This document shows, piece after piece, positions 1 to 64,000 of a stretch of 64,000 nucleotides of DNA. Made by a program: the position numbers and the translations under genes. How positions within the stretch are numbered: the stretch's first letter is position 1; each line of letters starts with the position of its first letter. The notes beneath the pieces were generated by a model. It had not been told where the DNA came from, did not search any database, and was given only the letters and a program-made list of their open reading frames with translations. The DNA comes from Polynucleobacter sp. AP-Reno-20A-A9 (GTDB lineage: Bacteria; Pseudomonadota; Gammaproteobacteria; Burkholderiales; Burkholderiaceae), in the NCBI RefSeq assembly GCF_018882085.1, contig NZ_JACVPB010000004.1:62001-126000 (forward strand), given 5' to 3'.

Positions 1-1782
1 GCAAACTGGATGGCTGCATGTGGAGCGCCTGGTGAAGACGCGAAACTCTATGACTCCGTTAAAGCGATTGGCATGGAGCTGTGCCCTGCGCTTGGAATAT
101 CGATTCCAGTTGGCAAGGATTCCCTATCTATGTCTACCGCATGGCAAGATGGTGATGAAGCTAAGAAAGTAGTTGCGCCAGTTTCTTTAATTATTTCTGC
201 TTTTGCATCTGTGCTAGATGCCCGTAAAACATTGACACCACTGCTTCAATTGAAGAGCAAGGACGGATCTCCACAAGAGACTGAACTGATCTTGATCGAT
301 TTAGGGCGTGGCAAGAATCGTATGGCCGGAAGTATCTTGGCTCAAGTGCTTGATCAGTCCGGAAAATTGGCGCCTGATGTCGATCACCCAGAAGATTTGA
401 AGTCTTTGGCTGCCGCCATTATTGAGTTGCGTAAAGAGAACAAGCTTTTGGCTTATCACGATCGCTCCGATGGTGGCTTGCTTGCCTGCGTTGCTGAAAT
501 GGCATTTGCATCGCATTGCGGCATTTCGCTTAACGTCGATATGATTGCCATGGACGCTGGGCAAGAGCCTGATTATGGTGATGCTAAGAATTGGGCTCAA
601 CAGGTTTCTGGTCGTCGCCATGAGCAAACCATGCGGGCTTTATTCAATGAAGAGTTAGGCGCAGTAATACAGGTTCGCAAAGAAGATCGTGATGGTGTAT
701 TTGCAGTGTTGAGAAAATTAGGCTTAAGCGCACATAGTCATGTGATTGGCAAGCCTAATACCAACGGTCGCATTGAAGTTTGGCGCGATGCTAAAAATAT
801 TTTTGCTGAGCCGCGCGAAGTGCTGCAAAAGATTTGGACTAACACTAGCTATCAAATTGCTCGTCTACGTGATAATCCTGCCTGTGCCGATAGTGAATTT
901 TCGCTCTTAGACAATATTGCCGATACTGGCATGAGCCCTAAAATCACATTTGACGCCTCAGAAGATATTGCCGCTCCATTTATTGCGAAAAATGCACGTC
1001 CTAAAGTTGCCATTTTGCGTGAGCAGGGTGTGAACTCTCATGTAGAAATGGCATATTCAGTAAATTTGGCTGGATTTGATAGTTATGACGTTCACATGTC
1101 TGATTTGCTTACCGGTAAAGCAAAATTAGACGACTTTAGAGGCCTCATTGCCTGCGGCGGATTTAGTTATGGCGATGTATTAGGTGCTGGCGAGGGTTGG
1201 GCCAAAACCATTCTGTTTAACCAGCAGCTAAGAGAACAATTTTCTACGTTCTTCAACCGTCAAGACAGTTTTGCCTTAGGCGTTTGTAACGGCTGCCAAA
1301 TGATGAGTAACCTCTCCGGAATTATTCCGGGTGCGGAGGCATGGCCTAAATTTACACGCAATCAATCAGAGCAATATGAAGCGCGCCTAGTGATGGCTGA
1401 AGTATTGGCTTCACCTTCGATATTTACCCAGGGCATGGAGGGTAGTCAGATACCCATTGCCATCGCTCACGGTGAAGGATTTGCTAATTTCAGTCAGCAA
1501 GGAAGCTTAGAGCAGATTCACAAGCAGAGCTTGGCCTCATTCCGCTTTGTAGATCATCAAGGTAACCCAACAGAAACCTATCCAATGAATCCAAACGGAT
1601 CGCCTAATGGCTTAACTGGTGTCACTACACTTGATGGCCGCTTTATGGTCATGATGCCCCATCCAGAGCGGGTATTTAGGGCTGTACAGATGAGTTGGTG
1701 CCCGCCTGAATGGTTGGATAGCCCAGATGGTGCTAGCCCTTGGCTACGCTTATTCCGCAACGCCCGTCGTTGGGCGAATTAA
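1..1782 (+). CDS. purL: Phosphoribosylformylglycinamidine synthase, C-terminal part (5' end outside window)
   Basis: This is the C-terminal 593 residues of the large FGAM synthase, which makes FGAM from FGAR, glutamine and ATP in purine biosynthesis. The reading frame is open to base 1, so the gene begins upstream. The first part is the AIRS-like synthetase domain, with PVGKDSLSM near the start and the HDRSDGGLL motif around bases 460-480. The last 270 residues are the class I glutamine amidotransferase domain. Its nucleophile is in GVCNGCQMM (Cys codon at 1285-1287) and its His is in MPHPERV. The stop is followed immediately by the next gene's ATG. Confidence 0.97.
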   Translation, partial: ANWMAACGAPGEDAKLYDSVKAIGMELCPALGISIPVGKDSLSMSTAWQDGDEAKKVVAPVSLIISAFASVLDARKTLTPLLQLKSKDGSPQETELILIDLGRGKNRMAGSILAQVLDQSGKLAPDVDHPEDLKSLAAAIIELRKENKLLAYHDRSDGGLLACVAEMAFASHCGISLNVDMIAMDAGQEPDYGDAKNWAQQVSGRRHEQTMRALFNEELGAVIQVRKEDRDGVFAVLRKLGLSAHSHVIGKPNTNGRIEVWRDAKNIFAEPREVLQKIWTNTSYQIARLRDNPACADSEFSLLDNIADTGMSPKITFDASEDIAAPFIAKNARPKVAILREQGVNSHVEMAYSVNLAGFDSYDVHMSDLLTGKAKLDDFRGLIACGGFSYGDVLGAGEGWAKTILFNQQLREQFSTFFNRQDSFALGVCNGCQMMSNLSGIIPGAEAWPKFTRNQSEQYEARLVMAEVLASPSIFTQGMEGSQIPIAIAHGEGFANFSQQGSLEQIHKQSLASFRFVDHQGNPTETYPMNPNGSPNGLTGVTTLDGRFMVMMPHPERVFRAVQMSWCPPEWLDSPDGASPWLRLFRNARRWAN

Positions 1783-2556
1783 ATGTCATCTACGCAATTA
1801 ATGGAGCCGGTCACTTTTTCAGAAAGTGGTGGGGTGCGCTACCTTCATTTTGGAACTGAATCTATTCAAGGAGCAATGCGCTTGCGTGATCCTGAAGAAA
1901 TTTACCTTGAGTACAACCAGCAAATGATGGCTTGGCTACTATTTCTGGAAACAAAGCCTGGTATGCAGATTGCGCAACTTGGACTGGGAACGGGAGCATT
2001 AGCTAAGTTTCAACACCAACATTGTCCGGCCGTTAAAACTACTGTTGTGGAGTTAAATCCTGCCGTAATTGTTTCTGCGAGATCTATGTTTTTCACCCCT
2101 GATGATGATCGACGCTTAGAAACACTGCAAACTGACGCAAAGCTATTTGTGAAAAACAAAAAGTATCAACAGCAGTTTGATGCTGTTCAGGTTGATTTAT
2201 ATGATGCGATCTGCGATGGCCCTGCAGCAAGCTCTTTGGATTTTTATAATGGCTGCTTCGAGATTCTCAAAGGCCCCGGTGTAATGACGGTGAATTTATT
2301 TTCCAGGCACAAAAGCTTTGATCTGAATCTGAAGAATATCTGTGAAGCTTTTGACAACAGAGTGCTCTTATTTCCTGAATCTCATGATTGCAATGTTGTG
2401 GCGATAGCATTTAAAGGACCCAAGCTTGAGGCGGAGTGGAAGGATGTTTCAAAGCGGGCAAAACTGATTCTTGAAAAAACAGGTCTTCCTACAAACAAGT
2501 GGGTATCTGGTATTAGTCGTGAGAATGCCCGACAAGAAAACAAGCTCTCTATTTAA
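1783..2556 (+). CDS. Spermidine synthase-like methyltransferase-fold protein
   Basis: A 257-residue protein with a Rossmann SAM-type fold as in polyamine aminopropyltransferases. The glycine-rich nucleotide loop is QLGLGTGALAKF (about residues 64-75). It is followed by an acidic strand end TTVVELNPAVI and by VDLYDA, which matches the D-L-x-D region of the SpeE family. It starts directly after the purL stop with no gap, so the two are probably cotranscribed. SpeE-fold proteins without a decarboxylase partner are common in this group, and true spermidine synthesis is not shown. A strong terminator follows. Confidence 0.75.
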   Translation: MSSTQLMEPVTFSESGGVRYLHFGTESIQGAMRLRDPEEIYLEYNQQMMAWLLFLETKPGMQIAQLGLGTGALAKFQHQHCPAVKTTVVELNPAVIVSARSMFFTPDDDRRLETLQTDAKLFVKNKKYQQQFDAVQVDLYDAICDGPAASSLDFYNGCFEILKGPGVMTVNLFSRHKSFDLNLKNICEAFDNRVLLFPESHDCNVVAIAFKGPKLEAEWKDVSKRAKLILEKTGLPTNKWVSGISRENARQENKLSI

Positions 2557-2576
2557 AACTTTGCAGATAAAAAAAG

Positions 2577-2605
2577 AAAAAGGCGATCGTGTGATCGCCT
2601 TTTTT
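2577..2605. terminator. Bidirectional intrinsic terminator
   Basis: The stem AAAAAGGCGATC, loop GTGT and stem GATCGCCTTTTTT form a perfect 12-bp hairpin with A- and T-tracts on both sides. It lies between the convergent methyltransferase and aconitase genes and can serve both. Confidence 0.9.
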
Positions 2606-2641
2606 GTTTCCAACCTATTGCTAGGATGTGGATATTACTCG

Positions 2642-5227
2642 TTACACGGTCACTGTATCCGCAACGTCGCTAAATGACTTCAACTTGTCAAAACTCATGT
2701 ATTTATAAACATCACCTGCTTTAGCATCGAGCGCCTTCACTTGCTCTAAATACTCTGCAGGAGTAGGTAGGCGACCCAAGAGGGCGGCAACAGATGCTAA
2801 TTCTGCAGAAGCTAAATACACGCGAGTATCGATACCTAGACGGTTAGGGAAGTTGCGAGTAGAGGTGGATACGGCTGTTGAACCCTTGCGGATCTGCGCT
2901 TGGTTGCCCATACAAAGCGAGCAGCCCGGACTTTCCATGCGAGCACCAGCTGCACCCAACATACCGTAGTAGCCTTCTTCCATCAAAACCATCGCATCCA
3001 TCTTGGTTGGTGGCGCTACCCATAAACGGGTCGGCATATCTTTTTTGCCTTGTAACACCTGACCAGCTGCGCGGAAGTGGCCAATATTGGTCATGCATGA
3101 GCCAATAAACACTTCATCAATCTTATCGCCAGCTACTTCAGACAATACTTTCACATCATCTGGATCGTTAGGGCAGGCAAGGATAGGCTCTTTGATTTCA
3201 TCGATATTGATTTCGATAATCTCTGCATAGTCAGCATCCGCATCAGCCTTGAGAAGTTGAGGGTTAGCAATCCAAGCTTCCATAGCCTTGATACGGCGAC
3301 CAAGAGTGCGCTTATCTTCATAGCCGTTCGCAATCATCCATTTCATCAAGGTGATGTTTGATGTCATGTATTCAATGATCGGCTCTTTGTTCAAGTGAAC
3401 TGTACAGCCGCCAGCAGAGCGTTCGGCAGAAGCATCGGATAACTCAAATGCTTGCTCAACTTTCAGATCAGGCAGTCCTTCAATTTCTAGAATGCGGCCA
3501 GAGAAAATATTCTTCTTGCCTTGTTTCTCAACAGTCAGCAAACCCTTTTTGATTGCATACAAAGGAATTGCATTCACTAGATCACGCAAAGTGATACCAG
3601 GCTGCATTTTGCCTTTAAATCGCACCAAAACGGACTCAGGCATATCTAATGGCATCACACCTGTGGCAGCCGCGAAAGCAACTAATCCTGAACCAGCAGG
3701 GAAAGAGATGCCAATTGGGAAACGAGTATGGCTATCGCCACCAGTTCCGCAGGTATCGGGAAGTAGCAAGCGATTCAACCAGCTGTGGATCACACCATCA
3801 CCCGGACGTAAGGCAACACCACCGCGATTGGTCATGAATGGTGGTAACTCATGTTGAGTGCGAATATCTACTGGCTTTGGATAAGCTGAGGTATGGCAGA
3901 ACGACTGCATTACGAGATCAGAAGAGAAGCCAAGGCAAGCCAAGTCTTTCAATTCATCGCGTGTCATTGGACCAGTTGTGTCTTGCGAGCCAACAGTAGT
4001 CATGTGTGGTTCGCAGTATGTACCAGGGCGAACGCCTTGGCCTTCTGGCAATCCACACGCACGACCAACCATCTTTTGCGCCAAGCTAAAGCCCTTCTTG
4101 TTGTCAACTGGATTCACTGGTAAACGGAATTCAGTGGAAGCAGGCAAGCTGAGAGCGGCGCGTGCTTTAGCAGTCAAGCCACGACCAACGATCAAAGGAA
4201 TTCGTCCGCCAGCGCGTACTTCATCCAAAATCACTGGCGATTTCAATGTAAAGCTGGTGATTTCCTTACCATTTTTAAATACTTTTCCTTCATATGGGCG
4301 AAGTTCAATCTCATCACCCATATTCATTTGGGAAACATCTAATTCAATTGGCAATGCTCCTGAATCTTCCATTGTGTTGAAGAAGATTGGGGCGATATTA
4401 GTGCCCAAACATACACCACCAAAACGCTTATTTGGTACGAACGGAATATCTTGACCTGTCCACCAGAGAACAGAGTTTGTTGCGGATTTACGTGAAGAGC
4501 CTGTACCAACAACGTCTCCAACGTAAGCAATTTGATTGCCTTTTTTCTGGAGGGCGGCGATTTGCTTCATAGGACCGCGAACACCAGTCTCGTCTGGCTC
4601 AATGCCAGGACGGGGATTCTTGAGCATGATCGTTGCATGCAATGGAATATCGGGGCGGCTCCATGCGTCAGGGGCGGGCGAGAGATCATCGGTATTGGTT
4701 TCGCCGGTTACCTTAAAAACAGTAAGCTTCATGCTTTCTGGAACTGCAGGGCGGCTAGTAAACCAGTCCGCATTTGCCCAGCTTTGCATTACAGCCTTGG
4801 CATTTGCATTACCTTTTTCGGCAAGCTCTTGAACGTCATTGAAATAATCAAACATCAAGAGTGTTTTCTTAAGCGCTTCTGCAGCAGCAACACCGCACTC
4901 GGCGTCAGATAAAAGTTCTACCAATGGTTTGATGTTGTAACCACCAAGCATCGTGCCCAATAATTCAGTAGCACGTACGCGGGAAATTAATGGAGATTTT
5001 TCTGTCCCTTTGGCAACGGCATCTAAAAACTCAGCTTTTACTTTGGCTGCGTCATCCACACCAGCAGGCACACGGTTGGTAATTAATTCAACTAACTGGG
5101 CTTCTTTGCCAGCAGGTGGGTTTTTCAGCAACTTTACCAATTCGGATGTTTGATCCTTGGTTAATGGCAGGGCTGGAATACCGAGAGCTGCGCGTTCAGC
5201 GACGAGGGCGTTATAGGCTTCTAACAT
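2642..5227 (-). CDS. acnB: Aconitate hydratase B
   Basis: An 861-residue aconitase B, which interconverts citrate and isocitrate in the TCA cycle using a 4Fe-4S cluster. The order is the AcnB HEAT-like N-terminus, the swivel domain, then the catalytic domains. Cluster cysteines are in GSCMTNIGH and [13 protein letters not shown] near the C-terminus. The ATG at 5227 is preferred because it gives the family N-terminus [16 protein letters not shown] and has GGGA about 10 nt upstream. An in-frame ATG four codons earlier (5239) has no ribosome binding site. The length is normal for the family. Confidence 0.97.
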
Positions 5228-5403
5228 TATGTTTCCCATGAGGTAAAAGTGATCAATAGAAAGGCCAAAAGGGAATTCTCTCCCGTTTTGCCAAATTATA
5301 GTTGTTAAATCAAGTCTTATATAAGAGTTTAAACCCTAAAAAAGTGGCAATTTTGACAAAATTAGGGCTTTATTTGAGCTTATGGACTTGAGAAGTAGGC
5401 TTG

Positions 5404-5592
5404 CTAGATAACTTGCTCTTCTTTGAGAGCCCAAACCAAGGCAACAACCCAACCAATCAAGGACCATCCTAAAAACAGGTTTAAGGCAAAAATAGCCCCT
5501 GTATTTGCCCTTTTTTTGTGGAAAGCAATGGCAAAAGGGAGGAAATAAAAGAGGGAGAGAATGGAGACTAATACCGCAAATAAAAGGCGCAT
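5404..5592 (-). CDS. Superinfection immunity family small membrane protein
   Basis: A 62-residue protein with two predicted membrane helices (about 3-24 and 36-55) joined by a short basic loop, HKKRANTG. The layout, with FLPFAIAFHKK followed by a GW-rich second helix, matches the Imm_superinfect family, small membrane proteins named after the phage T4 Imm protein. No phage genes are nearby, so it is probably a resident gene. Its physiological role in bacteria is unknown. Confidence 0.7.
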   Translation of the reverse strand: MRLLFAVLVSILSLFYFLPFAIAFHKKRANTGAIFALNLFLGWSLIGWVVALVWALKEEQVI

Positions 5593-5700
5593 AGGTAATA
5601 AATGAATAGATAGAGGTAGGTGAGATCCTATATTAACGATATTGAAATTTCCCCACCCCCTATCGCTATCGTTATAATTACTTTTTCCAACAGAGCTTAA

Positions 5701-7365
<1,665 letters not shown>

Positions 7366-7374
7366 AGGAAGAAT

Positions 7375-8235
7375 ATGAGCGCATTTAAGTTGTGTGGCTT
7401 TGACGTTGGTCTAGACCATCGCTTCTTTTTAATTGCGGGTCCATGTGTTATTGAATCAGAGCAATCTGCCATAGATATCGCGGGTCAGATGAAGGAAATT
7501 ACTTCCGCTCTAAAGATTCCATTTATTTACAAGTCTTCTTTTGATAAAGCCAATCGCTCATCAGGAACCTCTTTCCGTGGTCTAGGCATGGAAAAGGGCT
7601 TAGAGATTTTGGCCAAAGTGAAAAAGCAAGTTGATGTTCCAGTGCTTACAGATGTTCATGACATCAGCGAAATCGCTCCCGTAGCTAGCGTTGTAGATGT
7701 TTTGCAGACCCCAGCATTTTTATGTAGACAAACCGACTTCATTCGCGCTTGCGCCCAAAGTGGCAAGCCAGTCAATTTTAAGAAGGGTCAATTCCTTTCG
7801 CCGCACGAGATGCTCAATGTGATTGAGAAAGCGCGAGTAGCTGCTGCTGAAAAAAATCTACCAGACCAATTTATGGTTTGTGAGCGCGGAGCCTCCTTTG
7901 GTTATAACAATCTAGTTTCAGATATGCGTAGCTTGGCAATTCTGCGCGAATCCAATGCTCCGGTAGTTTTTGATGCTACTCATTCGGTTCAATTGCCTGG
8001 TGGGCAAGGTAGCTCTAGCGGTGGCCAGCGTGAATTTGTTCCCGTTTTGGCTCGTGCTGCTGTAGCAGTTGGAATTAGCGGCTTATTTATGGAAACCCAT
8101 CCTGACCCCGCAAAAGCGCTATCCGATGGTCCCAATGCCGTTCCCTTAGACCGCATGAAAGAGTTGCTTGAGTCTTTGGCAGCTATCGACAGCGTTGTTA
8201 AATCAACGGGAAGTTTTTTAGAAGACAGCTTTTAG
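7375..8235 (+). CDS. kdsA: 3-deoxy-8-phosphooctulonate synthase (KDO-8-phosphate synthase)
   Basis: A 286-residue enzyme that condenses phosphoenolpyruvate with arabinose 5-phosphate to give KDO-8-phosphate for the lipopolysaccharide inner core. Recognisable segments are [21 protein letters not shown], the KKGQFLSP loop and the FMETHPDP metal/substrate segment. Cys24 in AGPC sits where metal-dependent members carry Cys and the E. coli-type metal-independent members carry Asn, so this is inferred to be the metal-dependent class. It follows pyrG closely. Confidence 0.96.
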
Positions 8236-8246
8236 TAAGTTATTAA

Positions 8247-9566
<1,320 letters not shown>

Positions 9567-9584
9567 TTAAGTATTCAATAGCTT

Positions 9585-9890
9585 ATGCGGATCGTCATCT
9601 ACTCTATGCTGGTTTTGCTCATTGCAATCCAGTATCCGCTTTGGCTGGGTAAGGGTGGATGGCTTAAGGTTTATGAGATGGAGCGACAAGTAGAGCTTCA
9701 AGAGGCTAAAAATAGCCTCTTGGCCCTTCGTAATGCCAAGCTATCTGGCGATGTCAAAGACCTGAAGGACGGCACTCGAGCAATTGAAGAACGCGCCCGT
9801 GTCGAACATGGCCTAATTAAAGAGGGCGAATTTTTTGTGCAAATCCTACCGGTGGATAAAGCATCCAGCCCTCAAACCATAAAACAGTAG
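9585..9890 (+). CDS. ftsB: Cell division protein FtsB
   Basis: A 101-residue bitopic inner-membrane protein. It has a short cytoplasmic start, one membrane helix (MLVLLIAIQYPLWLG, about 8-22) and a periplasmic coiled coil (about 30-70) with the family segment IEERARVEHGLIKEGEFFVQ. FtsB joins FtsL and FtsQ in the divisome. It lies 18 nt after eno, its usual partner in proteobacteria. The last 20 residues are not conserved in type. Confidence 0.93.
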   Translation: MRIVIYSMLVLLIAIQYPLWLGKGGWLKVYEMERQVELQEAKNSLLALRNAKLSGDVKDLKDGTRAIEERARVEHGLIKEGEFFVQILPVDKASSPQTIKQ

Positions 9891-9894
9891 AGTT

Positions 9895-10860
9895 TTAATG
9901 ACCACTAGATGGTGGTCTTGTAGCATCACTCAATAAATCTGTCTTGAATACCTGCAGACAATCGACTGCATCAAAGCGATAAGGCTTTGCGCAGAAATCA
10001 CAAATAGTCTCTACGGCGCCTTGCTCTGCAAGTATGCTTTGAACCTCTTCCTCGCCTAACATGCGTAATATATCGGCAACTTTAGTCCGCGAGCATCGAC
10101 AAGCAAAACGGATAGGTCGAGCAGGAAAGCTGCGGACACCATTCTCGGTGGACTCTTCCAAAAATAAACGTCTCATGATGGTCTCTGGTGGAAGCGTCAG
10201 TAACTCTTCATCAGTGATCGTTTCGCCAAGTGTTTGAATACGAGACCAGCCTTCAGCAGCAATCTGGGGATCTAAATGTGCATGACCGCCTGAATTTGGC
10301 AAGCGCTGTAACAATAAACCACCAACTTGCGTATCGCTTGAGGCGAGCCAAATGCGTGTATCCAATTGTTCGGAATTTTGCATATAAAGGGCTATAGCCT
10401 CTGCAGCGCTAGTTACTGGCTTAATGACAGCCCCTTGATGATCTTGAAGCGCTACGATGCCTTGGTAGGGCGCCTGTCCCGGTTCGCGGTCGGCTGGATC
10501 TAAGGTGATAACTAATCTTCCGCTTCCACTTGCATCCAGCAGATCGGCTAAGCTTGCATCGGGCCTTATTTCAGAAGGCTCGACTGAAAGCTTGACCGTG
10601 GCACGCATGGATAAATCAGACTTACATTCAACTACTAGGAGTTGTATGGGGCCTTTACTTTGCGCTTGAATAATAAGAGTCCCATCAAACTTGAGACTGG
10701 CGCTTAAAAGGGTGGCTGCGCCTACAAAGTCGCCCAGAATCCGGCGTACGGCAGGGGGGTCATTACGACGCTCTAGAACGGCCTGCCAGGCGCTCCCAAT
10801 TGACACAATTTCCCCGCGAACTGGGGCGCCATCACACATAAAGACTAGTAATTCATTCAT
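9895..10860 (-). CDS. hslO: Hsp33 redox-regulated chaperonin
   Basis: A 321-residue heat-shock protein 33. This cytosolic holdase is switched on when oxidative stress releases zinc from four C-terminal cysteines. The N-terminal chaperone domain runs to about residue 240. The zinc switch is visible as CRC (FACRCSRTKV) and CDFC (ETICDFCAKPY). The gene is convergent with ftsB with only a 4-nt gap. The terminal 20 residues past the zinc domain are a loose tail. Confidence 0.95.
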   Translation of the reverse strand: MNELLVFMCDGAPVRGEIVSIGSAWQAVLERRNDPPAVRRILGDFVGAATLLSASLKFDGTLIIQAQSKGPIQLLVVECKSDLSMRATVKLSVEPSEIRPDASLADLLDASGSGRLVITLDPADREPGQAPYQGIVALQDHQGAVIKPVTSAAEAIALYMQNSEQLDTRIWLASSDTQVGGLLLQRLPNSGGHAHLDPQIAAEGWSRIQTLGETITDEELLTLPPETIMRRLFLEESTENGVRSFPARPIRFACRCSRTKVADILRMLGEEEVQSILAEQGAVETICDFCAKPYRFDAVDCLQVFKTDLLSDATRPPSSGH

Positions 10861-10925
10861 AGTTCAAAGTATCCACTTTTTTTCGCTTTTAGTCACAGCA
10901 AGCCTGACCTGAGATAATGATATTT

Positions 10926-12323
10926 ATGCATATTCGTACACGTTTCGCCCCAAGTCCCACGGGCTTTATCCATCTGGGAAATCTTCGCAGCGCCCTGTAC
11001 CCATGGGCTTTTGCGCGCCACAATAAAGGCGACTTCATTCTTCGCATTGAGGATACCGACCTTGAACGCTCATCTCAGGAAGCGGTAGATGTCATCATCG
11101 AAGGAATGGCATGGCTTGGCCTAGATTTAGATGAAGGTCCGATCTATCAGATGCAGCGTATCGATCGATATCGTGAAGTAGTAAAACAAATGCTAGATTC
11201 TGGACTGGCTTATCCGTGTTACATGAGTGAAGAAGAATTAAATACACTCCGTGACCAGCAAATGGCAAATAAAGAAAAGCCACGCTATAACGGCTTATGG
11301 AGGCCTGAGCCTGGTAAAACTTTGCCGCCGGTACCAGATGGCGTAAGCCCGGTGATTCGCTTTAAGAATCCAATTGGTGGGTCAGTGATTTGGAATGATG
11401 CTGTCAAAGGTCAAATAGAAATTAGCAATGATGAATTGGATGACCTAGTTATTGCTAGACCAGACGGAACGCCTACCTATAATTTTTGCGTAGTGATTGA
11501 CGACATGGATATGAACATCACCCACGTTATTCGAGGCGATGACCATGTCAATAACACCCCTAGACAAATCAACATCATGAAAGCTCTAGGCGGGACACCG
11601 CCTGTTTACGCACATCTACCAACCGTACTCAATGACGCTGGTGAAAAAATGAGTAAGCGTAACGGTGCGATGAGTGTAAGGGACTATCAAAAGGCAGGCT
11701 ATCTTCCTGAAGCGATCCTAAATTATCTTGCGAGACTCGGCTGGTCTCATGGCGATGCAGAGGTATTCACTAAAGAGCAATTTGTTGATTGGTTCGATTT
11801 GGAAAGTTTGGGTCGCTCACCAGCGCAACATAATCCAGAAAAATTACTTTGGTTAAACCATCAATACATTCAGAATTCGGATCCAGTCAATTTAGCAGTT
11901 TCGACTAAGCCATTTGCGCATGAGATGGGAATTGATACTGAGACAGGGCCAGACTTTGTTCAAGTAGTTAGTCTATTGAAAGATAGAGCCAATACTTTGA
12001 TTGAAATTGCCGAGGGAGCAAAGCTGTTTTATTTGCCGGCACCTAATTTAAGCGTTGAACAAATTAAAGAAAATATTGCTGAAGCCGTTATTCCTGCGCT
12101 AAAAGATTTGGTGGAGGCCATTGCATCCTCGACTCCTACTAAAGAGGCGTACGCAGCCGTCTTTAAGCAAATATTGGCAAAGTATCAAATTAAAATGCCA
12201 GCCCTAGCAATGCCTGTTAGATACGCATTATTTGCCACCACACAGACTCCAGCCATTGATTCTGTATTGGTGGTTTTAGGCAAGGAAGAGGCTGTGAAAA
12301 GGCTCTCAAAGGTTATTCAGTAG
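10926..12323 (+). CDS. gltX: Glutamyl-tRNA synthetase
   Basis: A class Ic aminoacyl-tRNA synthetase that charges tRNA-Glu. [20 protein letters not shown] holds the HIGH-type motif (HLGN), and KMSKRNGA is the KMSKS motif. The alpha-helical anticodon-binding region follows. The ATG at 10926 is preferred because [13 protein letters not shown] is the usual start; an in-frame ATG lies three codons earlier at 10917. The gene ends about 80 nt before a tRNA cluster that includes tRNA-Glu, its own substrate. Confidence 0.97.
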
Positions 12324-12328
12324 AGAAC

Positions 12329-12358
12329 TTGCGCACTCGAACAAAAATAGGATAAAAT
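12329..12358 (+). promoter_or_regulatory. Probable sigma-70 promoter of the tRNA cluster
   Basis: TTGCGC (12329-12334) and TAAAAT (12353-12358) are separated by 18 nt and lie about 40 nt upstream of tRNA-Ala, just after the gltX stop. The -10 element is good and the -35 is fair. Confidence 0.5.
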
Positions 12359-12401
12359 CTTGGATTGTTTTGAGTGTCTTGTAGTTTTATCGCGAGATTT
12401 A

Positions 12402-12477
<76 letters not shown>

Positions 12478-12508
12478 AGCATTTAAAATAGATGTATGTT
12501 GTATCCAG

Positions 12509-12584
12509 GTCCCCATCGTCTAGAGGCCTAGGACATCACCCTTTCACGGTGAGTACGGGGGTTCGAATCCCCCTGGGGACGCCA
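12509..12584 (+). tRNA. tRNA-Glu (TTC)
   Basis: A 76-nt cloverleaf. The acceptor GTCCCCA pairs with TGGGGAC, the anticodon loop reads CTTTCAC (anticodon TTC), the T-arm has GGTTCGAATCC, and GCCA ends the gene. It lies 31 nt after tRNA-Ala. Confidence 0.97.
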
Positions 12585-12637
12585 GATTCTTCTGGTAGTT
12601 GTAAAGATGTATGATGTTGCGTTACTCGATGTATTTT

Positions 12638-12714
12638 GGAGCGGTAGTTCAGTTGGTTAGAATATCGGCCTGTCACGCCGAGGGTCGCGGGTTCGAGTCC
12701 CGTCCGTTCCGCCA
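12638..12714 (+). tRNA. tRNA-Asp (GTC)
   Basis: A 77-nt cloverleaf. The acceptor GGAGCGG pairs with CCGTTCC. The anticodon is GTC within CTGTCAC, the T-arm is GGGTTCGAGTCCC, and GCCA is encoded. It is last of the cluster and is followed directly by a terminator. Confidence 0.97.
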
Positions 12715-12722
12715 AGACAATT

Positions 12723-12749
12723 AAAAGCCCCCTTAACAGGGGGCTTTTT
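12723..12749 (+). terminator. Terminator of the tRNA cluster
   Basis: The stem AAAAGCCCCC, loop TTAACA and stem GGGGGCTTTTT form a strong hairpin with a T-tract, 9 nt after tRNA-Asp. It also abuts the stop of the convergent hydrolase gene, whose transcript it may end as well. Confidence 0.92.
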
Positions 12750-13607
12750 CTATTCGTAGCCAGCTCTTAATTTAAGAACTTTGCGGTTTTCACTGGTTGC
12801 TGGATCAATTTGATGTCGTTCAACTGCGCTGGTTTGGGCGATGAAGTTCAACACTTCATTGAGAACAATTTCACGCTCGTTATCGATTGTGACGATGTGG
12901 TAACTATTTCCTAGCCATATAACGCGACGTACCTCTGACTTACAGTGCTCAAGTATTTCTTCTGCTGACCATATTGAGCATGTGTCGTCCTCCACCGACT
13001 GAATTAAGAGCAATCTACAGGTAAGATTTTGTAGATTAATTTTGGCGCTAGCCATCAGGCCCTTAGCCTCGTGAAGATGACGCGCTGAAATAGAGGCTGC
13101 TCCCACCTCGGATACCTTAGAGGTTTTGAATTTCTCGCCAATGCGACGACGTAAATCAATATTCTTGACACCAAAAGGCTCGCGCTCTGAGTATTCCCAA
13201 TTGCGCAGACCTAAAAAATAGAAGAAATCGAGGATGGGTCTATAGAACGGTACAGACCAGCCATCATATTTGAGGACGGGTGACATTAGCACTAGAGAAG
13301 ATATATCCGTTCTTTGTGTAGCTACTAGAGTTGCCAATGTAGCGCCCATGCTAATTCCTGCCAAATTGACGGTAGAGTAGATTTCCTTTTGTGAGTCGAT
13401 AATTCGATGCAGTTCCCGTACCCAGCTACCAAATTTGCTTGCGGGACTTCCAAACAAAAAACCTGGAATTTCTGGAATTAGGACATCATGGCCAGCCGCT
13501 TGAAGAAAGCGAGGAAGTTGTCCAAGCTCAAGTCCACTCCCATTAAGACCGGGGATCAGGATGGTGAGATCGTGTTTGGGCTGGGAAATAACTGGCTTTA
13601 ACATCAA
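12750..13607 (-). CDS. Alpha/beta-hydrolase (serine esterase/lipase type)
   Basis: A 285-residue hydrolase resembling the carboxylesterase/monoacylglycerol lipase group. The nucleophile elbow is GISMG (Ser86). The probable acid is in QSVEDDTCS and the His in GNSYHIVTID near the C-terminus. There is no signal peptide, so it is likely cytoplasmic. The oxyanion region is PGLNGSG near residue 20. The substrate is unknown. The gene is convergent with the tRNA cluster. Confidence 0.75.
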   Translation of the reverse strand: MMLKPVISQPKHDLTILIPGLNGSGLELGQLPRFLQAAGHDVLIPEIPGFLFGSPASKFGSWVRELHRIIDSQKEIYSTVNLAGISMGATLATLVATQRTDISSLVLMSPVLKYDGWSVPFYRPILDFFYFLGLRNWEYSEREPFGVKNIDLRRRIGEKFKTSKVSEVGAASISARHLHEAKGLMASAKINLQNLTCRLLLIQSVEDDTCSIWSAEEILEHCKSEVRRVIWLGNSYHIVTIDNEREIVLNEVLNFIAQTSAVERHQIDPATSENRKVLKLRAGYE

Positions 13608-13663
13608 ATTATGTTTCTATTCAAGGAGATGGGTTAGGATACACCGAAATAGGTAAAAAATAG

Positions 13664-14134
13664 ATGAGACATAACTTAAACGCAAAACGTTGGTACGGCG
13701 ATAAAAGCCATGGCTATGCAGTGGCTGTATTTGGGGTTTTGATGGCCTTTTCTTTACGCTACATTCTTCACCCTCTATTGGGTGGATCTTTGCCTCTATT
13801 TTTCTTCCAAATTAATACTATTGTGATTGCGTATTTTTTTGGAATTTTTCCAGCTCTGCTTACTCTGGTACTAAGCGCCCCATTGTTGATTTTTTTCTTT
13901 CTGGAGCCTTTTGGCGCGCTTTCAGTAGTTGATCAAAGAGATGTCACTACCTTATTCGTTTACCTCTCTTATACCGTTTTAACTGGTGCCCTAGTAGAGC
14001 TACTTCGTCGTGAGCAGTACAACGCAAAAATGGCGGTTTTGGTGAGTGAAACCAGATTAAAGCTAATGGTCGAAGGCGATCAAAAAATGCGCAGTGTTAT
14101 GAGAAGATCTCTCATAAAGGGCTCTGACGAGTAA
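13664..14134 (+). CDS. DUF4118-like membrane protein
   Basis: A 156-residue protein. Residues 20-115 form about four membrane helices resembling the DUF4118 membrane module found at the N-terminus of sensor kinases such as KdpD. A short polar tail (about 117-156) follows, with a helix that could be the start of a signalling segment. No kinase, PAS or HAMP domain follows, so this is either a stand-alone membrane module or the remnant of a larger sensor. The function is unknown. Confidence 0.55.
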   Translation: MRHNLNAKRWYGDKSHGYAVAVFGVLMAFSLRYILHPLLGGSLPLFFFQINTIVIAYFFGIFPALLTLVLSAPLLIFFFLEPFGALSVVDQRDVTTLFVYLSYTVLTGALVELLRREQYNAKMAVLVSETRLKLMVEGDQKMRSVMRRSLIKGSDE

Positions 14135-14152
14135 TGGCCGCTTAATGATTGG

Positions 14153-14189
14153 GCAAAAAAGCCTGACCTTCGTCTATGCAAAGGTCAGG
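14153..14189 (-). terminator. Intrinsic terminator of the 14199-14804 gene
   Basis: The stem CCTGACCTT (14162-14170) pairs with AAGGTCAGG (14181-14189). On the minus strand it is followed by CTTTTTTG. It lies between convergent genes. Confidence 0.8.
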
Positions 14190-14198
14190 GTAATTAGA

Positions 14199-14804
14199 TT
14201 ACTTCTTAGGTGTGCTAATAGATGCAGCCATTGCGTCAAAATAAATCACTTTAACTTGCTCGCCCACGTTGATATCTGCCAATAGAGCAGGGTTCTTAAC
14301 GGTTACAGTAGTGATCTTCCCACTAGGCCCTTTAACGGAAACCAGTTTTTTCTCGCGATTTACTTCCACAATATCAGCGATGATGGTTGTTTTATTGGTA
14401 ATCGTCTCAGATGGCTTTTCGTCAGCTTTAGATTTGGTTACCGTGTTGGTCTCAACTTTAGAGCGAACGCCATCGCTTTTAGTCTTAATCAATTCAATAG
14501 CCACAGCGAGTTCATAATTTACGCTCACTCGATCACCCTTTTTGATCTGCGCAAAGTTGGTGATATCTGGACCGGCAACAAATTTAGATTCGCCTTCTTT
14601 GTTTTTAAATGTAATAGTGCGAGTCTTCTTGTCAATCTTGACCACTTCACCTTCATATAGCTGATAGCGGTTATCTGTTACGGCGGCATCGATCACTGTT
14701 GGCTTGGCCGTGCTTGATGCTGGCATAGATTGGGCAAGGGCCGCAGAAGATCCAACAAAAAGGGTCGCAATTAGTAAGGCAATCGGAGCATATTTAGTAT
14801 TCAT
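14199..14804 (-). CDS. Exported hypothetical protein
   Basis: A 201-residue protein with a clear Sec signal peptide (KYAPIALLIATLFVGSSAALAQ, cleavage likely after residue 24). The mature part has two similar beta-rich halves: GEVVKIDKKTRTITFKNKEG followed by GDRVSVNYELAVAI, and ADIVEVNREKKLVSVKGPSG followed by GEQVKVIYFDAMAA. This suggests a duplicated OB-like or SH3-like periplasmic domain. The function is not recognised. It has its own terminator and appears monocistronic. Confidence 0.7.
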   Translation of the reverse strand: MNTKYAPIALLIATLFVGSSAALAQSMPASSTAKPTVIDAAVTDNRYQLYEGEVVKIDKKTRTITFKNKEGESKFVAGPDITNFAQIKKGDRVSVNYELAVAIELIKTKSDGVRSKVETNTVTKSKADEKPSETITNKTTIIADIVEVNREKKLVSVKGPSGKITTVTVKNPALLADINVGEQVKVIYFDAMAASISTPKK

Positions 14805-14966
14805 TATTTTCCTCGTATATAAAAGGTACTAAATTCAATATTAGCCTATTTTTAGAGCTAAATTGGGCCATAAGGTCAGATATTCAATGGCGAGGCTTTA
14901 ATGGTTATCTTTTGTTAAGATCTGACATCACATTGTTTTACCTTCTTTTGTATACAAGGAATTTAA

Positions 14967-15746
14967 ATGCCACAGTTTGCCGCCAATCTCACCATGCTAT
15001 TTAATGAGGTGCCATTTATGGAGCGGTTTGAAATAGCAGCGAAGTCTGGATTTCAGGCCGTTGAATTTCTCTTTCCCTATGCTTTCTCGCCTGAAGATAT
15101 TAAGCAAAAGCTTGAACAACATAATCTCAAGCTAGTTCTTCATAATTTGCCGGCTGGCGATTGGGATGCTGGAGAGCGCGGTATAGCCTGTTTGCCAGAT
15201 CGCGTTGCAGAATTTCATGACGGAGTTGCGAAAGCAGTTGATTATGCAAAAGTGCTAGACGTTAAACAGTTAAATTGTTTGGCTGGAAAAATTCCTGCTG
15301 GTGCAGATGCAGAGTTGTTGAAAAAAACATTTATTTCAAACTTACGTTATGCGGCTTCTGAACTAAAAAATGCCAATATCAAGCTTCTTATAGAGCCAAT
15401 TAATACTTTCGATATTCCAGGCTTTTATTTATCTAAAACACAACAGGCTTTAGATATTCTGAATGAAGTAGGTTCGGATAACCTATACATTCAATATGAC
15501 ATTTATCATGCTCAGCGCATGGAGGGTGAGCTCTGCCAAACTATTGAAGCCAATCTTTCTAAAATTGCCCATATTCAATTAGCGGATAACCCAGGCAGAA
15601 ACGAGCCGGGCACAGGTGAGATTAATTACCCACATCTATTTCAGTTCATCGATAACATCGGGTATCAAGGCTGGATTGGCTGTGAATACAAACCAGCATC
15701 CAATACTGAAGCAGGATTGGGTTGGATGAAAAATCTAAATAAATAA
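14967..15746 (+). CDS. hyi: Hydroxypyruvate isomerase
   Basis: A 259-residue TIM-barrel enzyme of the xylose-isomerase-like fold, interconverting hydroxypyruvate and tartronate semialdehyde. The start MPQFAANLTMLFNEVPFMERF is typical of Hyi, as are LIEPINTFDIPGFYL and IQYDIYHAQRMEGEL, which carry the metal and substrate residues (Glu, Asp, His). AAGGAA precedes the ATG. It is followed 15 nt later by a tartronate semialdehyde reductase gene, so the pair likely works in glyoxylate or glycerate metabolism. Confidence 0.92.
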   Translation: MPQFAANLTMLFNEVPFMERFEIAAKSGFQAVEFLFPYAFSPEDIKQKLEQHNLKLVLHNLPAGDWDAGERGIACLPDRVAEFHDGVAKAVDYAKVLDVKQLNCLAGKIPAGADAELLKKTFISNLRYAASELKNANIKLLIEPINTFDIPGFYLSKTQQALDILNEVGSDNLYIQYDIYHAQRMEGELCQTIEANLSKIAHIQLADNPGRNEPGTGEINYPHLFQFIDNIGYQGWIGCEYKPASNTEAGLGWMKNLNK

Positions 15747-15761
15747 CGATACGGAGACAGT

Positions 15762-16661
15762 ATGAGCAAGCAATTAAAACTAGGATTTGTTGGTTTAGGA
15801 ATCATGGGTGCGCCTATGGCAGGTCATTTAATTAATGCAGGGCATGAAGTATTTATCAATACTCGTAGCAAGGTGCCAGAAAGCTTAGCCTCCACATCGG
15901 CGGTGCAATGTGCATCACCTCAAGAAGTTGCCAGCAAAGCCGACATTATTTTCACTATGGTTCCAGATACCCCTGATGTGGAGAAGGTTCTATTTGGCGA
16001 AAAGGGAATAGCTGCTGGTCTCTCCAAAGGAAAGATCGTTGTGGACATGAGCTCTATTTCCCCAATCTCCACCAAAGAGTTTGCCAAAAAAGTAAATGCG
16101 TTGGGCTGTGATTATCTTGATGCTCCTGTATCGGGCGGTGAGCTTGGTGCAAAAAATGCGACCCTCTCCATCATGGTTGGCGGAGACGAGAACGTCTTTG
16201 AAAAAGTGAAACCCATATTTGAGCTGATGGGCAAAAATATTAATCTCGTTGGTGGAAACGGAGACGGCCAAACTGCTAAGGTCGCCAATCAAATCATTGT
16301 TGCTTTGAATATTGAGGCTGTGGCAGAAGCGCTCTTATTTGCCTCTAAAGCAGGAGCTGACCCTGCAAAAGTACGTCAGGCTTTAATGGGTGGTTTTGCA
16401 AGCTCTAAGATCTTGGAGGTCCATGGCGAAAGAATGGTCAAGCGTACTTTTGATCCAGGTTTCAGAATTGAATTACATCAAAAAGATTTGAATCTTGCAC
16501 TCAATAGCGCCAGAGCTCTGGGTGTTTCATTGCCCAATACAGCAACTGCACAGGAATTATTTAATTCATGTGCGGCTCATGGCGGTAAAGCTTGGGATCA
16601 CTCAGCAATGGTGCGCGCACTAGAGAGGCTTGCAAACTTTGAAATTGGTCAAAAGGCATAA
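15762..16661 (+). CDS. glxR: 2-hydroxy-3-oxopropionate (tartronate semialdehyde) reductase
   Basis: A 299-residue beta-hydroxyacid dehydrogenase that reduces tartronate semialdehyde to D-glycerate with NAD(P)H. It has the N-terminal Rossmann motif GFVGLGIMGAPMAGHL, the substrate loop DAPVSGGELGA (about 120-130), and the catalytic Lys in GQTAKVANQ. It is cotranscribed with hyi. Glyoxylate carboligase (gcl), the usual third member, is absent on either side. GarR is an equally possible symbol for this family. Confidence 0.9.
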   Translation: MSKQLKLGFVGLGIMGAPMAGHLINAGHEVFINTRSKVPESLASTSAVQCASPQEVASKADIIFTMVPDTPDVEKVLFGEKGIAAGLSKGKIVVDMSSISPISTKEFAKKVNALGCDYLDAPVSGGELGAKNATLSIMVGGDENVFEKVKPIFELMGKNINLVGGNGDGQTAKVANQIIVALNIEAVAEALLFASKAGADPAKVRQALMGGFASSKILEVHGERMVKRTFDPGFRIELHQKDLNLALNSARALGVSLPNTATAQELFNSCAAHGGKAWDHSAMVRALERLANFEIGQKA

Positions 16662-16670
16662 GCCAAGCAA

Positions 16671-17255
16671 ATGCCTTCAACTTTAGTAGTCTATTTGCAT
16701 GGTTTTCGCTCCTCCCCACGATCGAGTAAAGCGGTCTTGACGGGGGAGGCGGTAAAGGCCTTATCTACCCCGGATGATCCCATTGAGTGGTATTGCCCTC
16801 AGTTACTACCTTCACCAAAGGCCAGCATGGATATGGTGGTGAAGTGCATTGAAGCATCAACTCATGATCACCTGGTAGTCATCGGCTCTTCTTTAGGAGG
16901 CTATTACGCCAATTATTTAGCTGAGAAGTTTGCTTGCAAAGCCATAGCTCTCAATCCGGCAGTTAGAGCGCCAAAAGAGTTGGCCTCGCATGTCGGAATG
17001 CTGACCTCATACGATACCGATGAGCCTTACGATTTCCGTCCAGAATATATTGATGAGCTTAAAGCGCTGCAGGTTGAATCTATTAGCAATCCGTCGCGCT
17101 ATTTTCTAATTGCAGCAAAAGGTGATGAGCTCTTAGATTGGCAAGAAATGGTTGATTTCTATCGGGGTGCCGAACAGTTGGTGCTTGAGGGTGGTGACCA
17201 CGGTATTTCAGATTACCAAGACCATTTGCCCAAAGTCCTAAATTTCATCTCTTAA
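16671..17255 (+). CDS. YqiA/YcfP-type alpha/beta-fold esterase
   Basis: A 194-residue small hydrolase. It has LVVYLHGFRSSPRSSKA at the N-terminus, the nucleophile elbow GSSLGGYYAN (Ser about 77) and a C-terminal His in EGGDHGISDY. This matches the UPF0227/YqiA family of small esterases. It starts 9 nt after glxR and may be read through from it. The natural substrate is unknown. Confidence 0.8.
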   Translation: MPSTLVVYLHGFRSSPRSSKAVLTGEAVKALSTPDDPIEWYCPQLLPSPKASMDMVVKCIEASTHDHLVVIGSSLGGYYANYLAEKFACKAIALNPAVRAPKELASHVGMLTSYDTDEPYDFRPEYIDELKALQVESISNPSRYFLIAAKGDELLDWQEMVDFYRGAEQLVLEGGDHGISDYQDHLPKVLNFIS

Positions 17256-17338
17256 TAACGGATTGATTGCCGCTCGCATCTTCTGTAAGATGATCTAAAC
17301 GAGTGCCGCTCATTTGCGCTGTCTAGAAAGGAAAGTTT

Positions 17339-17908
17339 GTGCTGAGCATCTTGAAATTAGACGCAGGTGGAATTCCTCAGGGCTGGGTTAGCGCAGAAGA
17401 GGCCACGAAGCAATACGCTGATAGTAGTGTTTTGTGGACTTTAGGTGAGCCCATTTTCCAAATGCGCGGTGGCATCTCAAGAGCCACTGGCAAACTATCT
17501 GTTATTGAGCTGCACTCCATCATTGCGGTTAGGGGAAGCGCCAAGATCAACCTCTTTGAAGTAGTTCCCGTAATTACAAAACACAAACTCTTCAAGCGTG
17601 ATCGCGGACTATGTGCATATTGCGGCGATGCTATTTATGAGAATCAAGCGGAAGCAGAACATATCATCCCCAATAGTCGTGGCGGTAAATACAGCTGGAT
17701 GAATTTAGTCATCTCTTGTAGACCTTGCAACCAACGCAAAGGCAATCGGACGCCAGAACAAGCTGGCATGTCCCTGATGTACACGCCATATTTACCCAGC
17801 CTTTATGAAGACATGATTCTGAAAGGCCGCAATATCTTGGTAGACCAAATGGACTTCCTTGCGGCTAATCTTCCTAAAAATAGCCGTCTTCTCGAAAGTC
17901 TGCTCTGA
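17339..17908 (+). CDS. HNH endonuclease family protein
   Basis: A 189-residue protein with a C-terminal HNH nuclease module. CAYCGD and CRPCNQRKG carry the two CxxC zinc pairs, and AEHIIPNSRGGKYSWMNLV carries the catalytic His and Asn. The start is GTG, preceded by AAAGGAAAG. Similar stand-alone HNH proteins are conserved chromosomal genes in betaproteobacteria and need not be homing or mobile. The physiological target is unknown. Confidence 0.85.
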   Translation: MLSILKLDAGGIPQGWVSAEEATKQYADSSVLWTLGEPIFQMRGGISRATGKLSVIELHSIIAVRGSAKINLFEVVPVITKHKLFKRDRGLCAYCGDAIYENQAEAEHIIPNSRGGKYSWMNLVISCRPCNQRKGNRTPEQAGMSLMYTPYLPSLYEDMILKGRNILVDQMDFLAANLPKNSRLLESLL

Positions 17909-17979
17909 GCCTGAGAATAGGGCGGTGTAATTTTTTCCATCCCCCCAAGTTACATTCCCTCAGAATCATTCTTGCAGCT

Positions 17980-18903
17980 TTGCTGCTATCAGTCGTAGGG
18001 CATCTGGTTCTATTTTTTGGGCTACCTTTTATCTCTTTTTCTGAACCAACACCAATCGCAGAAGATTTGATTATCAGGACAGAGCTAAAAGCAGACCCCC
18101 CGAAAAAAATTCAAATCACAAAAACGGCAAAAAAGATCCCAAAGAAAAGTGCTGTAACCAATGCTAATGAAGATTTGAATTCATTAAAAGTGGGTCAGCA
18201 GGACGGAGATACCAATCAATCCGGCATTGCTTTCAAGCTACCAGAGTCAGGAATCATTTATTACGACTCTTACGTGGATGGTCAAAAGTATCAAACTGGG
18301 GAGATCGATTGGATCGTTGATGGCAATAACTATCGTCTCTATATCAATATCCCGTATGCATTCGTTGGGCCATTTGTTTTTGAATCTCGTGGTTCGGTGG
18401 ATTCCTATGGAATAGCCCCAATCCTATATTGGTCACAACGGGGTACAAAACCTCCACGTTATTCTCGCTTTGATCGCAATGAAAGCGGGCAAGGGCAGAT
18501 GTTCTTTTCTGAGAAACCTGAGTTCACCCCTGAAATACTACCTGGAACCCAAGATCGTTTTAGCCTGATGTTCCAGCTAGCTTCATTATTAAATGGAGAT
18601 AGCAAAATTGATGAGGAGGGATCTATTCGGCAAATTCCAGTGGTTGACTACAACACTTTAGAGATGTGGAGTTTTAAAAGTTATGGTGAAGCCACTTCAG
18701 AAGATATACCTAGCCTTGGTAAGTCTGTAAATCGTCATTACGCCTTAATGCAGCGTGAGAATGACCCTTACAAGCGCCAGGTAGACATCTGGCTTGCGAA
18801 AGACCTTGAGTGGCTCCCAGGACGCATTCGCTCTCAAGAGTCAAATGGCAGGGTTATAGAGCTTATTTTTAAGCAAAAGAACCCCATAGAAGTGAGGCCG
18901 TAG
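17980..18903 (+). CDS. DUF3108 domain envelope protein
   Basis: A protein of at least 307 residues with an N-terminal hydrophobic helix (LLLSVVGHLVLFFGLPF), a Lys-rich linker (about 35-60) and a beta-rich periplasmic part typical of DUF3108 (GEIDWIVDGNNYRLYIN, MLFQLASLLNG). No ATG is in frame near the start. TTG at 17980 is the first usual start codon, but the frame is open further upstream and the membrane helix looks clipped. The true start may be a rare codon upstream (for example ATT at 17968) or lie before it. Confidence 0.75.
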   Translation: MLLSVVGHLVLFFGLPFISFSEPTPIAEDLIIRTELKADPPKKIQITKTAKKIPKKSAVTNANEDLNSLKVGQQDGDTNQSGIAFKLPESGIIYYDSYVDGQKYQTGEIDWIVDGNNYRLYINIPYAFVGPFVFESRGSVDSYGIAPILYWSQRGTKPPRYSRFDRNESGQGQMFFSEKPEFTPEILPGTQDRFSLMFQLASLLNGDSKIDEEGSIRQIPVVDYNTLEMWSFKSYGEATSEDIPSLGKSVNRHYALMQRENDPYKRQVDIWLAKDLEWLPGRIRSQESNGRVIELIFKQKNPIEVRP

Positions 18904-18905
18904 AT

Positions 18906-19463
18906 CTAAAAGCCAACGCCTGACTTTGGGTTTTGATTATTTCGGCCCAATAAAGCTCCCATCATCGAGTACAAAGCCGCTCCAGACATGGAAACCGCAA
19001 AAATTCCAGAAAAAGAGATGATGATTGGCAAGATTCTCCAGTGCTCAGATAGCGTGTAATCCCCGTATCCAACTGTTGTATACATTTCACCAGCGAAATA
19101 AAAGGTTTGGGGGTTGGTTGTGAATACCTTTAGGGCCACACATATATAGGCCCAAGCAATGATTTCTATAAAGTGACTGGCAATAATCAAAAGAATGGCT
19201 ATGAAATACGATAGAAAATTGGCGCCATAGATACGCTTATTTTCAAGCTTGCGATCTAGCCAATGAAATGCGCCTGCAATCATCAATACTGCTAAACCAT
19301 GAAAAGTCAGCATTAGGCAGGACAAGATTAATACTATCCAGATCTGGCTATTTCCCATATCCGTGTTGATCTCGGAAAAGAGTGTGTAGAAGCTAGGGAG
19401 ATCAGCATTCTGAAACAGCTCTACAACTGGGATCTTATGATCGTGAAGAAAGTTGATGGACAT
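18906..19463 (-). CDS. Two-pore-segment potassium channel family protein
   Basis: A 185-residue inner-membrane protein with about four hydrophobic segments. The K+ channel selectivity filter appears as TTVGYGDYTLSEHW (about residues 131-144), between a pore helix and a final transmembrane helix. No RCK/TrkA-N domain follows, so it is a bare Ion_trans_2-type channel. It is convergent with the DUF3108 gene. Gating cannot be inferred. Confidence 0.85.
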   Translation of the reverse strand: MSINFLHDHKIPVVELFQNADLPSFYTLFSEINTDMGNSQIWIVLILSCLMLTFHGLAVLMIAGAFHWLDRKLENKRIYGANFLSYFIAILLIIASHFIEIIAWAYICVALKVFTTNPQTFYFAGEMYTTVGYGDYTLSEHWRILPIIISFSGIFAVSMSGAALYSMMGALLGRNNQNPKSGVGF

Positions 19464-19533
19464 GGGAGTAAGGAGTAGGAATTAACAAAGATATCTTGTT
19501 TGACATAATAATGATTATACGCAAATAGGTATA

Positions 19534-20241
19534 TTAGGATTTGGGCTGTCCAAGGGTCTTTGGTACTAAATAAGGCTGCTTATAAAGCTTCTGCCAGCGC
19601 GAACTTAGGCCTTCGGCAATCCATGGCTTCTCATAAATTAATGCAATATCAATGGCTGAGAATCCTTGCGAATTACGTACCTGGAGGTCAGCTCCTTTAT
19701 CGAGCAATAGCTTGACTAATGCTTCGTTGCCAGACTGAACCGCCATCATTAATGGCGTTGTATTGCCAGGACTAAGAGCGTCAACAATGGCTCCGTTGGC
19801 GATTAAATATTGAGCAATCTCAAGACGACCTTTTGCGCATGCGTAATGCAAAGGAGTCCAGCCTATGTGATTAATTTGCGCATTTCTTTGCTGCATTAGG
19901 ATCTTTACAAGGGGCAAATTGCCTTCAATGGAGGCAATCATCAGTGGTGTTTCGCCAAACTTATTGGAAATATCCACGTCGGTAGCTTTATCAGCCACCA
20001 GAAATGCAATGACATCCTCAGAGTTGTCCTTAATTGCTAGATTAAGCATTAATTCACCTTTAGCATCTAATGAATTCGGGCTAACACCTTTGGATACCAA
20101 GGTTCTCACAGTTGAGACATCGTTAAATTTAGCGGCTTTAGTGAAAGCAGTAATTTCAGCTTCTGACTGGGCCCAGGCGAAGGAGCTGAAACCCATTCCA
20201 ACAGCAAAAATAAGTGTTGTTAATTTAACTTTTATTCTCAT
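19534..20241 (-). CDS. Exported ankyrin-repeat protein
   Basis: A 235-residue protein with a signal peptide (LTTLIFAVGMGFSSFAWAQ, cleavage near 25). About five ankyrin repeats follow (roughly 35-210), including FGETPLMIASIEGNLPLVKI, GWTPLHYACAKGRLEIAQYL and NTTPLMMAVQSGNEALVKLL. A periplasmic protein-binding role is inferred. Its ATG overlaps the tatD stop by 4 bp, so it is the last gene of the mltG-tmk-holB-tatD operon. Confidence 0.88.
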   Translation of the reverse strand: MRIKVKLTTLIFAVGMGFSSFAWAQSEAEITAFTKAAKFNDVSTVRTLVSKGVSPNSLDAKGELMLNLAIKDNSEDVIAFLVADKATDVDISNKFGETPLMIASIEGNLPLVKILMQQRNAQINHIGWTPLHYACAKGRLEIAQYLIANGAIVDALSPGNTTPLMMAVQSGNEALVKLLLDKGADLQVRNSQGFSAIDIALIYEKPWIAEGLSSRWQKLYKQPYLVPKTLGQPKS

Positions 20242-21029
20242 GAGTGATTCCTATCTATTTGAAAACATTCATAAAAATTATTTGAGGTTTGCTTTGCTAG
20301 ATCTTCAATAGATACACCCTTAAGGTCGGCAACAAATTCACCAACTTTTGATACCCATGCTGGTTCATTTGTTTTACCGCGATATGGTATCGGCGCTAAA
20401 TAAGGCGAGTCTGTTTCTATAAGCATTCGATCTAAAGGTACTTGTTTACAAGTTTCCTGGAGCTCTTTTGCACTTTTGAAGGTCACAATCCCTGAAAAAG
20501 AGATGAAAAAGCCCATTTCCATGGCCGCCTTTGCAACTTCGTAAGATTCTGTAAAACAATGCATTACTCCGCCAATTTGTTCGGCGCCCTCCTCTTTGAG
20601 GATTTTGATAGTGTCTTCAGAGGCTGATCGAGTGTGGATGATGAGTGGCTTCTTGGATGCAATCGATGCTCTGATATGCGTTCTAAAGCGCTCACGCTGC
20701 CATTCCATGGACTCATAAGTACGATCACCCATACGGTAGTAATCAAGCCCCGTTTCTCCAATGGCAATGATCTTAGAGTGCTTTAGAGCCGTTTCCACCA
20801 AAAACTCAATGGTTGGCTCAGGAGTATCTTCGTAGTCAGGGTGAACGCCGACAGAAGCATAGAGATTGGGATAGTCCTGCGCTAGTTTCAATACATTGGG
20901 AAAGTCGGGTAAATCGACGGATACGCACAAAGCGTGACTCACTTTTGCCGACTGCATATTAATCAAAACTTCAGGCAAACGGGATTGAAATTCGGGGAAA
21001 TCGAGGTGGCAATGGGAGTCTATAAACAT
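20238..21029 (-). CDS. tatD: TatD family metal-dependent deoxyribonuclease
   Basis: A 263-residue TIM-barrel hydrolase. Metal ligands are visible as DSHCHLDF (residues 4-11), IGETGLDYYR (Glu), IIHTRSA (His), GVMHCFTES (His) and IETDSPYL (Asp). Family members act as 3'-5' DNA/RNA exonucleases. The gene lies downstream of holB in the operon, the place where the YcfH-type TatD is usually found, so YcfH-like is equally apt. Confidence 0.92.
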   Translation of the reverse strand: MFIDSHCHLDFPEFQSRLPEVLINMQSAKVSHALCVSVDLPDFPNVLKLAQDYPNLYASVGVHPDYEDTPEPTIEFLVETALKHSKIIAIGETGLDYYRMGDRTYESMEWQRERFRTHIRASIASKKPLIIHTRSASEDTIKILKEEGAEQIGGVMHCFTESYEVAKAAMEMGFFISFSGIVTFKSAKELQETCKQVPLDRMLIETDSPYLAPIPYRGKTNEPAWVSKVGEFVADLKGVSIEDLAKQTSNNFYECFQIDRNHS

Positions 21030-21057
21030 GACTTATTTTAGACTGCCCAGACTTAAT

Positions 21058-22179
21058 TTATGAGCCAAAAATCTGTTGGTACTGGGAAAGCAATGCTTCC
21101 AACTGGATGCGGTTTGCCAGAGGGTGATTCTCATGGCGGCGAGCCTGCACCAGAGACTTCCAGAACTGGAGCATTCTTTGGACGTTCACTGCTTTTGATA
21201 GTCCCTGCAGCGTTGTTATGTGCTTCGGGTAATAACGCGGCCCACCCCCTTGGGTTACTGACTGTAGATCTGAAATCCAGCGTTGCATGCTTGCCAAAAG
21301 AAAGCCGTATTGCGCCTTGTGCGTCTTCTCAGCTGTATCAAGCCAATTAATAACCGCGCCTTGAGCCATCGATTGCAATAAATAGCGTGAAGCCTGAATA
21401 GATATCGTTAGCTCATCCTTCTCATCCTTGTTGCGTCTCGCAATCAGTGAGTTCAGTACTGAGAATGGCGCCCCGCCCTGCTCATCATAAATAGTCTCAA
21501 CATCCACATCATTTACTTTTAGGTCGTCAATTTTATTCAGCTGAGTTTTTAGCCAAGCTAAGCCTTGCGCTCGATCAGGGCGTGGAGCGGCGAGAAGTCG
21601 ACAGCGTGATCGAATCGTAGGCAATACACGATCTACACGATCGGCTAGTAATATAAAGATGGTATTTGCTGGAGGCTCTTCTAGGGACTTTAATAAAGTG
21701 TTGGCTGAGTCTGTGCGTAACATTTCTAATGGGTAAATTAATATCACTCGATTGCCGCCACGATGTGACCCAATAGACAGATTTTCTATAGCATGGCGAG
21801 TTTCTTCAATAGAGATATTTTTCTTCTCTTTTTTTTCGCCTGAATCACCATCATCATCGCGTGCGGCTTTACCTCTTTTTGGGGATTCATCAGCCTCATA
21901 ATCAGCATGAGGCATGAGTTTTCGATGTGTTTCAGGAACCAGGGAAATGAAGTCCGGATGGTTGCCAGTATCGAACCAGTGGCAGGCCTCGCATTGATTA
22001 CAAGGTTTTATTGCTGCATTTGAATTCTCACAAAGAAGCGCCTTAGCAAGCTCAACAGAAAATGCAAACTTACCGATTCCAGACTGGCCATGCAACAAAA
22101 TCGCATTAGGGAAATTGGCAAAGTCCAAGCTTTCCCATAGAGGCTGAAGCCAAGGCGCCATCTGATTCTTTTGCATCAC
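21058..22179 (-). CDS. holB: DNA polymerase III subunit delta'
   Basis: A 373-residue clamp-loader subunit. The N-terminal AAA+ domain has LLHGQSGIGKFAF (a P-loop), a zinc knuckle CNQCEACHWF with a further upstream Cys, and the SRC motif IRSRCRLL near 190. A charged insertion rich in Lys, Asp and Glu (about 100-122) is not part of the core fold. Its ATG directly follows the tmk stop, matching the classical mltG-tmk-holB order. Confidence 0.95.
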   Translation of the reverse strand: MMQKNQMAPWLQPLWESLDFANFPNAILLHGQSGIGKFAFSVELAKALLCENSNAAIKPCNQCEACHWFDTGNHPDFISLVPETHRKLMPHADYEADESPKRGKAARDDDGDSGEKKEKKNISIEETRHAIENLSIGSHRGGNRVILIYPLEMLRTDSANTLLKSLEEPPANTIFILLADRVDRVLPTIRSRCRLLAAPRPDRAQGLAWLKTQLNKIDDLKVNDVDVETIYDEQGGAPFSVLNSLIARRNKDEKDELTISIQASRYLLQSMAQGAVINWLDTAEKTHKAQYGFLLASMQRWISDLQSVTQGGGPRYYPKHITTLQGLSKAVNVQRMLQFWKSLVQARRHENHPLANRIQLEALLSQYQQIFGS

Positions 22180-22824
22180 TTAAAGCGCAATCTGAATAAG
22201 TTTCAGGCCATCCCAAATAGCTTCGGGTGTTTGGGTGGCATCAACCAGATGGAAGCGGGACGAATCCTCTTTGGCTCTTCGTAAGTATTCCTGGCGAACT
22301 CTTTCGAAAAAATCTAAATCCATCTTTTCAAATTTATCTGGGGCACGAACCTTTGAGCGGCGAGCCTCTGCGATCTCGCCTGGCAAGTCAAACAGGATGG
22401 TTAAATTAGGTTGCAAAAGGGAGCCATCAGGGCGGCCTTGAACCCAACGCTCTAAGTCATTTAACTTTGCCAAACTCAAGCCACGGCCACCGCCTTGGTA
22501 GGCAAAGCTGGCATCTGTAAAGCGATCTGAAATAACAATCTTTCCGGAGGCTAGAGCTGGCTCAATGACTTGTGCCATATGCTCACGACGTGCAGCAAAC
22601 ATTAATAATGCTTCGGTCTCCAAATTCATGGGGGCATCTAAGAGCAGGTTACGCAATTGCTCACCCAGAGCAGTGCCACCAGGCTCGCGTGTCATGACTA
22701 CTTCTTTGTTTGGGTAGCGGTCTTGCATCAGTTTGCGAAAAGCATCAACATGCGTACTCTTTCCTGCGCCGTCGATACCTTCGAAACTAATAAAATAACC
22801 GGTTTGTGCTGATGTCATAGTCAA
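22180..22824 (-). CDS. tmk: Thymidylate kinase
   Basis: A 214-residue dTMP kinase that makes dTDP for DNA synthesis. It has the P-loop [11 protein letters not shown] (about 14-24), the DRF/Y motif ([17 protein letters not shown]), the TREPGGT motif, and an Arg-bearing lid. It sits between mltG (6-nt gap) and holB (no gap). Confidence 0.97.
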
Positions 22825-22830
22825 ATAAAT

Positions 22831-23904
22831 TTAGTTAGCGCCTGTCCTAGGCGCAATTTTTCGTTGATATCGATCTACTGCTGACTCATGCTCTTTTAAG
22901 CTTTGAGAAAAGTGGCTACTGCCATCACCTTTTGCCACAAAAAATAAGGCCCCACTTTTAGCAGGATGTGCAGCCGCCAAAATAGACTCTTTGCTGGGCA
23001 TCGCGATGGGGCTGGGGGGTAGACCTTTATGCATATAGGTATTGTAGGCAGTGTCTTTGCGTAAATCTGCTTTCCGCAAATTTCCATCGAATTTAGGGCC
23101 TATTCCGTAGATTACCGTGGGGTCGGTTTGAAGGGGCATTCCATTGTTGAGACGGTTTTCAAATACAGCAGAAATCATATCCCGATCGCTTATACGACCA
23201 GTTTCCTTCTCAATAATTGAAGAAAGTATTAATAGCTCATATGGTGTTTTTAGGGGTAGTCCAGATGCTTTTTGGCCCCAAGCCTGGTTGAGTTGCTTTT
23301 GCATGGCCTGCGCCGATCTACGGTAGATATTTAAATCCAGTTCATCTGGATCAAATATATATGTATCAGGAAGAAAGAGGCCTTCATCGCTAGGGTAGCT
23401 AAGATTAAGAGCCTGTAGAAGCTCTTTATTACTCATCCCCTTTGTTTGATGGATGAGGGCTGGGTGCGCATCGATAACACTCCGCAATTGCCAAATAGTC
23501 ATGCCCGGAATAATTGCAATACTCTCCCTTACTCGATCACCACGAGCAATTTGCAGCAATATTTTGCCCAGACTTCCTCCAACTGGAAGCATATAGGTGC
23601 CTGGCTTTAGTTTTGATCCCACGAAAAGACTTCTAGCCCCAAGCTGTATGGTGAATTGATTAATTGATAAGCCTTGCTCACTCAACTGACCCGCAATACT
23701 AGAAAGGCTGGAATTTGGATTAATCTTCACTTTGTAAACGGGAGCGCTATCAACATTGGGAATATTGGGCACCGCTGGCAATAAGAAAATGCCGCCGTAA
23801 GTTAGTCCTAAAAATAGTGCTAAAAAGGTCAAACAATACTTTAGGCCTCGATCTTTTGAGTTTTTCTTAATAAATAGAGATCTGCTCTGAATTTTTCTGC
23901 TCAT
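22831..23904 (-). CDS. mltG: Endolytic murein transglycosylase
   Basis: A 357-residue inner-membrane YceG/MltG enzyme that cleaves nascent glycan strands. It has a cytoplasmic basic start, one membrane helix (CLTFLALFLGLTYGGIFLLP, about 24-43), a LysM-like segment, then the YceG catalytic domain with the Glu in LSSIIEKETG and the C-terminal NTYMHKGLPPSPIAMPS. It is the first gene of the mltG-tmk-holB-tatD operon and is divergent from ygfZ, with a shared promoter region of about 20 nt. Confidence 0.95.
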   Translation of the reverse strand: MSRKIQSRSLFIKKNSKDRGLKYCLTFLALFLGLTYGGIFLLPAVPNIPNVDSAPVYKVKINPNSSLSSIAGQLSEQGLSINQFTIQLGARSLFVGSKLKPGTYMLPVGGSLGKILLQIARGDRVRESIAIIPGMTIWQLRSVIDAHPALIHQTKGMSNKELLQALNLSYPSDEGLFLPDTYIFDPDELDLNIYRRSAQAMQKQLNQAWGQKASGLPLKTPYELLILSSIIEKETGRISDRDMISAVFENRLNNGMPLQTDPTVIYGIGPKFDGNLRKADLRKDTAYNTYMHKGLPPSPIAMPSKESILAAAHPAKSGALFFVAKGDGSSHFSQSLKEHESAVDRYQRKIAPRTGAN

Positions 23905-23924
23905 CAGGCTATGATAAAAGGGTC

Positions 23925-24932
23925 ATGATAAATACCCCCCAAATTGAGCAAAACTGGCTAAATAACCCCACTTCCCTACCCTGCAATTTGCCGCAGTGGG
24001 GATTAATCCTGGTTGAGGGAGCAGATGCTGCTAGTTTTTTACAAAATCAATTAACAAACTCGGTTTTAGGGCTGGCTCGCATTTTGCCTGGACATATCGC
24101 TAAGGGTTCGGCGGCTACTCGTTTAATAGGTTATTGCAGCCCAAAAGGGAGGCTGCTTGCAAGCGCCTGGCTTGGATTGTTTCCATCTAGCGAGGATGCC
24201 GAAGATCGCTTTGCTTTATTTATTTCAAAAGATATTGCCGCAAGTACTGCAAAACGTTTATCCATGTTTGTTTTACGCTCCAGGGTAAAAGTAATCGATG
24301 TTTCTGCTGATTGGACTGTTTCTGGACTTTACGGCTCTGAAGAGCAGATTGTTGATTTCAAGTTTGATCCGAGCGCCATCGCTTTACGTATGCCCGATGT
24401 TTACACAAATAATCGATCGGTTGCTCGTCTTTTATTGGCCACCCCAGTTGACAAGCAATCGAGCGCGCACGATTCGAACGATAAGCTTGAAGCATGGAAT
24501 GAGCTTGAGGTCTTAAGTGCTATCCCCAGAATTGTTCAAGCCACCCAAGAGCAATTTGTACCTCAAATGATTAATTTTGAATCTGTGGCTGGCGTTGATT
24601 TTAAAAAGGGATGCTATCCAGGCCAAGAAATCGTTGCGCGAAGTCAATACCGTGGCGCCATTAAACGCCGACTCCAAATCGCCCATCTACTCATCAATAC
24701 TCCAAATGAAGAATTAGCCGTACCGGGCGCTGAACTTTTCCACTCTAATGATCCCTCCCAGCCTGCGGGAATGGTGGTTTTATCATCACGCACCCCAGAG
24801 AACGGAGAGCGCATAGATCTACAAATCGAATGCAAGCTAGAAGCGCTTGAAATTGGGGAAATTCATCTCGGTAGCACCGAGGGACCTGTGTTAAAAATAG
24901 ATTTATTGCCCTACCCTTTGCTCGAAATTTAA
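23925..24932 (+). CDS. ygfZ: YgfZ folate-binding protein
   Basis: A 335-residue relative of the glycine cleavage T-protein that supports Fe-S cluster enzyme function with tetrahydrofolate. The diagnostic motif with the conserved Cys is KKGCYPGQEIVARSQYRG (about 226-243). The N-terminal segment GADAASFLQNQLTNSV is also typical. It is divergent from mltG and is followed 8 nt later by the NRDE gene. Confidence 0.93.
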   Translation: MINTPQIEQNWLNNPTSLPCNLPQWGLILVEGADAASFLQNQLTNSVLGLARILPGHIAKGSAATRLIGYCSPKGRLLASAWLGLFPSSEDAEDRFALFISKDIAASTAKRLSMFVLRSRVKVIDVSADWTVSGLYGSEEQIVDFKFDPSAIALRMPDVYTNNRSVARLLLATPVDKQSSAHDSNDKLEAWNELEVLSAIPRIVQATQEQFVPQMINFESVAGVDFKKGCYPGQEIVARSQYRGAIKRRLQIAHLLINTPNEELAVPGAELFHSNDPSQPAGMVVLSSRTPENGERIDLQIECKLEALEIGEIHLGSTEGPVLKIDLLPYPLLEI

Positions 24933-24940
24933 TACTTACT

Positions 24941-25798
24941 ATGTGTCTCATTCTCTTTGCCTGGAATTCTCATCCAGAATATTCCCTGGTAGTGGCTGCG
25001 AATCGTGATGAGTTTTATGAGCGCAACACCGATGGTGTCTCGTGGTGGTCTGAACATCCCCATGTTTTGGCGGGTAGAGATCGGGCTGATGTATTAGGCA
25101 GTCCTGGTACATGGCTTGGATTTACAAAGACTGGAAAATTCGCAGCCTTAACAAACGTTCGGGCACCTAGCGAAAAAAATCCCGATTCCAGAACGCGTGG
25201 CGAACTATCCTTGATGTATCTCACCGGCAATGAACGCCCCTCTGAATTTATTCAAGACAATGCAAAACGCTTTCATCAATACAACGGTTTCAATCTTTTA
25301 ATGGCGGATTTAAGCGACCCAGCCAGCGCAGAAATGCATTGGGTTAGCAACCGCATGATGATGGGGCAAAGCATTCGTCCGCGTAAAGTTTTTCCACGGC
25401 AAACTTTAGAGCCCGGGGTCTATGGCCTTTCTAATGCCATGTTGGATACACCGTGGCCCAAAGTAAACCATCGTGTAGCTGCGTTTGCACAGGCTTTGGC
25501 TATGGATCAAGGCCAACTCAAAAATGCGGATCCGTATTTAAAGCTATTGGCTGATACCCATCAAGCCAGTGATAACGAGCTTCCCAGCACAGGGGTTAGT
25601 CGCGAGTGGGAAAAGGCACTCTCCCCGGCATTTATTAAAACCCCCTCCTATGGAACGCGTTCAAGCACAGTTTTGAGGGTGCGGAAAGACGGTCAGTTTG
25701 AGATGGTAGAACGTCGCTTTGATGCCTCAGGAACTGTGGGTCATGACGTTGTAACAGGCGCTCTTAGCTCAGCATCGGATTCTAATTTATCCGTTTAG
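24941..25798 (+). CDS. NRDE/TANGO2 family protein
   Basis: A 285-residue protein whose start MCLILFAWNSHPEYSLVVAANRDEFYER contains the N-R-D-E signature with Cys2. This motif defines the transport-and-Golgi-organisation 2 family, also linked to heme handling in eukaryotes and some bacteria. Other family segments are GRDRADVLGSPGTWLG and FAALTNVRAP. It likely shares a transcript with ygfZ. The biochemical role in bacteria is unsettled. Confidence 0.88.
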   Translation: MCLILFAWNSHPEYSLVVAANRDEFYERNTDGVSWWSEHPHVLAGRDRADVLGSPGTWLGFTKTGKFAALTNVRAPSEKNPDSRTRGELSLMYLTGNERPSEFIQDNAKRFHQYNGFNLLMADLSDPASAEMHWVSNRMMMGQSIRPRKVFPRQTLEPGVYGLSNAMLDTPWPKVNHRVAAFAQALAMDQGQLKNADPYLKLLADTHQASDNELPSTGVSREWEKALSPAFIKTPSYGTRSSTVLRVRKDGQFEMVERRFDASGTVGHDVVTGALSSASDSNLSV

Positions 25799-25800
25799 CA

Positions 25801-26283
25801 TTATTCAGAGCGACCGTCATCATTCACAACCCGATCACCATCTGCATTCCGGGTTGCTAAACGCTTCAAATACTTGAAGGTGCCTGTAGACATGCAGCAA
25901 ATTTCACCTTGGTCGTTATAAAGCTTGGCTTCACAAAAGGCCATGGTAGCTGTTCTGCGAACAGTATCAGCCTTCACTCTTAATACACCTGTTGCGGCTT
26001 GCATAAAATTATTCTTCATTTCAATTGTCACCACACTCCGATCACCGGGATCACCAGAGCGTGCTGCAACAGCCATTGCCACATCCATCAGCGTTAACAA
26101 AACGCCTCCATGAGCAACTTCCCAGGTGTTGTTATGCTCAGGCTTAAGGGCAAGCAAAATCTCCCCCTTACCCATTTCGGCGCTTAAACAACGAACCCCC
26201 AAAAGCTTTAAAAAGGGAACGTTCAATTCTTCCCCTAAATGAGCCAATTGGGTCTGCGGATTAATTTGGACATGTTTATTCAT
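25801..26283 (-). CDS. PaaI-type hotdog-fold thioesterase
   Basis: A 160-residue single hotdog domain. The active-site region AHGGVLLTLMDVAMAVAAR has the HGG and Asp pattern of PaaI/YigI acyl-CoA thioesterases. The rest is the expected beta-sheet (VVTIEMKNNFMQAATGVLRV). The gene is convergent with the NRDE gene with a 2-nt gap. The acyl-CoA substrate is unknown. Confidence 0.85.
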   Translation of the reverse strand: MNKHVQINPQTQLAHLGEELNVPFLKLLGVRCLSAEMGKGEILLALKPEHNNTWEVAHGGVLLTLMDVAMAVAARSGDPGDRSVVTIEMKNNFMQAATGVLRVKADTVRRTATMAFCEAKLYNDQGEICCMSTGTFKYLKRLATRNADGDRVVNDDGRSE

Positions 26284-26337
26284 AATTCAATTTTAGAGGC
26301 ATGTACGTGATTTAGTAAATCCACCTAGAATAGCCCT

Positions 26338-27804
26338 ATGGCCTTTTCTTTACGCGGCGATGATGCCTGCCAAGCAACCCTCCCAACTCCTATACCCAAT
26401 CCATACTGGGTTGCATTTTCACCTTCCTCGGCCAAATTGGTGGGGATTGATCTGGATGCCAATAATCTACCGGCAGACAAGACATGGCTAGAGGTATTGT
26501 CTGGAAATCAGCTCCACACAGCTTGCCATCAATTTCCAAATCCCATATCTACAGCCTATAGCGGACATCAATTTGGTGTATGGGCTGGTCAACTAGGTGA
26601 CGGACGCGCAATATTGTTGGGTGATATTGCTGGGCAAGAATTACAACTCAAAGGTGCCGGTAAAACGCGATTTTCTCGCATGGGTGATGGGCGAGCTGTA
26701 CTGCGATCATCTATTAGAGAATTTTTGTGTAGCGAGGCAATGCATGCACTTGGTATTCCAACTACGAGAGCGCTATCGATTGTTGGCTCGGATTTGCCCA
26801 TAAGAAGAGAAACTATGGAAACTGCAGCAGTATGTGCTCGATTGGCGCCAAGTTTTATACGGGTGGGCCACTTTGAGCATTACGCCTCACTCCAAAGCCA
26901 TGCAAGGCTAAAAGAGCTCGCTGATTCCCTGATGGAAATTCATTACCCAGAATCTTTACAGGCTGATGAACCCTACTTAGATCTTTTCAAAAGAATTTGC
27001 AAACGTAATGCGAAATTAGTAGCTCAATGGCAGTCTGTTGGCTTTTGTCATGGCGTTCTCAATAGCGACAATATTAGTGTACTTGGATTAACTATTGACT
27101 ATGGCCCCTTTGGATTTTTAGATCAATTTCAGATTGATCATATTTGCAATCATAGCGATCAAAGCGGTCGTTATGCTTATCATCGTCAACCGCAAATTAT
27201 GCATTGGAATATGGCATGTTTAGCTAGCTCGATGATTCCACTACTTGAGCTTCGTCACAGCGAAAAAGAAGCGCAAGATCTATTGCGTTTAGCTCTTGAA
27301 GAGTTCCCGATAACTTATGCACAAACATGGCAATCTTTATTTCGCAAGAAATTGGGCTTCTCAGCAGAAAAAGATGGAGATGTTGCCTTGATTGAGAGGC
27401 TGATACAGGCTATGCATGATTCAAAGGTGGACTTCACGAGCTTCTTTCGCAATCTTGGAAAGCTCAACTCAAAGCTGCCTATATCGACGTTTTCATCAAG
27501 AGATGATTTTATTGACCGTGAAGCAATTGATATCTGGCTTACTGATTATGTTGCTCGCTTGCAGAATGAATCTAGCATTGACTCGGAGCGCCAGCTAGCA
27601 ATGAATCAAGCAAATCCTAAATACATACTTCGGAATCATCTCGCACAGTTTGCTATTGAACAGGCACAGAAGAAGGATTTTTCAGAAGTTTCAAAACTGC
27701 TCGAAATTTTAAGCAGGCCCTTTGATGAGCAGTCAGAATATGACGCTTATTCACTGGCACCGCCCCCCAACTTGAATGCAGTCGAAGTCAGCTGTTCATC
27801 ATAA
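26338..27804 (+). CDS. selO: Protein adenylyltransferase SelO
   Basis: A 488-residue pseudokinase-fold AMP transferase (SelO/YdiU/UPF0061). It has [59 protein letters not shown], and [20 protein letters not shown], which carries the inverted-ATP-binding and metal residues. The C-terminus ends in SCSS, the conserved position where some SelO proteins carry selenocysteine and others cysteine. AMPylation of redox-linked proteins is known for the family. msrB follows, which fits a redox theme. Confidence 0.95.
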
Positions 27805-27833
27805 ATGCAAGTAAATATATTTTCGGAGTCAAC

Positions 27834-28244
27834 ATGAAAAAAACGGATCAAGAATATAAGCAATTGTTAAGTGATATTGAATATCGAGTCACTAGAGAGT
27901 CTGCTACTGAACGCCCTTTTACTGGCAAATATTGGGATCACTGGGACAAGGGTCGCTATCAATGTGTTTGCTGTGGCACACCACTCTTTTTATCGGAGTC
28001 CAAGTTTGATGCTGGTTGCGGTTGGCCGAGCTACAACGCGCCAGAAGTTCCAAACTCAATTAAGGAAATTCGAGATACCACTCACGGCATGATTCGTACC
28101 GAAGTCCGCTGTGCAAACTGCGATGCCCATTTAGGGCATGTATTTGAAGATGGTCCAATGCCAACCGGTTTGCGGTACTGCATTAACTCCGCATCCCTGA
28201 GTTTTGAGCCAGGTATGAACGCTATACCTACAAAAACTGAGTAA
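27834..28244 (+). CDS. msrB: Peptide methionine-(R)-S-oxide reductase
   Basis: A 136-residue MsrB that reduces methionine-R-sulfoxide in proteins. The zinc site has two CxxC pairs, CVCCG and CANC. The catalytic Cys is in [10 protein letters not shown] near the C-terminus. GCGWPSY and [10 protein letters not shown] are also characteristic. It follows selO, probably in one unit with yciB. Confidence 0.96.
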
Positions 28245-28270
28245 CCGGTAAATAGCTGGATAATCTCGTT

Positions 28271-28819
28271 ATGAAATTTTTATTCGATCTATTCCCCATC
28301 ATTCTCTTTTTTGTTGCCTTTAAGCTTGGTGACATATACACGGCGACCATCGTAGCCATGGTTGCTACTATCGGACAGATTCTTTGGGTCTATTACCGTC
28401 ATCGCAAGATCGATGCTATGCAATGGGTAAGCCTGGTCATGATTGTTGTTTTTGGTAGCCTAACGATCTTCTTGCATGACAAAACATTTATTCAACTAAA
28501 GCCGACAGCTCTTTATTGGCTCTTTTCTGGAGCCCTATTCATCAGTGCTCAATTTTTTCAAAAGAATTGGATACAGGTTTTGATGGGAAAACAGGTGACG
28601 CTCAAAGCAGGATCTGCGCATTCGGTTTGGCATAGACTTAATATGGCGTGGGCTATTTTCTTCCTCATCATGGGCGCACTCAATCTTTATATTGCTTTTG
28701 AGTACTCAGAAGAAACTTGGGTTAACTTTAAATTATTCGGTAGCACTGGCCTTCTATTAGCTTTTGTCATCCTTCAAGGAGTATGGCTCTCCAAACATAT
28801 GGAGCACCCCAGCGAATGA
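28271..28819 (+). CDS. yciB: Inner membrane-spanning protein YciB (septation protein A family)
   Basis: A 182-residue protein with about five membrane helices. Family segments include KFLFDLFPIILFFVAFK at the start, KPTALYWLFSGALF, and HRLNMAWAIFFLIMGALNLY. YciB/IspA proteins affect cell envelope synthesis and septation in enterobacteria. The stop overlaps the bolA start (ATGA), so the two are translationally coupled. Confidence 0.93.
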   Translation: MKFLFDLFPIILFFVAFKLGDIYTATIVAMVATIGQILWVYYRHRKIDAMQWVSLVMIVVFGSLTIFLHDKTFIQLKPTALYWLFSGALFISAQFFQKNWIQVLMGKQVTLKAGSAHSVWHRLNMAWAIFFLIMGALNLYIAFEYSEETWVNFKLFGSTGLLLAFVILQGVWLSKHMEHPSE

Positions 28820-29100
28820 ACATTAACCAACAACGCATTGCCGCTTTCGATGCAGATCTGCGCAAGGCTTTTCAGGTTCAAGTCTTAAAGATTGAAGATG
28901 AAAGTCATCTTCATGCTGGACATGCAGGCGCAGCTAGTGGCGGCGGTCATTTTCGACTGGAAATCATTGCTCCAGAGTTTCGAGGTTTGGGTCTGGTTGC
29001 CCGCCACAGGGCTATTTACGCAGCCTTGAATCGCCATATACCCAAGGAAATTCATGCTTTGACCATTACCGCTCTAGCCCCAGACGAAGTTGCCATCTAG
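28816..29100 (+). CDS. BolA family protein
   Basis: A 94-residue BolA-like protein. The conserved segment is DESHLHAGHAGAASGGGHFRLEI, followed by GLGLVARHRAIYAAL and IPKEIHALTITA. The family acts with monothiol glutaredoxins in Fe-S trafficking or regulation. The ATG at 28816 is chosen because it gives the expected N-terminus and overlaps the yciB stop. A longer in-frame reading from 28783 would run through yciB. Confidence 0.92.
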   Translation: MNINQQRIAAFDADLRKAFQVQVLKIEDESHLHAGHAGAASGGGHFRLEIIAPEFRGLGLVARHRAIYAALNRHIPKEIHALTITALAPDEVAI

Positions 29101-29147
29101 AGCTACTTTAGAATAACTCTATCCCCTTTTATTTAATTACCAAAATC

Positions 29148-29942
29148 ATGTTCAATAAACGTCAATTACTCTCAATCAGCCTTCTTGGCGCCGCTCTTTT
29201 TTCCGCTAATGCAATTGCACAAAATGCAGTCATTGTGAATGGCAAAGCGATTCCTAAGGCTCAATTAGATAAGCTGGTGCAACGTTCAGGTCAGCCCGAC
29301 AACCCACAAGTGCGCGATCAAGCTCGTGAGATGTTAGTCACGCGTGAATTGGTTTTGCAGGAAGCGGACAAGCGTGGCGTCATTCAGAATGAAATGGTAC
29401 GTGAGCAATTAGAGCAAGCGCGCATGGGAGTTTTAGTAGGCGCCGTATTCGAGGATTATGTTGAGAAGGAAGGTGTTGCTGAAGCTGATCTGAAGGCTGC
29501 TTATGAATCAGCAAAGGCGCAATACACTGGCAAGGAATATCACGTAGAACATATCTTGGTGGAAAAAGAGGCGGATGCCAAAGTAATTACTGCGCAGCTT
29601 AAGGCCGGTGCTAATTTTGAAGATATCGCCAAGGCAAAGTCACTCGATCCAGGTTCAGCTAAAAATGGTGGCGATCTTGGATGGGTCAGCGATAAAGCAT
29701 TGGTACCAGAGTTTTCTAAAGCAATGGTTCAGCTCAAAAATGGCCAAATTACTGATAAGCCTGTGAAATCACAGTTTGGTTGGCACATTATCAAGGTGAT
29801 CGATTCTCGTGATATTCAGGCCCCAAGCTTTGAAGAAATGAAGGCTCAATTGAAACAGATGATCATCTCTGATAAGAACTGGCAAAAAGCTAAATTCTCA
29901 GAAATGATGCAGAAACTGCGCGCTAAAGCAAAGATTCAATAA
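29148..29942 (+). CDS. Periplasmic parvulin-type peptidyl-prolyl isomerase
   Basis: A 264-residue exported PPIase with a signal peptide (QLLSISLLGAALFSANAIAQ, cleavage near 24). A SurA/PrsA-like helical N-domain follows. The parvulin domain covers about 130-222, with HVEHILVEKE, DPGSAKNGGDLGWV and FGWHIIKV. It likely assists folding of outer-membrane or periplasmic proteins. It follows bolA, as in other betaproteobacteria. Confidence 0.93.
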   Translation: MFNKRQLLSISLLGAALFSANAIAQNAVIVNGKAIPKAQLDKLVQRSGQPDNPQVRDQAREMLVTRELVLQEADKRGVIQNEMVREQLEQARMGVLVGAVFEDYVEKEGVAEADLKAAYESAKAQYTGKEYHVEHILVEKEADAKVITAQLKAGANFEDIAKAKSLDPGSAKNGGDLGWVSDKALVPEFSKAMVQLKNGQITDKPVKSQFGWHIIKVIDSRDIQAPSFEEMKAQLKQMIISDKNWQKAKFSEMMQKLRAKAKIQ

Positions 29943-29955
29943 AAGTTAAATCGTT

Positions 29956-31113
29956 TTATCTGGCGGGGTAACGTCGTGGTCTGAGTTTTTGGATTGCCAT
30001 ACCCGCCAATCCGCATGCAAATGCGGACATTACGAACACATCTCTTGGTTGAGATGCCTCCCATATCCAGCCAGCACACAACCCCCCGAGAGATCCGCCT
30101 AGGCCATATGAAATGGTGGCCATCAAAGCCTGGCCTCTAGCCTGTACCGGTCCCGTGAACCAGCGTTGCAGCATTTTGTTAGCTGCGCTATGGTGCGCGG
30201 CGAAAGTGCCAGCATGCATTAATTGCGCCACAATCAAAACAGAAGTAATTGGGAGGAAGGCTATTAAGGCAAATCTGACAACGCCAATTCCAAAAGCAGC
30301 CTGCAGGATTACCTCGGCATCTAATCTGCTCAATACCTTGCTTTGAAAGTAAAAGAAAACCACTTCAGCAAAAACACCTAGAGCCCAAAAGAGACCAATT
30401 TGAAATTTATTGTAGCCAAGGTTTGAAAGGTAAAGAGAATAGAAGACATAAAGAGCCGCGTGCGCAAAGATCATAAAAAATCCCGACACCAAAAACCACC
30501 GAACGTCTGGGTTAAAGAGGACTACCAATAACTCCCCTTTTACCATTTTGCGACGATCCATTTTGGGCTCGCGCAGACAAAAAGTGATTAAGGCTAGAGC
30601 AAGCAAAACAACGGTGCCTACAATTGGATAAAGCCCAATACTCATGCGCTGAAATAGTTCACCTGCAGCAAGGACCATGGCAATAAAGCCGATAGAACCC
30701 CACAGACGCAAACGTCCATAACGTTTGTCAAAGGAATTGTCTTTGTATAGGGCATGAATAGTGGCTGACTCACCAAGTGGCATCAAGCTGCTCAAAATGG
30801 TGTGTAAAACAAACATCCAAATAAAAAACCCGATATAGCTATGCAAGAAATTGATGCATAAGAAAACAACCGCCGCAAGACATGCGCAGAATCGAATAAT
30901 GCTAATGCGATTAGAAAGGTAGTCTGATAACCAACCCCAAGAAAATGGGCCAACAATGCGAGTGATCTGCAGCATAGACATCAATGCAGCAATTTCTATA
31001 ACACTGAAGCCTCTCTCCAAAAAGAACAGGCTAGCGTATGGAGAGACCAATCCAACATAAGCGAAATATAAAAAGAAAAAGGACCCGAAGGCCCAGCGAA
31101 GCGAAGGTGTCAT
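29956..31113 (-). CDS. MFS transporter (HcaT/nucleoside-permease-like)
   Basis: A 385-residue protein with about 12 membrane helices. It has the MFS_1-like/PUCC pattern seen in the 3-phenylpropionate permease HcaT group: a start SLRWAFGSFFFLYFAYVGLVSPYASLFF, a loop GRLRLWGSIGFIAMV, and a final SYGLGGSLGGLCAGW. The substrate is unknown. It is convergent with the ppiase gene and lies 12 nt after aroC on the same strand. Confidence 0.85.
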   Translation of the reverse strand: MTPSLRWAFGSFFFLYFAYVGLVSPYASLFFLERGFSVIEIAALMSMLQITRIVGPFSWGWLSDYLSNRISIIRFCACLAAVVFLCINFLHSYIGFFIWMFVLHTILSSLMPLGESATIHALYKDNSFDKRYGRLRLWGSIGFIAMVLAAGELFQRMSIGLYPIVGTVVLLALALITFCLREPKMDRRKMVKGELLVVLFNPDVRWFLVSGFFMIFAHAALYVFYSLYLSNLGYNKFQIGLFWALGVFAEVVFFYFQSKVLSRLDAEVILQAAFGIGVVRFALIAFLPITSVLIVAQLMHAGTFAAHHSAANKMLQRWFTGPVQARGQALMATISYGLGGSLGGLCAGWIWEASQPRDVFVMSAFACGLAGMAIQKLRPRRYPAR

Positions 31114-31125
31114 CTAGTAAGCCAA

Positions 31126-32238
31126 TTAGTCGCGAAATGAGCCGGGTTGTGAGGCAGGAATAGATGCAACTTCTGAAACATCGGCACACTGGGCACGATG
31201 GCGAAGAGCGTGATCCATTAATACAAGCGCCAACATTGCTTCAGCAATTGGTGTTGCGCGAATGCCAACACAAGGATCATGTCTGCCCTTAGTCTGTACT
31301 GTAATCGGCTTTCCATCTAAATCAATGGACTGCTTCGGACTCATGATGCTTGAAGTTGGTTTGATTGCGATGGAAATACGCAAATCCTGGCCGCTACTGA
31401 TACCGCCTAAAGTGCCGCCTGAATTATTAGTCGCAAAGCCATCAGGATGAAGTTCATCCCCATGCTCGCTACCGCGTTGAGCTACTGACTTAAAGCCAGC
31501 ACCAATCTCAACACCTTTCACTGCATTGATGCCCATCATGGCGTGTGCAATATCAGCATCCAATTTATCAAACAAAGGCTCTCCCAAGCCCGCTGGAACA
31601 TTGCGAGCTCGAACTTCGATACGTGCACCGCAGGAGTCCCCTGCTTTGCGCAGCTCATCCATATAGCCCTCAAGCTGAGTGATGATTTCAGAATTAGCTG
31701 CAAAAAATGGGTTCTGATCAATCTGAGTGGCATCTTTAAAAGGAATTTCAAGTTCACCCAATTGACTCATATAGCCATAGAACTCAGTGCCATATTTCTC
31801 ATGCATCCATTTTTTTGCAATCGCTGCCGCTGCAACAACGGGCGCTGTTAAGCGAGCCGATGAACGACCACCACCACGTGGATCACGAATCCCATATTTA
31901 TTTTGATACGCATAATCTGCATGGCCAGGCCTGAAGGTCTGCAAAATGTCGCCATAGTCTTGACTGCGTTGGTCTGTATTGCGAATCAATAGCGCAATTG
32001 GCGTACCTGTTGTCTTGCCCTCAAATACACCAGATAGGATCTCAACCTTATCTTCTTCTTTGCGCTGGGTAACGTGCCTTGACGTACCTGGCTTGCGGCG
32101 ATCCAAGTCCCGCTGTATGTCCACCTCGGAAAGACTCATTCCCGGCGGGCAACCATCAACAACAGCTCCGATTGCGGGACCGTGGGATTCACCAAAAGTG
32201 GTGACAGTAAAAAGAAGACCTAAAGTATTTCCAGACAT
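31126..32238 (-). CDS. aroC: Chorismate synthase
   Basis: A 370-residue enzyme of the last shikimate step, converting EPSP to chorismate with reduced FMN. Signatures are [19 protein letters not shown] at the start, [14 protein letters not shown], and the C-terminal [18 protein letters not shown]. The length is usual for beta- and gammaproteobacteria. Confidence 0.98.
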
Positions 32239-32281
32239 ACCGTCATTATGTCATTTGTCGGAAAATGATGGTTAGAAGCGC

Positions 32282-32737
32282 TTAGGAAGCTGCTTTTTCA
32301 GTATCTTCCGGCCAATCACGAATATAGGCCTTGAGCATCGTATTTTCGAAGTCTTGAGCTTCCACCACTGATTTTGCTACGTCGTAGAAAGAAATAACGC
32401 CCATCAACATCTTTTGGTCGACTACAGGCAAATAGCGGGCGTGGTCCACCAACATCATGCGACGGACTTCATCAATCTCGGTTTCCATATTGCATGTCAA
32501 GGGCATTTGATTCATTACGGAACTCACTTGTAGACCTTCAAGCTTTCCGTGATGCTTAGCTAAAGCGGCAATAACTTCTCGAAAAGTCAGAATACCAACT
32601 AGCTTGTCATATTCCATTACGACTAAAGAACCAATATCGTGCTCGCTCATTACTAGCACTGCTGTTTGCAGAGCTGTATCAGGGGCAACTGTAAAAAGGG
32701 TGCTTCCCTTGACGCGTAATATGTCACGTACTTTCAT
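32282..32737 (-). CDS. CBS-domain protein
   Basis: A 151-residue protein made of a tandem CBS pair (Bateman module, about 5-58 and 70-125), with MSEHDIGSLVVMEYDKLVGI and VDHARYLPVVDQKMLMGVIS as the two halves. Such modules bind adenine nucleotides and regulate partners. The start at 32737 is chosen because MKVRDIL is the usual beginning and a GGAG lies just upstream. A 15-codon longer reading to 32782 has no binding site. Confidence 0.88.
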   Translation of the reverse strand: MKVRDILRVKGSTLFTVAPDTALQTAVLVMSEHDIGSLVVMEYDKLVGILTFREVIAALAKHHGKLEGLQVSSVMNQMPLTCNMETEIDEVRRMMLVDHARYLPVVDQKMLMGVISFYDVAKSVVEAQDFENTMLKAYIRDWPEDTEKAAS

Positions 32738-32815
32738 TTGGTCTCCAAAAACAATGTATTTATAACCCCAATATAGACTCAAGGCCTCTTTGAATCAAGA
32801 GCCTAGGCATACCTT

Positions 32816-33685
32816 TTAGTAACGAATAACCCTAATGACGCCGCTTCGAATATCCGGCAAATTGGCCACCAATACCGCGCCGGTTAAGGTAATCCACCAG
32901 GTCATATAGATCCACGTTAAACCTAGAGGAAAGATCGCAAAAGCCCCATATACCGTCTTATAGAAGGCTGTATTACCCAAGAAAATGGCGAACCCAAATT
33001 TCATCAACTCAAAGGCAAGCGCTGCTACGAAAGCTCCCGCAAAGGCGTCCCGCCACAAAATCTTGGCATAGGGAAGAATTTTATAGAGCACCGTATAGAC
33101 CAGAATGGCCAAAAGGATAGGGGTAATCGCAGCCACCAATTGAAAGCCAAACGATACTGCGCTGATCCACCCTTCCGAAGCGCTAAATAAAACGCCACTC
33201 AAATAAATGCCAACGCCAAGCAGTATCGGACCTAAGATAGTTGCCGCACTATAAATCACAATTTTTTTATATAAAGGACGTCTTGCAGTGACCTTGAATA
33301 TTTGATTGAAGGCGCCCTCTATCACCGCCAAGGTCATGATTGTCGTAATGATCAGCCCCGCCAAGCCCACATAGGTAAGACCTTTTGCTTGGGATGAAAA
33401 TTGATCTAAGTAAATAAATACCTGTTGATTAATGCCGCCCGGCATATAGGTATCCAAAAGCCAGGACCTAAAGCTATTTTTAACCTGGATAACGCTTGGG
33501 AGCTGGCCTATTAACATGGTCGCGATGGTCACCATGGGCACCATGGATAAAGTCGTTGTAAATGCTAAGCTGGCCGCAATTTGCTTCAAATTTTGACCGC
33601 GATTACGCTCCCAGATCTCTTTAGCAAGAGAGAGCCATAATTGGGGGTTACGAATAAGGCGCATCGCCGTATCATAAGAGATCAA
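32816..33685 (-). CDS. YihY/virulence factor BrkB family membrane protein
   Basis: A 289-residue protein with about six membrane helices. The typical start NRGQNLKQIAASLAFTTTLSMVPM and the end YGAFAIFPLGLTWIYMTWWITLTGAVL identify the YihY/BrkB (UPF0761) family. The function is unsettled; transport or envelope roles have been proposed. It is divergent from wrbA with a gap of 1 nt between start codons, so each promoter must lie inside the other gene. Confidence 0.9.
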   Translation of the reverse strand: MISYDTAMRLIRNPQLWLSLAKEIWERNRGQNLKQIAASLAFTTTLSMVPMVTIATMLIGQLPSVIQVKNSFRSWLLDTYMPGGINQQVFIYLDQFSSQAKGLTYVGLAGLIITTIMTLAVIEGAFNQIFKVTARRPLYKKIVIYSAATILGPILLGVGIYLSGVLFSASEGWISAVSFGFQLVAAITPILLAILVYTVLYKILPYAKILWRDAFAGAFVAALAFELMKFGFAIFLGNTAFYKTVYGAFAIFPLGLTWIYMTWWITLTGAVLVANLPDIRSGVIRVIRY

Positions 33686-33686
33686 T

Positions 33687-34295
33687 ATGAGCCAACACGA
33701 TATTTTAGTTTTGTACTACTCCCGTTATGGTGCAACCAAGGATCTAGCGCGCCTGATCGCCGAGGGTATTGAAAGCGTTCCGGGGGCAAATGCCCGCTTG
33801 AGAACGGTTCCTGCCATATCTGCCGTTTGTGAGGCAACAGAGGCAGCGGTACCCCAGGATGGCGCCCCTTATGTTGAATATTCTGACCTACAGGAGTGCA
33901 TTGGTCTTGCCTTGGGGTCTCCGACCCGCTTCGGCAATATGGCAGCGCCGATGAAATATTTTTGGGATGGTAGCTCTTCTGAGTGGCTGAATGGCGCCCT
34001 GATTGGCAAGCCAGCCTGCGTCTTTACAAGCACCGGTAGTATGCATGGCGGTCAAGAAAGTACCCTCTTAACAATGATGATTCCACTACTGCATCACGGC
34101 ATGATGCTAATGGGCATTCCTTATAGCGAACCCGACCTCATGTCTTCAAATACAGGTGGCAGTCCTTATGGAGTTACCCATCTTGCTCACGCTGATGCAC
34201 GTGCGCCTATCAGTGCTGAAGAGCAGCGCTTAGCAAAGGCGCAAGGCAAACGTCTAGCCGAGACCGCATTAATGCTTTATCAAAATAAAAGGTAA
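33687..34295 (+). CDS. wrbA: NAD(P)H:quinone oxidoreductase, WrbA family
   Basis: A 202-residue flavodoxin-fold quinone reductase. The FMN phosphate loop is YYSRYGATKDLA (about 10-21). GSPTRFGNMAAPMKYFWD and the FTSTGSMHGGQESTLLTMM segment are diagnostic of WrbA. Two-electron reduction of quinones protects from semiquinone radicals. The stop overlaps the next start (TAATG). Confidence 0.94.
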   Translation: MSQHDILVLYYSRYGATKDLARLIAEGIESVPGANARLRTVPAISAVCEATEAAVPQDGAPYVEYSDLQECIGLALGSPTRFGNMAAPMKYFWDGSSSEWLNGALIGKPACVFTSTGSMHGGQESTLLTMMIPLLHHGMMLMGIPYSEPDLMSSNTGGSPYGVTHLAHADARAPISAEEQRLAKAQGKRLAETALMLYQNKR

Positions 34296-34696
34296 TGCAT
34301 TTAGCATTCATCATGATTAAAAAGATTCGCGCCAAAAACCCGTACCAATTAATAGCAGCAGCTGCTTTTATTGATTTATTTATTTTGTGTGTCTGTTGGG
34401 AGTGGTTCGCATCCCCCCTAAGGCCCGGTGGATCATGGTTAATTCTGAAGGGTATACCTTTGCTATTTGCCATTCCTGGAATTTGGAAAGGTAAGGTTTA
34501 CACAATGCAGTGGGCCTCAATGCTGATATTGATTTACATAACCGAAGGTTTAGTTCGAATTCTTGAGACAGGAGCCAACTTTTGGCTTGCGCTTCTAGAA
34601 ACCATTCTCTCGACTATCGGCTTTGTTTGTTTACTTATGTATCTAAAGCCCATCAAAAAAGAAGCCAAGGCTTTGAAGAAAGCTGCGGCAGAGTAA
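34295..34696 (+). CDS. DUF2069 membrane protein
   Basis: A 133-residue protein with about four membrane helices and a Lys-rich cytoplasmic tail, KPIKKEAKALKKAAAE. It matches the DUF2069 family of small inner-membrane proteins commonly encoded next to wrbA in betaproteobacteria. A second in-frame ATG at 34313 could be the start. The function is unknown. Confidence 0.78.
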   Translation: MHLAFIMIKKIRAKNPYQLIAAAAFIDLFILCVCWEWFASPLRPGGSWLILKGIPLLFAIPGIWKGKVYTMQWASMLILIYITEGLVRILETGANFWLALLETILSTIGFVCLLMYLKPIKKEAKALKKAAAE

Positions 34697-34698
34697 AG

Positions 34699-36114
34699 AT
34701 GCAAAACTTTATCAATAAACTATCTACCGCACTTGAGCAAAAATATATTCTGACTCAAGATGAGGATAAAGCACCCTACTTAACAGATTGGCGTAAACGC
34801 TTTACAGGAAAAGCGCTTGCAGTTCTTTTACCTGGTAATACTGCTGATGTAGCAAATATCGTCAAGCTCTGTGCCGCAAGTCAAGTTTCTATTGTTCCCC
34901 AGGGTGGTCATACCGGCTTTTGTGGTGGTGCCACACCCGACAATAGCGGCAAACAGGTCATCCTTAATTTCAAGCGCATGAATCAAATTCGTGAAATCGA
35001 TATTGCAAACCAGACAATTACTCTTGAAGCTGGATGCATCTTGCAAACCATCCAGGAAAAAGCTGCCGAACAGGGGTTTTTATTTCCGTTAAGTCTGGGG
35101 GCTGAAGGTAGCTGCATGATTGGTGGTAACTTGGCAACCAATGCTGGTGGAACCAATGTACTCCGCTACGGCAATGCGCGCGACCTTTGCCTGGGTCTCG
35201 AAGTAGTCACAGCTAAAGGTGACATTTGGAATGGCATAAAAGGATTACGAAAAGACAACACTGGTTATGATTTGCGCGATTTATTTGTCGGGTCTGAAGG
35301 CACTCTAGGCATTATTACCGCCGCAGTAATGAAGTTGTATCCGCTGCCAATTTCTCAATGGACTACCTTAGTTGCATGCGAAACCATTGCTTCTTCTATT
35401 GCACTTTTAAATCTCTTTCAAAAACGGGCAACCTCCTTGCTTACCGGATTTGAAATGATGACGCAAGAGTCCTTGGAGTTAAATGAAAAGCACTTTCCAC
35501 AGATGGCAAATCCCCTGCAAGGTAAACCACCATTTACCGTGCTGATTGAATTGTCTGATCATGAGAGTGAAGATCATGTAAGGCAACTTCTAGAAACTAT
35601 TTTGCAGGAGGCATTTGAATCCGAGCTCATTAGCGACGCAGTGATTGCCAGCAACTTAAGCCAAGCCAATGCGTTTTGGCATATGCGAGAACACATCACG
35701 CTCGCGCAAGCTGAGGAAGGTGCAAACCTTAAACATGACATCACCATTCCCCTATCCTCACTTGATCACTTCATTCGAGACACCGATGCTTTGATGAGGT
35801 CAAAGTTCCCCGGTATCAGAATCATCAATTTTGGCCATTTAGGCGATGGAAACCTGCACTACAACATTGCCCCGCCCCTGGATGAAGACCCTAAAGTCTT
35901 TAACGAAATCAATGAAAAGCCAATTCATGAGCTGGTATATGCCCAGGTTGAACGCTGCAATGGCTCTATTTCTGCAGAACACGGGGTTGGGCAGCTTAAA
36001 TTGGATGGGTTAAGGGCTCATAAAGGAGAAGTGGCCCACGAACTCATGAAGACCCTTAAAAGAGCTTTGGATCCCCAAAACATCCTCAATCCCCATAAAG
36101 TGGTATCCATTTAA
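34699..36114 (+). CDS. FAD-linked D-2-hydroxyacid dehydrogenase (GlcD/D2HGDH-like)
   Basis: A 471-residue PCMH-type flavoenzyme. The FAD domain has VPQGGHTGFCGGATPD, SLGAEGSCMIGGNLATNAGG and DLFVGSEGTLGIIT. The C-terminal oxidase domain has INFGHLGDGNLHYNI with metal-binding His residues and SAEHGVGQLK. This matches D-lactate / D-2-hydroxyglutarate dehydrogenases; which acid is used cannot be read from the sequence. The ATG at 34699 is 2 nt after the DUF2069 stop. A longer in-frame reading from 34582 overlaps that gene and is rejected. Confidence 0.9.
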   Translation: MQNFINKLSTALEQKYILTQDEDKAPYLTDWRKRFTGKALAVLLPGNTADVANIVKLCAASQVSIVPQGGHTGFCGGATPDNSGKQVILNFKRMNQIREIDIANQTITLEAGCILQTIQEKAAEQGFLFPLSLGAEGSCMIGGNLATNAGGTNVLRYGNARDLCLGLEVVTAKGDIWNGIKGLRKDNTGYDLRDLFVGSEGTLGIITAAVMKLYPLPISQWTTLVACETIASSIALLNLFQKRATSLLTGFEMMTQESLELNEKHFPQMANPLQGKPPFTVLIELSDHESEDHVRQLLETILQEAFESELISDAVIASNLSQANAFWHMREHITLAQAEEGANLKHDITIPLSSLDHFIRDTDALMRSKFPGIRIINFGHLGDGNLHYNIAPPLDEDPKVFNEINEKPIHELVYAQVERCNGSISAEHGVGQLKLDGLRAHKGEVAHELMKTLKRALDPQNILNPHKVVSI

Positions 36115-36204
36115 GAGATTGGGCTGCTTTTTTGATAAATATTTTGTAATTCTTGTCATCCCACCCCCTTTTCCATGCGTTGTATAGGCATGGAGGTGGC
36201 AAAT

Positions 36205-36390
36205 ATGTCAACAAGACTCAAACGTTGGGCCCGCGCAATTCAAGAGATCGATTTGTCCAAAAGGACGCCTGAGGTAGCCATCGGCTATTTGGACAGCAAA
36301 TATCGTGATATTGCTTGGCGCTATATCCGTATCCTTGGCTTCGAACGAACCATCAGCTTCATGGCAAGCAATAATTTTCACCCTGAGTGA
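36205..36390 (+). CDS. Small conserved-looking hypothetical protein
   Basis: A 61-residue, Arg- and Lys-rich protein (MSTRLKRWARAIQEIDLSKR...). A strong Shine-Dalgarno GGAGGTGG (36192-36199) lies 5 nt before the ATG at 36205, so this start is preferred over the ATG at 36175. A perfect terminator follows the stop. These signals argue that it is a real, well-translated gene. No family is recognised. The central WRYIRILGFERTISFM could be an amphipathic helix. Confidence 0.65.
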   Translation: MSTRLKRWARAIQEIDLSKRTPEVAIGYLDSKYRDIAWRYIRILGFERTISFMASNNFHPE

Positions 36391-36396
36391 TTGTTT

Positions 36397-36431
36397 AAAA
36401 ACCCTAAATAATTGATTTATTTAGGGTTTTT
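36397..36431 (+). terminator. Intrinsic terminator
   Basis: AACCCTAAATAA and TTATTTAGGGTT form a 12-bp stem with the loop TTGAT, flanked by an A-tract and by TTTTTG. It ends the small gene at 36205-36390 and may also serve the convergent hydrolase gene. Confidence 0.88.
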
Positions 36432-36457
36432 GTTTTATAACGTGTTTATTTGATTGC

Positions 36458-37354
36458 TTAGCCAAAGAACTCTTTAGCTTCTGACAGCAATTGGTCGGGA
36501 ATCTCCTCGGGGATATAGTGCCCACTGGGTACCGCCTTTCCAGAGACTTCTATAGCCACCTCTTTCCAGTCATCTATTGGCTTGAAACATTTATTTACTA
36601 AACCATGCTCTCCCCATAAGACCTTGAGCGGCATCTTCAGTTTCTTGCCTGCAGAGCGATCTTCTCGGTCATGAACAAGATCAATGGTAGCGGCGGCTCG
36701 GTAATCTTCACACATCGCATGCATACTTTCCGGATGACTGGCACCAGCCAAATATTCCGTCCATCGATCTGGGGAAAATATTCCTGTACCGGCATGACGG
36801 CCCATATGATTCTTTAACCAATACTCAGGATTGGCGCCAATCAAGGTTTCTGGAACTGGCTCTGGTTGAATCAAGAAAAACCAATGCCAATACCCTTTGG
36901 CAAATTCCATCGTAGTGTTGTCATACATAGTTAATGTTGGGGAAATATCCAACACCATTAATCGCAAGACACATTCTGGAAAGTCCATTGCCAATCGATG
37001 AGAAACCCTGCCGCCCCTATCGTGCCCAAGTAAAAAGAATTGATCGAAACCCAAACTTGCCATCAATGCATGTTGATCCGCTGCCATAGAGCGTTTTGAG
37101 TATGTGGAATGATCAGATATGCCATGAGGTTTTGATGACGCACCATACCCCCTCAAATCAGCAGCAACTACCGTAAAGTTTTTTGCTAATTCTGGCGCCA
37201 CCTGACTCCAAATTGCCTTCGTTTGCGGAAAGCCATGCAGCAATAACATTGGAGGTCCGTTGCCGCCAATAAGATAAGAGATCTCAATAGGACCGTCTTT
37301 AGAGTTGGTGATAAAAGTTTTGGCTTCAAAACTAGGAAAAGATACAGACATCAT
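36458..37354 (-). CDS. Fluoroacetate dehalogenase-like alpha/beta-hydrolase
   Basis: A 298-residue alpha/beta-hydrolase with an aspartate nucleophile. HDRGGR supplies Asp112, Arg113 and Arg116, matching the nucleophile and carboxylate-binding arginines of fluoroacetate dehalogenases. YWHWFF (155-160) holds His157 and Trp158 at the halide pocket, Tyr218 is in EDYRAA, and the catalytic His279 is in SGHYIPEE. The family cleaves haloacetates to glycolate. Defluorinase versus other haloacid activity cannot be told from the sequence alone. Confidence 0.8.
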   Translation of the reverse strand: MMSVSFPSFEAKTFITNSKDGPIEISYLIGGNGPPMLLLHGFPQTKAIWSQVAPELAKNFTVVAADLRGYGASSKPHGISDHSTYSKRSMAADQHALMASLGFDQFFLLGHDRGGRVSHRLAMDFPECVLRLMVLDISPTLTMYDNTTMEFAKGYWHWFFLIQPEPVPETLIGANPEYWLKNHMGRHAGTGIFSPDRWTEYLAGASHPESMHAMCEDYRAAATIDLVHDREDRSAGKKLKMPLKVLWGEHGLVNKCFKPIDDWKEVAIEVSGKAVPSGHYIPEEIPDQLLSEAKEFFG

Positions 37355-37401
37355 TCACCCAATAGAAAAGAGCCTCGTAAGAGGCTCATGTAATTTCAAC
37401 A

Positions 37402-37665
37402 TTACCTATTAGCCATAGCCTGAATTTCAGCCACAGTGACATAGCCTTTATTCATAGAATCAATATAGCTAAAGTTGCTATAGATGCGAGGCATGCAACC
37501 ATTAGCCTCTTCTCTAATTAACTTACCATCATGATTGACGTCGCATTTGGCAAAACGTTCAGCGATTTCTTTGTCACGCGAAGCATCATCAGCCATTACA
37601 ACAAGCGGAACAGAGGCAAACGAGCACACAACAATCGATGCTAACAATTTAGAAAGTAATTTCAT
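37402..37665 (-). CDS. Exported EF-hand-like protein
   Basis: An 87-residue protein with a signal peptide (LLASIVVCSFASVPLVVMA, cleavage near 25). One clear EF-hand loop, DVNHDGKLIREE (about 43-54), has canonical calcium ligands. A second, degenerate one is DSMNKGYVTVAE. A periplasmic calcium-binding role is inferred. It lies 7 nt after the lipoprotein gene and is probably cotranscribed with it. Confidence 0.75.
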   Translation of the reverse strand: MKLLSKLLASIVVCSFASVPLVVMADDASRDKEIAERFAKCDVNHDGKLIREEANGCMPRIYSNFSYIDSMNKGYVTVAEIQAMANR

Positions 37666-37672
37666 GGCTTGC

Positions 37673-38356
37673 TTATTGGCCAGTTGGCATAGGGTTAGCT
37701 GATGTTTCCATAGCGGTGCGAACCACTTTCTTGGCCATTGCTACAAAAGAGTCTGCTGAACCTGAGTTTGTTCTAAATGACTCGCCCTGCACAGTTATCA
37801 AGCCTTCGCCTAATAATTGCTTTGATTGGCTATCAGTAATTTTGCTCTCCACCAAAAGTGCTGGGGTTTTAGAATTCACACCACCAGCATAAGCGGCAGC
37901 ATTCATAGCCAAGCCAATCGGAGTGAAATTCCATGGCTGCAAACTATCTGTAGAGCTTTCTGCACCAGTAATGCCAACTGAAATACGTGCAACCCCAGGA
38001 CCGGGCTTGTTAACTATCTTGATGGTACCGCGAGCATTAACAGCCTCAACCATAGATGCTTGTAGTGCAGACTTTGCTTTATTAATTACATCAAGACTGA
38101 CATCCTTAGTTGCACTTTGATTTAAATAAATCGGATCCAAAATTACCGCTGTATATGAACCAGGATTTACGCCTGAAATACGGTATCTCCAAATTCGGAC
38201 ATCTTTATCACCAGTTGCCATTGGGACCAAAAGATTGTAGTCAGGCAAAAAGCCTGATCTAGGCATAGATTCTGTTGCCAGTTTAGGTGCATTACTACAT
38301 GCAGCCAAAGTAATTGCTGTAGCAAAAGAAACTAACAAGACATTCATTTTTTTCAT
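37673..38356 (-). CDS. DUF3313 family lipoprotein
   Basis: A 227-residue lipoprotein. The lipobox ITLAACS places the lipidated Cys at about residue 20. The mature domain resembles DUF3313 (SGFLPDYNLLVPM, YTAVILDPIYL, RISVGITGAESST). The function is unknown; probably anchored in the outer membrane. It is first of a two-gene unit with the EF-hand gene. Confidence 0.8.
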   Translation of the reverse strand: MKKMNVLLVSFATAITLAACSNAPKLATESMPRSGFLPDYNLLVPMATGDKDVRIWRYRISGVNPGSYTAVILDPIYLNQSATKDVSLDVINKAKSALQASMVEAVNARGTIKIVNKPGPGVARISVGITGAESSTDSLQPWNFTPIGLAMNAAAYAGGVNSKTPALLVESKITDSQSKQLLGEGLITVQGESFRTNSGSADSFVAMAKKVVRTAMETSANPMPTGQ

Positions 38357-38427
38357 TGCGATTCCAAGTGATTGGTTAAGTTGTTTGTAAGCCTGTTATT
38401 AATAAAGAACATCATACCTAGATCAAT

Positions 38428-38829
38428 TTAGTCCGGAGCTGGGCAAGGCAATGTTCCGCCAGTCTTTTTATGAATCTGTGGTTTGCAGTCAACCTGGGAA
38501 GGGGCTGCCTGAGGTGGGCTTGCGAGTGCGGGCGTAGCAGCATTAAATGGGGCTTGAGATGAAGTCGCTGTATTTGCTGGTGCTGTAGTGGATAAGGTGG
38601 CTGGACTACTTGCAGCAGGAGCAGGCTTTGCCGGGGCTAAACCTACCTCTCTATAGAAAGCTTTATCCGAACCAGGGCAAGGCATCAAAGCACCTGTTTT
38701 GGGATTCACAACATCTTTACATTGTGGATTGGCTTCAAGACGCGCTTCTAGCTTAGCAGTGGAGCATGAGCAAAGAATTAAGGCTGAGCAAATTAAATAG
38801 GCATAAGTCTTCATTAAATGGGTATTCAT
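38428..38829 (-). CDS. Small lipoprotein with duplicated Cys motif
   Basis: A 133-residue putative lipoprotein with lipobox LILCSCS (Cys about 22). The mature part has two similar segments, CKDVVNPKTGALMPCPGSD and CKPQIHKKTGGTLPCPAPD, joined by an Ala/Pro/Thr-rich linker of about 60 residues. The low-complexity linker suggests a flexible tether. No family is recognised. It is the last core gene before the island's left end. Confidence 0.65.
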   Translation of the reverse strand: MNTHLMKTYAYLICSALILCSCSTAKLEARLEANPQCKDVVNPKTGALMPCPGSDKAFYREVGLAPAKPAPAASSPATLSTTAPANTATSSQAPFNAATPALASPPQAAPSQVDCKPQIHKKTGGTLPCPAPD

Positions 38830-38909
38830 CGAATCATTCTAAGACAACGCAGGCAAAAGATAACTATAAAAGGATGCGGATATGGGAGCAATTGTAGAAA
38901 CGGAGAATA
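38830..38909. other. Core-side spacer before the island
   Basis: An 80-bp stretch between the lipoprotein start and the left copy of the tRNA-Arg repeat. The whole gene-free interval is 38830-39138. It also holds the left attachment repeat (38910-38956) and the first hairpin repeat (39082-39108). Nothing else was identified. Confidence 0.5.
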
Positions 38910-38956
38910 TTTGGCCTGCCCAGCACGATTCGAACGTGCGACCTACGCCTTAGAAG
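38910..38956 (-). repeat. Left attachment repeat (displaced 3' half of tRNA-Arg)
   Basis: 47 bp identical to 55561-55607. It covers the tRNA-Arg anticodon loop, variable region, T-arm, acceptor 3' strand and CCA. Identity stops at CTGG here against GGCG at the intact gene. No 5' half is present, so it is not a functional tRNA. It is read as the attL-type end of the island. Confidence 0.92.
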
Positions 38957-39081
38957 CTGGAAAAATGATATAAATCAATAGCTTAGACAATGGTTTGAGC
39001 CTTACAAGATCAGGTGTTCGATACGCACCGGGATCATTGGCGTCGGGTGGAATTCTCTGGTTGGTGTCTGGCATCCACATA

Positions 39082-39108
39082 TGTAGAGTCGGTCAAACCG
39101 ACACTACA
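39082..39108 (+). repeat. Island hairpin repeat, copy 1
   Basis: Arms TGTAG-A-GTCGGT and ACCGAC-A-CTACA around CAA form a 27-nt near-perfect palindrome. It lies 126 bp inside the left end and downstream of the zinc-ribbon gene. There is no T-tract. Confidence 0.85.
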
Positions 39109-39138
39109 GCGTAACGGCTGCATAACAATTGAGACGAT

Positions 39139-39414
39139 CTAAATATCGTCCTCATCAGTGATTGGAATTTTTATATTGCAGGTATGGCATTTCATATATT
39201 GCTGCTCAGATTCATCCAACCCTAGCTGATACAGCCCTTTTGATTCTTGAACATTCTTCATAAAGCACTCTGGACAAGGGATGGGGATAGCCACCAAAGA
39301 GCCTGGGTCATTACTACACTCCCACTGATCTACAAATTCAGTAACTTTCTCCAATGGAAAGCCTTTGACCTGACAGTATCGAATGAGATCATCAAGAATC
39401 GGGGGAAGCGACAT
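39139..39414 (-). CDS. Small four-cysteine zinc-ribbon protein
   Basis: A 91-residue acidic protein with two CxxC pairs, CPEC (47-50) and CHTC (76-79), spaced as in a zinc ribbon. An N-terminal helix (about 5-32) precedes it. AAGGAG lies at a good distance before the ATG. No family is recognised. It is transcribed in the same direction as the CHAT-like protease gene 30 bp upstream, so the two may act together. A DNA-, RNA- or protein-binding role is only inference. Confidence 0.65.
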   Translation of the reverse strand: MSLPPILDDLIRYCQVKGFPLEKVTEFVDQWECSNDPGSLVAIPIPCPECFMKNVQESKGLYQLGLDESEQQYMKCHTCNIKIPITDEDDI

Positions 39415-39444
39415 TCACAAACTCCTTGGTCTAGATGTTTATTA

Positions 39445-40182
39445 TTACGAGATGTTTGAGCTTGAATTTAGTAAATTCTTTAATAAATTTTTATTTTCAG
39501 GACTTTCGTTCTCAACAATCTTCTCAAGATTCTCTATCGCGTCCTGAGATTCTCGGCTGCTTAAAAACTCCACAAACGTTTTGTGGGTGTTTTCTGAATG
39601 CTCTAAGAAGAAACATCTGTTGCCAGAGGCAATTCTCATAGCCTCTGTCGCATCATTAATAAATTCGCCTCTACTAAGTTGATGGTAAAAAGTTGCATAC
39701 GCTACAGCGGTCTCACCCCAAGTTGGCTTTTTACTACATCCAATTAGGGCAAAGTAAGGATGATCAATTGCATTCTTGTCCATTACCATTCTTATTCCTG
39801 AATAGCCTTCACAACTAGACATGCACACTATTAAGGAACCTCCGAGAGCTTGATTAATTGGCCTTAGATATTCCTTGAGCTCTACCCAAGTCATCATGTA
39901 TCCATCTGATAACTGGATCCCATCACTATTTCCATGGGCACTTATATGTAACAACGGCATAAATCCAGGGAATTTTTGCATTTCCTCAGAAATGCCAACT
40001 TTAAGACAGGCATTAAATGCCTCGAGAGATATTGCGGTTTTAACCACGCAATGAATGCCATTTAGTCCTACAGCCTGACTTATTACATCCCCTTCACTTC
40101 TCCTATGATAGAGATCTGGAGCCGATGGTGACTCAATGACAAAAACAAAAAACTTTGTTCTTTGCTCAATTGGTAATGGCAT
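39445..40182 (-). CDS. CHAT/caspase-like cysteine protease-fold protein
   Basis: A 245-residue protein. The dyad region fits the CHAT/caspase clan: LLHISAHGNSDGIQLSDG gives His83, and LIVCMSSCEGYSG gives Cys124 at the end of the next core strand. This matches the HxHG and L-S-A-C pattern of CHAT proteases. N-terminal strands (FFVFVIESPS) complete the fold, and a C-terminal helical, acidic tail (about 200-245) may be regulatory. There is no signal peptide. In other bacteria CHAT proteases are effectors cleaving gasdermins or other partners in phage defence. None of the known partners (gasdermin, TPR, CRISPR) is adjacent; the neighbour is the zinc-ribbon gene. Confidence 0.72.
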   Translation of the reverse strand: MPLPIEQRTKFFVFVIESPSAPDLYHRRSEGDVISQAVGLNGIHCVVKTAISLEAFNACLKVGISEEMQKFPGFMPLLHISAHGNSDGIQLSDGYMMTWVELKEYLRPINQALGGSLIVCMSSCEGYSGIRMVMDKNAIDHPYFALIGCSKKPTWGETAVAYATFYHQLSRGEFINDATEAMRIASGNRCFFLEHSENTHKTFVEFLSSRESQDAIENLEKIVENESPENKNLLKNLLNSSSNIS

Positions 40183-40505
40183 AAATTTCTTTTCAGGTCG
40201 ATTTAATTAAATTCTTAAAAAAAACCAATCTAGCAATTGGGGCAGATAAGAATCCTAGAAAAAATAAAAGCCAAGCGCTGACAGAAAAGCCCCTAAAAAG
40301 CTTTTAATAAGTTTATATGCCACAACGAGCATTGGCAAACCATTTTTGCTATACCTCTCATCCCCACGAGCTTTGAAATTTAATTAGCAAATAATTCATC
40401 AAAACCACCACGATTTGGCATGGTTTCTAACAAAGTATGGTCATGGGGGTGTTAGATTAAAACTGGTGGGGGTCGAGATCTCGGATGGCGTTAAAAACTG
40501 CGCAG
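40183..40505. other. AT-rich gene-free stretch
   Basis: 323 bp upstream of the CHAT-like gene and downstream of the 114-residue gene. No convincing reading frame, tRNA or terminator was found. It probably holds the promoter of the CHAT/zinc-ribbon unit. A weak inverted pair (AAACCA at 40404 region with TGGTTT about 20 nt on) is noted without assigned function. Confidence 0.4.
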
Positions 40506-40850
40506 CTATATTTTTGAGCTAGCTACTGAAATTTGCTGTTGGGCTCGTTTAATCTTTTGTCGATTACGCTCAAGCTTTAATGCTTTGCTGGCAGCGTCCT
40601 TCTGATTTTGTAAGCTAGCCACCCTAGCCTGCTCTGGAGTTTGTGGGGGCTTAGCCTTAATAGCAGAGATAACCTCATCAATCATTTGATACCCCCTGCT
40701 TTCATGGGTAACAACTGATGGGCTGCTAGCTAGGCTATCCATTCCGAATTGGTATTGCAGGATTAATCTGGCATGGATGGGGTTATCAGCAAAGACAGCA
40801 GTATTAACTAACTGACCCTTAATCCTGACATAGGCTTGATATTTGCTCAT
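40506..40850 (-). CDS. Hypothetical island protein
   Basis: A 114-residue protein. The N-terminal half is a small alpha/beta segment (KYQAYVRIKGQLVNTAVFAD, ARLILQYQFGM) and the C-terminal half is a long basic coiled-coil-like helix (about 70-112, rich in Lys, Arg and Gln). The family is not recognised. The gene follows the 146-residue gene on the same strand by 55 nt, suggesting one transcript. Such small basic proteins are frequent as accessory genes of integrative elements. Confidence 0.55.
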   Translation of the reverse strand: MSKYQAYVRIKGQLVNTAVFADNPIHARLILQYQFGMDSLASSPSVVTHESRGYQMIDEVISAIKAKPPQTPEQARVASLQNQKDAASKALKLERNRQKIKRAQQQISVASSKI

Positions 40851-40905
40851 ACAAGTATTTAGCTGGCTAGGGATGGTGCCGCGCTAAGCACGACATCCAC
40901 CCAGC

Positions 40906-41346
40906 TTACTTGCGAAATCCTGCTTTTAATGAGCCACTAGCATTTTCAATCTGGGCATCTAAATCCCCTGCTTCTACAGCAATCTTCACCGTCTCTAGAG
41001 CTTTAACCAAGTCATCACCACTATCGACTTGAATACTGGGCTTGCCTTTGGCTAGCTCAATAATCCAGCTGCCATATCTAATGGAAACGCAGACTTTGCC
41101 CTCCTCTGTTTGAAACCACCACGGCTTAATACGTTTTGGAACTTCTACTTGCTTACGAACCCCCGTCTCCTTATCTTTAATACTGCGAAACTTCATTAGT
41201 ACAAAAGGCGTTCCTGACATCTGCCCTTTAGCCAACTGGATCTGCTCCCATAATCGACTCGAAAGCTTGTTCCTCCGAATCACAATTGCTGGTTGATGAA
41301 CCGGCTTCTTGAGAGCCACTAGTTTTAATGCGGTCAATGCGCTCAT
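40906..41346 (-). CDS. Hypothetical protein, possibly DUF6641 family
   Basis: A 146-residue basic protein. The start MSALTALKLVALKKP and the central KRIKPWWFQTEEGKVCVSIRYGSWIIELAKGKPSI resemble the DUF6641 family found on plasmids and integrative elements; this match is from memory and not certain. A very strong AGGAGG lies before the ATG. It is divergent from the 41718 gene across a repeat-containing control region. Confidence 0.55.
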   Translation of the reverse strand: MSALTALKLVALKKPVHQPAIVIRRNKLSSRLWEQIQLAKGQMSGTPFVLMKFRSIKDKETGVRKQVEVPKRIKPWWFQTEEGKVCVSIRYGSWIIELAKGKPSIQVDSGDDLVKALETVKIAVEAGDLDAQIENASGSLKAGFRK

Positions 41347-41717
41347 ATTTCCTCCTATAAATGAAAGAGCTATTTCAATTTATTTTCGGAATAATGAATT
41401 GGACAACCTCTTTTTTATTTTGACTAATTTTGAGCCAGAAATTAATGGGTTTTCTTAACAAGAGCTAAATACTTTTGCGAGTTGCTGTGTTTCAAAGTAC
41501 GGTCGCAAATGGATAAAGAAGTTACTGGTAGTGAGTTACTAGTTACTCGAGTGGCAAATGAGTAACTCTGGCTAGCAACACGACTTAGTGACTATCTCTT
41601 TGAGATCTGCAACTGAACTCAAAGCAACATCTTTTTGGATCTACTCCTCTAGCAACCAAGCTACGAAAGCAACAGCTCGCAACGAGAACTCAATCAATTT
41701 GAAAAAAGGAGAGCGAT
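41347..41717. promoter_or_regulatory. Divergent control region with GTTACT repeats
   Basis: 371 bp between divergent genes. GTTACT occurs at 41521-41526, 41535-41540 and 41542-41547. The arms AGTTACTC (41541-41548) and GAGTAACT (41560-41567) form an 8-bp inverted repeat with an 11-nt spacer. This resembles an operator or iteron cluster. A TTTTCTTAAC copy (41450 region) matches an arm of the palindrome at 42359-42386. No reading frame is seen. Confidence 0.5.
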
Positions 41718-42167
41718 ATGAGAGAAATTGCGGTTAGAGGATTTATGAATGAGAAATTTAATACCACCTTCGGTAAAGGCTTATTTAGAAGAGCGATGTT
41801 TAATGGCTCAGTAGAGCTAGGTAGCCCAAATCAAAAATACCTAGTTGATTACTTTGAATACAGTAACTGGGAAAATACTGCCAAAACAGATCAGCAGATG
41901 GCGACTGTTCGAAAACTTAGTGATGCTGGCATTGCAGGACAAGCTGGTGTTTTAATGTCTTGGATCCAACATTACGATCCACTCACTAAGACAAAGCAAG
42001 GTGTTGATGGATTTAGCATCTACTCCCCCGAAACTAGGGAGCTGCATGTAGAGATTGAGGATTTAGTAAACAACACCAAGGATTCCTGGACGCTAGATGT
42101 ACATTTATGTAAAAGCACCGGCGCCAATAAGCCAGTGTTTATAGCAACCAATGTGGATTTGAACTAA
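41718..42167 (+). CDS. Hypothetical island protein
   Basis: A 149-residue soluble protein, beta-rich in the second half (VDGFSIYSPETRELHVEIEDL, SWTLDVHLCKSTG). AGGAG lies at good spacing before the ATG. No family, signal peptide or membrane segment is seen. It sits between two regulatory-looking regions rich in inverted repeats and upstream of the short recombinase gene, so it may belong to the element's core rather than its cargo. Confidence 0.55.
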   Translation: MREIAVRGFMNEKFNTTFGKGLFRRAMFNGSVELGSPNQKYLVDYFEYSNWENTAKTDQQMATVRKLSDAGIAGQAGVLMSWIQHYDPLTKTKQGVDGFSIYSPETRELHVEIEDLVNNTKDSWTLDVHLCKSTGANKPVFIATNVDLN

Positions 42168-42511
42168 ATCACGCCATAAATCCATACAAGATTCACCTCA
42201 AATCAGCCCTATACGCAAAGATCTATCAGCCTCGCAATACTGAGTAGCTGGCATTACTAAAAACAGCGCATAGGGCTAATTTGAGCTACTAACAGTAATT
42301 CGTGGGATTTTCGCCACGATCACTACGCTATTTTGGATAAATACTAGTAATGAAAGGTGGTTAAGAAAATTGTACTTTTCTTAACCTGCCTTGTAAGTCA
42401 TTGATTCTTGGAAGATATTTTTTGATGGCCAAATAAACAAATTTCGGTCGACCTTTTAAGACTTAGAAAACATACTAAATACAGACTTTTTATTTATCTA
42501 AGGAGAATTAA
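42168..42511. promoter_or_regulatory. Structured region with nested inverted repeats upstream of the short recombinase
   Basis: 344 bp without a gene. (1) CTCAAAT-C-AGCCCTAT-A-CGC (42197-42216) pairs with GCG-C-ATAGGGCT-A-ATTTGAG (42266-42285), a 20-position inverted repeat around 49 nt. (2) TCGTGG (42300-42305) pairs with CCACGA (42314-42319). (3) GGTTAAGAAAA (42359-42369) and TTTTCTTAACC (42376-42386) form a perfect 11-bp inverted repeat around TTGTAC. These could be recombinase sites, operators or structured RNA. Confidence 0.6.
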
Positions 42512-43078
42512 ATGGCACAAGCAAAAACACTATCTCAAACAGAACTAGATCTAGTTCTTAATTACGTCAGCAGCAAAAAATATGCCTTGCGCGATAGAGC
42601 GTTAATACTTACAAGCTTTCTTGGTGGACTTCGCGTTGCCGAAATTGCCAGCTTGAAAATGGGCGATGTATTAAATCTCGATGGGACTATTAAAAATGAA
42701 ATCCGCCTATCGGCATCACAAACCAAGGGTAAGCACCCTAGGACTGTATTTGTCTCACAGCGTTTACAGACTGAATTGGCCAACTACTTAACAACAAGAT
42801 ACATAAAAGAAGCTGACATCCCCCTCTTTCATACAGATCATCGTTTGGGATTTAGTGCTAATGGCTTATGTGTGTGGTTCTATCAGCTTTATAAGAATGT
42901 TGGCATTAGCGGTGGCAGCAGCCATTCAGGAAGAAAATTCTTTATTACTACCCTCGCTAATAAAGGGATTGGTGTTCGAATCTTAGCCAGCCTTGCAGGT
43001 CATAGATCGATTGCAGTGACTCAGAGATATATCGATGTCAATGATGAGCAAAAGAGGAATGCTGTCGAGCTAATTTAA
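42512..43078 (+). CDS. Short tyrosine recombinase (FimB/XerC-like catalytic domain)
   Basis: A 188-residue site-specific recombinase. All catalytic positions are visible: Arg41 (LGGLRVAEI), a Lys at 72 or 74 (SQTKGKHPR), His138 and Arg141 (SHSGRKFF), His164 (LAGHRSI) and Tyr173 (TQRYIDV). The N-terminal core-binding domain of long integrases is missing, as in FimB/FimE-type invertases. AAGGAG precedes the ATG. It is distinct from the island's long integrase and may act on the inverted repeats just upstream. Confidence 0.85.
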   Translation: MAQAKTLSQTELDLVLNYVSSKKYALRDRALILTSFLGGLRVAEIASLKMGDVLNLDGTIKNEIRLSASQTKGKHPRTVFVSQRLQTELANYLTTRYIKEADIPLFHTDHRLGFSANGLCVWFYQLYKNVGISGGSSHSGRKFFITTLANKGIGVRILASLAGHRSIAVTQRYIDVNDEQKRNAVELI

Positions 43079-43083
43079 ATGGC

Positions 43084-43101
43084 AGTCGGGTAAAACCGAC
43101 T
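43084..43101 (+). repeat. Island hairpin repeat, copy 2
   Basis: AGTCGG and CCGACT around GTAAAA, followed by CTAACA. It fills the 23-nt gap between the convergent short recombinase gene and the 43102-43917 gene. Confidence 0.8.
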
Positions 43102-43917
43102 CTAACAGGCATGCCTAGTCAATTGCAATACTCGATCTTTTGCGCAGTCAAACTCGTGATTACCTAATGAAAATAATCGGCTAGCAAAATTTTCATCTTC
43201 AAAATTAAAGCGGGTTTGAAAGCTTTTACCTAATTCTTGTTGTGGGAATATACCAAGTGCAGCCTGCTCTGAGATATTTAAAGCGCTTTCCTTGTGCCTC
43301 ATGACCATTAAGGTCATATGGCGCCGCATATGATCATCCCCACTTTTGTGCCTTGCTGCCAATGGGTCTAACCTCCCGATAAAGCGATCTACTAGCATTG
43401 CCATTGCCCCAGCCCTCCAGAGCTCAGTATCGGGATTTAAAGCCATGGTGTAGATTAGGAGTAAATCTTTCCACATATTCTTTAATTTAGCGCCTTTAAG
43501 TACTTGACTATGAATTTGCTTGATTTGAGTATTTGGCCAAATTTGCGATAAAGCATTAACCAGTTGGGATATTGATGGGGGGTCTTGATCGCTACAAAGC
43601 TTTAGCAATACGTCGTCATCACAAACAAAAAACCTGTCTTTGCCTTTAATAATTTCAATTACTGGAGGAGACGAATCCATCAGCTGCTTCTTATGACCTT
43701 CAAACCAAGTCGTAAATGGACAATCTAAGACACAACCGTACTTGGAGTAACAATCTAAGATCTTACGATTATCAAGACTCATTTTCTTAGTTAATCGTTT
43801 TGGTCTCACATACTTGCTAGCGGCGGTATAGCTAGGACTTATACGTAAAAAGTTAAAGAAAAGCCTCGCCATCTCCTGATGACAGTCTTGCTGCTCCGCA
43901 CAAAGTTTTCCGCCCAT
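43102..43917 (-). CDS. Hypothetical island protein
   Basis: A 271-residue soluble, mostly helical protein with no recognised domain. Cysteines at CYSKYGCVLDCPFTTWF (about 56-72) could bind metal. The segment AGAMAMLVDRFIGRLDPLAARHKSGDD followed by MRRHMTLMVMRHKESAL is basic and helical. GGAG lies 8 nt before the ATG, which supports this start. It is convergent with the short recombinase gene and divergent from the 44055 gene. It looks like element-core rather than metabolic, but this is inference. Confidence 0.5.
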   Translation of the reverse strand: MGGKLCAEQQDCHQEMARLFFNFLRISPSYTAASKYVRPKRLTKKMSLDNRKILDCYSKYGCVLDCPFTTWFEGHKKQLMDSSPPVIEIIKGKDRFFVCDDDVLLKLCSDQDPPSISQLVNALSQIWPNTQIKQIHSQVLKGAKLKNMWKDLLLIYTMALNPDTELWRAGAMAMLVDRFIGRLDPLAARHKSGDDHMRRHMTLMVMRHKESALNISEQAALGIFPQQELGKSFQTRFNFEDENFASRLFSLGNHEFDCAKDRVLQLTRHAC

Positions 43918-44054
43918 GCGGATATCTCCAGCCTAAATTTACCTACTTTTTTTAATTCTAAATTTTGTATGTATTCACTACAGGGATGCTGAAGTGAAAT
44001 CAGATTGTGAATGGAATTCACCATCACATTTTTAACAATTTCAGGAGAAAATCC

Positions 44055-44879
44055 ATGAGTGAAACTACTGTAGTCGAATCAGGCGTTAGCGCCCCTAACG
44101 CTGAAAAAACGAATGCCAACCCTTTTGCAGTGGGAATTGGCAATTTATTAACAGGCAGCAATCCAGAAAAAGCCATTGGCGACTCTATTGATCGCCTAGC
44201 TGAATATCGCAAAAACTGGGAAAGTAATGAGCTTTCTAGTGCAAATGATGTCTTGTATGGAATATTGCAGCATTGTTACGCCTTAAACAACACAATGCAA
44301 GGCTCAGACAGTATTGCCAAAAGCCTTAAAAAAGGTCTAGCGAACTACATCAAGACCCATGAATACAAGTTCAGCGACAGCTCGCCACTAATCACTAAGA
44401 TCGTGAAATGTGTATTTGGTGTTGATCGTCGTAGGGTTAATGCCTATAGCACAGCTATGAAGGCAGCAATGGCTGAGAGAGTGAGCGTACTTGATCTACC
44501 AAAATATTTCCGTGAAAAAGGTGGCGTTGAGGAAGTTAGACGCTCTGCTAATAGCAAAGGCAAATCGATTGCTCAGAAGGTGGAATTAGGGCGTACCGTA
44601 CTCGATGGCGAAATACTAGCGAAGGTACAAAGTGATTCTCTTAATGCGTCATTTTCAAATGAGCAGCTAGAGGAAGGCGTTGTATTGCTAGCAACACGAG
44701 AAGATGACGGCAGTTTTGCAATCCGCAGAGTCATCCAAAGTGGAACAGCAGTTAAATCAGCGTTAGCAGCTTGCTCCAGTGTTGGCGCTGAAAAAGAAAA
44801 AGCACAGAAACTATCTGATGAGGCTAAAGCAATTGAAGATGAGCGTTTAGCAGCCCAAGCAAAACTCAAAGCCGCTTGA
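44055..44879 (+). CDS. Hypothetical island protein, possible partner of the AAA ATPase
   Basis: A 274-residue protein, largely helical, with an N-terminal low-complexity stretch and a C-terminal coiled coil rich in Ala, Lys and Glu (about 245-274). The ATG at 44055 is chosen for its AGGAG 7 nt upstream; a longer reading to 44007 lacks one. The gene is followed 82 nt later by the ATPase gene, also with a strong binding site, so the pair is probably one operon. No family is recognised. Confidence 0.55.
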   Translation: MSETTVVESGVSAPNAEKTNANPFAVGIGNLLTGSNPEKAIGDSIDRLAEYRKNWESNELSSANDVLYGILQHCYALNNTMQGSDSIAKSLKKGLANYIKTHEYKFSDSSPLITKIVKCVFGVDRRRVNAYSTAMKAAMAERVSVLDLPKYFREKGGVEEVRRSANSKGKSIAQKVELGRTVLDGEILAKVQSDSLNASFSNEQLEEGVVLLATREDDGSFAIRRVIQSGTAVKSALAACSSVGAEKEKAQKLSDEAKAIEDERLAAQAKLKAA

Positions 44880-44961
44880 ACTTGTTGTTTGCTATCTGAT
44901 TGCTGGTATTTACTCCCTAAGATAAATCCAGCAATCATTTCATTATTTTAAGGAGATTGCG

Positions 44962-45711
44962 ATGCATAACCCTAGACCACCCTCTATTGTCATACAAGCA
45001 CCCGGATGTTTAGATGATTTTGCTTTACAACCTAATAGTCGATTTAAGCTTGAATCCATACTTGATTTAAGTCTGCCTATTCCAGCTAACGGTATTTGTG
45101 GGATTGTTCTATATGGTTTATACGGAACTGGTAAAACTACTCTGGCCAACTTATTGCCAGGCTTAATTGAAACGGCCAAAGTCAATCCTGCTTGTGCAGC
45201 AATGAATGCTGGATCTATCGTTGATACAGAAGATCCTAATTCAGATTATTTTGCCTGCGCACAAGGTCAGAATGGCGCTCAATTAACTCAATCGATTCAA
45301 AATAGAACCACTTATATGTCATTTAATAGTAGTGGTCTGCATTACATCATCATGGATGAGGTTGATGTCTTAACCCCAGCAGCGCAAGCAGGCTTCAAAT
45401 CAATCATGAATCGTAAAGACGTCATATTCATCATGACTAGCAATAACTTAGATCAAATTGATAAAGGCATTCAGAATCGATCAATTTTGATTGATATGAA
45501 TGTTCCACCAATTAATGATTGGCGACCAATTTTGCGTCGTGTTTATGAAAATGCAGGTCTACTAGCACCGCCTGATGATGTATTAGATCAAGTGGTTCAG
45601 GCTGGTAGAGGATCAGCTCGAAGCATTTTTTCAGATATCGTGATGAGCGTTAACCAAGAGGTGAGAGAAAAGCATGAGACTCACTTAATTACCCTTAAAG
45701 CATGCAGTTAA
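44962..45711 (+). CDS. AAA+ ATPase, clamp-loader-like
   Basis: A 249-residue AAA+ protein. It has Walker A GLYGTGKTT (52-60), Walker B YIIMDEVD (128-135), a sensor 1 MTSNN (158-162), and QNRS (171-174) at the arginine-finger position. A short helical lid follows. The arrangement is closest to clamp-loader / RFC-small-subunit type ATPases, but it is shorter and lacks the collar domain. A role in element replication or stability is plausible. AAGGAG precedes the ATG. Confidence 0.75.
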   Translation: MHNPRPPSIVIQAPGCLDDFALQPNSRFKLESILDLSLPIPANGICGIVLYGLYGTGKTTLANLLPGLIETAKVNPACAAMNAGSIVDTEDPNSDYFACAQGQNGAQLTQSIQNRTTYMSFNSSGLHYIIMDEVDVLTPAAQAGFKSIMNRKDVIFIMTSNNLDQIDKGIQNRSILIDMNVPPINDWRPILRRVYENAGLLAPPDDVLDQVVQAGRGSARSIFSDIVMSVNQEVREKHETHLITLKACS

Positions 45712-45716
45712 GTGAT

Positions 45717-45746
45717 ATGTAGCGTCGGGTAAAACCGACACTACAT
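45717..45746 (+). repeat. Island hairpin repeat, copy 3
   Basis: ATGTAG-C-GTCGG and CCGAC-A-CTACAT around GTAAAA form a 30-nt palindrome between the convergent ATPase and integrase genes. Its right arm includes the integrase stop codon. Confidence 0.85.
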
Positions 45747-46961
45747 GATTGCCCCTGCCAATCTTTCCGCACTCATCATTGGTGTTAATTTTGAATAATG
45801 ACGTTCAATCATCCCTACGCTAGTACCCATTTGTTTTGCCAATGTGTGAATATCAATACCATCTGCCAATCTAAATGTAGCGTAGGTATGTCGCAGGCTA
45901 TACAAGGTTCTATTCTTACCAGTAGCATCCTTTAATAAATTAGATTCAAGCATTAGCCGCTCAAATACACTATCTAGACTATGCGGAGCATCCCCTTCGG
46001 GAAATACAAATACTTTCTTATCCAATTTGGCCTCAATCACCGCCTCTAGGTTCTTATAAGGCAATGCCTGCCAAGCAATTAAACGCTCTAAAGCCTCGAT
46101 CACAAAATGTCTTGCTATTAGGTATCTAGGGCCCGTTTTGCCTGATACCCAAATTCTTAGGTAACGCTGCTCCCCAATCCAATGCCACTGCAGGGCCTTC
46201 CAGCGAATTGGCATGCTCTCCGTTCCTTGTCTAATGCCTGTTCCTAACAAGAACTCCACATAGACCCTGCACAGCCTTCTCATGTGATTACTACGTTGAT
46301 TGCGGCCAAAACGCTCCCAGTCCCGCATGTATTCCAGCAAGTAATTGATCTCTTGGTGGCTAAAGGCTGGCCTGATCTCTGCCCTATCGGCAGCAACCTC
46401 CAACAATGGAATGGTTCGATGTCGGTGAATTAATCCCTGATCCCTGGCTCGCTCTATTACACGCTTATATAGACCAGAATGGCGCCTTTGTGTGTAAGTT
46501 TTAGGATTCTTACCCATCTTGGAGATTCGCCAAGCCACATAGTCATCCACTAACTCTTGGGTAATGTCATTGATTTGGAAATTACCAAAGAATGGGATTA
46601 AGTACTTGGTATAGATATGAATGTAGTCAACATGGGTACGCTTATTGGGATTGGCTTGGACTACTCGGGCAGCCATAGCCAGCTCTTGATTGGCTAATTG
46701 ACGAAAGGTCTTGGACTTAATGGCTAGATCACTGGCTAGCTTGACCTTAACGGTTTCATATATGGCAATTGCTTGGGTGGTGGCTTCAGCTACTTGATCA
46801 GATCCAGTGCTGGCCGAATGCCAAGAGCCAGTAGATAACTTAAAACGGCATTGCCATTGGTGGCTATTGTGTCTTTTATAGAGGGTGACGGCGCCATCAA
46901 GGAGTTTGATAGGCTCATCGTCAGTGATAACAGTGGAAAATAATAGCGATAAATTATTCAT
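45741..46961 (-). CDS. Tyrosine site-specific integrase
   Basis: A 406-residue phage-type integrase, the likely enzyme that inserted the island at tRNA-Arg. It has an N-terminal arm-type region, a SAM-like core-binding domain (about 85-185) and a catalytic domain with Arg (GTGIRQGTE), Lys (SGKTGPRY), Arg (LYSLRHTYATF) and the Tyr nucleophile (MIERHYSKL). The ATG at 46961 is preferred. The longer reading to 46991 uses TTG and would place a perfect palindrome inside the coding sequence. Unlike most integrases it is not adjacent to the att site but lies mid-island. Confidence 0.9.
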   Translation of the reverse strand: MNNLSLLFSTVITDDEPIKLLDGAVTLYKRHNSHQWQCRFKLSTGSWHSASTGSDQVAEATTQAIAIYETVKVKLASDLAIKSKTFRQLANQELAMAARVVQANPNKRTHVDYIHIYTKYLIPFFGNFQINDITQELVDDYVAWRISKMGKNPKTYTQRRHSGLYKRVIERARDQGLIHRHRTIPLLEVAADRAEIRPAFSHQEINYLLEYMRDWERFGRNQRSNHMRRLCRVYVEFLLGTGIRQGTESMPIRWKALQWHWIGEQRYLRIWVSGKTGPRYLIARHFVIEALERLIAWQALPYKNLEAVIEAKLDKKVFVFPEGDAPHSLDSVFERLMLESNLLKDATGKNRTLYSLRHTYATFRLADGIDIHTLAKQMGTSVGMIERHYSKLTPMMSAERLAGAIM

Positions 46962-46963
46962 AA

Positions 46964-46988
46964 CAAGTGTCTCGTTACGCGACACTTG
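46964..46988. promoter_or_regulatory. Palindromic operator-like site at the integrase start
   Basis: CAAGTGTC and GACACTTG form a perfect 8-bp inverted repeat around TCGTTACGC, two bases before the integrase ATG. The position suggests autoregulation, excisionase binding or an mRNA hairpin over the start. Confidence 0.5.
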
Positions 46989-47033
46989 CAAGCTTAATTT
47001 CAGATTTAGGTTTGGACGACCTGAATTATTTAC

Positions 47034-47055
47034 TGTCGGTTAAACCGACACTACA
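47034..47055 (+). repeat. Island hairpin repeat, copy 4
   Basis: TGTCGGTT-A-AACCGACA is a perfect 17-nt palindrome followed by CTACA, the same right flank as copies 1 and 3. It lies between the integrase start and the autotransporter 3' end. Confidence 0.82.
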
Positions 47056-47154
47056 GCATCAGGGCCGCGATGGGCTGTTGCTAATCACAAAGCAGCCATC
47101 ACACTACTTATTGACGACAGGCTCAAAACGACCCACAATTGCCGTTCGGGGCAA

Positions 47155-47177
47155 CAAAAAACCTGCCGCAGCAGGTT
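47155..47177 (-). terminator. Terminator of the autotransporter gene
   Basis: The stem AACCTGC (47160-47166) pairs with GCAGGTT (47171-47177) around CGCA. On the minus strand it is followed by TTTTTTGTTG, 26 nt past the stop. Confidence 0.85.
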
Positions 47178-47202
47178 CTTGTTTAAGTCTAAATGAACTT
47201 CC

Positions 47203-50200
47203 TTATAAGCCAATCGTATAAGTCGCCATCACCGTAGTTGTCGATACTGCTTGGAATGGCTCTTGGCGATAGATGCCATTGATACCTACACGTTGGTTCT
47301 TCTCTACATCGTAATAAGCCCCAATAGTAGCGGTAGGTCTGGTTTTAACGGGATTAGCATTAAAGTTGATTGGAGTTAATCCAGTTACTCCAGTAGCAGA
47401 GTAAGTACCATTAGCAGTATTGGTATCAGTCTCGACACCAGCACTAGCGTATACCGTTGCTTTAGGAATAAAGCGGTATGAAGCACCTAGTCCTGCTAAT
47501 GCGGTAGTGGCATTGGTATTGAGTGCTGAGTAAGTCAGGGGCGCGGTCACTGTTGAAGATGCACCTTCGGTGTAGCCACCCATGTTGTTTTGGGTATAAC
47601 GCATGCCAACATACGGGCTAACAATTACCTCTGGCAGGACTGCAAAACCATACTTGGCTTGTATCTGAGCACCTTGGCTTATCAAATTAGACGAGCCAGT
47701 ACCAGGATCTGATGTTCCAACCACAGAACGGGTCACAGTTGTATTCTTTTGCCCATAAGCAGCAGAGACCTTCACCTCTGTACCGGTACCATCCAAGCGC
47801 TCATTCCAAGCGCTAAAGAGGCCGATCAACGGGGAGTTATTCCCTAATTTGACTGTGCCACCAGGGCTATTGGTAGAAAGGTTTTGATCTGCGTACGCAC
47901 CAATTCGGTAATTAGCATGGGGGCGATACGCTGCAATTAATAAGCCGCTCGTATTGTTAATTCCTTCTGATTGCACAGCGGTATTGCGTCCACCAACAGA
48001 AACGCACACATCATTAGCGCCAAAGACATTACAGTCATAAGCAAAGCTATTGGCTAATACGGAGTTTTGTAGTGTGTAGATGCCTTGCAAAACAGCAGCG
48101 GTATTGACTAAGGATTGTTGCGTATCGACTGTACCGGCACTCAAGGTGAGGTAGGCATTATTAAGGTCATATGATAGCGCTGAGTTCAAAGTGCTATAGC
48201 TGGCCAGATTGCCAGTGAGGCCAGAGAACTTGCCAGTCAATCCAGATGAAGTCAGAACCGTGTAGGTCCTCTTGGTATAAGTGCCACTAGTGGCATCAAT
48301 CACAAAACCACCAGCAAGACTTGCTGTTCCTGCAACCGCTAAAACGCTATTCGCTGTTGGCGTAATAGAGGTGGATAAAGTACCACCCGCTGTTTGCACA
48401 TAGTTACCAGCAACGCTCAAGGTTCCAATAGAGCCGCCAGGAGCTACTCTGCCGCTATTAGTTACGTTTCCACCAACACCGCCGTGACCAGCTAAAGTAC
48501 CTGCAGCTTGCACCGTTACATCGCCCGCTAACCGTGCTGTATTGTTTGCTTCTGAAGAGCCAACACTTAAAGTGCCGCCTGCTACTGTGGTGCCACCGGT
48601 ATATGTATTAACGCCATTCATATACGTAGTGCCAGTACCGTTGAAAGTCATTGCACCAGGGCCCGAGAACACACCAGATAAAGTGGCTGAGCCACCAGAT
48701 GGTGAGGTAATTGTGCCGCCACTAGAATTGACTGCAAAAGCTTGGTTAGAGTTATCGCCATTGAGCAAAGTTAAAGTTCCGCCTGCAAAGACGGGATTTA
48801 ATGTATTGCCTACATCGCTCAAATAATTTCCAGAATTAGTAACGATGTTACTAGAGGCAACATATGAGGGGAATAGCAAATCCCACATATTGGTAGTCCC
48901 AGCAGTTCCAGCCTCTAGCACTAAATTATAGAGATACCCGCCATAGGTCCCTGTAAAACTCGACGATGTAAGCAAGCCTGCATCCACCCCAGAAATTACA
49001 TTCAAGTAGCTTGATGACTTAACCAGTCCACTATAAATTCCGAAGTTAGTTGTACCAGTACCGCCATCCCAATTAGTTACGGAGGAAGCAGCTAACTTGC
49101 CGTAAGTATTGGCGTTAGTCCCAAGAATAATGTTGTAGTTTTTAGGGAGGCTACCAGAGAAAGTGAGGTCTGACTGTGCATTTGAGAGCGTAAAGGATGT
49201 GAGTGAAGATGAATTATTAACAATATTTGCAGCTGGCCGTGCACGTGTAGAGGCGCCAGAGGAAATAATGCCTTGATTGATAATATTGATCGATCCACCT
49301 GCACCAGATCCAATATTGATTCCCGCTCCACCAGAGTAACCGGCCCCACCAGTGATGCTGCCTCTATTAGTAATGGTTGTTGTTCCATTTCCGTCTATGG
49401 CAACTCCAGCACCACTTCCGCCCTGAAAGTATGCCCCACCACCAGCGCCACCAGTAATGGAGCCTCCGCTATTGTTGTTTATGGTCGTACTTCCTGATCC
49501 TGCAACAGATACACCAGCGCCCGCAGTTCCGCCAACTCCTCCACCAGAAAATGCATTGTGTCCAGCACCACCAGCGCCGCCAGTAATTAAGCCACTATTG
49601 GCTATGGATGTGGTTCCCGATCCAGAAATACCAATACCAACACCGCCGGCTGCACCCCAGCTACGTAGATAAAGATCTTGGTATCCAGCACCACCTGCAC
49701 CACCAGTAATCGAGCCAGCATTGGAGATGACTGCACCCGCTCCAGAAATAGATATGCTAGCCGCACCATAGCCAGCAGTTGTTATTTGAGAGGCAGAAGG
49801 ATTTCCAGTCACATTGCTGCTACCATTGCCGCCACCCCCACCGGTGATACCCCCGGAATTTATCAACGTAAAACTACTACCACTAAGGGCTACACCGCCA
49901 TTACCGCTGCCACTTCCACCCAAGGAAATGGCACCAGAGCCTCCTAAAATAGATCCGCCAGAATAATTTGTTAATGAGAAATTGGAGCCACTCAAACCAA
50001 TCCCACCATTACCGCCTAGGCTGCTAAAAGATGTTCCGCCTGTACCGCCAACAATTGAGCCAGAATTGCTAATAGCTGATGCGCTGCTGCCTGAAAGAAT
50101 GGATACGCCAATACCGCCTGCACCCCCCGTGCTACTTTGGTTATAACCTCCTGCACCACCATTAATGCTTCCATGATTGGAAATATTGTTTGAAGTGCCG

Positions 50201-51684
50201 CCAGTAACTGATAATCCAAACCCGCCGTCACCGCCGTTGTAACCACTCGCCCCAAGACCGCCTGCACCACCAGCAATGATGCCGCCTAAGTTATTGCTTA
50301 CCGTAATTGTTGCCCCGCTAATGCCCGCGCCACCCTGGGAACCGCCAAAGGCTCCGCTAGACCCATCAGCACCAACGCCGCCAGCAATATCTCCGCCTAA
50401 ATTATTTACCACCGTAAAGCTCGAGCCAAAAATACCAGCGCCACCGGTGGCATTATTTTGAGCAGCGCCACCGAACACGTTTCCGCTATTGGTAACTGTA
50501 AAGCTGCTTCCGTAAATACCTGCGCCAGCATGCGAGTTGGGAGCACCCCCGGTAATATTTCCACTATTGGTTAATGTAAAGTTATTTCCATTTACGCCTG
50601 CGCCCCCAAAAGTACCGTTGATATTTCCCGTTCCATAGTTTGTCAATGTGAAATTAGTGCCTGATACACCGGACCCACCAACTCCATAACCAGCACCAAG
50701 CCCACCAGTAATGCTTCCGCTATTTAATAGTGAAAAACCATTACCCCCAATTGCGTCTGCACCACGTATTGGCCCCAGCTGAGCTCCATAACTACCAGCG
50801 CCCCCGGTTATGACCCCACTCTGACTATTAATTAATGTGAAATTGCTGCCATAAACTCCGGCAGCACCAGCTACACCTGCGCCACCGGCGCCACCAGTAA
50901 TGCTTCCGCTATTTGTTAGAGTAAAACCGCTCCCATCTACACCAACACCGCCGGCTCCAGAGAGTCCTAACCTTATAATCCCACCATTACCTCCCGCTCC
51001 TCCAACGATGTTGTAGGCATTGATTAAGGTTGGGGTTCCAATAATTAAGAGCCCAACGCCACCTCCACCCCCTGCTCCAACTTGAGTTGCACCAGCCGCG
51101 TCAGGTGCGGAGGCGGAACCCCCGCTACCTCCTGTAATATTTCCTGAAATAACACTTCCAACAAAACCAGCACCGCCGCCGCCTCCACCGCCTTGAGCTG
51201 ACAACGAAGGTGAAAAACTGCCTATGCCACCATTGGCACCCAGACTATTTGCTCCACCAACACCCGCAGAACCACCAGCCCCTCCAGCACTATTTCCACC
51301 ATTGCCGGCTCCGCCAGCACCCCCAGAGCCATTACCCAAGCTACCACCTGCACCACCGCCACCGCCAGCAAAACCGTTGAAGTATCCCGCGTTGCCACCA
51401 CTACCCGCGCCCATAACCCCAGGTCCACCCACGCCTGGGTTGACACCAATTGCCGCTGTTCCATTTGCGGCCTGGGACATGACTGGAGGCGAGATAAATG
51501 CAAAACCAATTGCTAGGGCTAAGGGAATAGCCCTAATTGAGAATGGAATTGAAACTGCAACACTCTTCTTTTTGGAAGAAAATGATCTGCCAGCTGCTTT
51601 TTTACCTCTTGATCTAGCTAACTCTGAGACAACTTGCATCACTCCAAGTGATTTATTAAATATTAGGCGATACGTTTTATTCAT
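47203..51684 (-). CDS. Large glycine-rich autotransporter (type V secretion)
   Basis: A 1493-residue surface protein. It opens with an extended signal peptide region (MNKTYRLIFNKSLGVMQVVSE, then a hydrophobic core ending near AWDMTGG on the antisense side, that is VMSQA, about residue 72). Residues about 75-880 are Gly/Ser/Asn-rich repeats, many with the pattern TNSGSITGGAGG or GVSGSNFTLTN, which suggests a long beta-helix. An autotransporter-associated strand repeat (YTGGTTVAGGTLSVGS) follows. The last 270 residues or so are the beta-barrel, ending YTIGL. The passenger is probably exposed at the cell surface. It is cargo of the island, next to the sulfotransferase gene. Confidence 0.9.
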   Translation of the reverse strand: MNKTYRLIFNKSLGVMQVVSELARSRGKKAAGRSFSSKKKSVAVSIPFSIRAIPLALAIGFAFISPPVMSQAANGTAAIGVNPGVGGPGVMGAGSGGNAGYFNGFAGGGGGAGGSLGNGSGGAGGAGNGGNSAGGAGGSAGVGGANSLGANGGIGSFSPSLSAQGGGGGGGAGFVGSVISGNITGGSGGSASAPDAAGATQVGAGGGGGVGLLIIGTPTLINAYNIVGGAGGNGGIIRLGLSGAGGVGVDGSGFTLTNSGSITGGAGGAGVAGAAGVYGSNFTLINSQSGVITGGAGSYGAQLGPIRGADAIGGNGFSLLNSGSITGGLGAGYGVGGSGVSGTNFTLTNYGTGNINGTFGGAGVNGNNFTLTNSGNITGGAPNSHAGAGIYGSSFTVTNSGNVFGGAAQNNATGGAGIFGSSFTVVNNLGGDIAGGVGADGSSGAFGGSQGGAGISGATITVSNNLGGIIAGGAGGLGASGYNGGDGGFGLSVTGGTSNNISNHGSINGGAGGYNQSSTGGAGGIGVSILSGSSASAISNSGSIVGGTGGTSFSSLGGNGGIGLSGSNFSLTNYSGGSILGGSGAISLGGSGSGNGGVALSGSSFTLINSGGITGGGGGNGSSNVTGNPSASQITTAGYGAASISISGAGAVISNAGSITGGAGGAGYQDLYLRSWGAAGGVGIGISGSGTTSIANSGLITGGAGGAGHNAFSGGGVGGTAGAGVSVAGSGSTTINNNSGGSITGGAGGGAYFQGGSGAGVAIDGNGTTTITNRGSITGGAGYSGGAGINIGSGAGGSINIINQGIISSGASTRARPAANIVNNSSSLTSFTLSNAQSDLTFSGSLPKNYNIILGTNANTYGKLAASSVTNWDGGTGTTNFGIYSGLVKSSSYLNVISGVDAGLLTSSSFTGTYGGYLYNLVLEAGTAGTTNMWDLLFPSYVASSNIVTNSGNYLSDVGNTLNPVFAGGTLTLLNGDNSNQAFAVNSSGGTITSPSGGSATLSGVFSGPGAMTFNGTGTTYMNGVNTYTGGTTVAGGTLSVGSSEANNTARLAGDVTVQAAGTLAGHGGVGGNVTNSGRVAPGGSIGTLSVAGNYVQTAGGTLSTSITPTANSVLAVAGTASLAGGFVIDATSGTYTKRTYTVLTSSGLTGKFSGLTGNLASYSTLNSALSYDLNNAYLTLSAGTVDTQQSLVNTAAVLQGIYTLQNSVLANSFAYDCNVFGANDVCVSVGGRNTAVQSEGINNTSGLLIAAYRPHANYRIGAYADQNLSTNSPGGTVKLGNNSPLIGLFSAWNERLDGTGTEVKVSAAYGQKNTTVTRSVVGTSDPGTGSSNLISQGAQIQAKYGFAVLPEVIVSPYVGMRYTQNNMGGYTEGASSTVTAPLTYSALNTNATTALAGLGASYRFIPKATVYASAGVETDTNTANGTYSATGVTGLTPINFNANPVKTRPTATIGAYYDVEKNQRVGINGIYRQEPFQAVSTTTVMATYTIGL

Positions 51685-51712
51685 GGGAAGCTTTTAATGT
51701 GTTGAATGCTTT

Positions 51713-52534
51713 TTAGGCAATAGTGATGCCACTACGGCGAACTGTCTGATTTTTCCAAAAGGCATCATTTTCAAATCGCTTAAATAAATCAGGCGGCAAA
51801 ATACTAGTTCGCTCATTTTGAGCAACATTTCTTCTCACCTCATGCAATCCAGGTGTACCAGCCTTTTTATCAAACTCAGACGCATCAAATTCGACATTAT
51901 TGAAGTCATGTTTATATAGTGGCTGTCCAATAAAGTCATAAACAGCAGCCAATGTTTTTTGGGGATCTTTGACCAATGATTCATACTGAACCAACATTAA
52001 TCGGTTGGCTGCATAGTCTCCAAAGTAGGCCTCTTTCAGCGCGTTATACGCATAACCTACCATGCCATCTCCACCAGCGACTCCATCAGCGCGAGAGTAG
52101 ACAGTGCCACCACTTAGATAATTAAAAATAGATGAAGGCTGAAATACGTTACGCTGCACTAAGCGCTCTATGCTATCAATAATCCAAGGCATATTACGGA
52201 CACAAGCAATGACTTTGAATGCTGGATAAAGGGTATTGAGAAGTGGCATGCGAGCACACCAAGCGCGACTAGTATCGAAAATAACATCTGCTTTACTATC
52301 AGCGTAGTAACCCTCAATCACAGAACGGATAATTCGCTCACGCTGAACATCCTCAATAAAAACAGAGTACTCATTCTTGCCGCTCATGTTTTCTAAGAGA
52401 GCTCCAACCATGCCCGCTACCGGGCCACTCATATTGGCTTGAAACTGCGGATTTTGATTTAAAAGAGCAGCGAGCAGAGTGGAGCCGGAGCGAGGTAGCC
52501 CTGAGATAAAGTGAATTGTTTTATTGTTATGCAA
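51713..52534 (-). CDS. PAPS-dependent sulfotransferase family protein
   Basis: A 273-residue cytosolic sulfotransferase. The PAPS 5'-phosphosulfate loop is GLPRSGSTLLAALLN (12-26), and the 3'-phosphate-binding strand is VIACVRNMPWIIDSIERL (about 110-128). No ATG is in frame upstream of the P-loop. The start must be TTG at 52534, an unusual choice that may limit expression. The acceptor is unknown. It is divergent from cysC, which makes its sulfate donor, across an 86-bp gap, so the two form a sulfation unit. Confidence 0.85.
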   Translation of the reverse strand: MHNNKTIHFISGLPRSGSTLLAALLNQNPQFQANMSGPVAGMVGALLENMSGKNEYSVFIEDVQRERIIRSVIEGYYADSKADVIFDTSRAWCARMPLLNTLYPAFKVIACVRNMPWIIDSIERLVQRNVFQPSSIFNYLSGGTVYSRADGVAGGDGMVGYAYNALKEAYFGDYAANRLMLVQYESLVKDPQKTLAAVYDFIGQPLYKHDFNNVEFDASEFDKKAGTPGLHEVRRNVAQNERTSILPPDLFKRFENDAFWKNQTVRRSGITIA

Positions 52535-52620
52535 AGTATGCCCAATGTCGTATAAGCTTTAAGGGTAATAATACCAATAAAAAGTACCTCAATTCTCGAT
52601 TTTTAGGCGCATAAACCCAC

Positions 52621-53157
52621 ATGGCTGCAAATTTACTCAGTTCCAAGCCTACAGTCATTTGGCTGACTGGACTCTCAGGTGCCGGAAAATCCACTATTGC
52701 GAAAGGATTGGAACAAGCATTGCAATCTAAAAATATCCCAGTAAGTATTTTGGATGGCGATGTCCTTCGAGCTACTCTATGTAAAGACCTTGGCTTTAGT
52801 AAAGAAGATCGTATAGAAAACATGCGCCGTACAGCTGCGCTGGCCAAATCACTCTTAGACGAGGGAGACGTAGTGATTGTGGCATTGATTTCACCTTATG
52901 CTCAGGATCGACTAAAGGCGCGACAGCTTTTTCAGGAAAGGCAATTTTTAGAGGTTTTTATAAATACCCCTCTTGAGACTTGCATTCAAAGAGATCCTAA
53001 GGGGCTTTACGCCAAGGCGCTTAAAGGTGAGATTAAAAACTTTACAGGTATAGATGCGCCCTATGAAATACCCAGCAATCCAGAAATTGAATTATTTACA
53101 AAGAATAAGTCAGTCGAAGAATTGGTGAATGAAGTTTTAATATATAAAAGCCTTTAA
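52621..53157 (+). CDS. cysC: Adenylylsulfate (APS) kinase
   Basis: A 178-residue kinase that phosphorylates APS to PAPS, the donor for sulfotransferases. It has Walker A GLSGAGKST (17-25), LDGDVLR (44-50), SPYAQDR (91-97) and the lid RDPKGLYAKALKGEIKNFTG. The length is normal for the stand-alone enzyme. No CysD/CysN partner is nearby. In this context PAPS is probably used for sulfation rather than for assimilation. It begins a compact operon with the P450, ACP and 54471 genes. Confidence 0.93.
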   Translation: MAANLLSSKPTVIWLTGLSGAGKSTIAKGLEQALQSKNIPVSILDGDVLRATLCKDLGFSKEDRIENMRRTAALAKSLLDEGDVVIVALISPYAQDRLKARQLFQERQFLEVFINTPLETCIQRDPKGLYAKALKGEIKNFTGIDAPYEIPSNPEIELFTKNKSVEELVNEVLIYKSL

Positions 53158-53173
53158 ATTAATACACGAATAC

Positions 53174-54214
53174 ATGTCTTACTTACTGCGACTTAGACAA
53201 TTTATTAACCACCCTGAATCACTAGACATGAGTCAAGAGTGGGTAATGCTCGATAAGTCTACTCACCCTGCAATTTTGGTGTACGGCAAAGATCTATCCA
53301 TTGCATTACTCAAGTCAGATAAGGTCGCCCCAACCAATTTCATCGAGTACTATAAAAAATTACTTCAACTATCCAATCAAAACCTTCCAACAATTGACGC
53401 CATCTTTATGTGCTCGCCCGTGCTTCTTCATGGGGATGAACATTCACAGTCGAGAAAGACTTTTTCCAAAAAATATAAGCTAATTGAAGAAAATTTACAA
53501 AACTGGCTCCCAAGCTTTACGTCCGAGTTTTTTTCATTAGTCCCGGGTGATGAAGAAATTAATCCAATTAAATTGGTAGCGAACTATATTGCAGGAATTT
53601 TTCGTACTATTTTAGCCACAGACTTAGGCGTTAGTGTCAGCGAGATCCCATCTTTACCGCCAAAGCTTTTCTTTTTGACTCATCCGCTAGCCAAGGTTAT
53701 TGACGTTGAGGATAGATTAAGAGCGCTCAAAGAGTATCTAGAAAAAACTATGTTGCATCAAGGGAGAGATCTCTCTGAGGTTTGGATACTTTTAGCAATT
53801 ATCGTTGCAGGCTTTGAAGCACTTGAAGGAACGCTGATGTATGGGCTAACGAAGGAGCCAGCATCCCGCGGAACTTGGAAACAAAAAAGTCTGCTTAGAG
53901 AAGCGGCTGCTGTAAATTTTATAGGACGAAGAGCGCTGGAGAATTTCTCAATAGGCAATCTTACGATATCAAAGAACCAGGAGATCTATGTTTGTCCAAC
54001 CTTAGTACATAGATATATGGATGCAAAGAATCTAGCCAACATTAATAACTCCTTTTCTTTTGGAAAAGGCGCTCATACTTGCATTGGCCAAGTGATTTCA
54101 ACAGCAGTTATCAACTCTTTTTTTGCTGAATGGTCTTTATTTGTGGAGCGTCACCCAAAAATAGCCGCAGTAAAATACACCAGAGACTTTAACTTAACAT
54201 TTACCTTAAGATAA
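53174..54214 (+). CDS. Atypical short cytochrome P450
   Basis: A 346-residue P450-like protein, about 50 residues shorter than usual. The heme loop FGKGAHTCIG (296-305) supplies the thiolate Cys303. The I-helix AGFEALEGTL (212-221) and the C-helix HGDEHSQSRK (86-95, the DPPEHTRLR counterpart) are recognisable. The K-helix ExxR motif reads SLLR (239-242), with Ser in place of the near-invariant Glu, and the J-helix region before it is short. Either the chemistry is unusual or the protein is degenerate. The ACP gene starts 2 nt after the stop, suggesting an ACP-bound substrate. Confidence 0.8.
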   Translation: MSYLLRLRQFINHPESLDMSQEWVMLDKSTHPAILVYGKDLSIALLKSDKVAPTNFIEYYKKLLQLSNQNLPTIDAIFMCSPVLLHGDEHSQSRKTFSKKYKLIEENLQNWLPSFTSEFFSLVPGDEEINPIKLVANYIAGIFRTILATDLGVSVSEIPSLPPKLFFLTHPLAKVIDVEDRLRALKEYLEKTMLHQGRDLSEVWILLAIIVAGFEALEGTLMYGLTKEPASRGTWKQKSLLREAAAVNFIGRRALENFSIGNLTISKNQEIYVCPTLVHRYMDAKNLANINNSFSFGKGAHTCIGQVISTAVINSFFAEWSLFVERHPKIAAVKYTRDFNLTFTLR

Positions 54215-54216
54215 AA

Positions 54217-54459
54217 ATGTCATTAGAAGAAAGTATTGATCAAAATTTGCTTTTAAAAATTGTGGATCAAGCCCAAGTGATCAGCATTCCAGCTTGTGGT
54301 GCGCTTATGAAATCTATCTCAGAATTAGGAATTGACTCATTGCAATTAATTAGCCTATCTGTTGCACTTGAAGATTCATGTAAGTTAACTATAGATATAG
54401 ATCGCTTGACTGATAAATCCACACTAGGCGACTTACTGAATAATTTAAAACCCCTGTAA
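54217..54459 (+). CDS. Acyl carrier protein
   Basis: An 80-residue ACP-type protein. The phosphopantetheine attachment motif ELGIDSLQLISL puts the modified Ser at 41, in the usual helix-II position. It is a second, specialised ACP rather than the fatty-acid AcpP, judged by its divergent sequence and context. It is tightly coupled to the P450 gene (2-nt gap) and precedes the 54471 gene by 11 nt. It probably carries the substrate of these enzymes. No adenylation or ketosynthase gene is nearby to load it. Confidence 0.85.
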   Translation: MSLEESIDQNLLLKIVDQAQVISIPACGALMKSISELGIDSLQLISLSVALEDSCKLTIDIDRLTDKSTLGDLLNNLKPL

Positions 54460-54470
54460 TTTATCGCCCC

Positions 54471-55244
54471 ATGGATCCTTACCAAGGCTTTTCCTCCCTT
54501 ATTGCAATAATTGAGACTGCAGTAAGTAGCGCACTCTCAACTAACCCCACTCCCGCTAGAGGAGAGTTATTTTCGGCGACCTGGAAATTAGTTGGCAATA
54601 ATCTAGAGGCTCACCAACTTCTACCAAATGGCAATCTTTTTTGCGATACACAGTTAACGAAAAATGAGCTATTACTACTCCTAATTATCCAAATCATTAG
54701 GCGGCAAGGTTTTGATTCATATCCAATAATTCACCTTTCCAATAAAAAAATATTTGAAGAGCTTGGTCGGCTAAATGGTTCGGCCACTATTTGCGGCGTA
54801 CATACGGGCTTTGCATTTTTGCCTAGCATCATGGCTCAATTTAATCGAAAAATATCTATTATTTCTTCGGATGAATCAATCAGGGATACATTGACGCGTT
54901 CAGGCCCAAGCGGAAATATTGAGGTAATTCCGAGCGACTTATTTTCCTTTATACGCCTCAGGGATTCAATGACAAAGGGCAATTTATGCGTCTGCTCAGT
55001 TGATTACTCAGATGGAAAAAAGTTTAGGTACATAAGTCCAAGCTTATTTGAATTTTCCATTCAAAATGGGTTCTCAATTTATTTTTTTAAAAGCGAAGTA
55101 AATTCAGATGGATCAGTATCGGTAGATTTACTAAAATCTCAACATGATAAGGACCTATATAAATCTGCTGCAGAGTTCATTTATTACATCACCTTGAATC
55201 AAAATCCGAAGCGAGAGCTATCAATTAAACACATAACTGACTAA
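54471..55244 (+). CDS. Unrecognised protein, possibly acyltransferase-like
   Basis: A 257-residue protein without a signal peptide. The central part, TICGVHTGFAFLPSIMAQFNRKISIIS, then LCVCSVDYSDGKKF, loosely recalls the LpxL/HtrB lysophospholipid-acyltransferase fold, where H-x4-D/E is catalytic. His111 is present, but the acidic partner position is Phe116, so the match is weak. It is the last gene of the cysC-P450-ACP operon. Acting on an ACP-bound acyl group would fit, but this is inference. Confidence 0.5.
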   Translation: MDPYQGFSSLIAIIETAVSSALSTNPTPARGELFSATWKLVGNNLEAHQLLPNGNLFCDTQLTKNELLLLLIIQIIRRQGFDSYPIIHLSNKKIFEELGRLNGSATICGVHTGFAFLPSIMAQFNRKISIISSDESIRDTLTRSGPSGNIEVIPSDLFSFIRLRDSMTKGNLCVCSVDYSDGKKFRYISPSLFEFSIQNGFSIYFFKSEVNSDGSVSVDLLKSQHDKDLYKSAAEFIYYITLNQNPKRELSIKHITD

Positions 55245-55560
55245 CGGACTCCTAATGGCCGTTCTCTGCCACCCTATCTGCCCTATTTCGGATTTTTCAA
55301 TGTCCGCATAACACCTGATAAAAGCCGCCCGACCGTCGCGATAAGTGACACTCGATAGTCGGGTCGAACCGACACTAAATCGTTAGGGTCAAAATTCCAT
55401 CAAAATCACCCAGTCGCAGGGTCGCACATAGTCCTTAGGATCGCCTACGCTAGACTCAAGGCTACCCAAACGCCAGCAAAGCCCAAGGCATGACACCCCA
55501 CAATCAAGCCAATAGAACAGCCTGAAACAATCCTAGAACGGCATTAAACAAGAGAAAGAG
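55245..55560. other. Gene-free right end of the island
   Basis: About 316 bp between the last cargo gene and the right attachment repeat. It contains hairpin repeat copy 5 (55356-55376). No convincing gene or T-tract terminator was seen. Confidence 0.5.
55356..55376 (+). repeat. Island hairpin repeat, copy 5
   Basis: GTCGG and CCGAC (55358-55362 and 55369-55373) around GTCGAA, followed by ACTA. The orientation matches the other four copies. It lies about 185 bp inside the right attachment repeat. Confidence 0.75.
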
Positions 55561-55639
<79 letters not shown>

Positions 55640-55675
55640 TTATATGCTGGGTATATCTAGAACAATAAGGGAAAG

Positions 55676-55752
55676 TGGTCGGAGTACAAGGATTCGAACC
55701 TTGGACCCCCTGCTCCCAAAGCAGGTGCGCTACCAGGCTGCGCTACACTCCG
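55676..55752 (-). tRNA. tRNA-Pro (TGG)
   Basis: A 77-nt cloverleaf on the minus strand. The acceptor CGGAGTG pairs with TACTCCG (one wobble), the anticodon TGG lies in TTTGGGA, the T-arm is AGGTTCGAATCCT, and ACCA is encoded. It lies 36 nt upstream of tRNA-Arg, likely in the same transcript. Confidence 0.96.
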
Positions 55753-55763
55753 ACGGAATCGAT

Positions 55764-55793
55764 ATTCTACACCGAGAGCGCCATTCAAGGCAA
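55764..55793 (-). promoter_or_regulatory. Probable promoter of the tRNA-Pro/tRNA-Arg unit
   Basis: On the minus strand TTGCCT (55793-55788) and TAGAAT (55769-55764) are spaced 18 nt apart and lie 12 nt before tRNA-Pro. Confidence 0.55.
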
Positions 55794-55812
55794 ATCCTGT
55801 AAGATTCGTCCC

Positions 55813-56181
55813 ATGGTTGCCTATTTTTCAAGCAAATTTAAGAAGCAGATTCATGCTGCATTTACTGCGGCAGTACTGGTATTTTGCTTGCTAGGCACCC
55901 ACTGGGTAGGCCTCTCACACAGCATCTCTCACGCCGGTATCAAAAATCAAGTCGCCAAAGCCAATGCCTCCACAAATATTGAAAAGAGTTTTAATCACAG
56001 CTCTGATGTTTGTCATTTGTTTGATGCGCTTTCTCTTGCAGGATTTGTGCCCAGCAGTCACGCCAATGCCGAAGTAACTCCAGTAAGCACCCTAGATCTA
56101 CAGAATTCAAACAATCCTTCGTTAAGAAGTTTTGCTGGCAACTCATACTACTCACGCGCTCCCCCAGCTTTCATCCTTTAA
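55813..56181 (+). CDS. DUF2946-like small exported/membrane protein
   Basis: A 122-residue protein with one N-terminal hydrophobic helix (AAFTAAVLVFCLLGTHWVGLSHS, about 15-36), several His residues, and the C-terminal SRAPPAFIL typical of DUF2946-like proteins found beside metal-related TonB receptors. The ATG at 55813 is used; the open frame extends back into tRNA-Pro and is rejected there. It lies 59 nt before the TonB-dependent receptor. A role with metal uptake is inferred from context. Confidence 0.65.
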   Translation: MVAYFSSKFKKQIHAAFTAAVLVFCLLGTHWVGLSHSISHAGIKNQVAKANASTNIEKSFNHSSDVCHLFDALSLAGFVPSSHANAEVTPVSTLDLQNSNNPSLRSFAGNSYYSRAPPAFIL

Positions 56182-56240
56182 AACAATAGCGCTGCATTGC
56201 GCCCCCGTTTTAATCACTCACCATGTTTTGGTGAATTTGG

Positions 56241-58337
56241 ATGAATATGATTTCCCGCTACAAACAATTTATTTACACTTCATTATTGGTGTTGGCCTAT
56301 TGCTTGCCAATGCACACCGCTTTGTCTCAGAGCCAAGCGGAAACCTTGCCCCAGCTTAATGTCACTGGAGTGCGTGAAGGCGGCCAAGGATTCTTATCTC
56401 CAAATAAAGTATTGGCAGGAGATGAACTTCAAAACAAACTTTCTGGAACGCTAGGAGCGACACTTGCCAATGAGTTAGGTTTCTCTGCGACAGGTTATGG
56501 AGCGGGATCGTCAAGACCCGTTATACGTGGCTTGGATGGTGCGCGGGTACAAATCTTGCAGAATGGTTTATCGGTTGGAGATGTTTCTAGCATCTCTCCA
56601 GATCATGCGGTTGCCAGCCCAATGCAAAATACCCATCAGATTGAAATCTTGCGCGGTGCCTCTGCCCTGCTTTATGGATCCGGCTCAAGCGGTGGATTAG
56701 TAAACGTTGTGAATGACCGCATCGTTACTGCAATGCCCGACACCATTTCAGGCGCAATCAATACCAGCTATGAAACCGTGAACCAAGGTAAAACTGCCAA
56801 TATTGAATTAGATGCACCTGCTGGGCCTTTAGCGCTCCATTTTGATTCAGCGATTAGTAATTCCAACAACTATCGCATTCCAGAGTTCGCAGAACAAAGT
56901 GGACCAAATGCCAATTGGTCCATTAATCCTGGTCAGCCAGTAAATACTCCTTATAGCGGCAAACTACCTTTCTCTTTCAGCAATGAAAATAGTATGGGTC
57001 TTGGTGCAAGCTATGTTCGCACAGATGGATATACAGGCATCTCTTTGGAGCGCATGAATCATAACTATGGAATTCCTACTTCAGAAGGTGGTTTTATTCA
57101 GCAGTCTCAGAATCGTTATGATTTTGCTCACCAAACCAATGATCCATTTGATGGTTTTAGTTCGGTCAAAATTAGTGCGGCCAATACCAATTATCAACAT
57201 ACAGAATTTACGAATAATGGAGTTGCTTCTACACAATGGAACAACACTGCTACCGAGGCAAGGCTAGAGTTGGCGCACACAGAATTACTTGGATCTAAGG
57301 GCATATTAGGTGCGCAAATTATCGGCGCAACCCTCAATGCCACTGATTTATCCACCAATAATTACGCCATTGTGCCGCAGACAAAATCAAATTCATCCGC
57401 ACTCTTCCTGGTTGAAGAAGGGCGCTACGGCCCCTTAAAAACAAGTCTTGGGGCTCGTTATAGCTATGCTACTCAAAATCCGAATTCAGGGACGCAGTTC
57501 CCAAGCGCAAATAGCCAAGAATTTATTCCCACCTCTTATGCCCCCCCATCTTTGCAGAGTAGACAATTTAATTTGATGTCCTACTCAGCCGGAGGAATGT
57601 TGGATGTTGCTAGAGGATACGGCCTAGGTCTTGCTTATACAGTATCTCAAAGAGCCCCTTCTGCACAAGAGCTTTACTCTTATGGTCCGCATGATTCAAC
57701 TGCAACATTCGATATCGGAAATGCAAATTTAAGCACCGAAACTTCGCATAATCTAGAGCTAAGCTTTCAGAAAAGCTTAGGGTTGATCCGAAGCAAGGCC
57801 AGCATCTATAGAAACCAGTTTAGCAACTACATTTATGGCTACTACACTGGGGCCTACAGCCAAGCTAATGAAAACTTTTCCGTGGTTCAAGCCTCTCAAG
57901 CCAATGCATCCATTCAAGGCGCGGAAGCGGAGCTTAGTTATAACTGGAATGAAACCGGCATTGGAGGTAGATTATTTGGGGATGTATCGCAAGGAACATT
58001 CACCGCAGGAGGCAATCTACCTCTGCAGCCAGCTCCTCGTTTAGGAACTGAATTAGCTTACCAACGTAACGGCTGGTTAACAAGTGCCACCTATATTTAC
58101 AGCTACCAACAAAATAAATTGGCTAGCTGGGAAATTGGCCCAACCCCAAGTTACAACCTGGTGAATGCCAATCTTTCCTATACAGAGCGCATTGGAAAAG
58201 TAAATTGGACTGGCTATTTGATGTTGAAGAATCTCTTAAATGAAGAGATACGCTACGCAACTTCACCGATGGCAGTAAGGCTATATGCTCCACAACCAGG
58301 AAGAAGTTTGATGGTTGGTGTTAGGGCTGCCTTTTAA
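56241..58337 (+). CDS. TonB-dependent outer-membrane receptor, ZnuD-like
   Basis: A 698-residue receptor with a signal peptide (about 1-32), then a TonB-box-like PQLNVTG, a plug domain (about 45-165) and a beta-barrel ending in SLMVGVRAAF with terminal Phe. The plug has RPVIRGLDGARVQILQNGL, SISPDHAV and EILRGASALLYGSGSSGGLVNVV, matching the ZnuD/zinc-type subgroup. The substrate is probably a metal such as zinc. It is convergent with glmM with a 7-nt gap. Confidence 0.88.
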   Translation: MNMISRYKQFIYTSLLVLAYCLPMHTALSQSQAETLPQLNVTGVREGGQGFLSPNKVLAGDELQNKLSGTLGATLANELGFSATGYGAGSSRPVIRGLDGARVQILQNGLSVGDVSSISPDHAVASPMQNTHQIEILRGASALLYGSGSSGGLVNVVNDRIVTAMPDTISGAINTSYETVNQGKTANIELDAPAGPLALHFDSAISNSNNYRIPEFAEQSGPNANWSINPGQPVNTPYSGKLPFSFSNENSMGLGASYVRTDGYTGISLERMNHNYGIPTSEGGFIQQSQNRYDFAHQTNDPFDGFSSVKISAANTNYQHTEFTNNGVASTQWNNTATEARLELAHTELLGSKGILGAQIIGATLNATDLSTNNYAIVPQTKSNSSALFLVEEGRYGPLKTSLGARYSYATQNPNSGTQFPSANSQEFIPTSYAPPSLQSRQFNLMSYSAGGMLDVARGYGLGLAYTVSQRAPSAQELYSYGPHDSTATFDIGNANLSTETSHNLELSFQKSLGLIRSKASIYRNQFSNYIYGYYTGAYSQANENFSVVQASQANASIQGAEAELSYNWNETGIGGRLFGDVSQGTFTAGGNLPLQPAPRLGTELAYQRNGWLTSATYIYSYQQNKLASWEIGPTPSYNLVNANLSYTERIGKVNWTGYLMLKNLLNEEIRYATSPMAVRLYAPQPGRSLMVGVRAAF

Positions 58338-58344
58338 GAATACG

Positions 58345-59688
58345 CTAAGCAGTTGGGACTAAATCGGCAATGCTCTTGGCAGCCTTCAAAGCAACTTCAC
58401 CATTCTGAGTTTCAACCATGACACGCAATAGAGGTTCAGTGCCAGAGGCACGTATCAGAACCCTACCAATATTTTGGAGTTCAATCTCAACCTTGGTAAT
58501 TTGATTTTTTAGCTTCTCATCCGTCTTCCAGTCATAACCGGACTTGTATCTCACATTTAAAAGCACCTGCGGGAATACTGTGACGGCATCCAATAATTGC
58601 GCAAGACTTTTTTTGTTTTGACTCATCGCTGCCAACACTTGAAGCGCCGCAATCGTGCCATCACCTGTGGAGTGCTGGTCAAGGCAAAGCAAGTGTCCCG
58701 AACCTTCGCCACCGATAATCCACCCATTCTGTTTTAGTAGTTCCAATACATAACGATCGCCTACATTCGCGCGCTCAAAACCGATGCCCAGTTCTTTGAT
58801 GGCGTTTTCAACAGCAAGATTAGTCATTAGAGTGCCCACAGCTCCACCAATCTGCTGGCCACGATCTAAACGATCTTTTGCCAATACATATAGAAGTTCA
58901 TCACCATTAAATAGACGACCAGAGGCATCTACCATTTGCAAGCGATCGGCATCACCATCAAGTGCAATACCTAAATCTGCCTTTACTTCCTTAACTTTTG
59001 TAATTAAGGCGGCAGGAGCTGTCGCTCCACAACCATCATTGATATTGCGACCGTCAGGGCTAACGCCGATGGAGATCACTTCAGCACCTAACTCATGGAA
59101 AACATGGGGGGCTGTGTGATATGCAGCACCATTGGCGCAATCCACCACAAGCTTCAATCCCCTGAGATTAAGCTCGCCAGGAAATGTAGATTTACAAAAC
59201 TCAATATAACGCCCTGCAGCATCATCCAAACGAAAAGCCTTGCCAAGCTCTTTTGAATTTACGCAACCCATGGGCTTTTCTAATTCAGCTTCAATAGCCA
59301 GCTCAAATTCATCAGATAACTTATCGCCTTTAGCAGAGAAGAACTTGATGCCGTTATCTTGATAGGGATTGTGAGAGGCTGAGATCACTAAGCCAGCAGA
59401 CAAACGCAATGCCTTAGTGAGGTATGCAACGCCAGGGGTTGGAATAGGACCACAGAGCATGACGTCAACACCTGCGGCAGCAAAACCAGCCTCTAAGGCA
59501 GCTTCCAATAAATATCCTGATACCCGAGTGTCTTTGCCGATGAGAATTTTGCAACGTTCACCCGGCCTGGCATCACGTGTTAATACTTTGCCAGCAGCAT
59601 AGCCGAGGCGAGTCATAAACTCCGGAACGATCGGGAACAGCCCCACTTCACCTCGAATACCGTCAGTGCCAAAGTATTGTTTTTTCAT
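58345..59688 (-). CDS. glmM: Phosphoglucosamine mutase
   Basis: A 447-residue enzyme converting glucosamine-6-phosphate to glucosamine-1-phosphate for peptidoglycan and LPS precursors. It has [12 protein letters not shown] at the start, the phosphoserine loop [17 protein letters not shown] (Ser about 100), the metal loop [20 protein letters not shown], and the C-terminal [14 protein letters not shown]. The ATG at 59688 gives the family start [10 protein letters not shown]; a 17-codon longer reading runs into the folP end. Confidence 0.96.
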
Positions 59689-59717
59689 GTATTTAATTAT
59701 AAAACTTAGATAATTAA

Positions 59718-60557
59718 CTAAGTATTTATAGCCTCCCAAAGCTTCAGGGCATCAACAGTCTGGGCAACATCATGAACCCGGACTATTTGAGCGCCACGAT
59801 CGGCGGCCATAATTGCTGCGGCAACGCTTGGGGCAACTCGATCGTTAGTGTCTTTTCCAGTAATTTTGCCGATCATCGATTTACGCGAAATCCCCGCCAA
59901 AACTGGAAAGCCTAAAGTGCTGAAGTCGTCAAAGTTTGCCAACATCTTGAGGTTATGCTCCAAACTCTTGCCAAAGCCAAAACCTGGATCAATAGCAATC
60001 CGTTCCTCGCTAATGCCTTTGGAAATGAGGAGCTCCGCCCTATTCATTAGAAATCTTTTTACCTCTGTAATGACGTCATGATATTCAGGGTTAAATTGCA
60101 TTGTTAAGGGATCACGTTGCATGTGCATCAATACAATGCCGCAGTCTCGACTTTCCATCACAGCCTCTAATGCATCCGCTTGTCTTAGAGCCCAAATATC
60201 ATTTACACAATCTACGCCAACATGCAATGCTTGGCGCATTGTTTCTGCTTTATAGGTATCTATCGATAAAGGTACGCCGCAATCTCTAAGCGCCTCAATT
60301 ACCGGTAGAACTCTATCCAACTCTTCTTGTAACTCAACTGGCTCAGCACCTGGACGGGTTGATTCACCGCCAATGTCAATAAGATCAACTCCGTTTTGAA
60401 TCATCAACCCTGCTTGTGCAATAGCATCCTTAGAGCTTCTGAATTTACCGCCATCAGAAAAGGAGTCTGGGGTTGCATTCAGAATACCCATCACTATCGG
60501 GCGCTTGCGTTTGCTGAAATCAAAAAGAAAACGCCCACAACGCCAAGTTGTGGGCAT
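59718..60557 (-). CDS. folP: Dihydropteroate synthase
   Basis: A 279-residue TIM-barrel enzyme joining pABA to dihydropterin pyrophosphate in folate synthesis, the sulfonamide target. It has the diagnostic [19 protein letters not shown] and [14 protein letters not shown], and later [17 protein letters not shown] and GISRKSMIG. The ATG at 60557 gives the family start ([10 protein letters not shown]). Earlier in-frame starts (ATG 60581, TTG 60584) also exist and none has a good ribosome binding site. The ftsH terminator hairpin overlaps this start. Confidence 0.95.
60521..60555 (-). terminator. ftsH terminator overlapping the folP start
   Basis: GCCCACAAC (60533-60541) pairs perfectly with GTTGTGGGC (60547-60555) around GCCAA. 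On the minus strand it is followed by GTTTTCTTTTT. The stem begins in the folP start codon, so it could act as an attenuator as well as ending ftsH transcripts. Confidence 0.7.
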
Positions 60558-60605
60558 CTCATGAAGGCTTTGACAATGCATCAAAGACTGCGGCTTATAG
60601 AATAG

Positions 60606-62483
60606 TTAAGCAGTGGCTGGAGCGCTGCCAGTCGCAGGACCAGGGGTACCAGCAGAATTACCAAACTGAGTAGCTGGAGGCGGCTTAGGGGCCCGTGGTG
60701 GGCGACCTTCCATAATGTCATTGATCTGTTCCGCATCAATGGTTTCCCATTCAAGCAAAGCCGCAACCATTGCTTCAACCTTATCTCGGTTTTGCTCCAA
60801 GATTGATCTAGCTAAAGCATATTGACTATCAATCAAAGTACGAATTTCTGCATCTACTTTTTGTTGAGTAAGCTCAGATACTGTTTTAGTGCTGTTCCGG
60901 CCAAAAATACTTTCTGACTCAGTATCAACATAAACCATCGTGCCCAAGCTATCACTCATGCCATAACGAGTCACCATATCACGCGCCATCTTCGTAGCGC
61001 GCTCAAAGTCATTTGAGGCGCCCGTACTGGATGAATGCAGGAATACCTCTTCAGCGGCACGGCCACCAAACAAAATAGCCAACTCCTCCATCATGCGATC
61101 TTTGTATAAGTTCACACGATCAAATTCCGGCAACTGCCAAGTCACACCTAGAGCCATGCCTCGCGGCATGATGGTAACTTTATGAACGGGGTCTGCTTTA
61201 GGTAAAACCTTAGCTACAACAGCATGACCGGACTCATGATAAGCAGTATTACGACGCTCTTCTTCACGCATAACAGCCGACTTGCGCTCAGGACCCATAT
61301 AGATCTTGTCTTTAGCGTCTTCAAAGTCTTTCATATCCACTGCACGCTTATTACGACGAGCCGCAAACAGCGCAGACTCATTTACCAAGTTCGCCAAATC
61401 CGCTCCTGAAAAACCGGGAGTGCCGCGAGCCAAAACAGCAGCATTAACATCGGGATCAATCGGAACTTTGCGCATATGCACTTGCAAAATTTGCTCGCGA
61501 CCACGAATGTCTGGCAAACCAACGTGCACTTGACGGTCGAAGCGTCCTGGACGCAATAAAGCCTTGTCTAATACATCGGAGCGGTTGGTGGCAGCGACAA
61601 CGATAACGCCACTATTACTTTCAAAACCATCCATCTCCACGAGCATTTGGTTGAGCGTTTGTTCACGTTCATCATTACCGCCACCCATGCCGGCACCGCG
61701 GTGACGACCAACAGCATCAATCTCATCAATAAAGATGATGCAAGGAGAGTTTTTCTTGGCGTTTTCGAACATGTCACGCACACGTGATGCGCCAACACCA
61801 ACGAACATCTCCACAAAGTCAGAACCAGAGATCGAGAAGAAAGGAACCTTTGCTTCGCCTGCGATTGCACGGGCTAAAAGGGTCTTACCAGTACCTGGAG
61901 GCCCAACGAGCAATACACCATGCGGAATGCGACCACCAAGCTTTTGAAACTTTTGCGGATCTTTTAAGAAATCGACAATCTCAAAGACTTCTTCTTTTGC
62001 CTCATCGCAACCAGCGACATCAGCAAAGGTGACTGTGTTGCTGTTCTCGTCAATTAAACGCGCTTTAGACTTACCAAAAGAGAATGCACCACCCTTACCG
62101 CCACCTTGCATTTGACGCATCATGAAAAACCAAAAACCAATAATGAGCAAGGTGGGTCCAAGATAGTACAAAGCAGAAACCAACATGTTTGGTTCGTCAT
62201 CAGCTTTACCAGTAACCTGGACACCATACTTCATGAGGTCGCCCACCATCCAGATATCACCTGGAGAGATGATGGAGTATTTATTGCCATCAGCAGGTGT
62301 TACTTGCAATGTACGACCTTGTACATCTACACGCTTTACTTTGCCGGCTTTGGCGTCATCCATGAATTGGGAATACGTCACCTGAGTTTGGTCCCTAGGC
62401 TTATCAAACTGTTTAAAAACAGTGAAAAGCACCAAGCCCACAATGAGCCACACACCGATTTTTTGGAACATATTGCTGTTCAA
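60606..62483 (-). CDS. ftsH: ATP-dependent zinc metalloprotease FtsH
   Basis: A 625-residue membrane AAA protease for membrane and regulatory proteins. It has two membrane helices (about 8-25 and 104-122), Walker [14 protein letters not shown], Walker [12 protein letters not shown], the SRH region [21 protein letters not shown], and the zinc site HESGHAVVA (HExxH). The C-terminus ends in an Ala/Pro/Gly-rich tail. It lies downstream of rlmE, the usual rlmE-ftsH-folP-glmM order. Confidence 0.98.
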
Positions 62484-62585
62484 AATGAGTCCTTTTCTGG
62501 ATTGATCCAGGAGTTAAAGCGATTTGCTTCCTAAGTATTTCATTCTACTACCACCCTTTTTCAAGGGCTAATGGCATATTTATTT

Positions 62586-62615
62586 AATAAACCCCCTCTA
62601 ATTTGGGGGGTTATT
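62586..62615 (-). terminator. Terminator between rlmE and ftsH
   Basis: AATAAACCCCC and GGGGGGTTATT pair around TCTAATTT, with A/T-rich flanks, 15 nt past the rlmE stop. The T-tract on the minus strand is short (TTTATT), so partial read-through to ftsH is likely. Confidence 0.65.
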
Positions 62616-62630
62616 AGGCATATTTGCTAC

Positions 62631-63305
62631 TTACTTTGGTTGCTTTAGGTTTCTACCCAATAAGAAGATTTCTGAAGACTTAGCCCTTGATGCCTTTGGT
62701 TTGCGGGAAGCAACCGTTTTGAAGATCTTTTTAAAGGATTCCACTATTTGGCTATAGCCACTACCGTTAAAGCACTTAATCAAAAGTGCACCTTCAGGTT
62801 TTAGATGGGCGGTAGCAAAGTCTAGCGCTATCTCTGCCAAAAAAGCCATTCTGGCCGCATCAGCTACGCCTACTCCTGAAAGATTTGGCGCCATATCCGA
62901 TAGAACCAAATCCACCTTGCCTCCAGCACTCTTTGGCAAGAGCGCCTCTAAAGCAGCAAGCCCCTCATCCTCCCTAAAGTCACCCTGAATAAAGCTCACA
63001 TCAGCAATATCTTCCATTGGCAAAATATCAATAGCGATGATTTGACCATCAGGCTTGCCAGATTCTATTTTGGGATTACTTTTACCAAGCTCGGTGAGGC
63101 GATTGCGAACGTACTGAGACCAACTCCCAGGAGCGCTCCCTAGGTCCACAATGGCCATACCCGCTTTGATGAGGTGATCTTGCTCATCTATTTCACTGAG
63201 CTTATAAACCGCTCTAGCGCGATAACCCTCTTTCTGGGCCATCTTCACATAGGGATCAGTTAAATGATCCTGCAACCAACTTTTATTAAATTTATTCTTT
63301 GCCAC
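62631..63305 (-). CDS. rlmE: 23S rRNA (uridine-2'-O-)-methyltransferase
   Basis: A 224-residue FtsJ/RrmJ enzyme that methylates the ribose of U2552 in the ribosomal A-loop. It has the SAM loop [13 protein letters not shown] and the catalytic K-D-K-E residues: Lys in ARAVYKL, Asp in [11 protein letters not shown], Lys in ALLIKCFNG and Glu near the C-terminal half. It is divergent from the yhbY-type gene. Confidence 0.95.
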
Positions 63306-63431
63306 AACTTACCCACTTTCGCCGTCTATTTTCCTGGTTTCTGCTCTCTAAAGCAAAAGGAATCGATCAAAATACAGGCAAATTCAAGCTAAATAGGCAT
63401 TTTTGACCCTCAATGCTCTATCATAATCCCC

Positions 63432-64000
63432 ATGACTGCACTTACCATTACCCCTGCACAACGTAAATCCCTCAAAGCTGATGCGCACGACTTAAGTCCT
63501 GTTGTCATGATTGGTGGCGACGGTTTAACACCTGCTGTAATCAAAGAAGCTAAATTAGCTATCAATCACCACGGGTTAATTAAGATCCGAGTTTTTGGTG
63601 ATGAGCGTGAAGCTCGTGTTGCTATTTATGAAGAGCTCTGCGACAAACTTGGTGCCGCTCCAGTTCAGCATATTGGTAAATTGCTCGTGTTGTGGAAACC
63701 AAAAGATGTGGTGGATGAGGCATTTAGCAATCTAGGTAGATCAAGTAAGCAAACTAAAAAATCTTTGCAAGCTCCTCGTACAAAACGCCAGCCAAATCGT
63801 GCTCCAGCAAAAGCTGGTGTTCGTACAAGCACCTCTGAAAGATCTGATCGTCGCTCAGCTTCAAATGCAGCACCATTTGCAAGAGCTGCAGCAGTGAAAT
63901 CGGCAACACCTAAGAAACGGGTATTGCGTTCTGAAGCAGCGGAATCCAAAATTGGTTGGTCATCTCCTGGTTACAGAAAAGCAGTTGCCGCACCGGCACC
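63432..64000 (+). CDS. yhbY: YhbY-type CRM-domain RNA-binding protein (3' end outside window)
   Basis: At least 189 residues from the ATG at 63432. The first 90 or so are a CRM domain: the start TITPAQRKSLKADAHDLSPV, the GxxG-type loop VVMIGGDGLTPAVI, and HHGLIKIRVFG. YhbY proteins bind pre-50S ribosomal particles. The rest is a long basic tail rich in Lys, Arg, Ser and Ala, much longer than in E. coli YhbY and typical of betaproteobacterial forms. The gene is divergent from rlmE, a conserved arrangement. Confidence 0.9.
   Translation, partial: MTALTITPAQRKSLKADAHDLSPVVMIGGDGLTPAVIKEAKLAINHHGLIKIRVFGDEREARVAIYEELCDKLGAAPVQHIGKLLVLWKPKDVVDEAFSNLGRSSKQTKKSLQAPRTKRQPNRAPAKAGVRTSTSERSDRRSASNAAPFARAAAVKSATPKKRVLRSEAAESKIGWSSPGYRKAVAAPA

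What the first reader, a model, noticed from the sequence alone, without database searches (positions are those of the whole stretch)
51713..55244. Compact sulfotransferase-CysC-P450-ACP-unknown gene cluster
A PAPS maker (CysC) and a PAPS user (sulfotransferase) sit divergently. They are joined to an operon with very short gaps of 2-16 nt that encodes a P450, a dedicated ACP and an unrecognised protein. P450s acting on carrier-bound acyl chains are known in natural-product pathways. Here there is no ketosynthase or adenylation enzyme, so the cluster would have to take its acyl group from primary metabolism. A sulfated, oxidised lipid or a sulfated surface molecule is a reasonable guess. The combination is not one I recognise.
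Basis: partly seen in the sequence, partly recalled or inferred. Interest (0 to 1): 0.8.

Follow-up and report, generated by a model that had tools for sequence, protein, structure and literature searches.

The report
Sulfation cassette for giant surface proteins
A freshwater bacterium carries, on what looks like a mobile island, six neighbouring genes in which a sulfate-adding enzyme and an apparently dedicated maker of its sulfate donor sit beside the gene for a large exported surface protein, so the enzyme would likely sulfate that protein before export, a modification we did not find described for such proteins.

Summary
The genes are real, but the cluster was cut one gene short: 28 nt downstream of the sulfotransferase (SULT), same strand, lies a 1,493-aa glycine-rich autotransporter. 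Autotransporter, SULT, CysC, P450-like, ACP and X sit on a tRNA-Arg island; in a second strain a smaller island at another tRNA-Arg holds these six. Neighbourhoods favour protein sulfation over a lipid pathway. In 11 of 17 further genomes (9 of 12 genera) the SULT homologue directly adjoins a giant exported-type repeat protein on the same strand; control genes adjoin a gene of 900 aa or more in 14 of 156 cases, of 1,500 aa or more in 1 of 162. Six of 17 have no such neighbour. Elsewhere in the genus, stand-alone CysC pairs with TPR-sulfotransferases and giant ESPR proteins. The host CysH looks like an APS reductase, so PAPS seems dedicated to sulfation. P450-ACP-X is a separate, very rare module: a P450 without the ExxR glutamate, an ACP, and a protein modelled with the LpxM/PatA acyltransferase fold but lacking the HX4(D/E) acid; its product is unknown. 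Sulfation is untested and tyrosine as acceptor is inferred. It would work like RaxX-RaxST, with a large surface protein as substrate.

The parts
38910..55607 (.). genomic island bounded by an exact 47-bp direct repeat (38910-38956 and 55561-55607) at tRNA-Arg
   Evidence: repeat found by script; tRNA-Arg 55563-55639
45741..46991 (-). integrase (tyrosine recombinase type)
   Evidence: phrog_1 integrase 4.4e-27; Pfam Phage_integrase 1.8e-4, below cutoff
47203..51684 (-). glycine-rich ESPR autotransporter, 1,493 aa, proposed sulfation substrate
   Evidence: ESPR 2.6e-14; Autotransporter beta-domain 2.7e-13, PATR 4.5e-6; passenger 29.8% Gly, 2.6% Tyr
51713..52534 (-). sulfotransferase (SULT), protein-tyrosine-sulfotransferase-like
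   Evidence: Sulfotransfer_3 9.2e-17; family profile best matches protein-tyrosine sulfotransferase 1, 1.5e-14
52621..53157 (+). CysC, APS kinase, only one found in this genome
   Evidence: TIGR00455 5.1e-68; single match in the genome
53174..54214 (+). short divergent P450-like protein, heme-Cys loop kept, no ExxR Glu
   Evidence: Pfam p450 0.013 below cutoff; alignment; low-confidence model whose 50 listed hits are P450s
54217..54459 (+). acyl carrier protein, GIDSL motif
   Evidence: PP-binding 4.5e-8; sequence
54471..55244 (+). X: LPLAT-fold protein (LpxM/PatA-like), conserved His, no HX4(D/E) acid
55563..55639 (-). tRNA-Arg (UCU), insertion site
   Evidence: ARAGORN, Rfam

Best explanation
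The block is an island-borne surface-protein cassette in which the sulfotransferase, predicted to be fed with PAPS by the adjacent CysC, likely sulfates the neighbouring large autotransporter in the cytoplasm before export. Shown: gene order and strands, the island repeats, a second copy at another tRNA-Arg holding these six genes, the recurrent pairing of SULT with giant exported-type proteins, and protein-tyrosine sulfotransferases as best solved matches. Inferred: that the enzyme is active, that the autotransporter is the acceptor, that tyrosines of the glycine-rich passenger are sulfated, and that this precedes export. The P450-ACP-X operon rides along as a separate module: most likely the P450 oxidises an acyl chain on the ACP and X passes it on, but acceptor and product are unknown and both proteins lack textbook catalytic residues.
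For: SULT is 28 nt upstream of the autotransporter on the same strand. In 11 of 17 other genomes with the SULT at E<=1e-40 (9 of 12 genera) it directly adjoins a giant repeat protein, same strand in 11 of 11, SULT upstream in 10 of 11; controls 14 of 156 at 900 aa and 1 of 162 at 1,500 aa. DUF4347 in 9 of 16 neighbour sequences scanned and in the G1254 neighbour. Nostoc and Caballeronia plasmids have repeat protein-SULT-CysC in a row, the latter followed by genes that read as a type I secretion system. G429 has SULT beside a Gly/Tyr-rich ESPR protein. 5 of 8 stand-alone CysC loci of the genus lie within 10 kb of a sulfotransferase and an ESPR protein, three of them with an unrelated-looking TPR-sulfotransferase. 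Single CysC and an APS-reductase-looking CysH. Profile match to protein-tyrosine sulfotransferases. Six-gene island at another tRNA-Arg in Tro8-14-1.
Against: No sulfated product was seen; all is by sequence. 6 of 17 genomes (3 of 12 genera) and 4 of 6 plasmid records read have no giant neighbour. CysC is near the SULT in only 1 of these 17 loci (G743, about 2.6 kb away; L125 was read by eye). G429 has no CysC match. Some ESPR genes in the genus have no sulfotransferase in the stretch read. The passenger has 2.6% Tyr and 1.6% Asp+Glu, without the acidic surroundings I recall for animal sulfation sites. The two island copies are near-identical and may reflect one transfer. Pairing of P450-ACP-X with the rest rests on these two copies.
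Confidence: 0.6

Rival explanations
1. One metabolite pathway: the P450 hydroxylates an ACP-bound acyl chain from fatty-acid synthesis, SULT sulfates the new hydroxyl, and X transfers the product to a lipid or amine.
For: The SULT/CysC and P450-ACP-X genes are contiguous and travel together in two islands; X has an acyltransferase fold; the 50 listed model hits of the P450 include P450BioI bound to acyl-ACP.
Against: SULT homologues pair with giant proteins without the trio; the trio is found with no SULT or CysC seen nearby; SULT and autotransporter are the same-strand neighbours, the trio is divergent.
Confidence: 0.15
2. SULT sulfates a glycan carried by the autotransporter or by the cell surface, not a protein side chain.
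For: Sulfotransfer_3 proteins are diverse; NoeE, a sugar sulfotransferase model, is the one NCBIfam match (2.7e-7, far below its cutoff). In G050 ORFs between CysC and the ESPR gene read like glycosyltransferases (by eye), G303 has an FkbM methyltransferase, and 3 of 8 stand-alone CysC loci look like glycan loci.
Against: No glycosyltransferase family was found for the cassette proteins scanned; the SULT profile matches protein-tyrosine sulfotransferases best.
Confidence: 0.2
3. No functional link: SULT and adhesin genes are both common cargo of mobile islands and lie together by chance.
For: The window island and the G429 contig carry integrases; the SULT is in only 3 of 186 genus genomes.
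Against: Same-strand adjacency recurs in 9 of 12 genera against 1 of 162 control genes at 1,500 aa; a different sulfotransferase type shows a similar pairing.
Confidence: 0.08

Closest known systems
RaxX-RaxST-RaxAB of Xanthomonas (PMC6637879: passages, sections 8 and 12 read)
   Same: A tyrosylprotein-sulfotransferase-like enzyme encoded beside its exported substrate; PAPS donor; Arg and Ser of the two PAPS motifs at comparable positions (R15/S121 here, R11/S118 there).
   Different: RaxX is a 60-residue peptide exported by type I secretion; here the proposed substrate is a 1,493-aa autotransporter, CysC lies in the cassette while the paper says PAPS enzymes are core genes there.
Animal and plant protein-tyrosine sulfotransferases (PDB 9wp1, 5wrj, 3ap1, 8w5z)
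   Same: Best matches of the SULT family profile, 1.5e-14 to 4.9e-9.
   Different: Those that I recall act in the Golgi; catalytic base not matched with certainty.
Glycosylated autotransporters such as TibA with TibC (PMC10450907: passages seen)
   Same: A dedicated enzyme modifies an autotransporter.
   Different: Sugar rather than sulfate; the passages seen and the term count show no mention of sulfate.
P450BioI-ACP, and LpxM/PatA acyltransferases
   Same: Fold-level matches of models; carrier-protein partnership.
   Different: P450 here lacks the ExxR Glu and X the HX4(D/E) acid; sequence families of 6 and 5 clusters among about 5.77 billion proteins.

Membership tests
Protein-tyrosine sulfotransferase (TPST/RaxST type) | PAPS-binding motifs with essential Arg and Ser | tested here: met
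   R15 and S121 invariant in 19 of 19 rows; roles after section 12 of PMC6637879
Protein-tyrosine sulfotransferase (TPST/RaxST type) | Sequence relationship to known protein-tyrosine sulfotransferases | tested here: met
   Profile against PDB: protein-tyrosine sulfotransferases are the best 7 of 10 matches, 1.5e-14 to 4.9e-9; single sequence 6.5e-5
Protein-tyrosine sulfotransferase (TPST/RaxST type) | Catalytic base His or Glu between the two motifs | tested here: inconclusive
   E54 in 16 of 17 closer rows, Asp in the other; D87 in 19 of 19; neither tied to a known base
Protein-tyrosine sulfotransferase (TPST/RaxST type) | About 40% identity to RaxST | not tested
   No RaxST sequence was obtained with the tools
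Protein-tyrosine sulfotransferase (TPST/RaxST type) | Sulfates tyrosine of an exported protein | not testable with these tools
   Needs biochemistry
Type Va autotransporter | Extended signal peptide and C-terminal beta-domain | tested here: met
   PF13018 2.6e-14; PF03797 2.7e-13 on the last 499 residues; the whole-protein scan had not shown the beta-domain
Cytochrome P450 | Heme-Cys loop FxxGxHxCxG | tested here: met
   FGKGAHTCIG in the window; F296, G297, G299, H301, C303, G305 invariant in 7 of 7 rows
Cytochrome P450 | ExxR of helix K and the I-helix Thr (motifs recalled) | tested here: not met
   By eye: Glu of ExxR in 1 of 7 rows (P0005), absent in the window; no I-helix Thr seen. Filed only as P450-like
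LPLAT / LpxL-type acyltransferase | Fold | tested here: met
LPLAT / LpxL-type acyltransferase | HX4(D/E) catalytic motif (recalled; the E127A entry of LpxM is) | tested here: not met
   His kept in 6 of 6 rows; the +5 residue is Phe, Tyr or Pro, never acidic. Filed as LPLAT-fold only
Acyl carrier protein | PP-binding domain with the DSL serine | tested here: met
   PF00550 4.5e-8; GIDSL in the sequence
tRNA-integrated genomic island | Direct repeat of the tRNA 3' end plus integrase | tested here: met
   47-bp exact repeat; integrase

The most novel reading that the evidence does not exclude
The six genes build one doubly modified surface fibre: the P450 oxidises an acyl chain on the dedicated ACP, X transfers it to the autotransporter passenger, and SULT with CysC sulfates the same protein, giving a sulfated and acylated adhesin; and, more broadly, an unrecognised bacterial sulfation system acts on giant exported proteins in several phyla and through several export routes.
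Probability: 0.15. Interest if true: 0.9.

Novelty: new variant of a known kind. Interest (0 to 1): 0.7.

Why it matters
PMC6637879 describes RaxX as a sulfated bacterial protein and leaves the substrates of the many raxST-like genes open. If giant exported proteins are such substrates, protein sulfation becomes a general way for bacteria to alter their surface, testable by mass spectrometry in harmless freshwater species. The P450-ACP-LPLAT trio adds a very rare enzyme set with missing textbook catalytic residues.

Tried and rejected
Scans of viral contigs for the P450 (A1) and X (A3) found no relative. X gave no Pfam, NCBIfam or PHROG match; its profile's best PDB sequence match (PCNA, 6.5e-4, made of three short stretches, none significant alone) was judged chance. 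The P450 model has low confidence (pLDDT 58.8), so its fold hits support the class only. A translation in the wrong frame was discarded; the right frame was used. The coordinates given for the L007 ACP were wrong; it lies at 11056-11298. The first gene caller missed the SULT in 8 of 22 loci and was replaced. The first adjacency test gave SULT 13, 10 and 9 of 22 loci at 800, 1,000 and 1,500 aa against 2, 1 and 0 of 25 control genes; its 13 include an ORF in L096 that a separate gene divides from the SULT, so G1015 is counted as a miss. One search uses more control genes; at 550 aa controls reach 58 of 119, so only very large partners are informative. Two distant SULT hits (G718, G524) were dropped from the 17; G718 lies beside a ShlB-type protein, G524 shows no giant. 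Considered and not kept: sulfated polysaccharide as main reading (no glycosyltransferase family found in the cassette); chance co-cargo (kept as a low rival). A direct comparison with RaxST was not possible. Searches (P450, ACP, LpxL in the literature; Polynucleobacter autotransporters) gave nothing relevant in their listings.
Full report
What is there. The window lies in a 2.18-Mb genome. Two of 186 genomes of its genus hold X at full length, this one and G336; G336 matches the contig of Polynucleobacter sp. Tro8-14-1 in length and position. Twenty-eight nucleotides downstream of the sulfotransferase (SULT), on the same strand, is a 1,493-aa protein with an extended signal peptide (ESPR, 2.6e-14), a glycine-rich passenger (29.8% Gly), a PATR repeat and an autotransporter beta-domain (2.7e-13).

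The unit sits on an island. An exact 47-bp direct repeat, one copy being part of tRNA-Arg(UCU), brackets 38910-55607; an integrase gene lies inside. In Tro8-14-1 the homology to the window runs from window 47129 to 55270, 98.1% and 93.6% identical in two pieces. There the block lies between tRNA-Arg(ACG) and a repeat of at least 49 bp of it, about 9 kb apart, and holds the autotransporter, SULT, CysC, P450-like, ACP and X genes and no other gene-like ORF that I saw. So these six genes have moved as a set, though the two copies are close and may reflect one transfer.

Who uses the PAPS. The genome search found one CysC. The genome has two PAPS_reduct-family genes, which read as CysH and CysD, with a CysN-like ORF next to them. 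The CysH has the two cysteine pairs that I recall as typical of APS reductases, so sulfate assimilation would not need PAPS, and CysC is a likely dedicated donor for the SULT. In the genus 12 of 186 genomes have a CysC match at 1e-40 or better (14 places), 6 places in frames of 643-673 aa as CysNC fusions would have, 8 stand-alone.

What the SULT goes with. Homologues at E<=1e-40 turned up in 17 further genomes of 12 genera, drawn from 379 genomes of the order (8), 249 of the phylum (8) and 293 of the class (1 new), with overlap between draws. The surroundings of all 17 were fetched. In 11 of 17 genomes (9 of 12 genera) the SULT directly adjoins a giant repeat protein of exported type (inferred from domains), on the same strand in 11 of 11; in 10 of 11 the SULT is the upstream gene, as in the window. 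Seven are complete, 2,033-2,660 aa; G480, G937 and G891 are cut by contig ends (950, 1,192 and 2,082 aa seen), and G1254 is broken by a run of N (566 and 1,125 aa seen). The six without such a neighbour are G742, G714, G656, G1015, G869 and G815. Of 16 sequences scanned (10 of these 11, plus window, G429, Nostoc, Caballeronia and two from the distant G718 locus), 9 carry DUF4347, 3 ESPR, 5 Big_12 and 4 Cadherin_4; the eleventh, G1254, has DUF4347. As control, 20 regions of 19.5 kb were taken from 11 of the 17 genomes and from G000 and G336: 14 of 156 genes adjoin a called gene of 900 aa or more, 1 of 162 one of 1,500 aa or more. By an automatic test at 1,500 aa the SULT gives 8 of the 16 survey loci then held. 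At a rate of 0.10 the chance of 11 of 17 is 7e-8 and of 9 of 12 is 1.7e-7; the genomes are not fully independent, and the 11 were judged by reading.

Closest relatives and other phyla. In the genus the SULT is in 3 of 186 genomes: the window's, Tro8-14-1's and G429's (71% identity). In G429 the 7.5-kb contig shows a divergent Gly/Tyr-rich ESPR protein, an integrase and a primase/AAA protein, and no P450, ACP or X; no CysC was matched in that genome, which is 78% complete. Of 16 plasmid records with a match I read 6. In Nostoc sp. UHCC 0302 a Gly-rich RTX-type protein, SULT and CysC are in a row. In Caballeronia pSBC2-1 an 856-aa repeat protein, SULT, CysC and ORFs that read as a type I secretion system are in a row (no annotation there). 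The four Acetobacter and Komagataeibacter records have no giant neighbour annotated. CysC near the SULT was found in 4 of 22 loci tested by BLAST (Tro8-14-1, Nostoc, Caballeronia, G743), so the donor gene usually lies elsewhere.

An independent line. Of the 8 stand-alone CysC loci in the genus, all read, 5 lie within 10 kb of both a sulfotransferase gene and an ESPR protein: the window and Tro8-14-1, and three with another enzyme, TPR-sulfotransferases of 1,764 aa (G303, two sulfotransferase stretches), 740 aa (G284) and 1,725 aa (G050, two stretches). The other three (a second G303 locus, G422, and a G362 copy with an internal stop) lie among genes that look glycan-related; at the edge of the G362 stretch one ORF reads like a sulfotransferase (by eye, not tested). 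ESPR matches occur in 4 of 31 genus genomes sampled, 6 places; of the four places other than the window's and G303's, I read three more widely and saw no sulfotransferase beside them.

The enzyme. The profile of 19 homologues matches protein-tyrosine sulfotransferases 1 and 2 best among solved structures (1.5e-14 and 9.4e-13). R15 and S121 are invariant and fit in role R11 and S118 of RaxST (section 12 of PMC6637879). The base is not settled: D87 is invariant in all 19 rows, E54 is kept in 16 of the 17 closer rows. Section 8 of that paper reports raxST homologues in Proteobacteria and Cyanobacteria, in diverse contexts and presumably acting on substrates other than RaxX. I could not obtain RaxST to test identity.

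Verdict. Best reading: an island-borne cassette for a likely sulfated autotransporter, with a separate acyl-ACP module aboard. Literature searches listed no paper on sulfated autotransporters or on sulfotransferases with DUF4347 proteins (listings; an open-access library only, long lists shown in part, so absence is weak evidence). In PMC10450907, a review of modified extracellular bacterial proteins, the terms for sulfate and sulfotransferase occur 0 times in the main text (passages only).

Noticed in passing
L089, L090, L101, L102, L103, L125 (and L092): Small phage Collar-domain-like proteins sit near SULT and its giant neighbour; Pfam confirmed the domain in the two that were scanned (L089, L101), the others were read by eye.
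   Followed up: partly
L133, L138, L139: TPR-sulfotransferases, two of them with two sulfotransferase stretches, lie beside CysC and giant ESPR proteins in other genomes of the genus.
   Followed up: partly
L041-L060: 20 IMG/VR contigs encode SULT relatives; the one that I read (L043) has it among phage structural-looking and glycosyltransferase-like genes.
   Followed up: no
window 42512-43078 and 44962-45711: The island carries a second integrase-family gene (1.3e-20) and a clamp-loader-like AAA protein.
   Followed up: no
L135 (G000 contig C3, near 9072): The window's genome has a second ESPR gene in a 5,597-aa frame, preceded by an ORF that looks like a two-partner secretion transporter (by eye).
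   Followed up: no
L061:12877-13113: The Nostoc plasmid also has an acyl carrier protein gene about 4 kb from SULT-CysC; possibly chance.
   Followed up: no
L037 (G411): An X homologue next to a 327-aa P450-like protein and a further ORF, on a 3.1-kb contig.
   Followed up: partly
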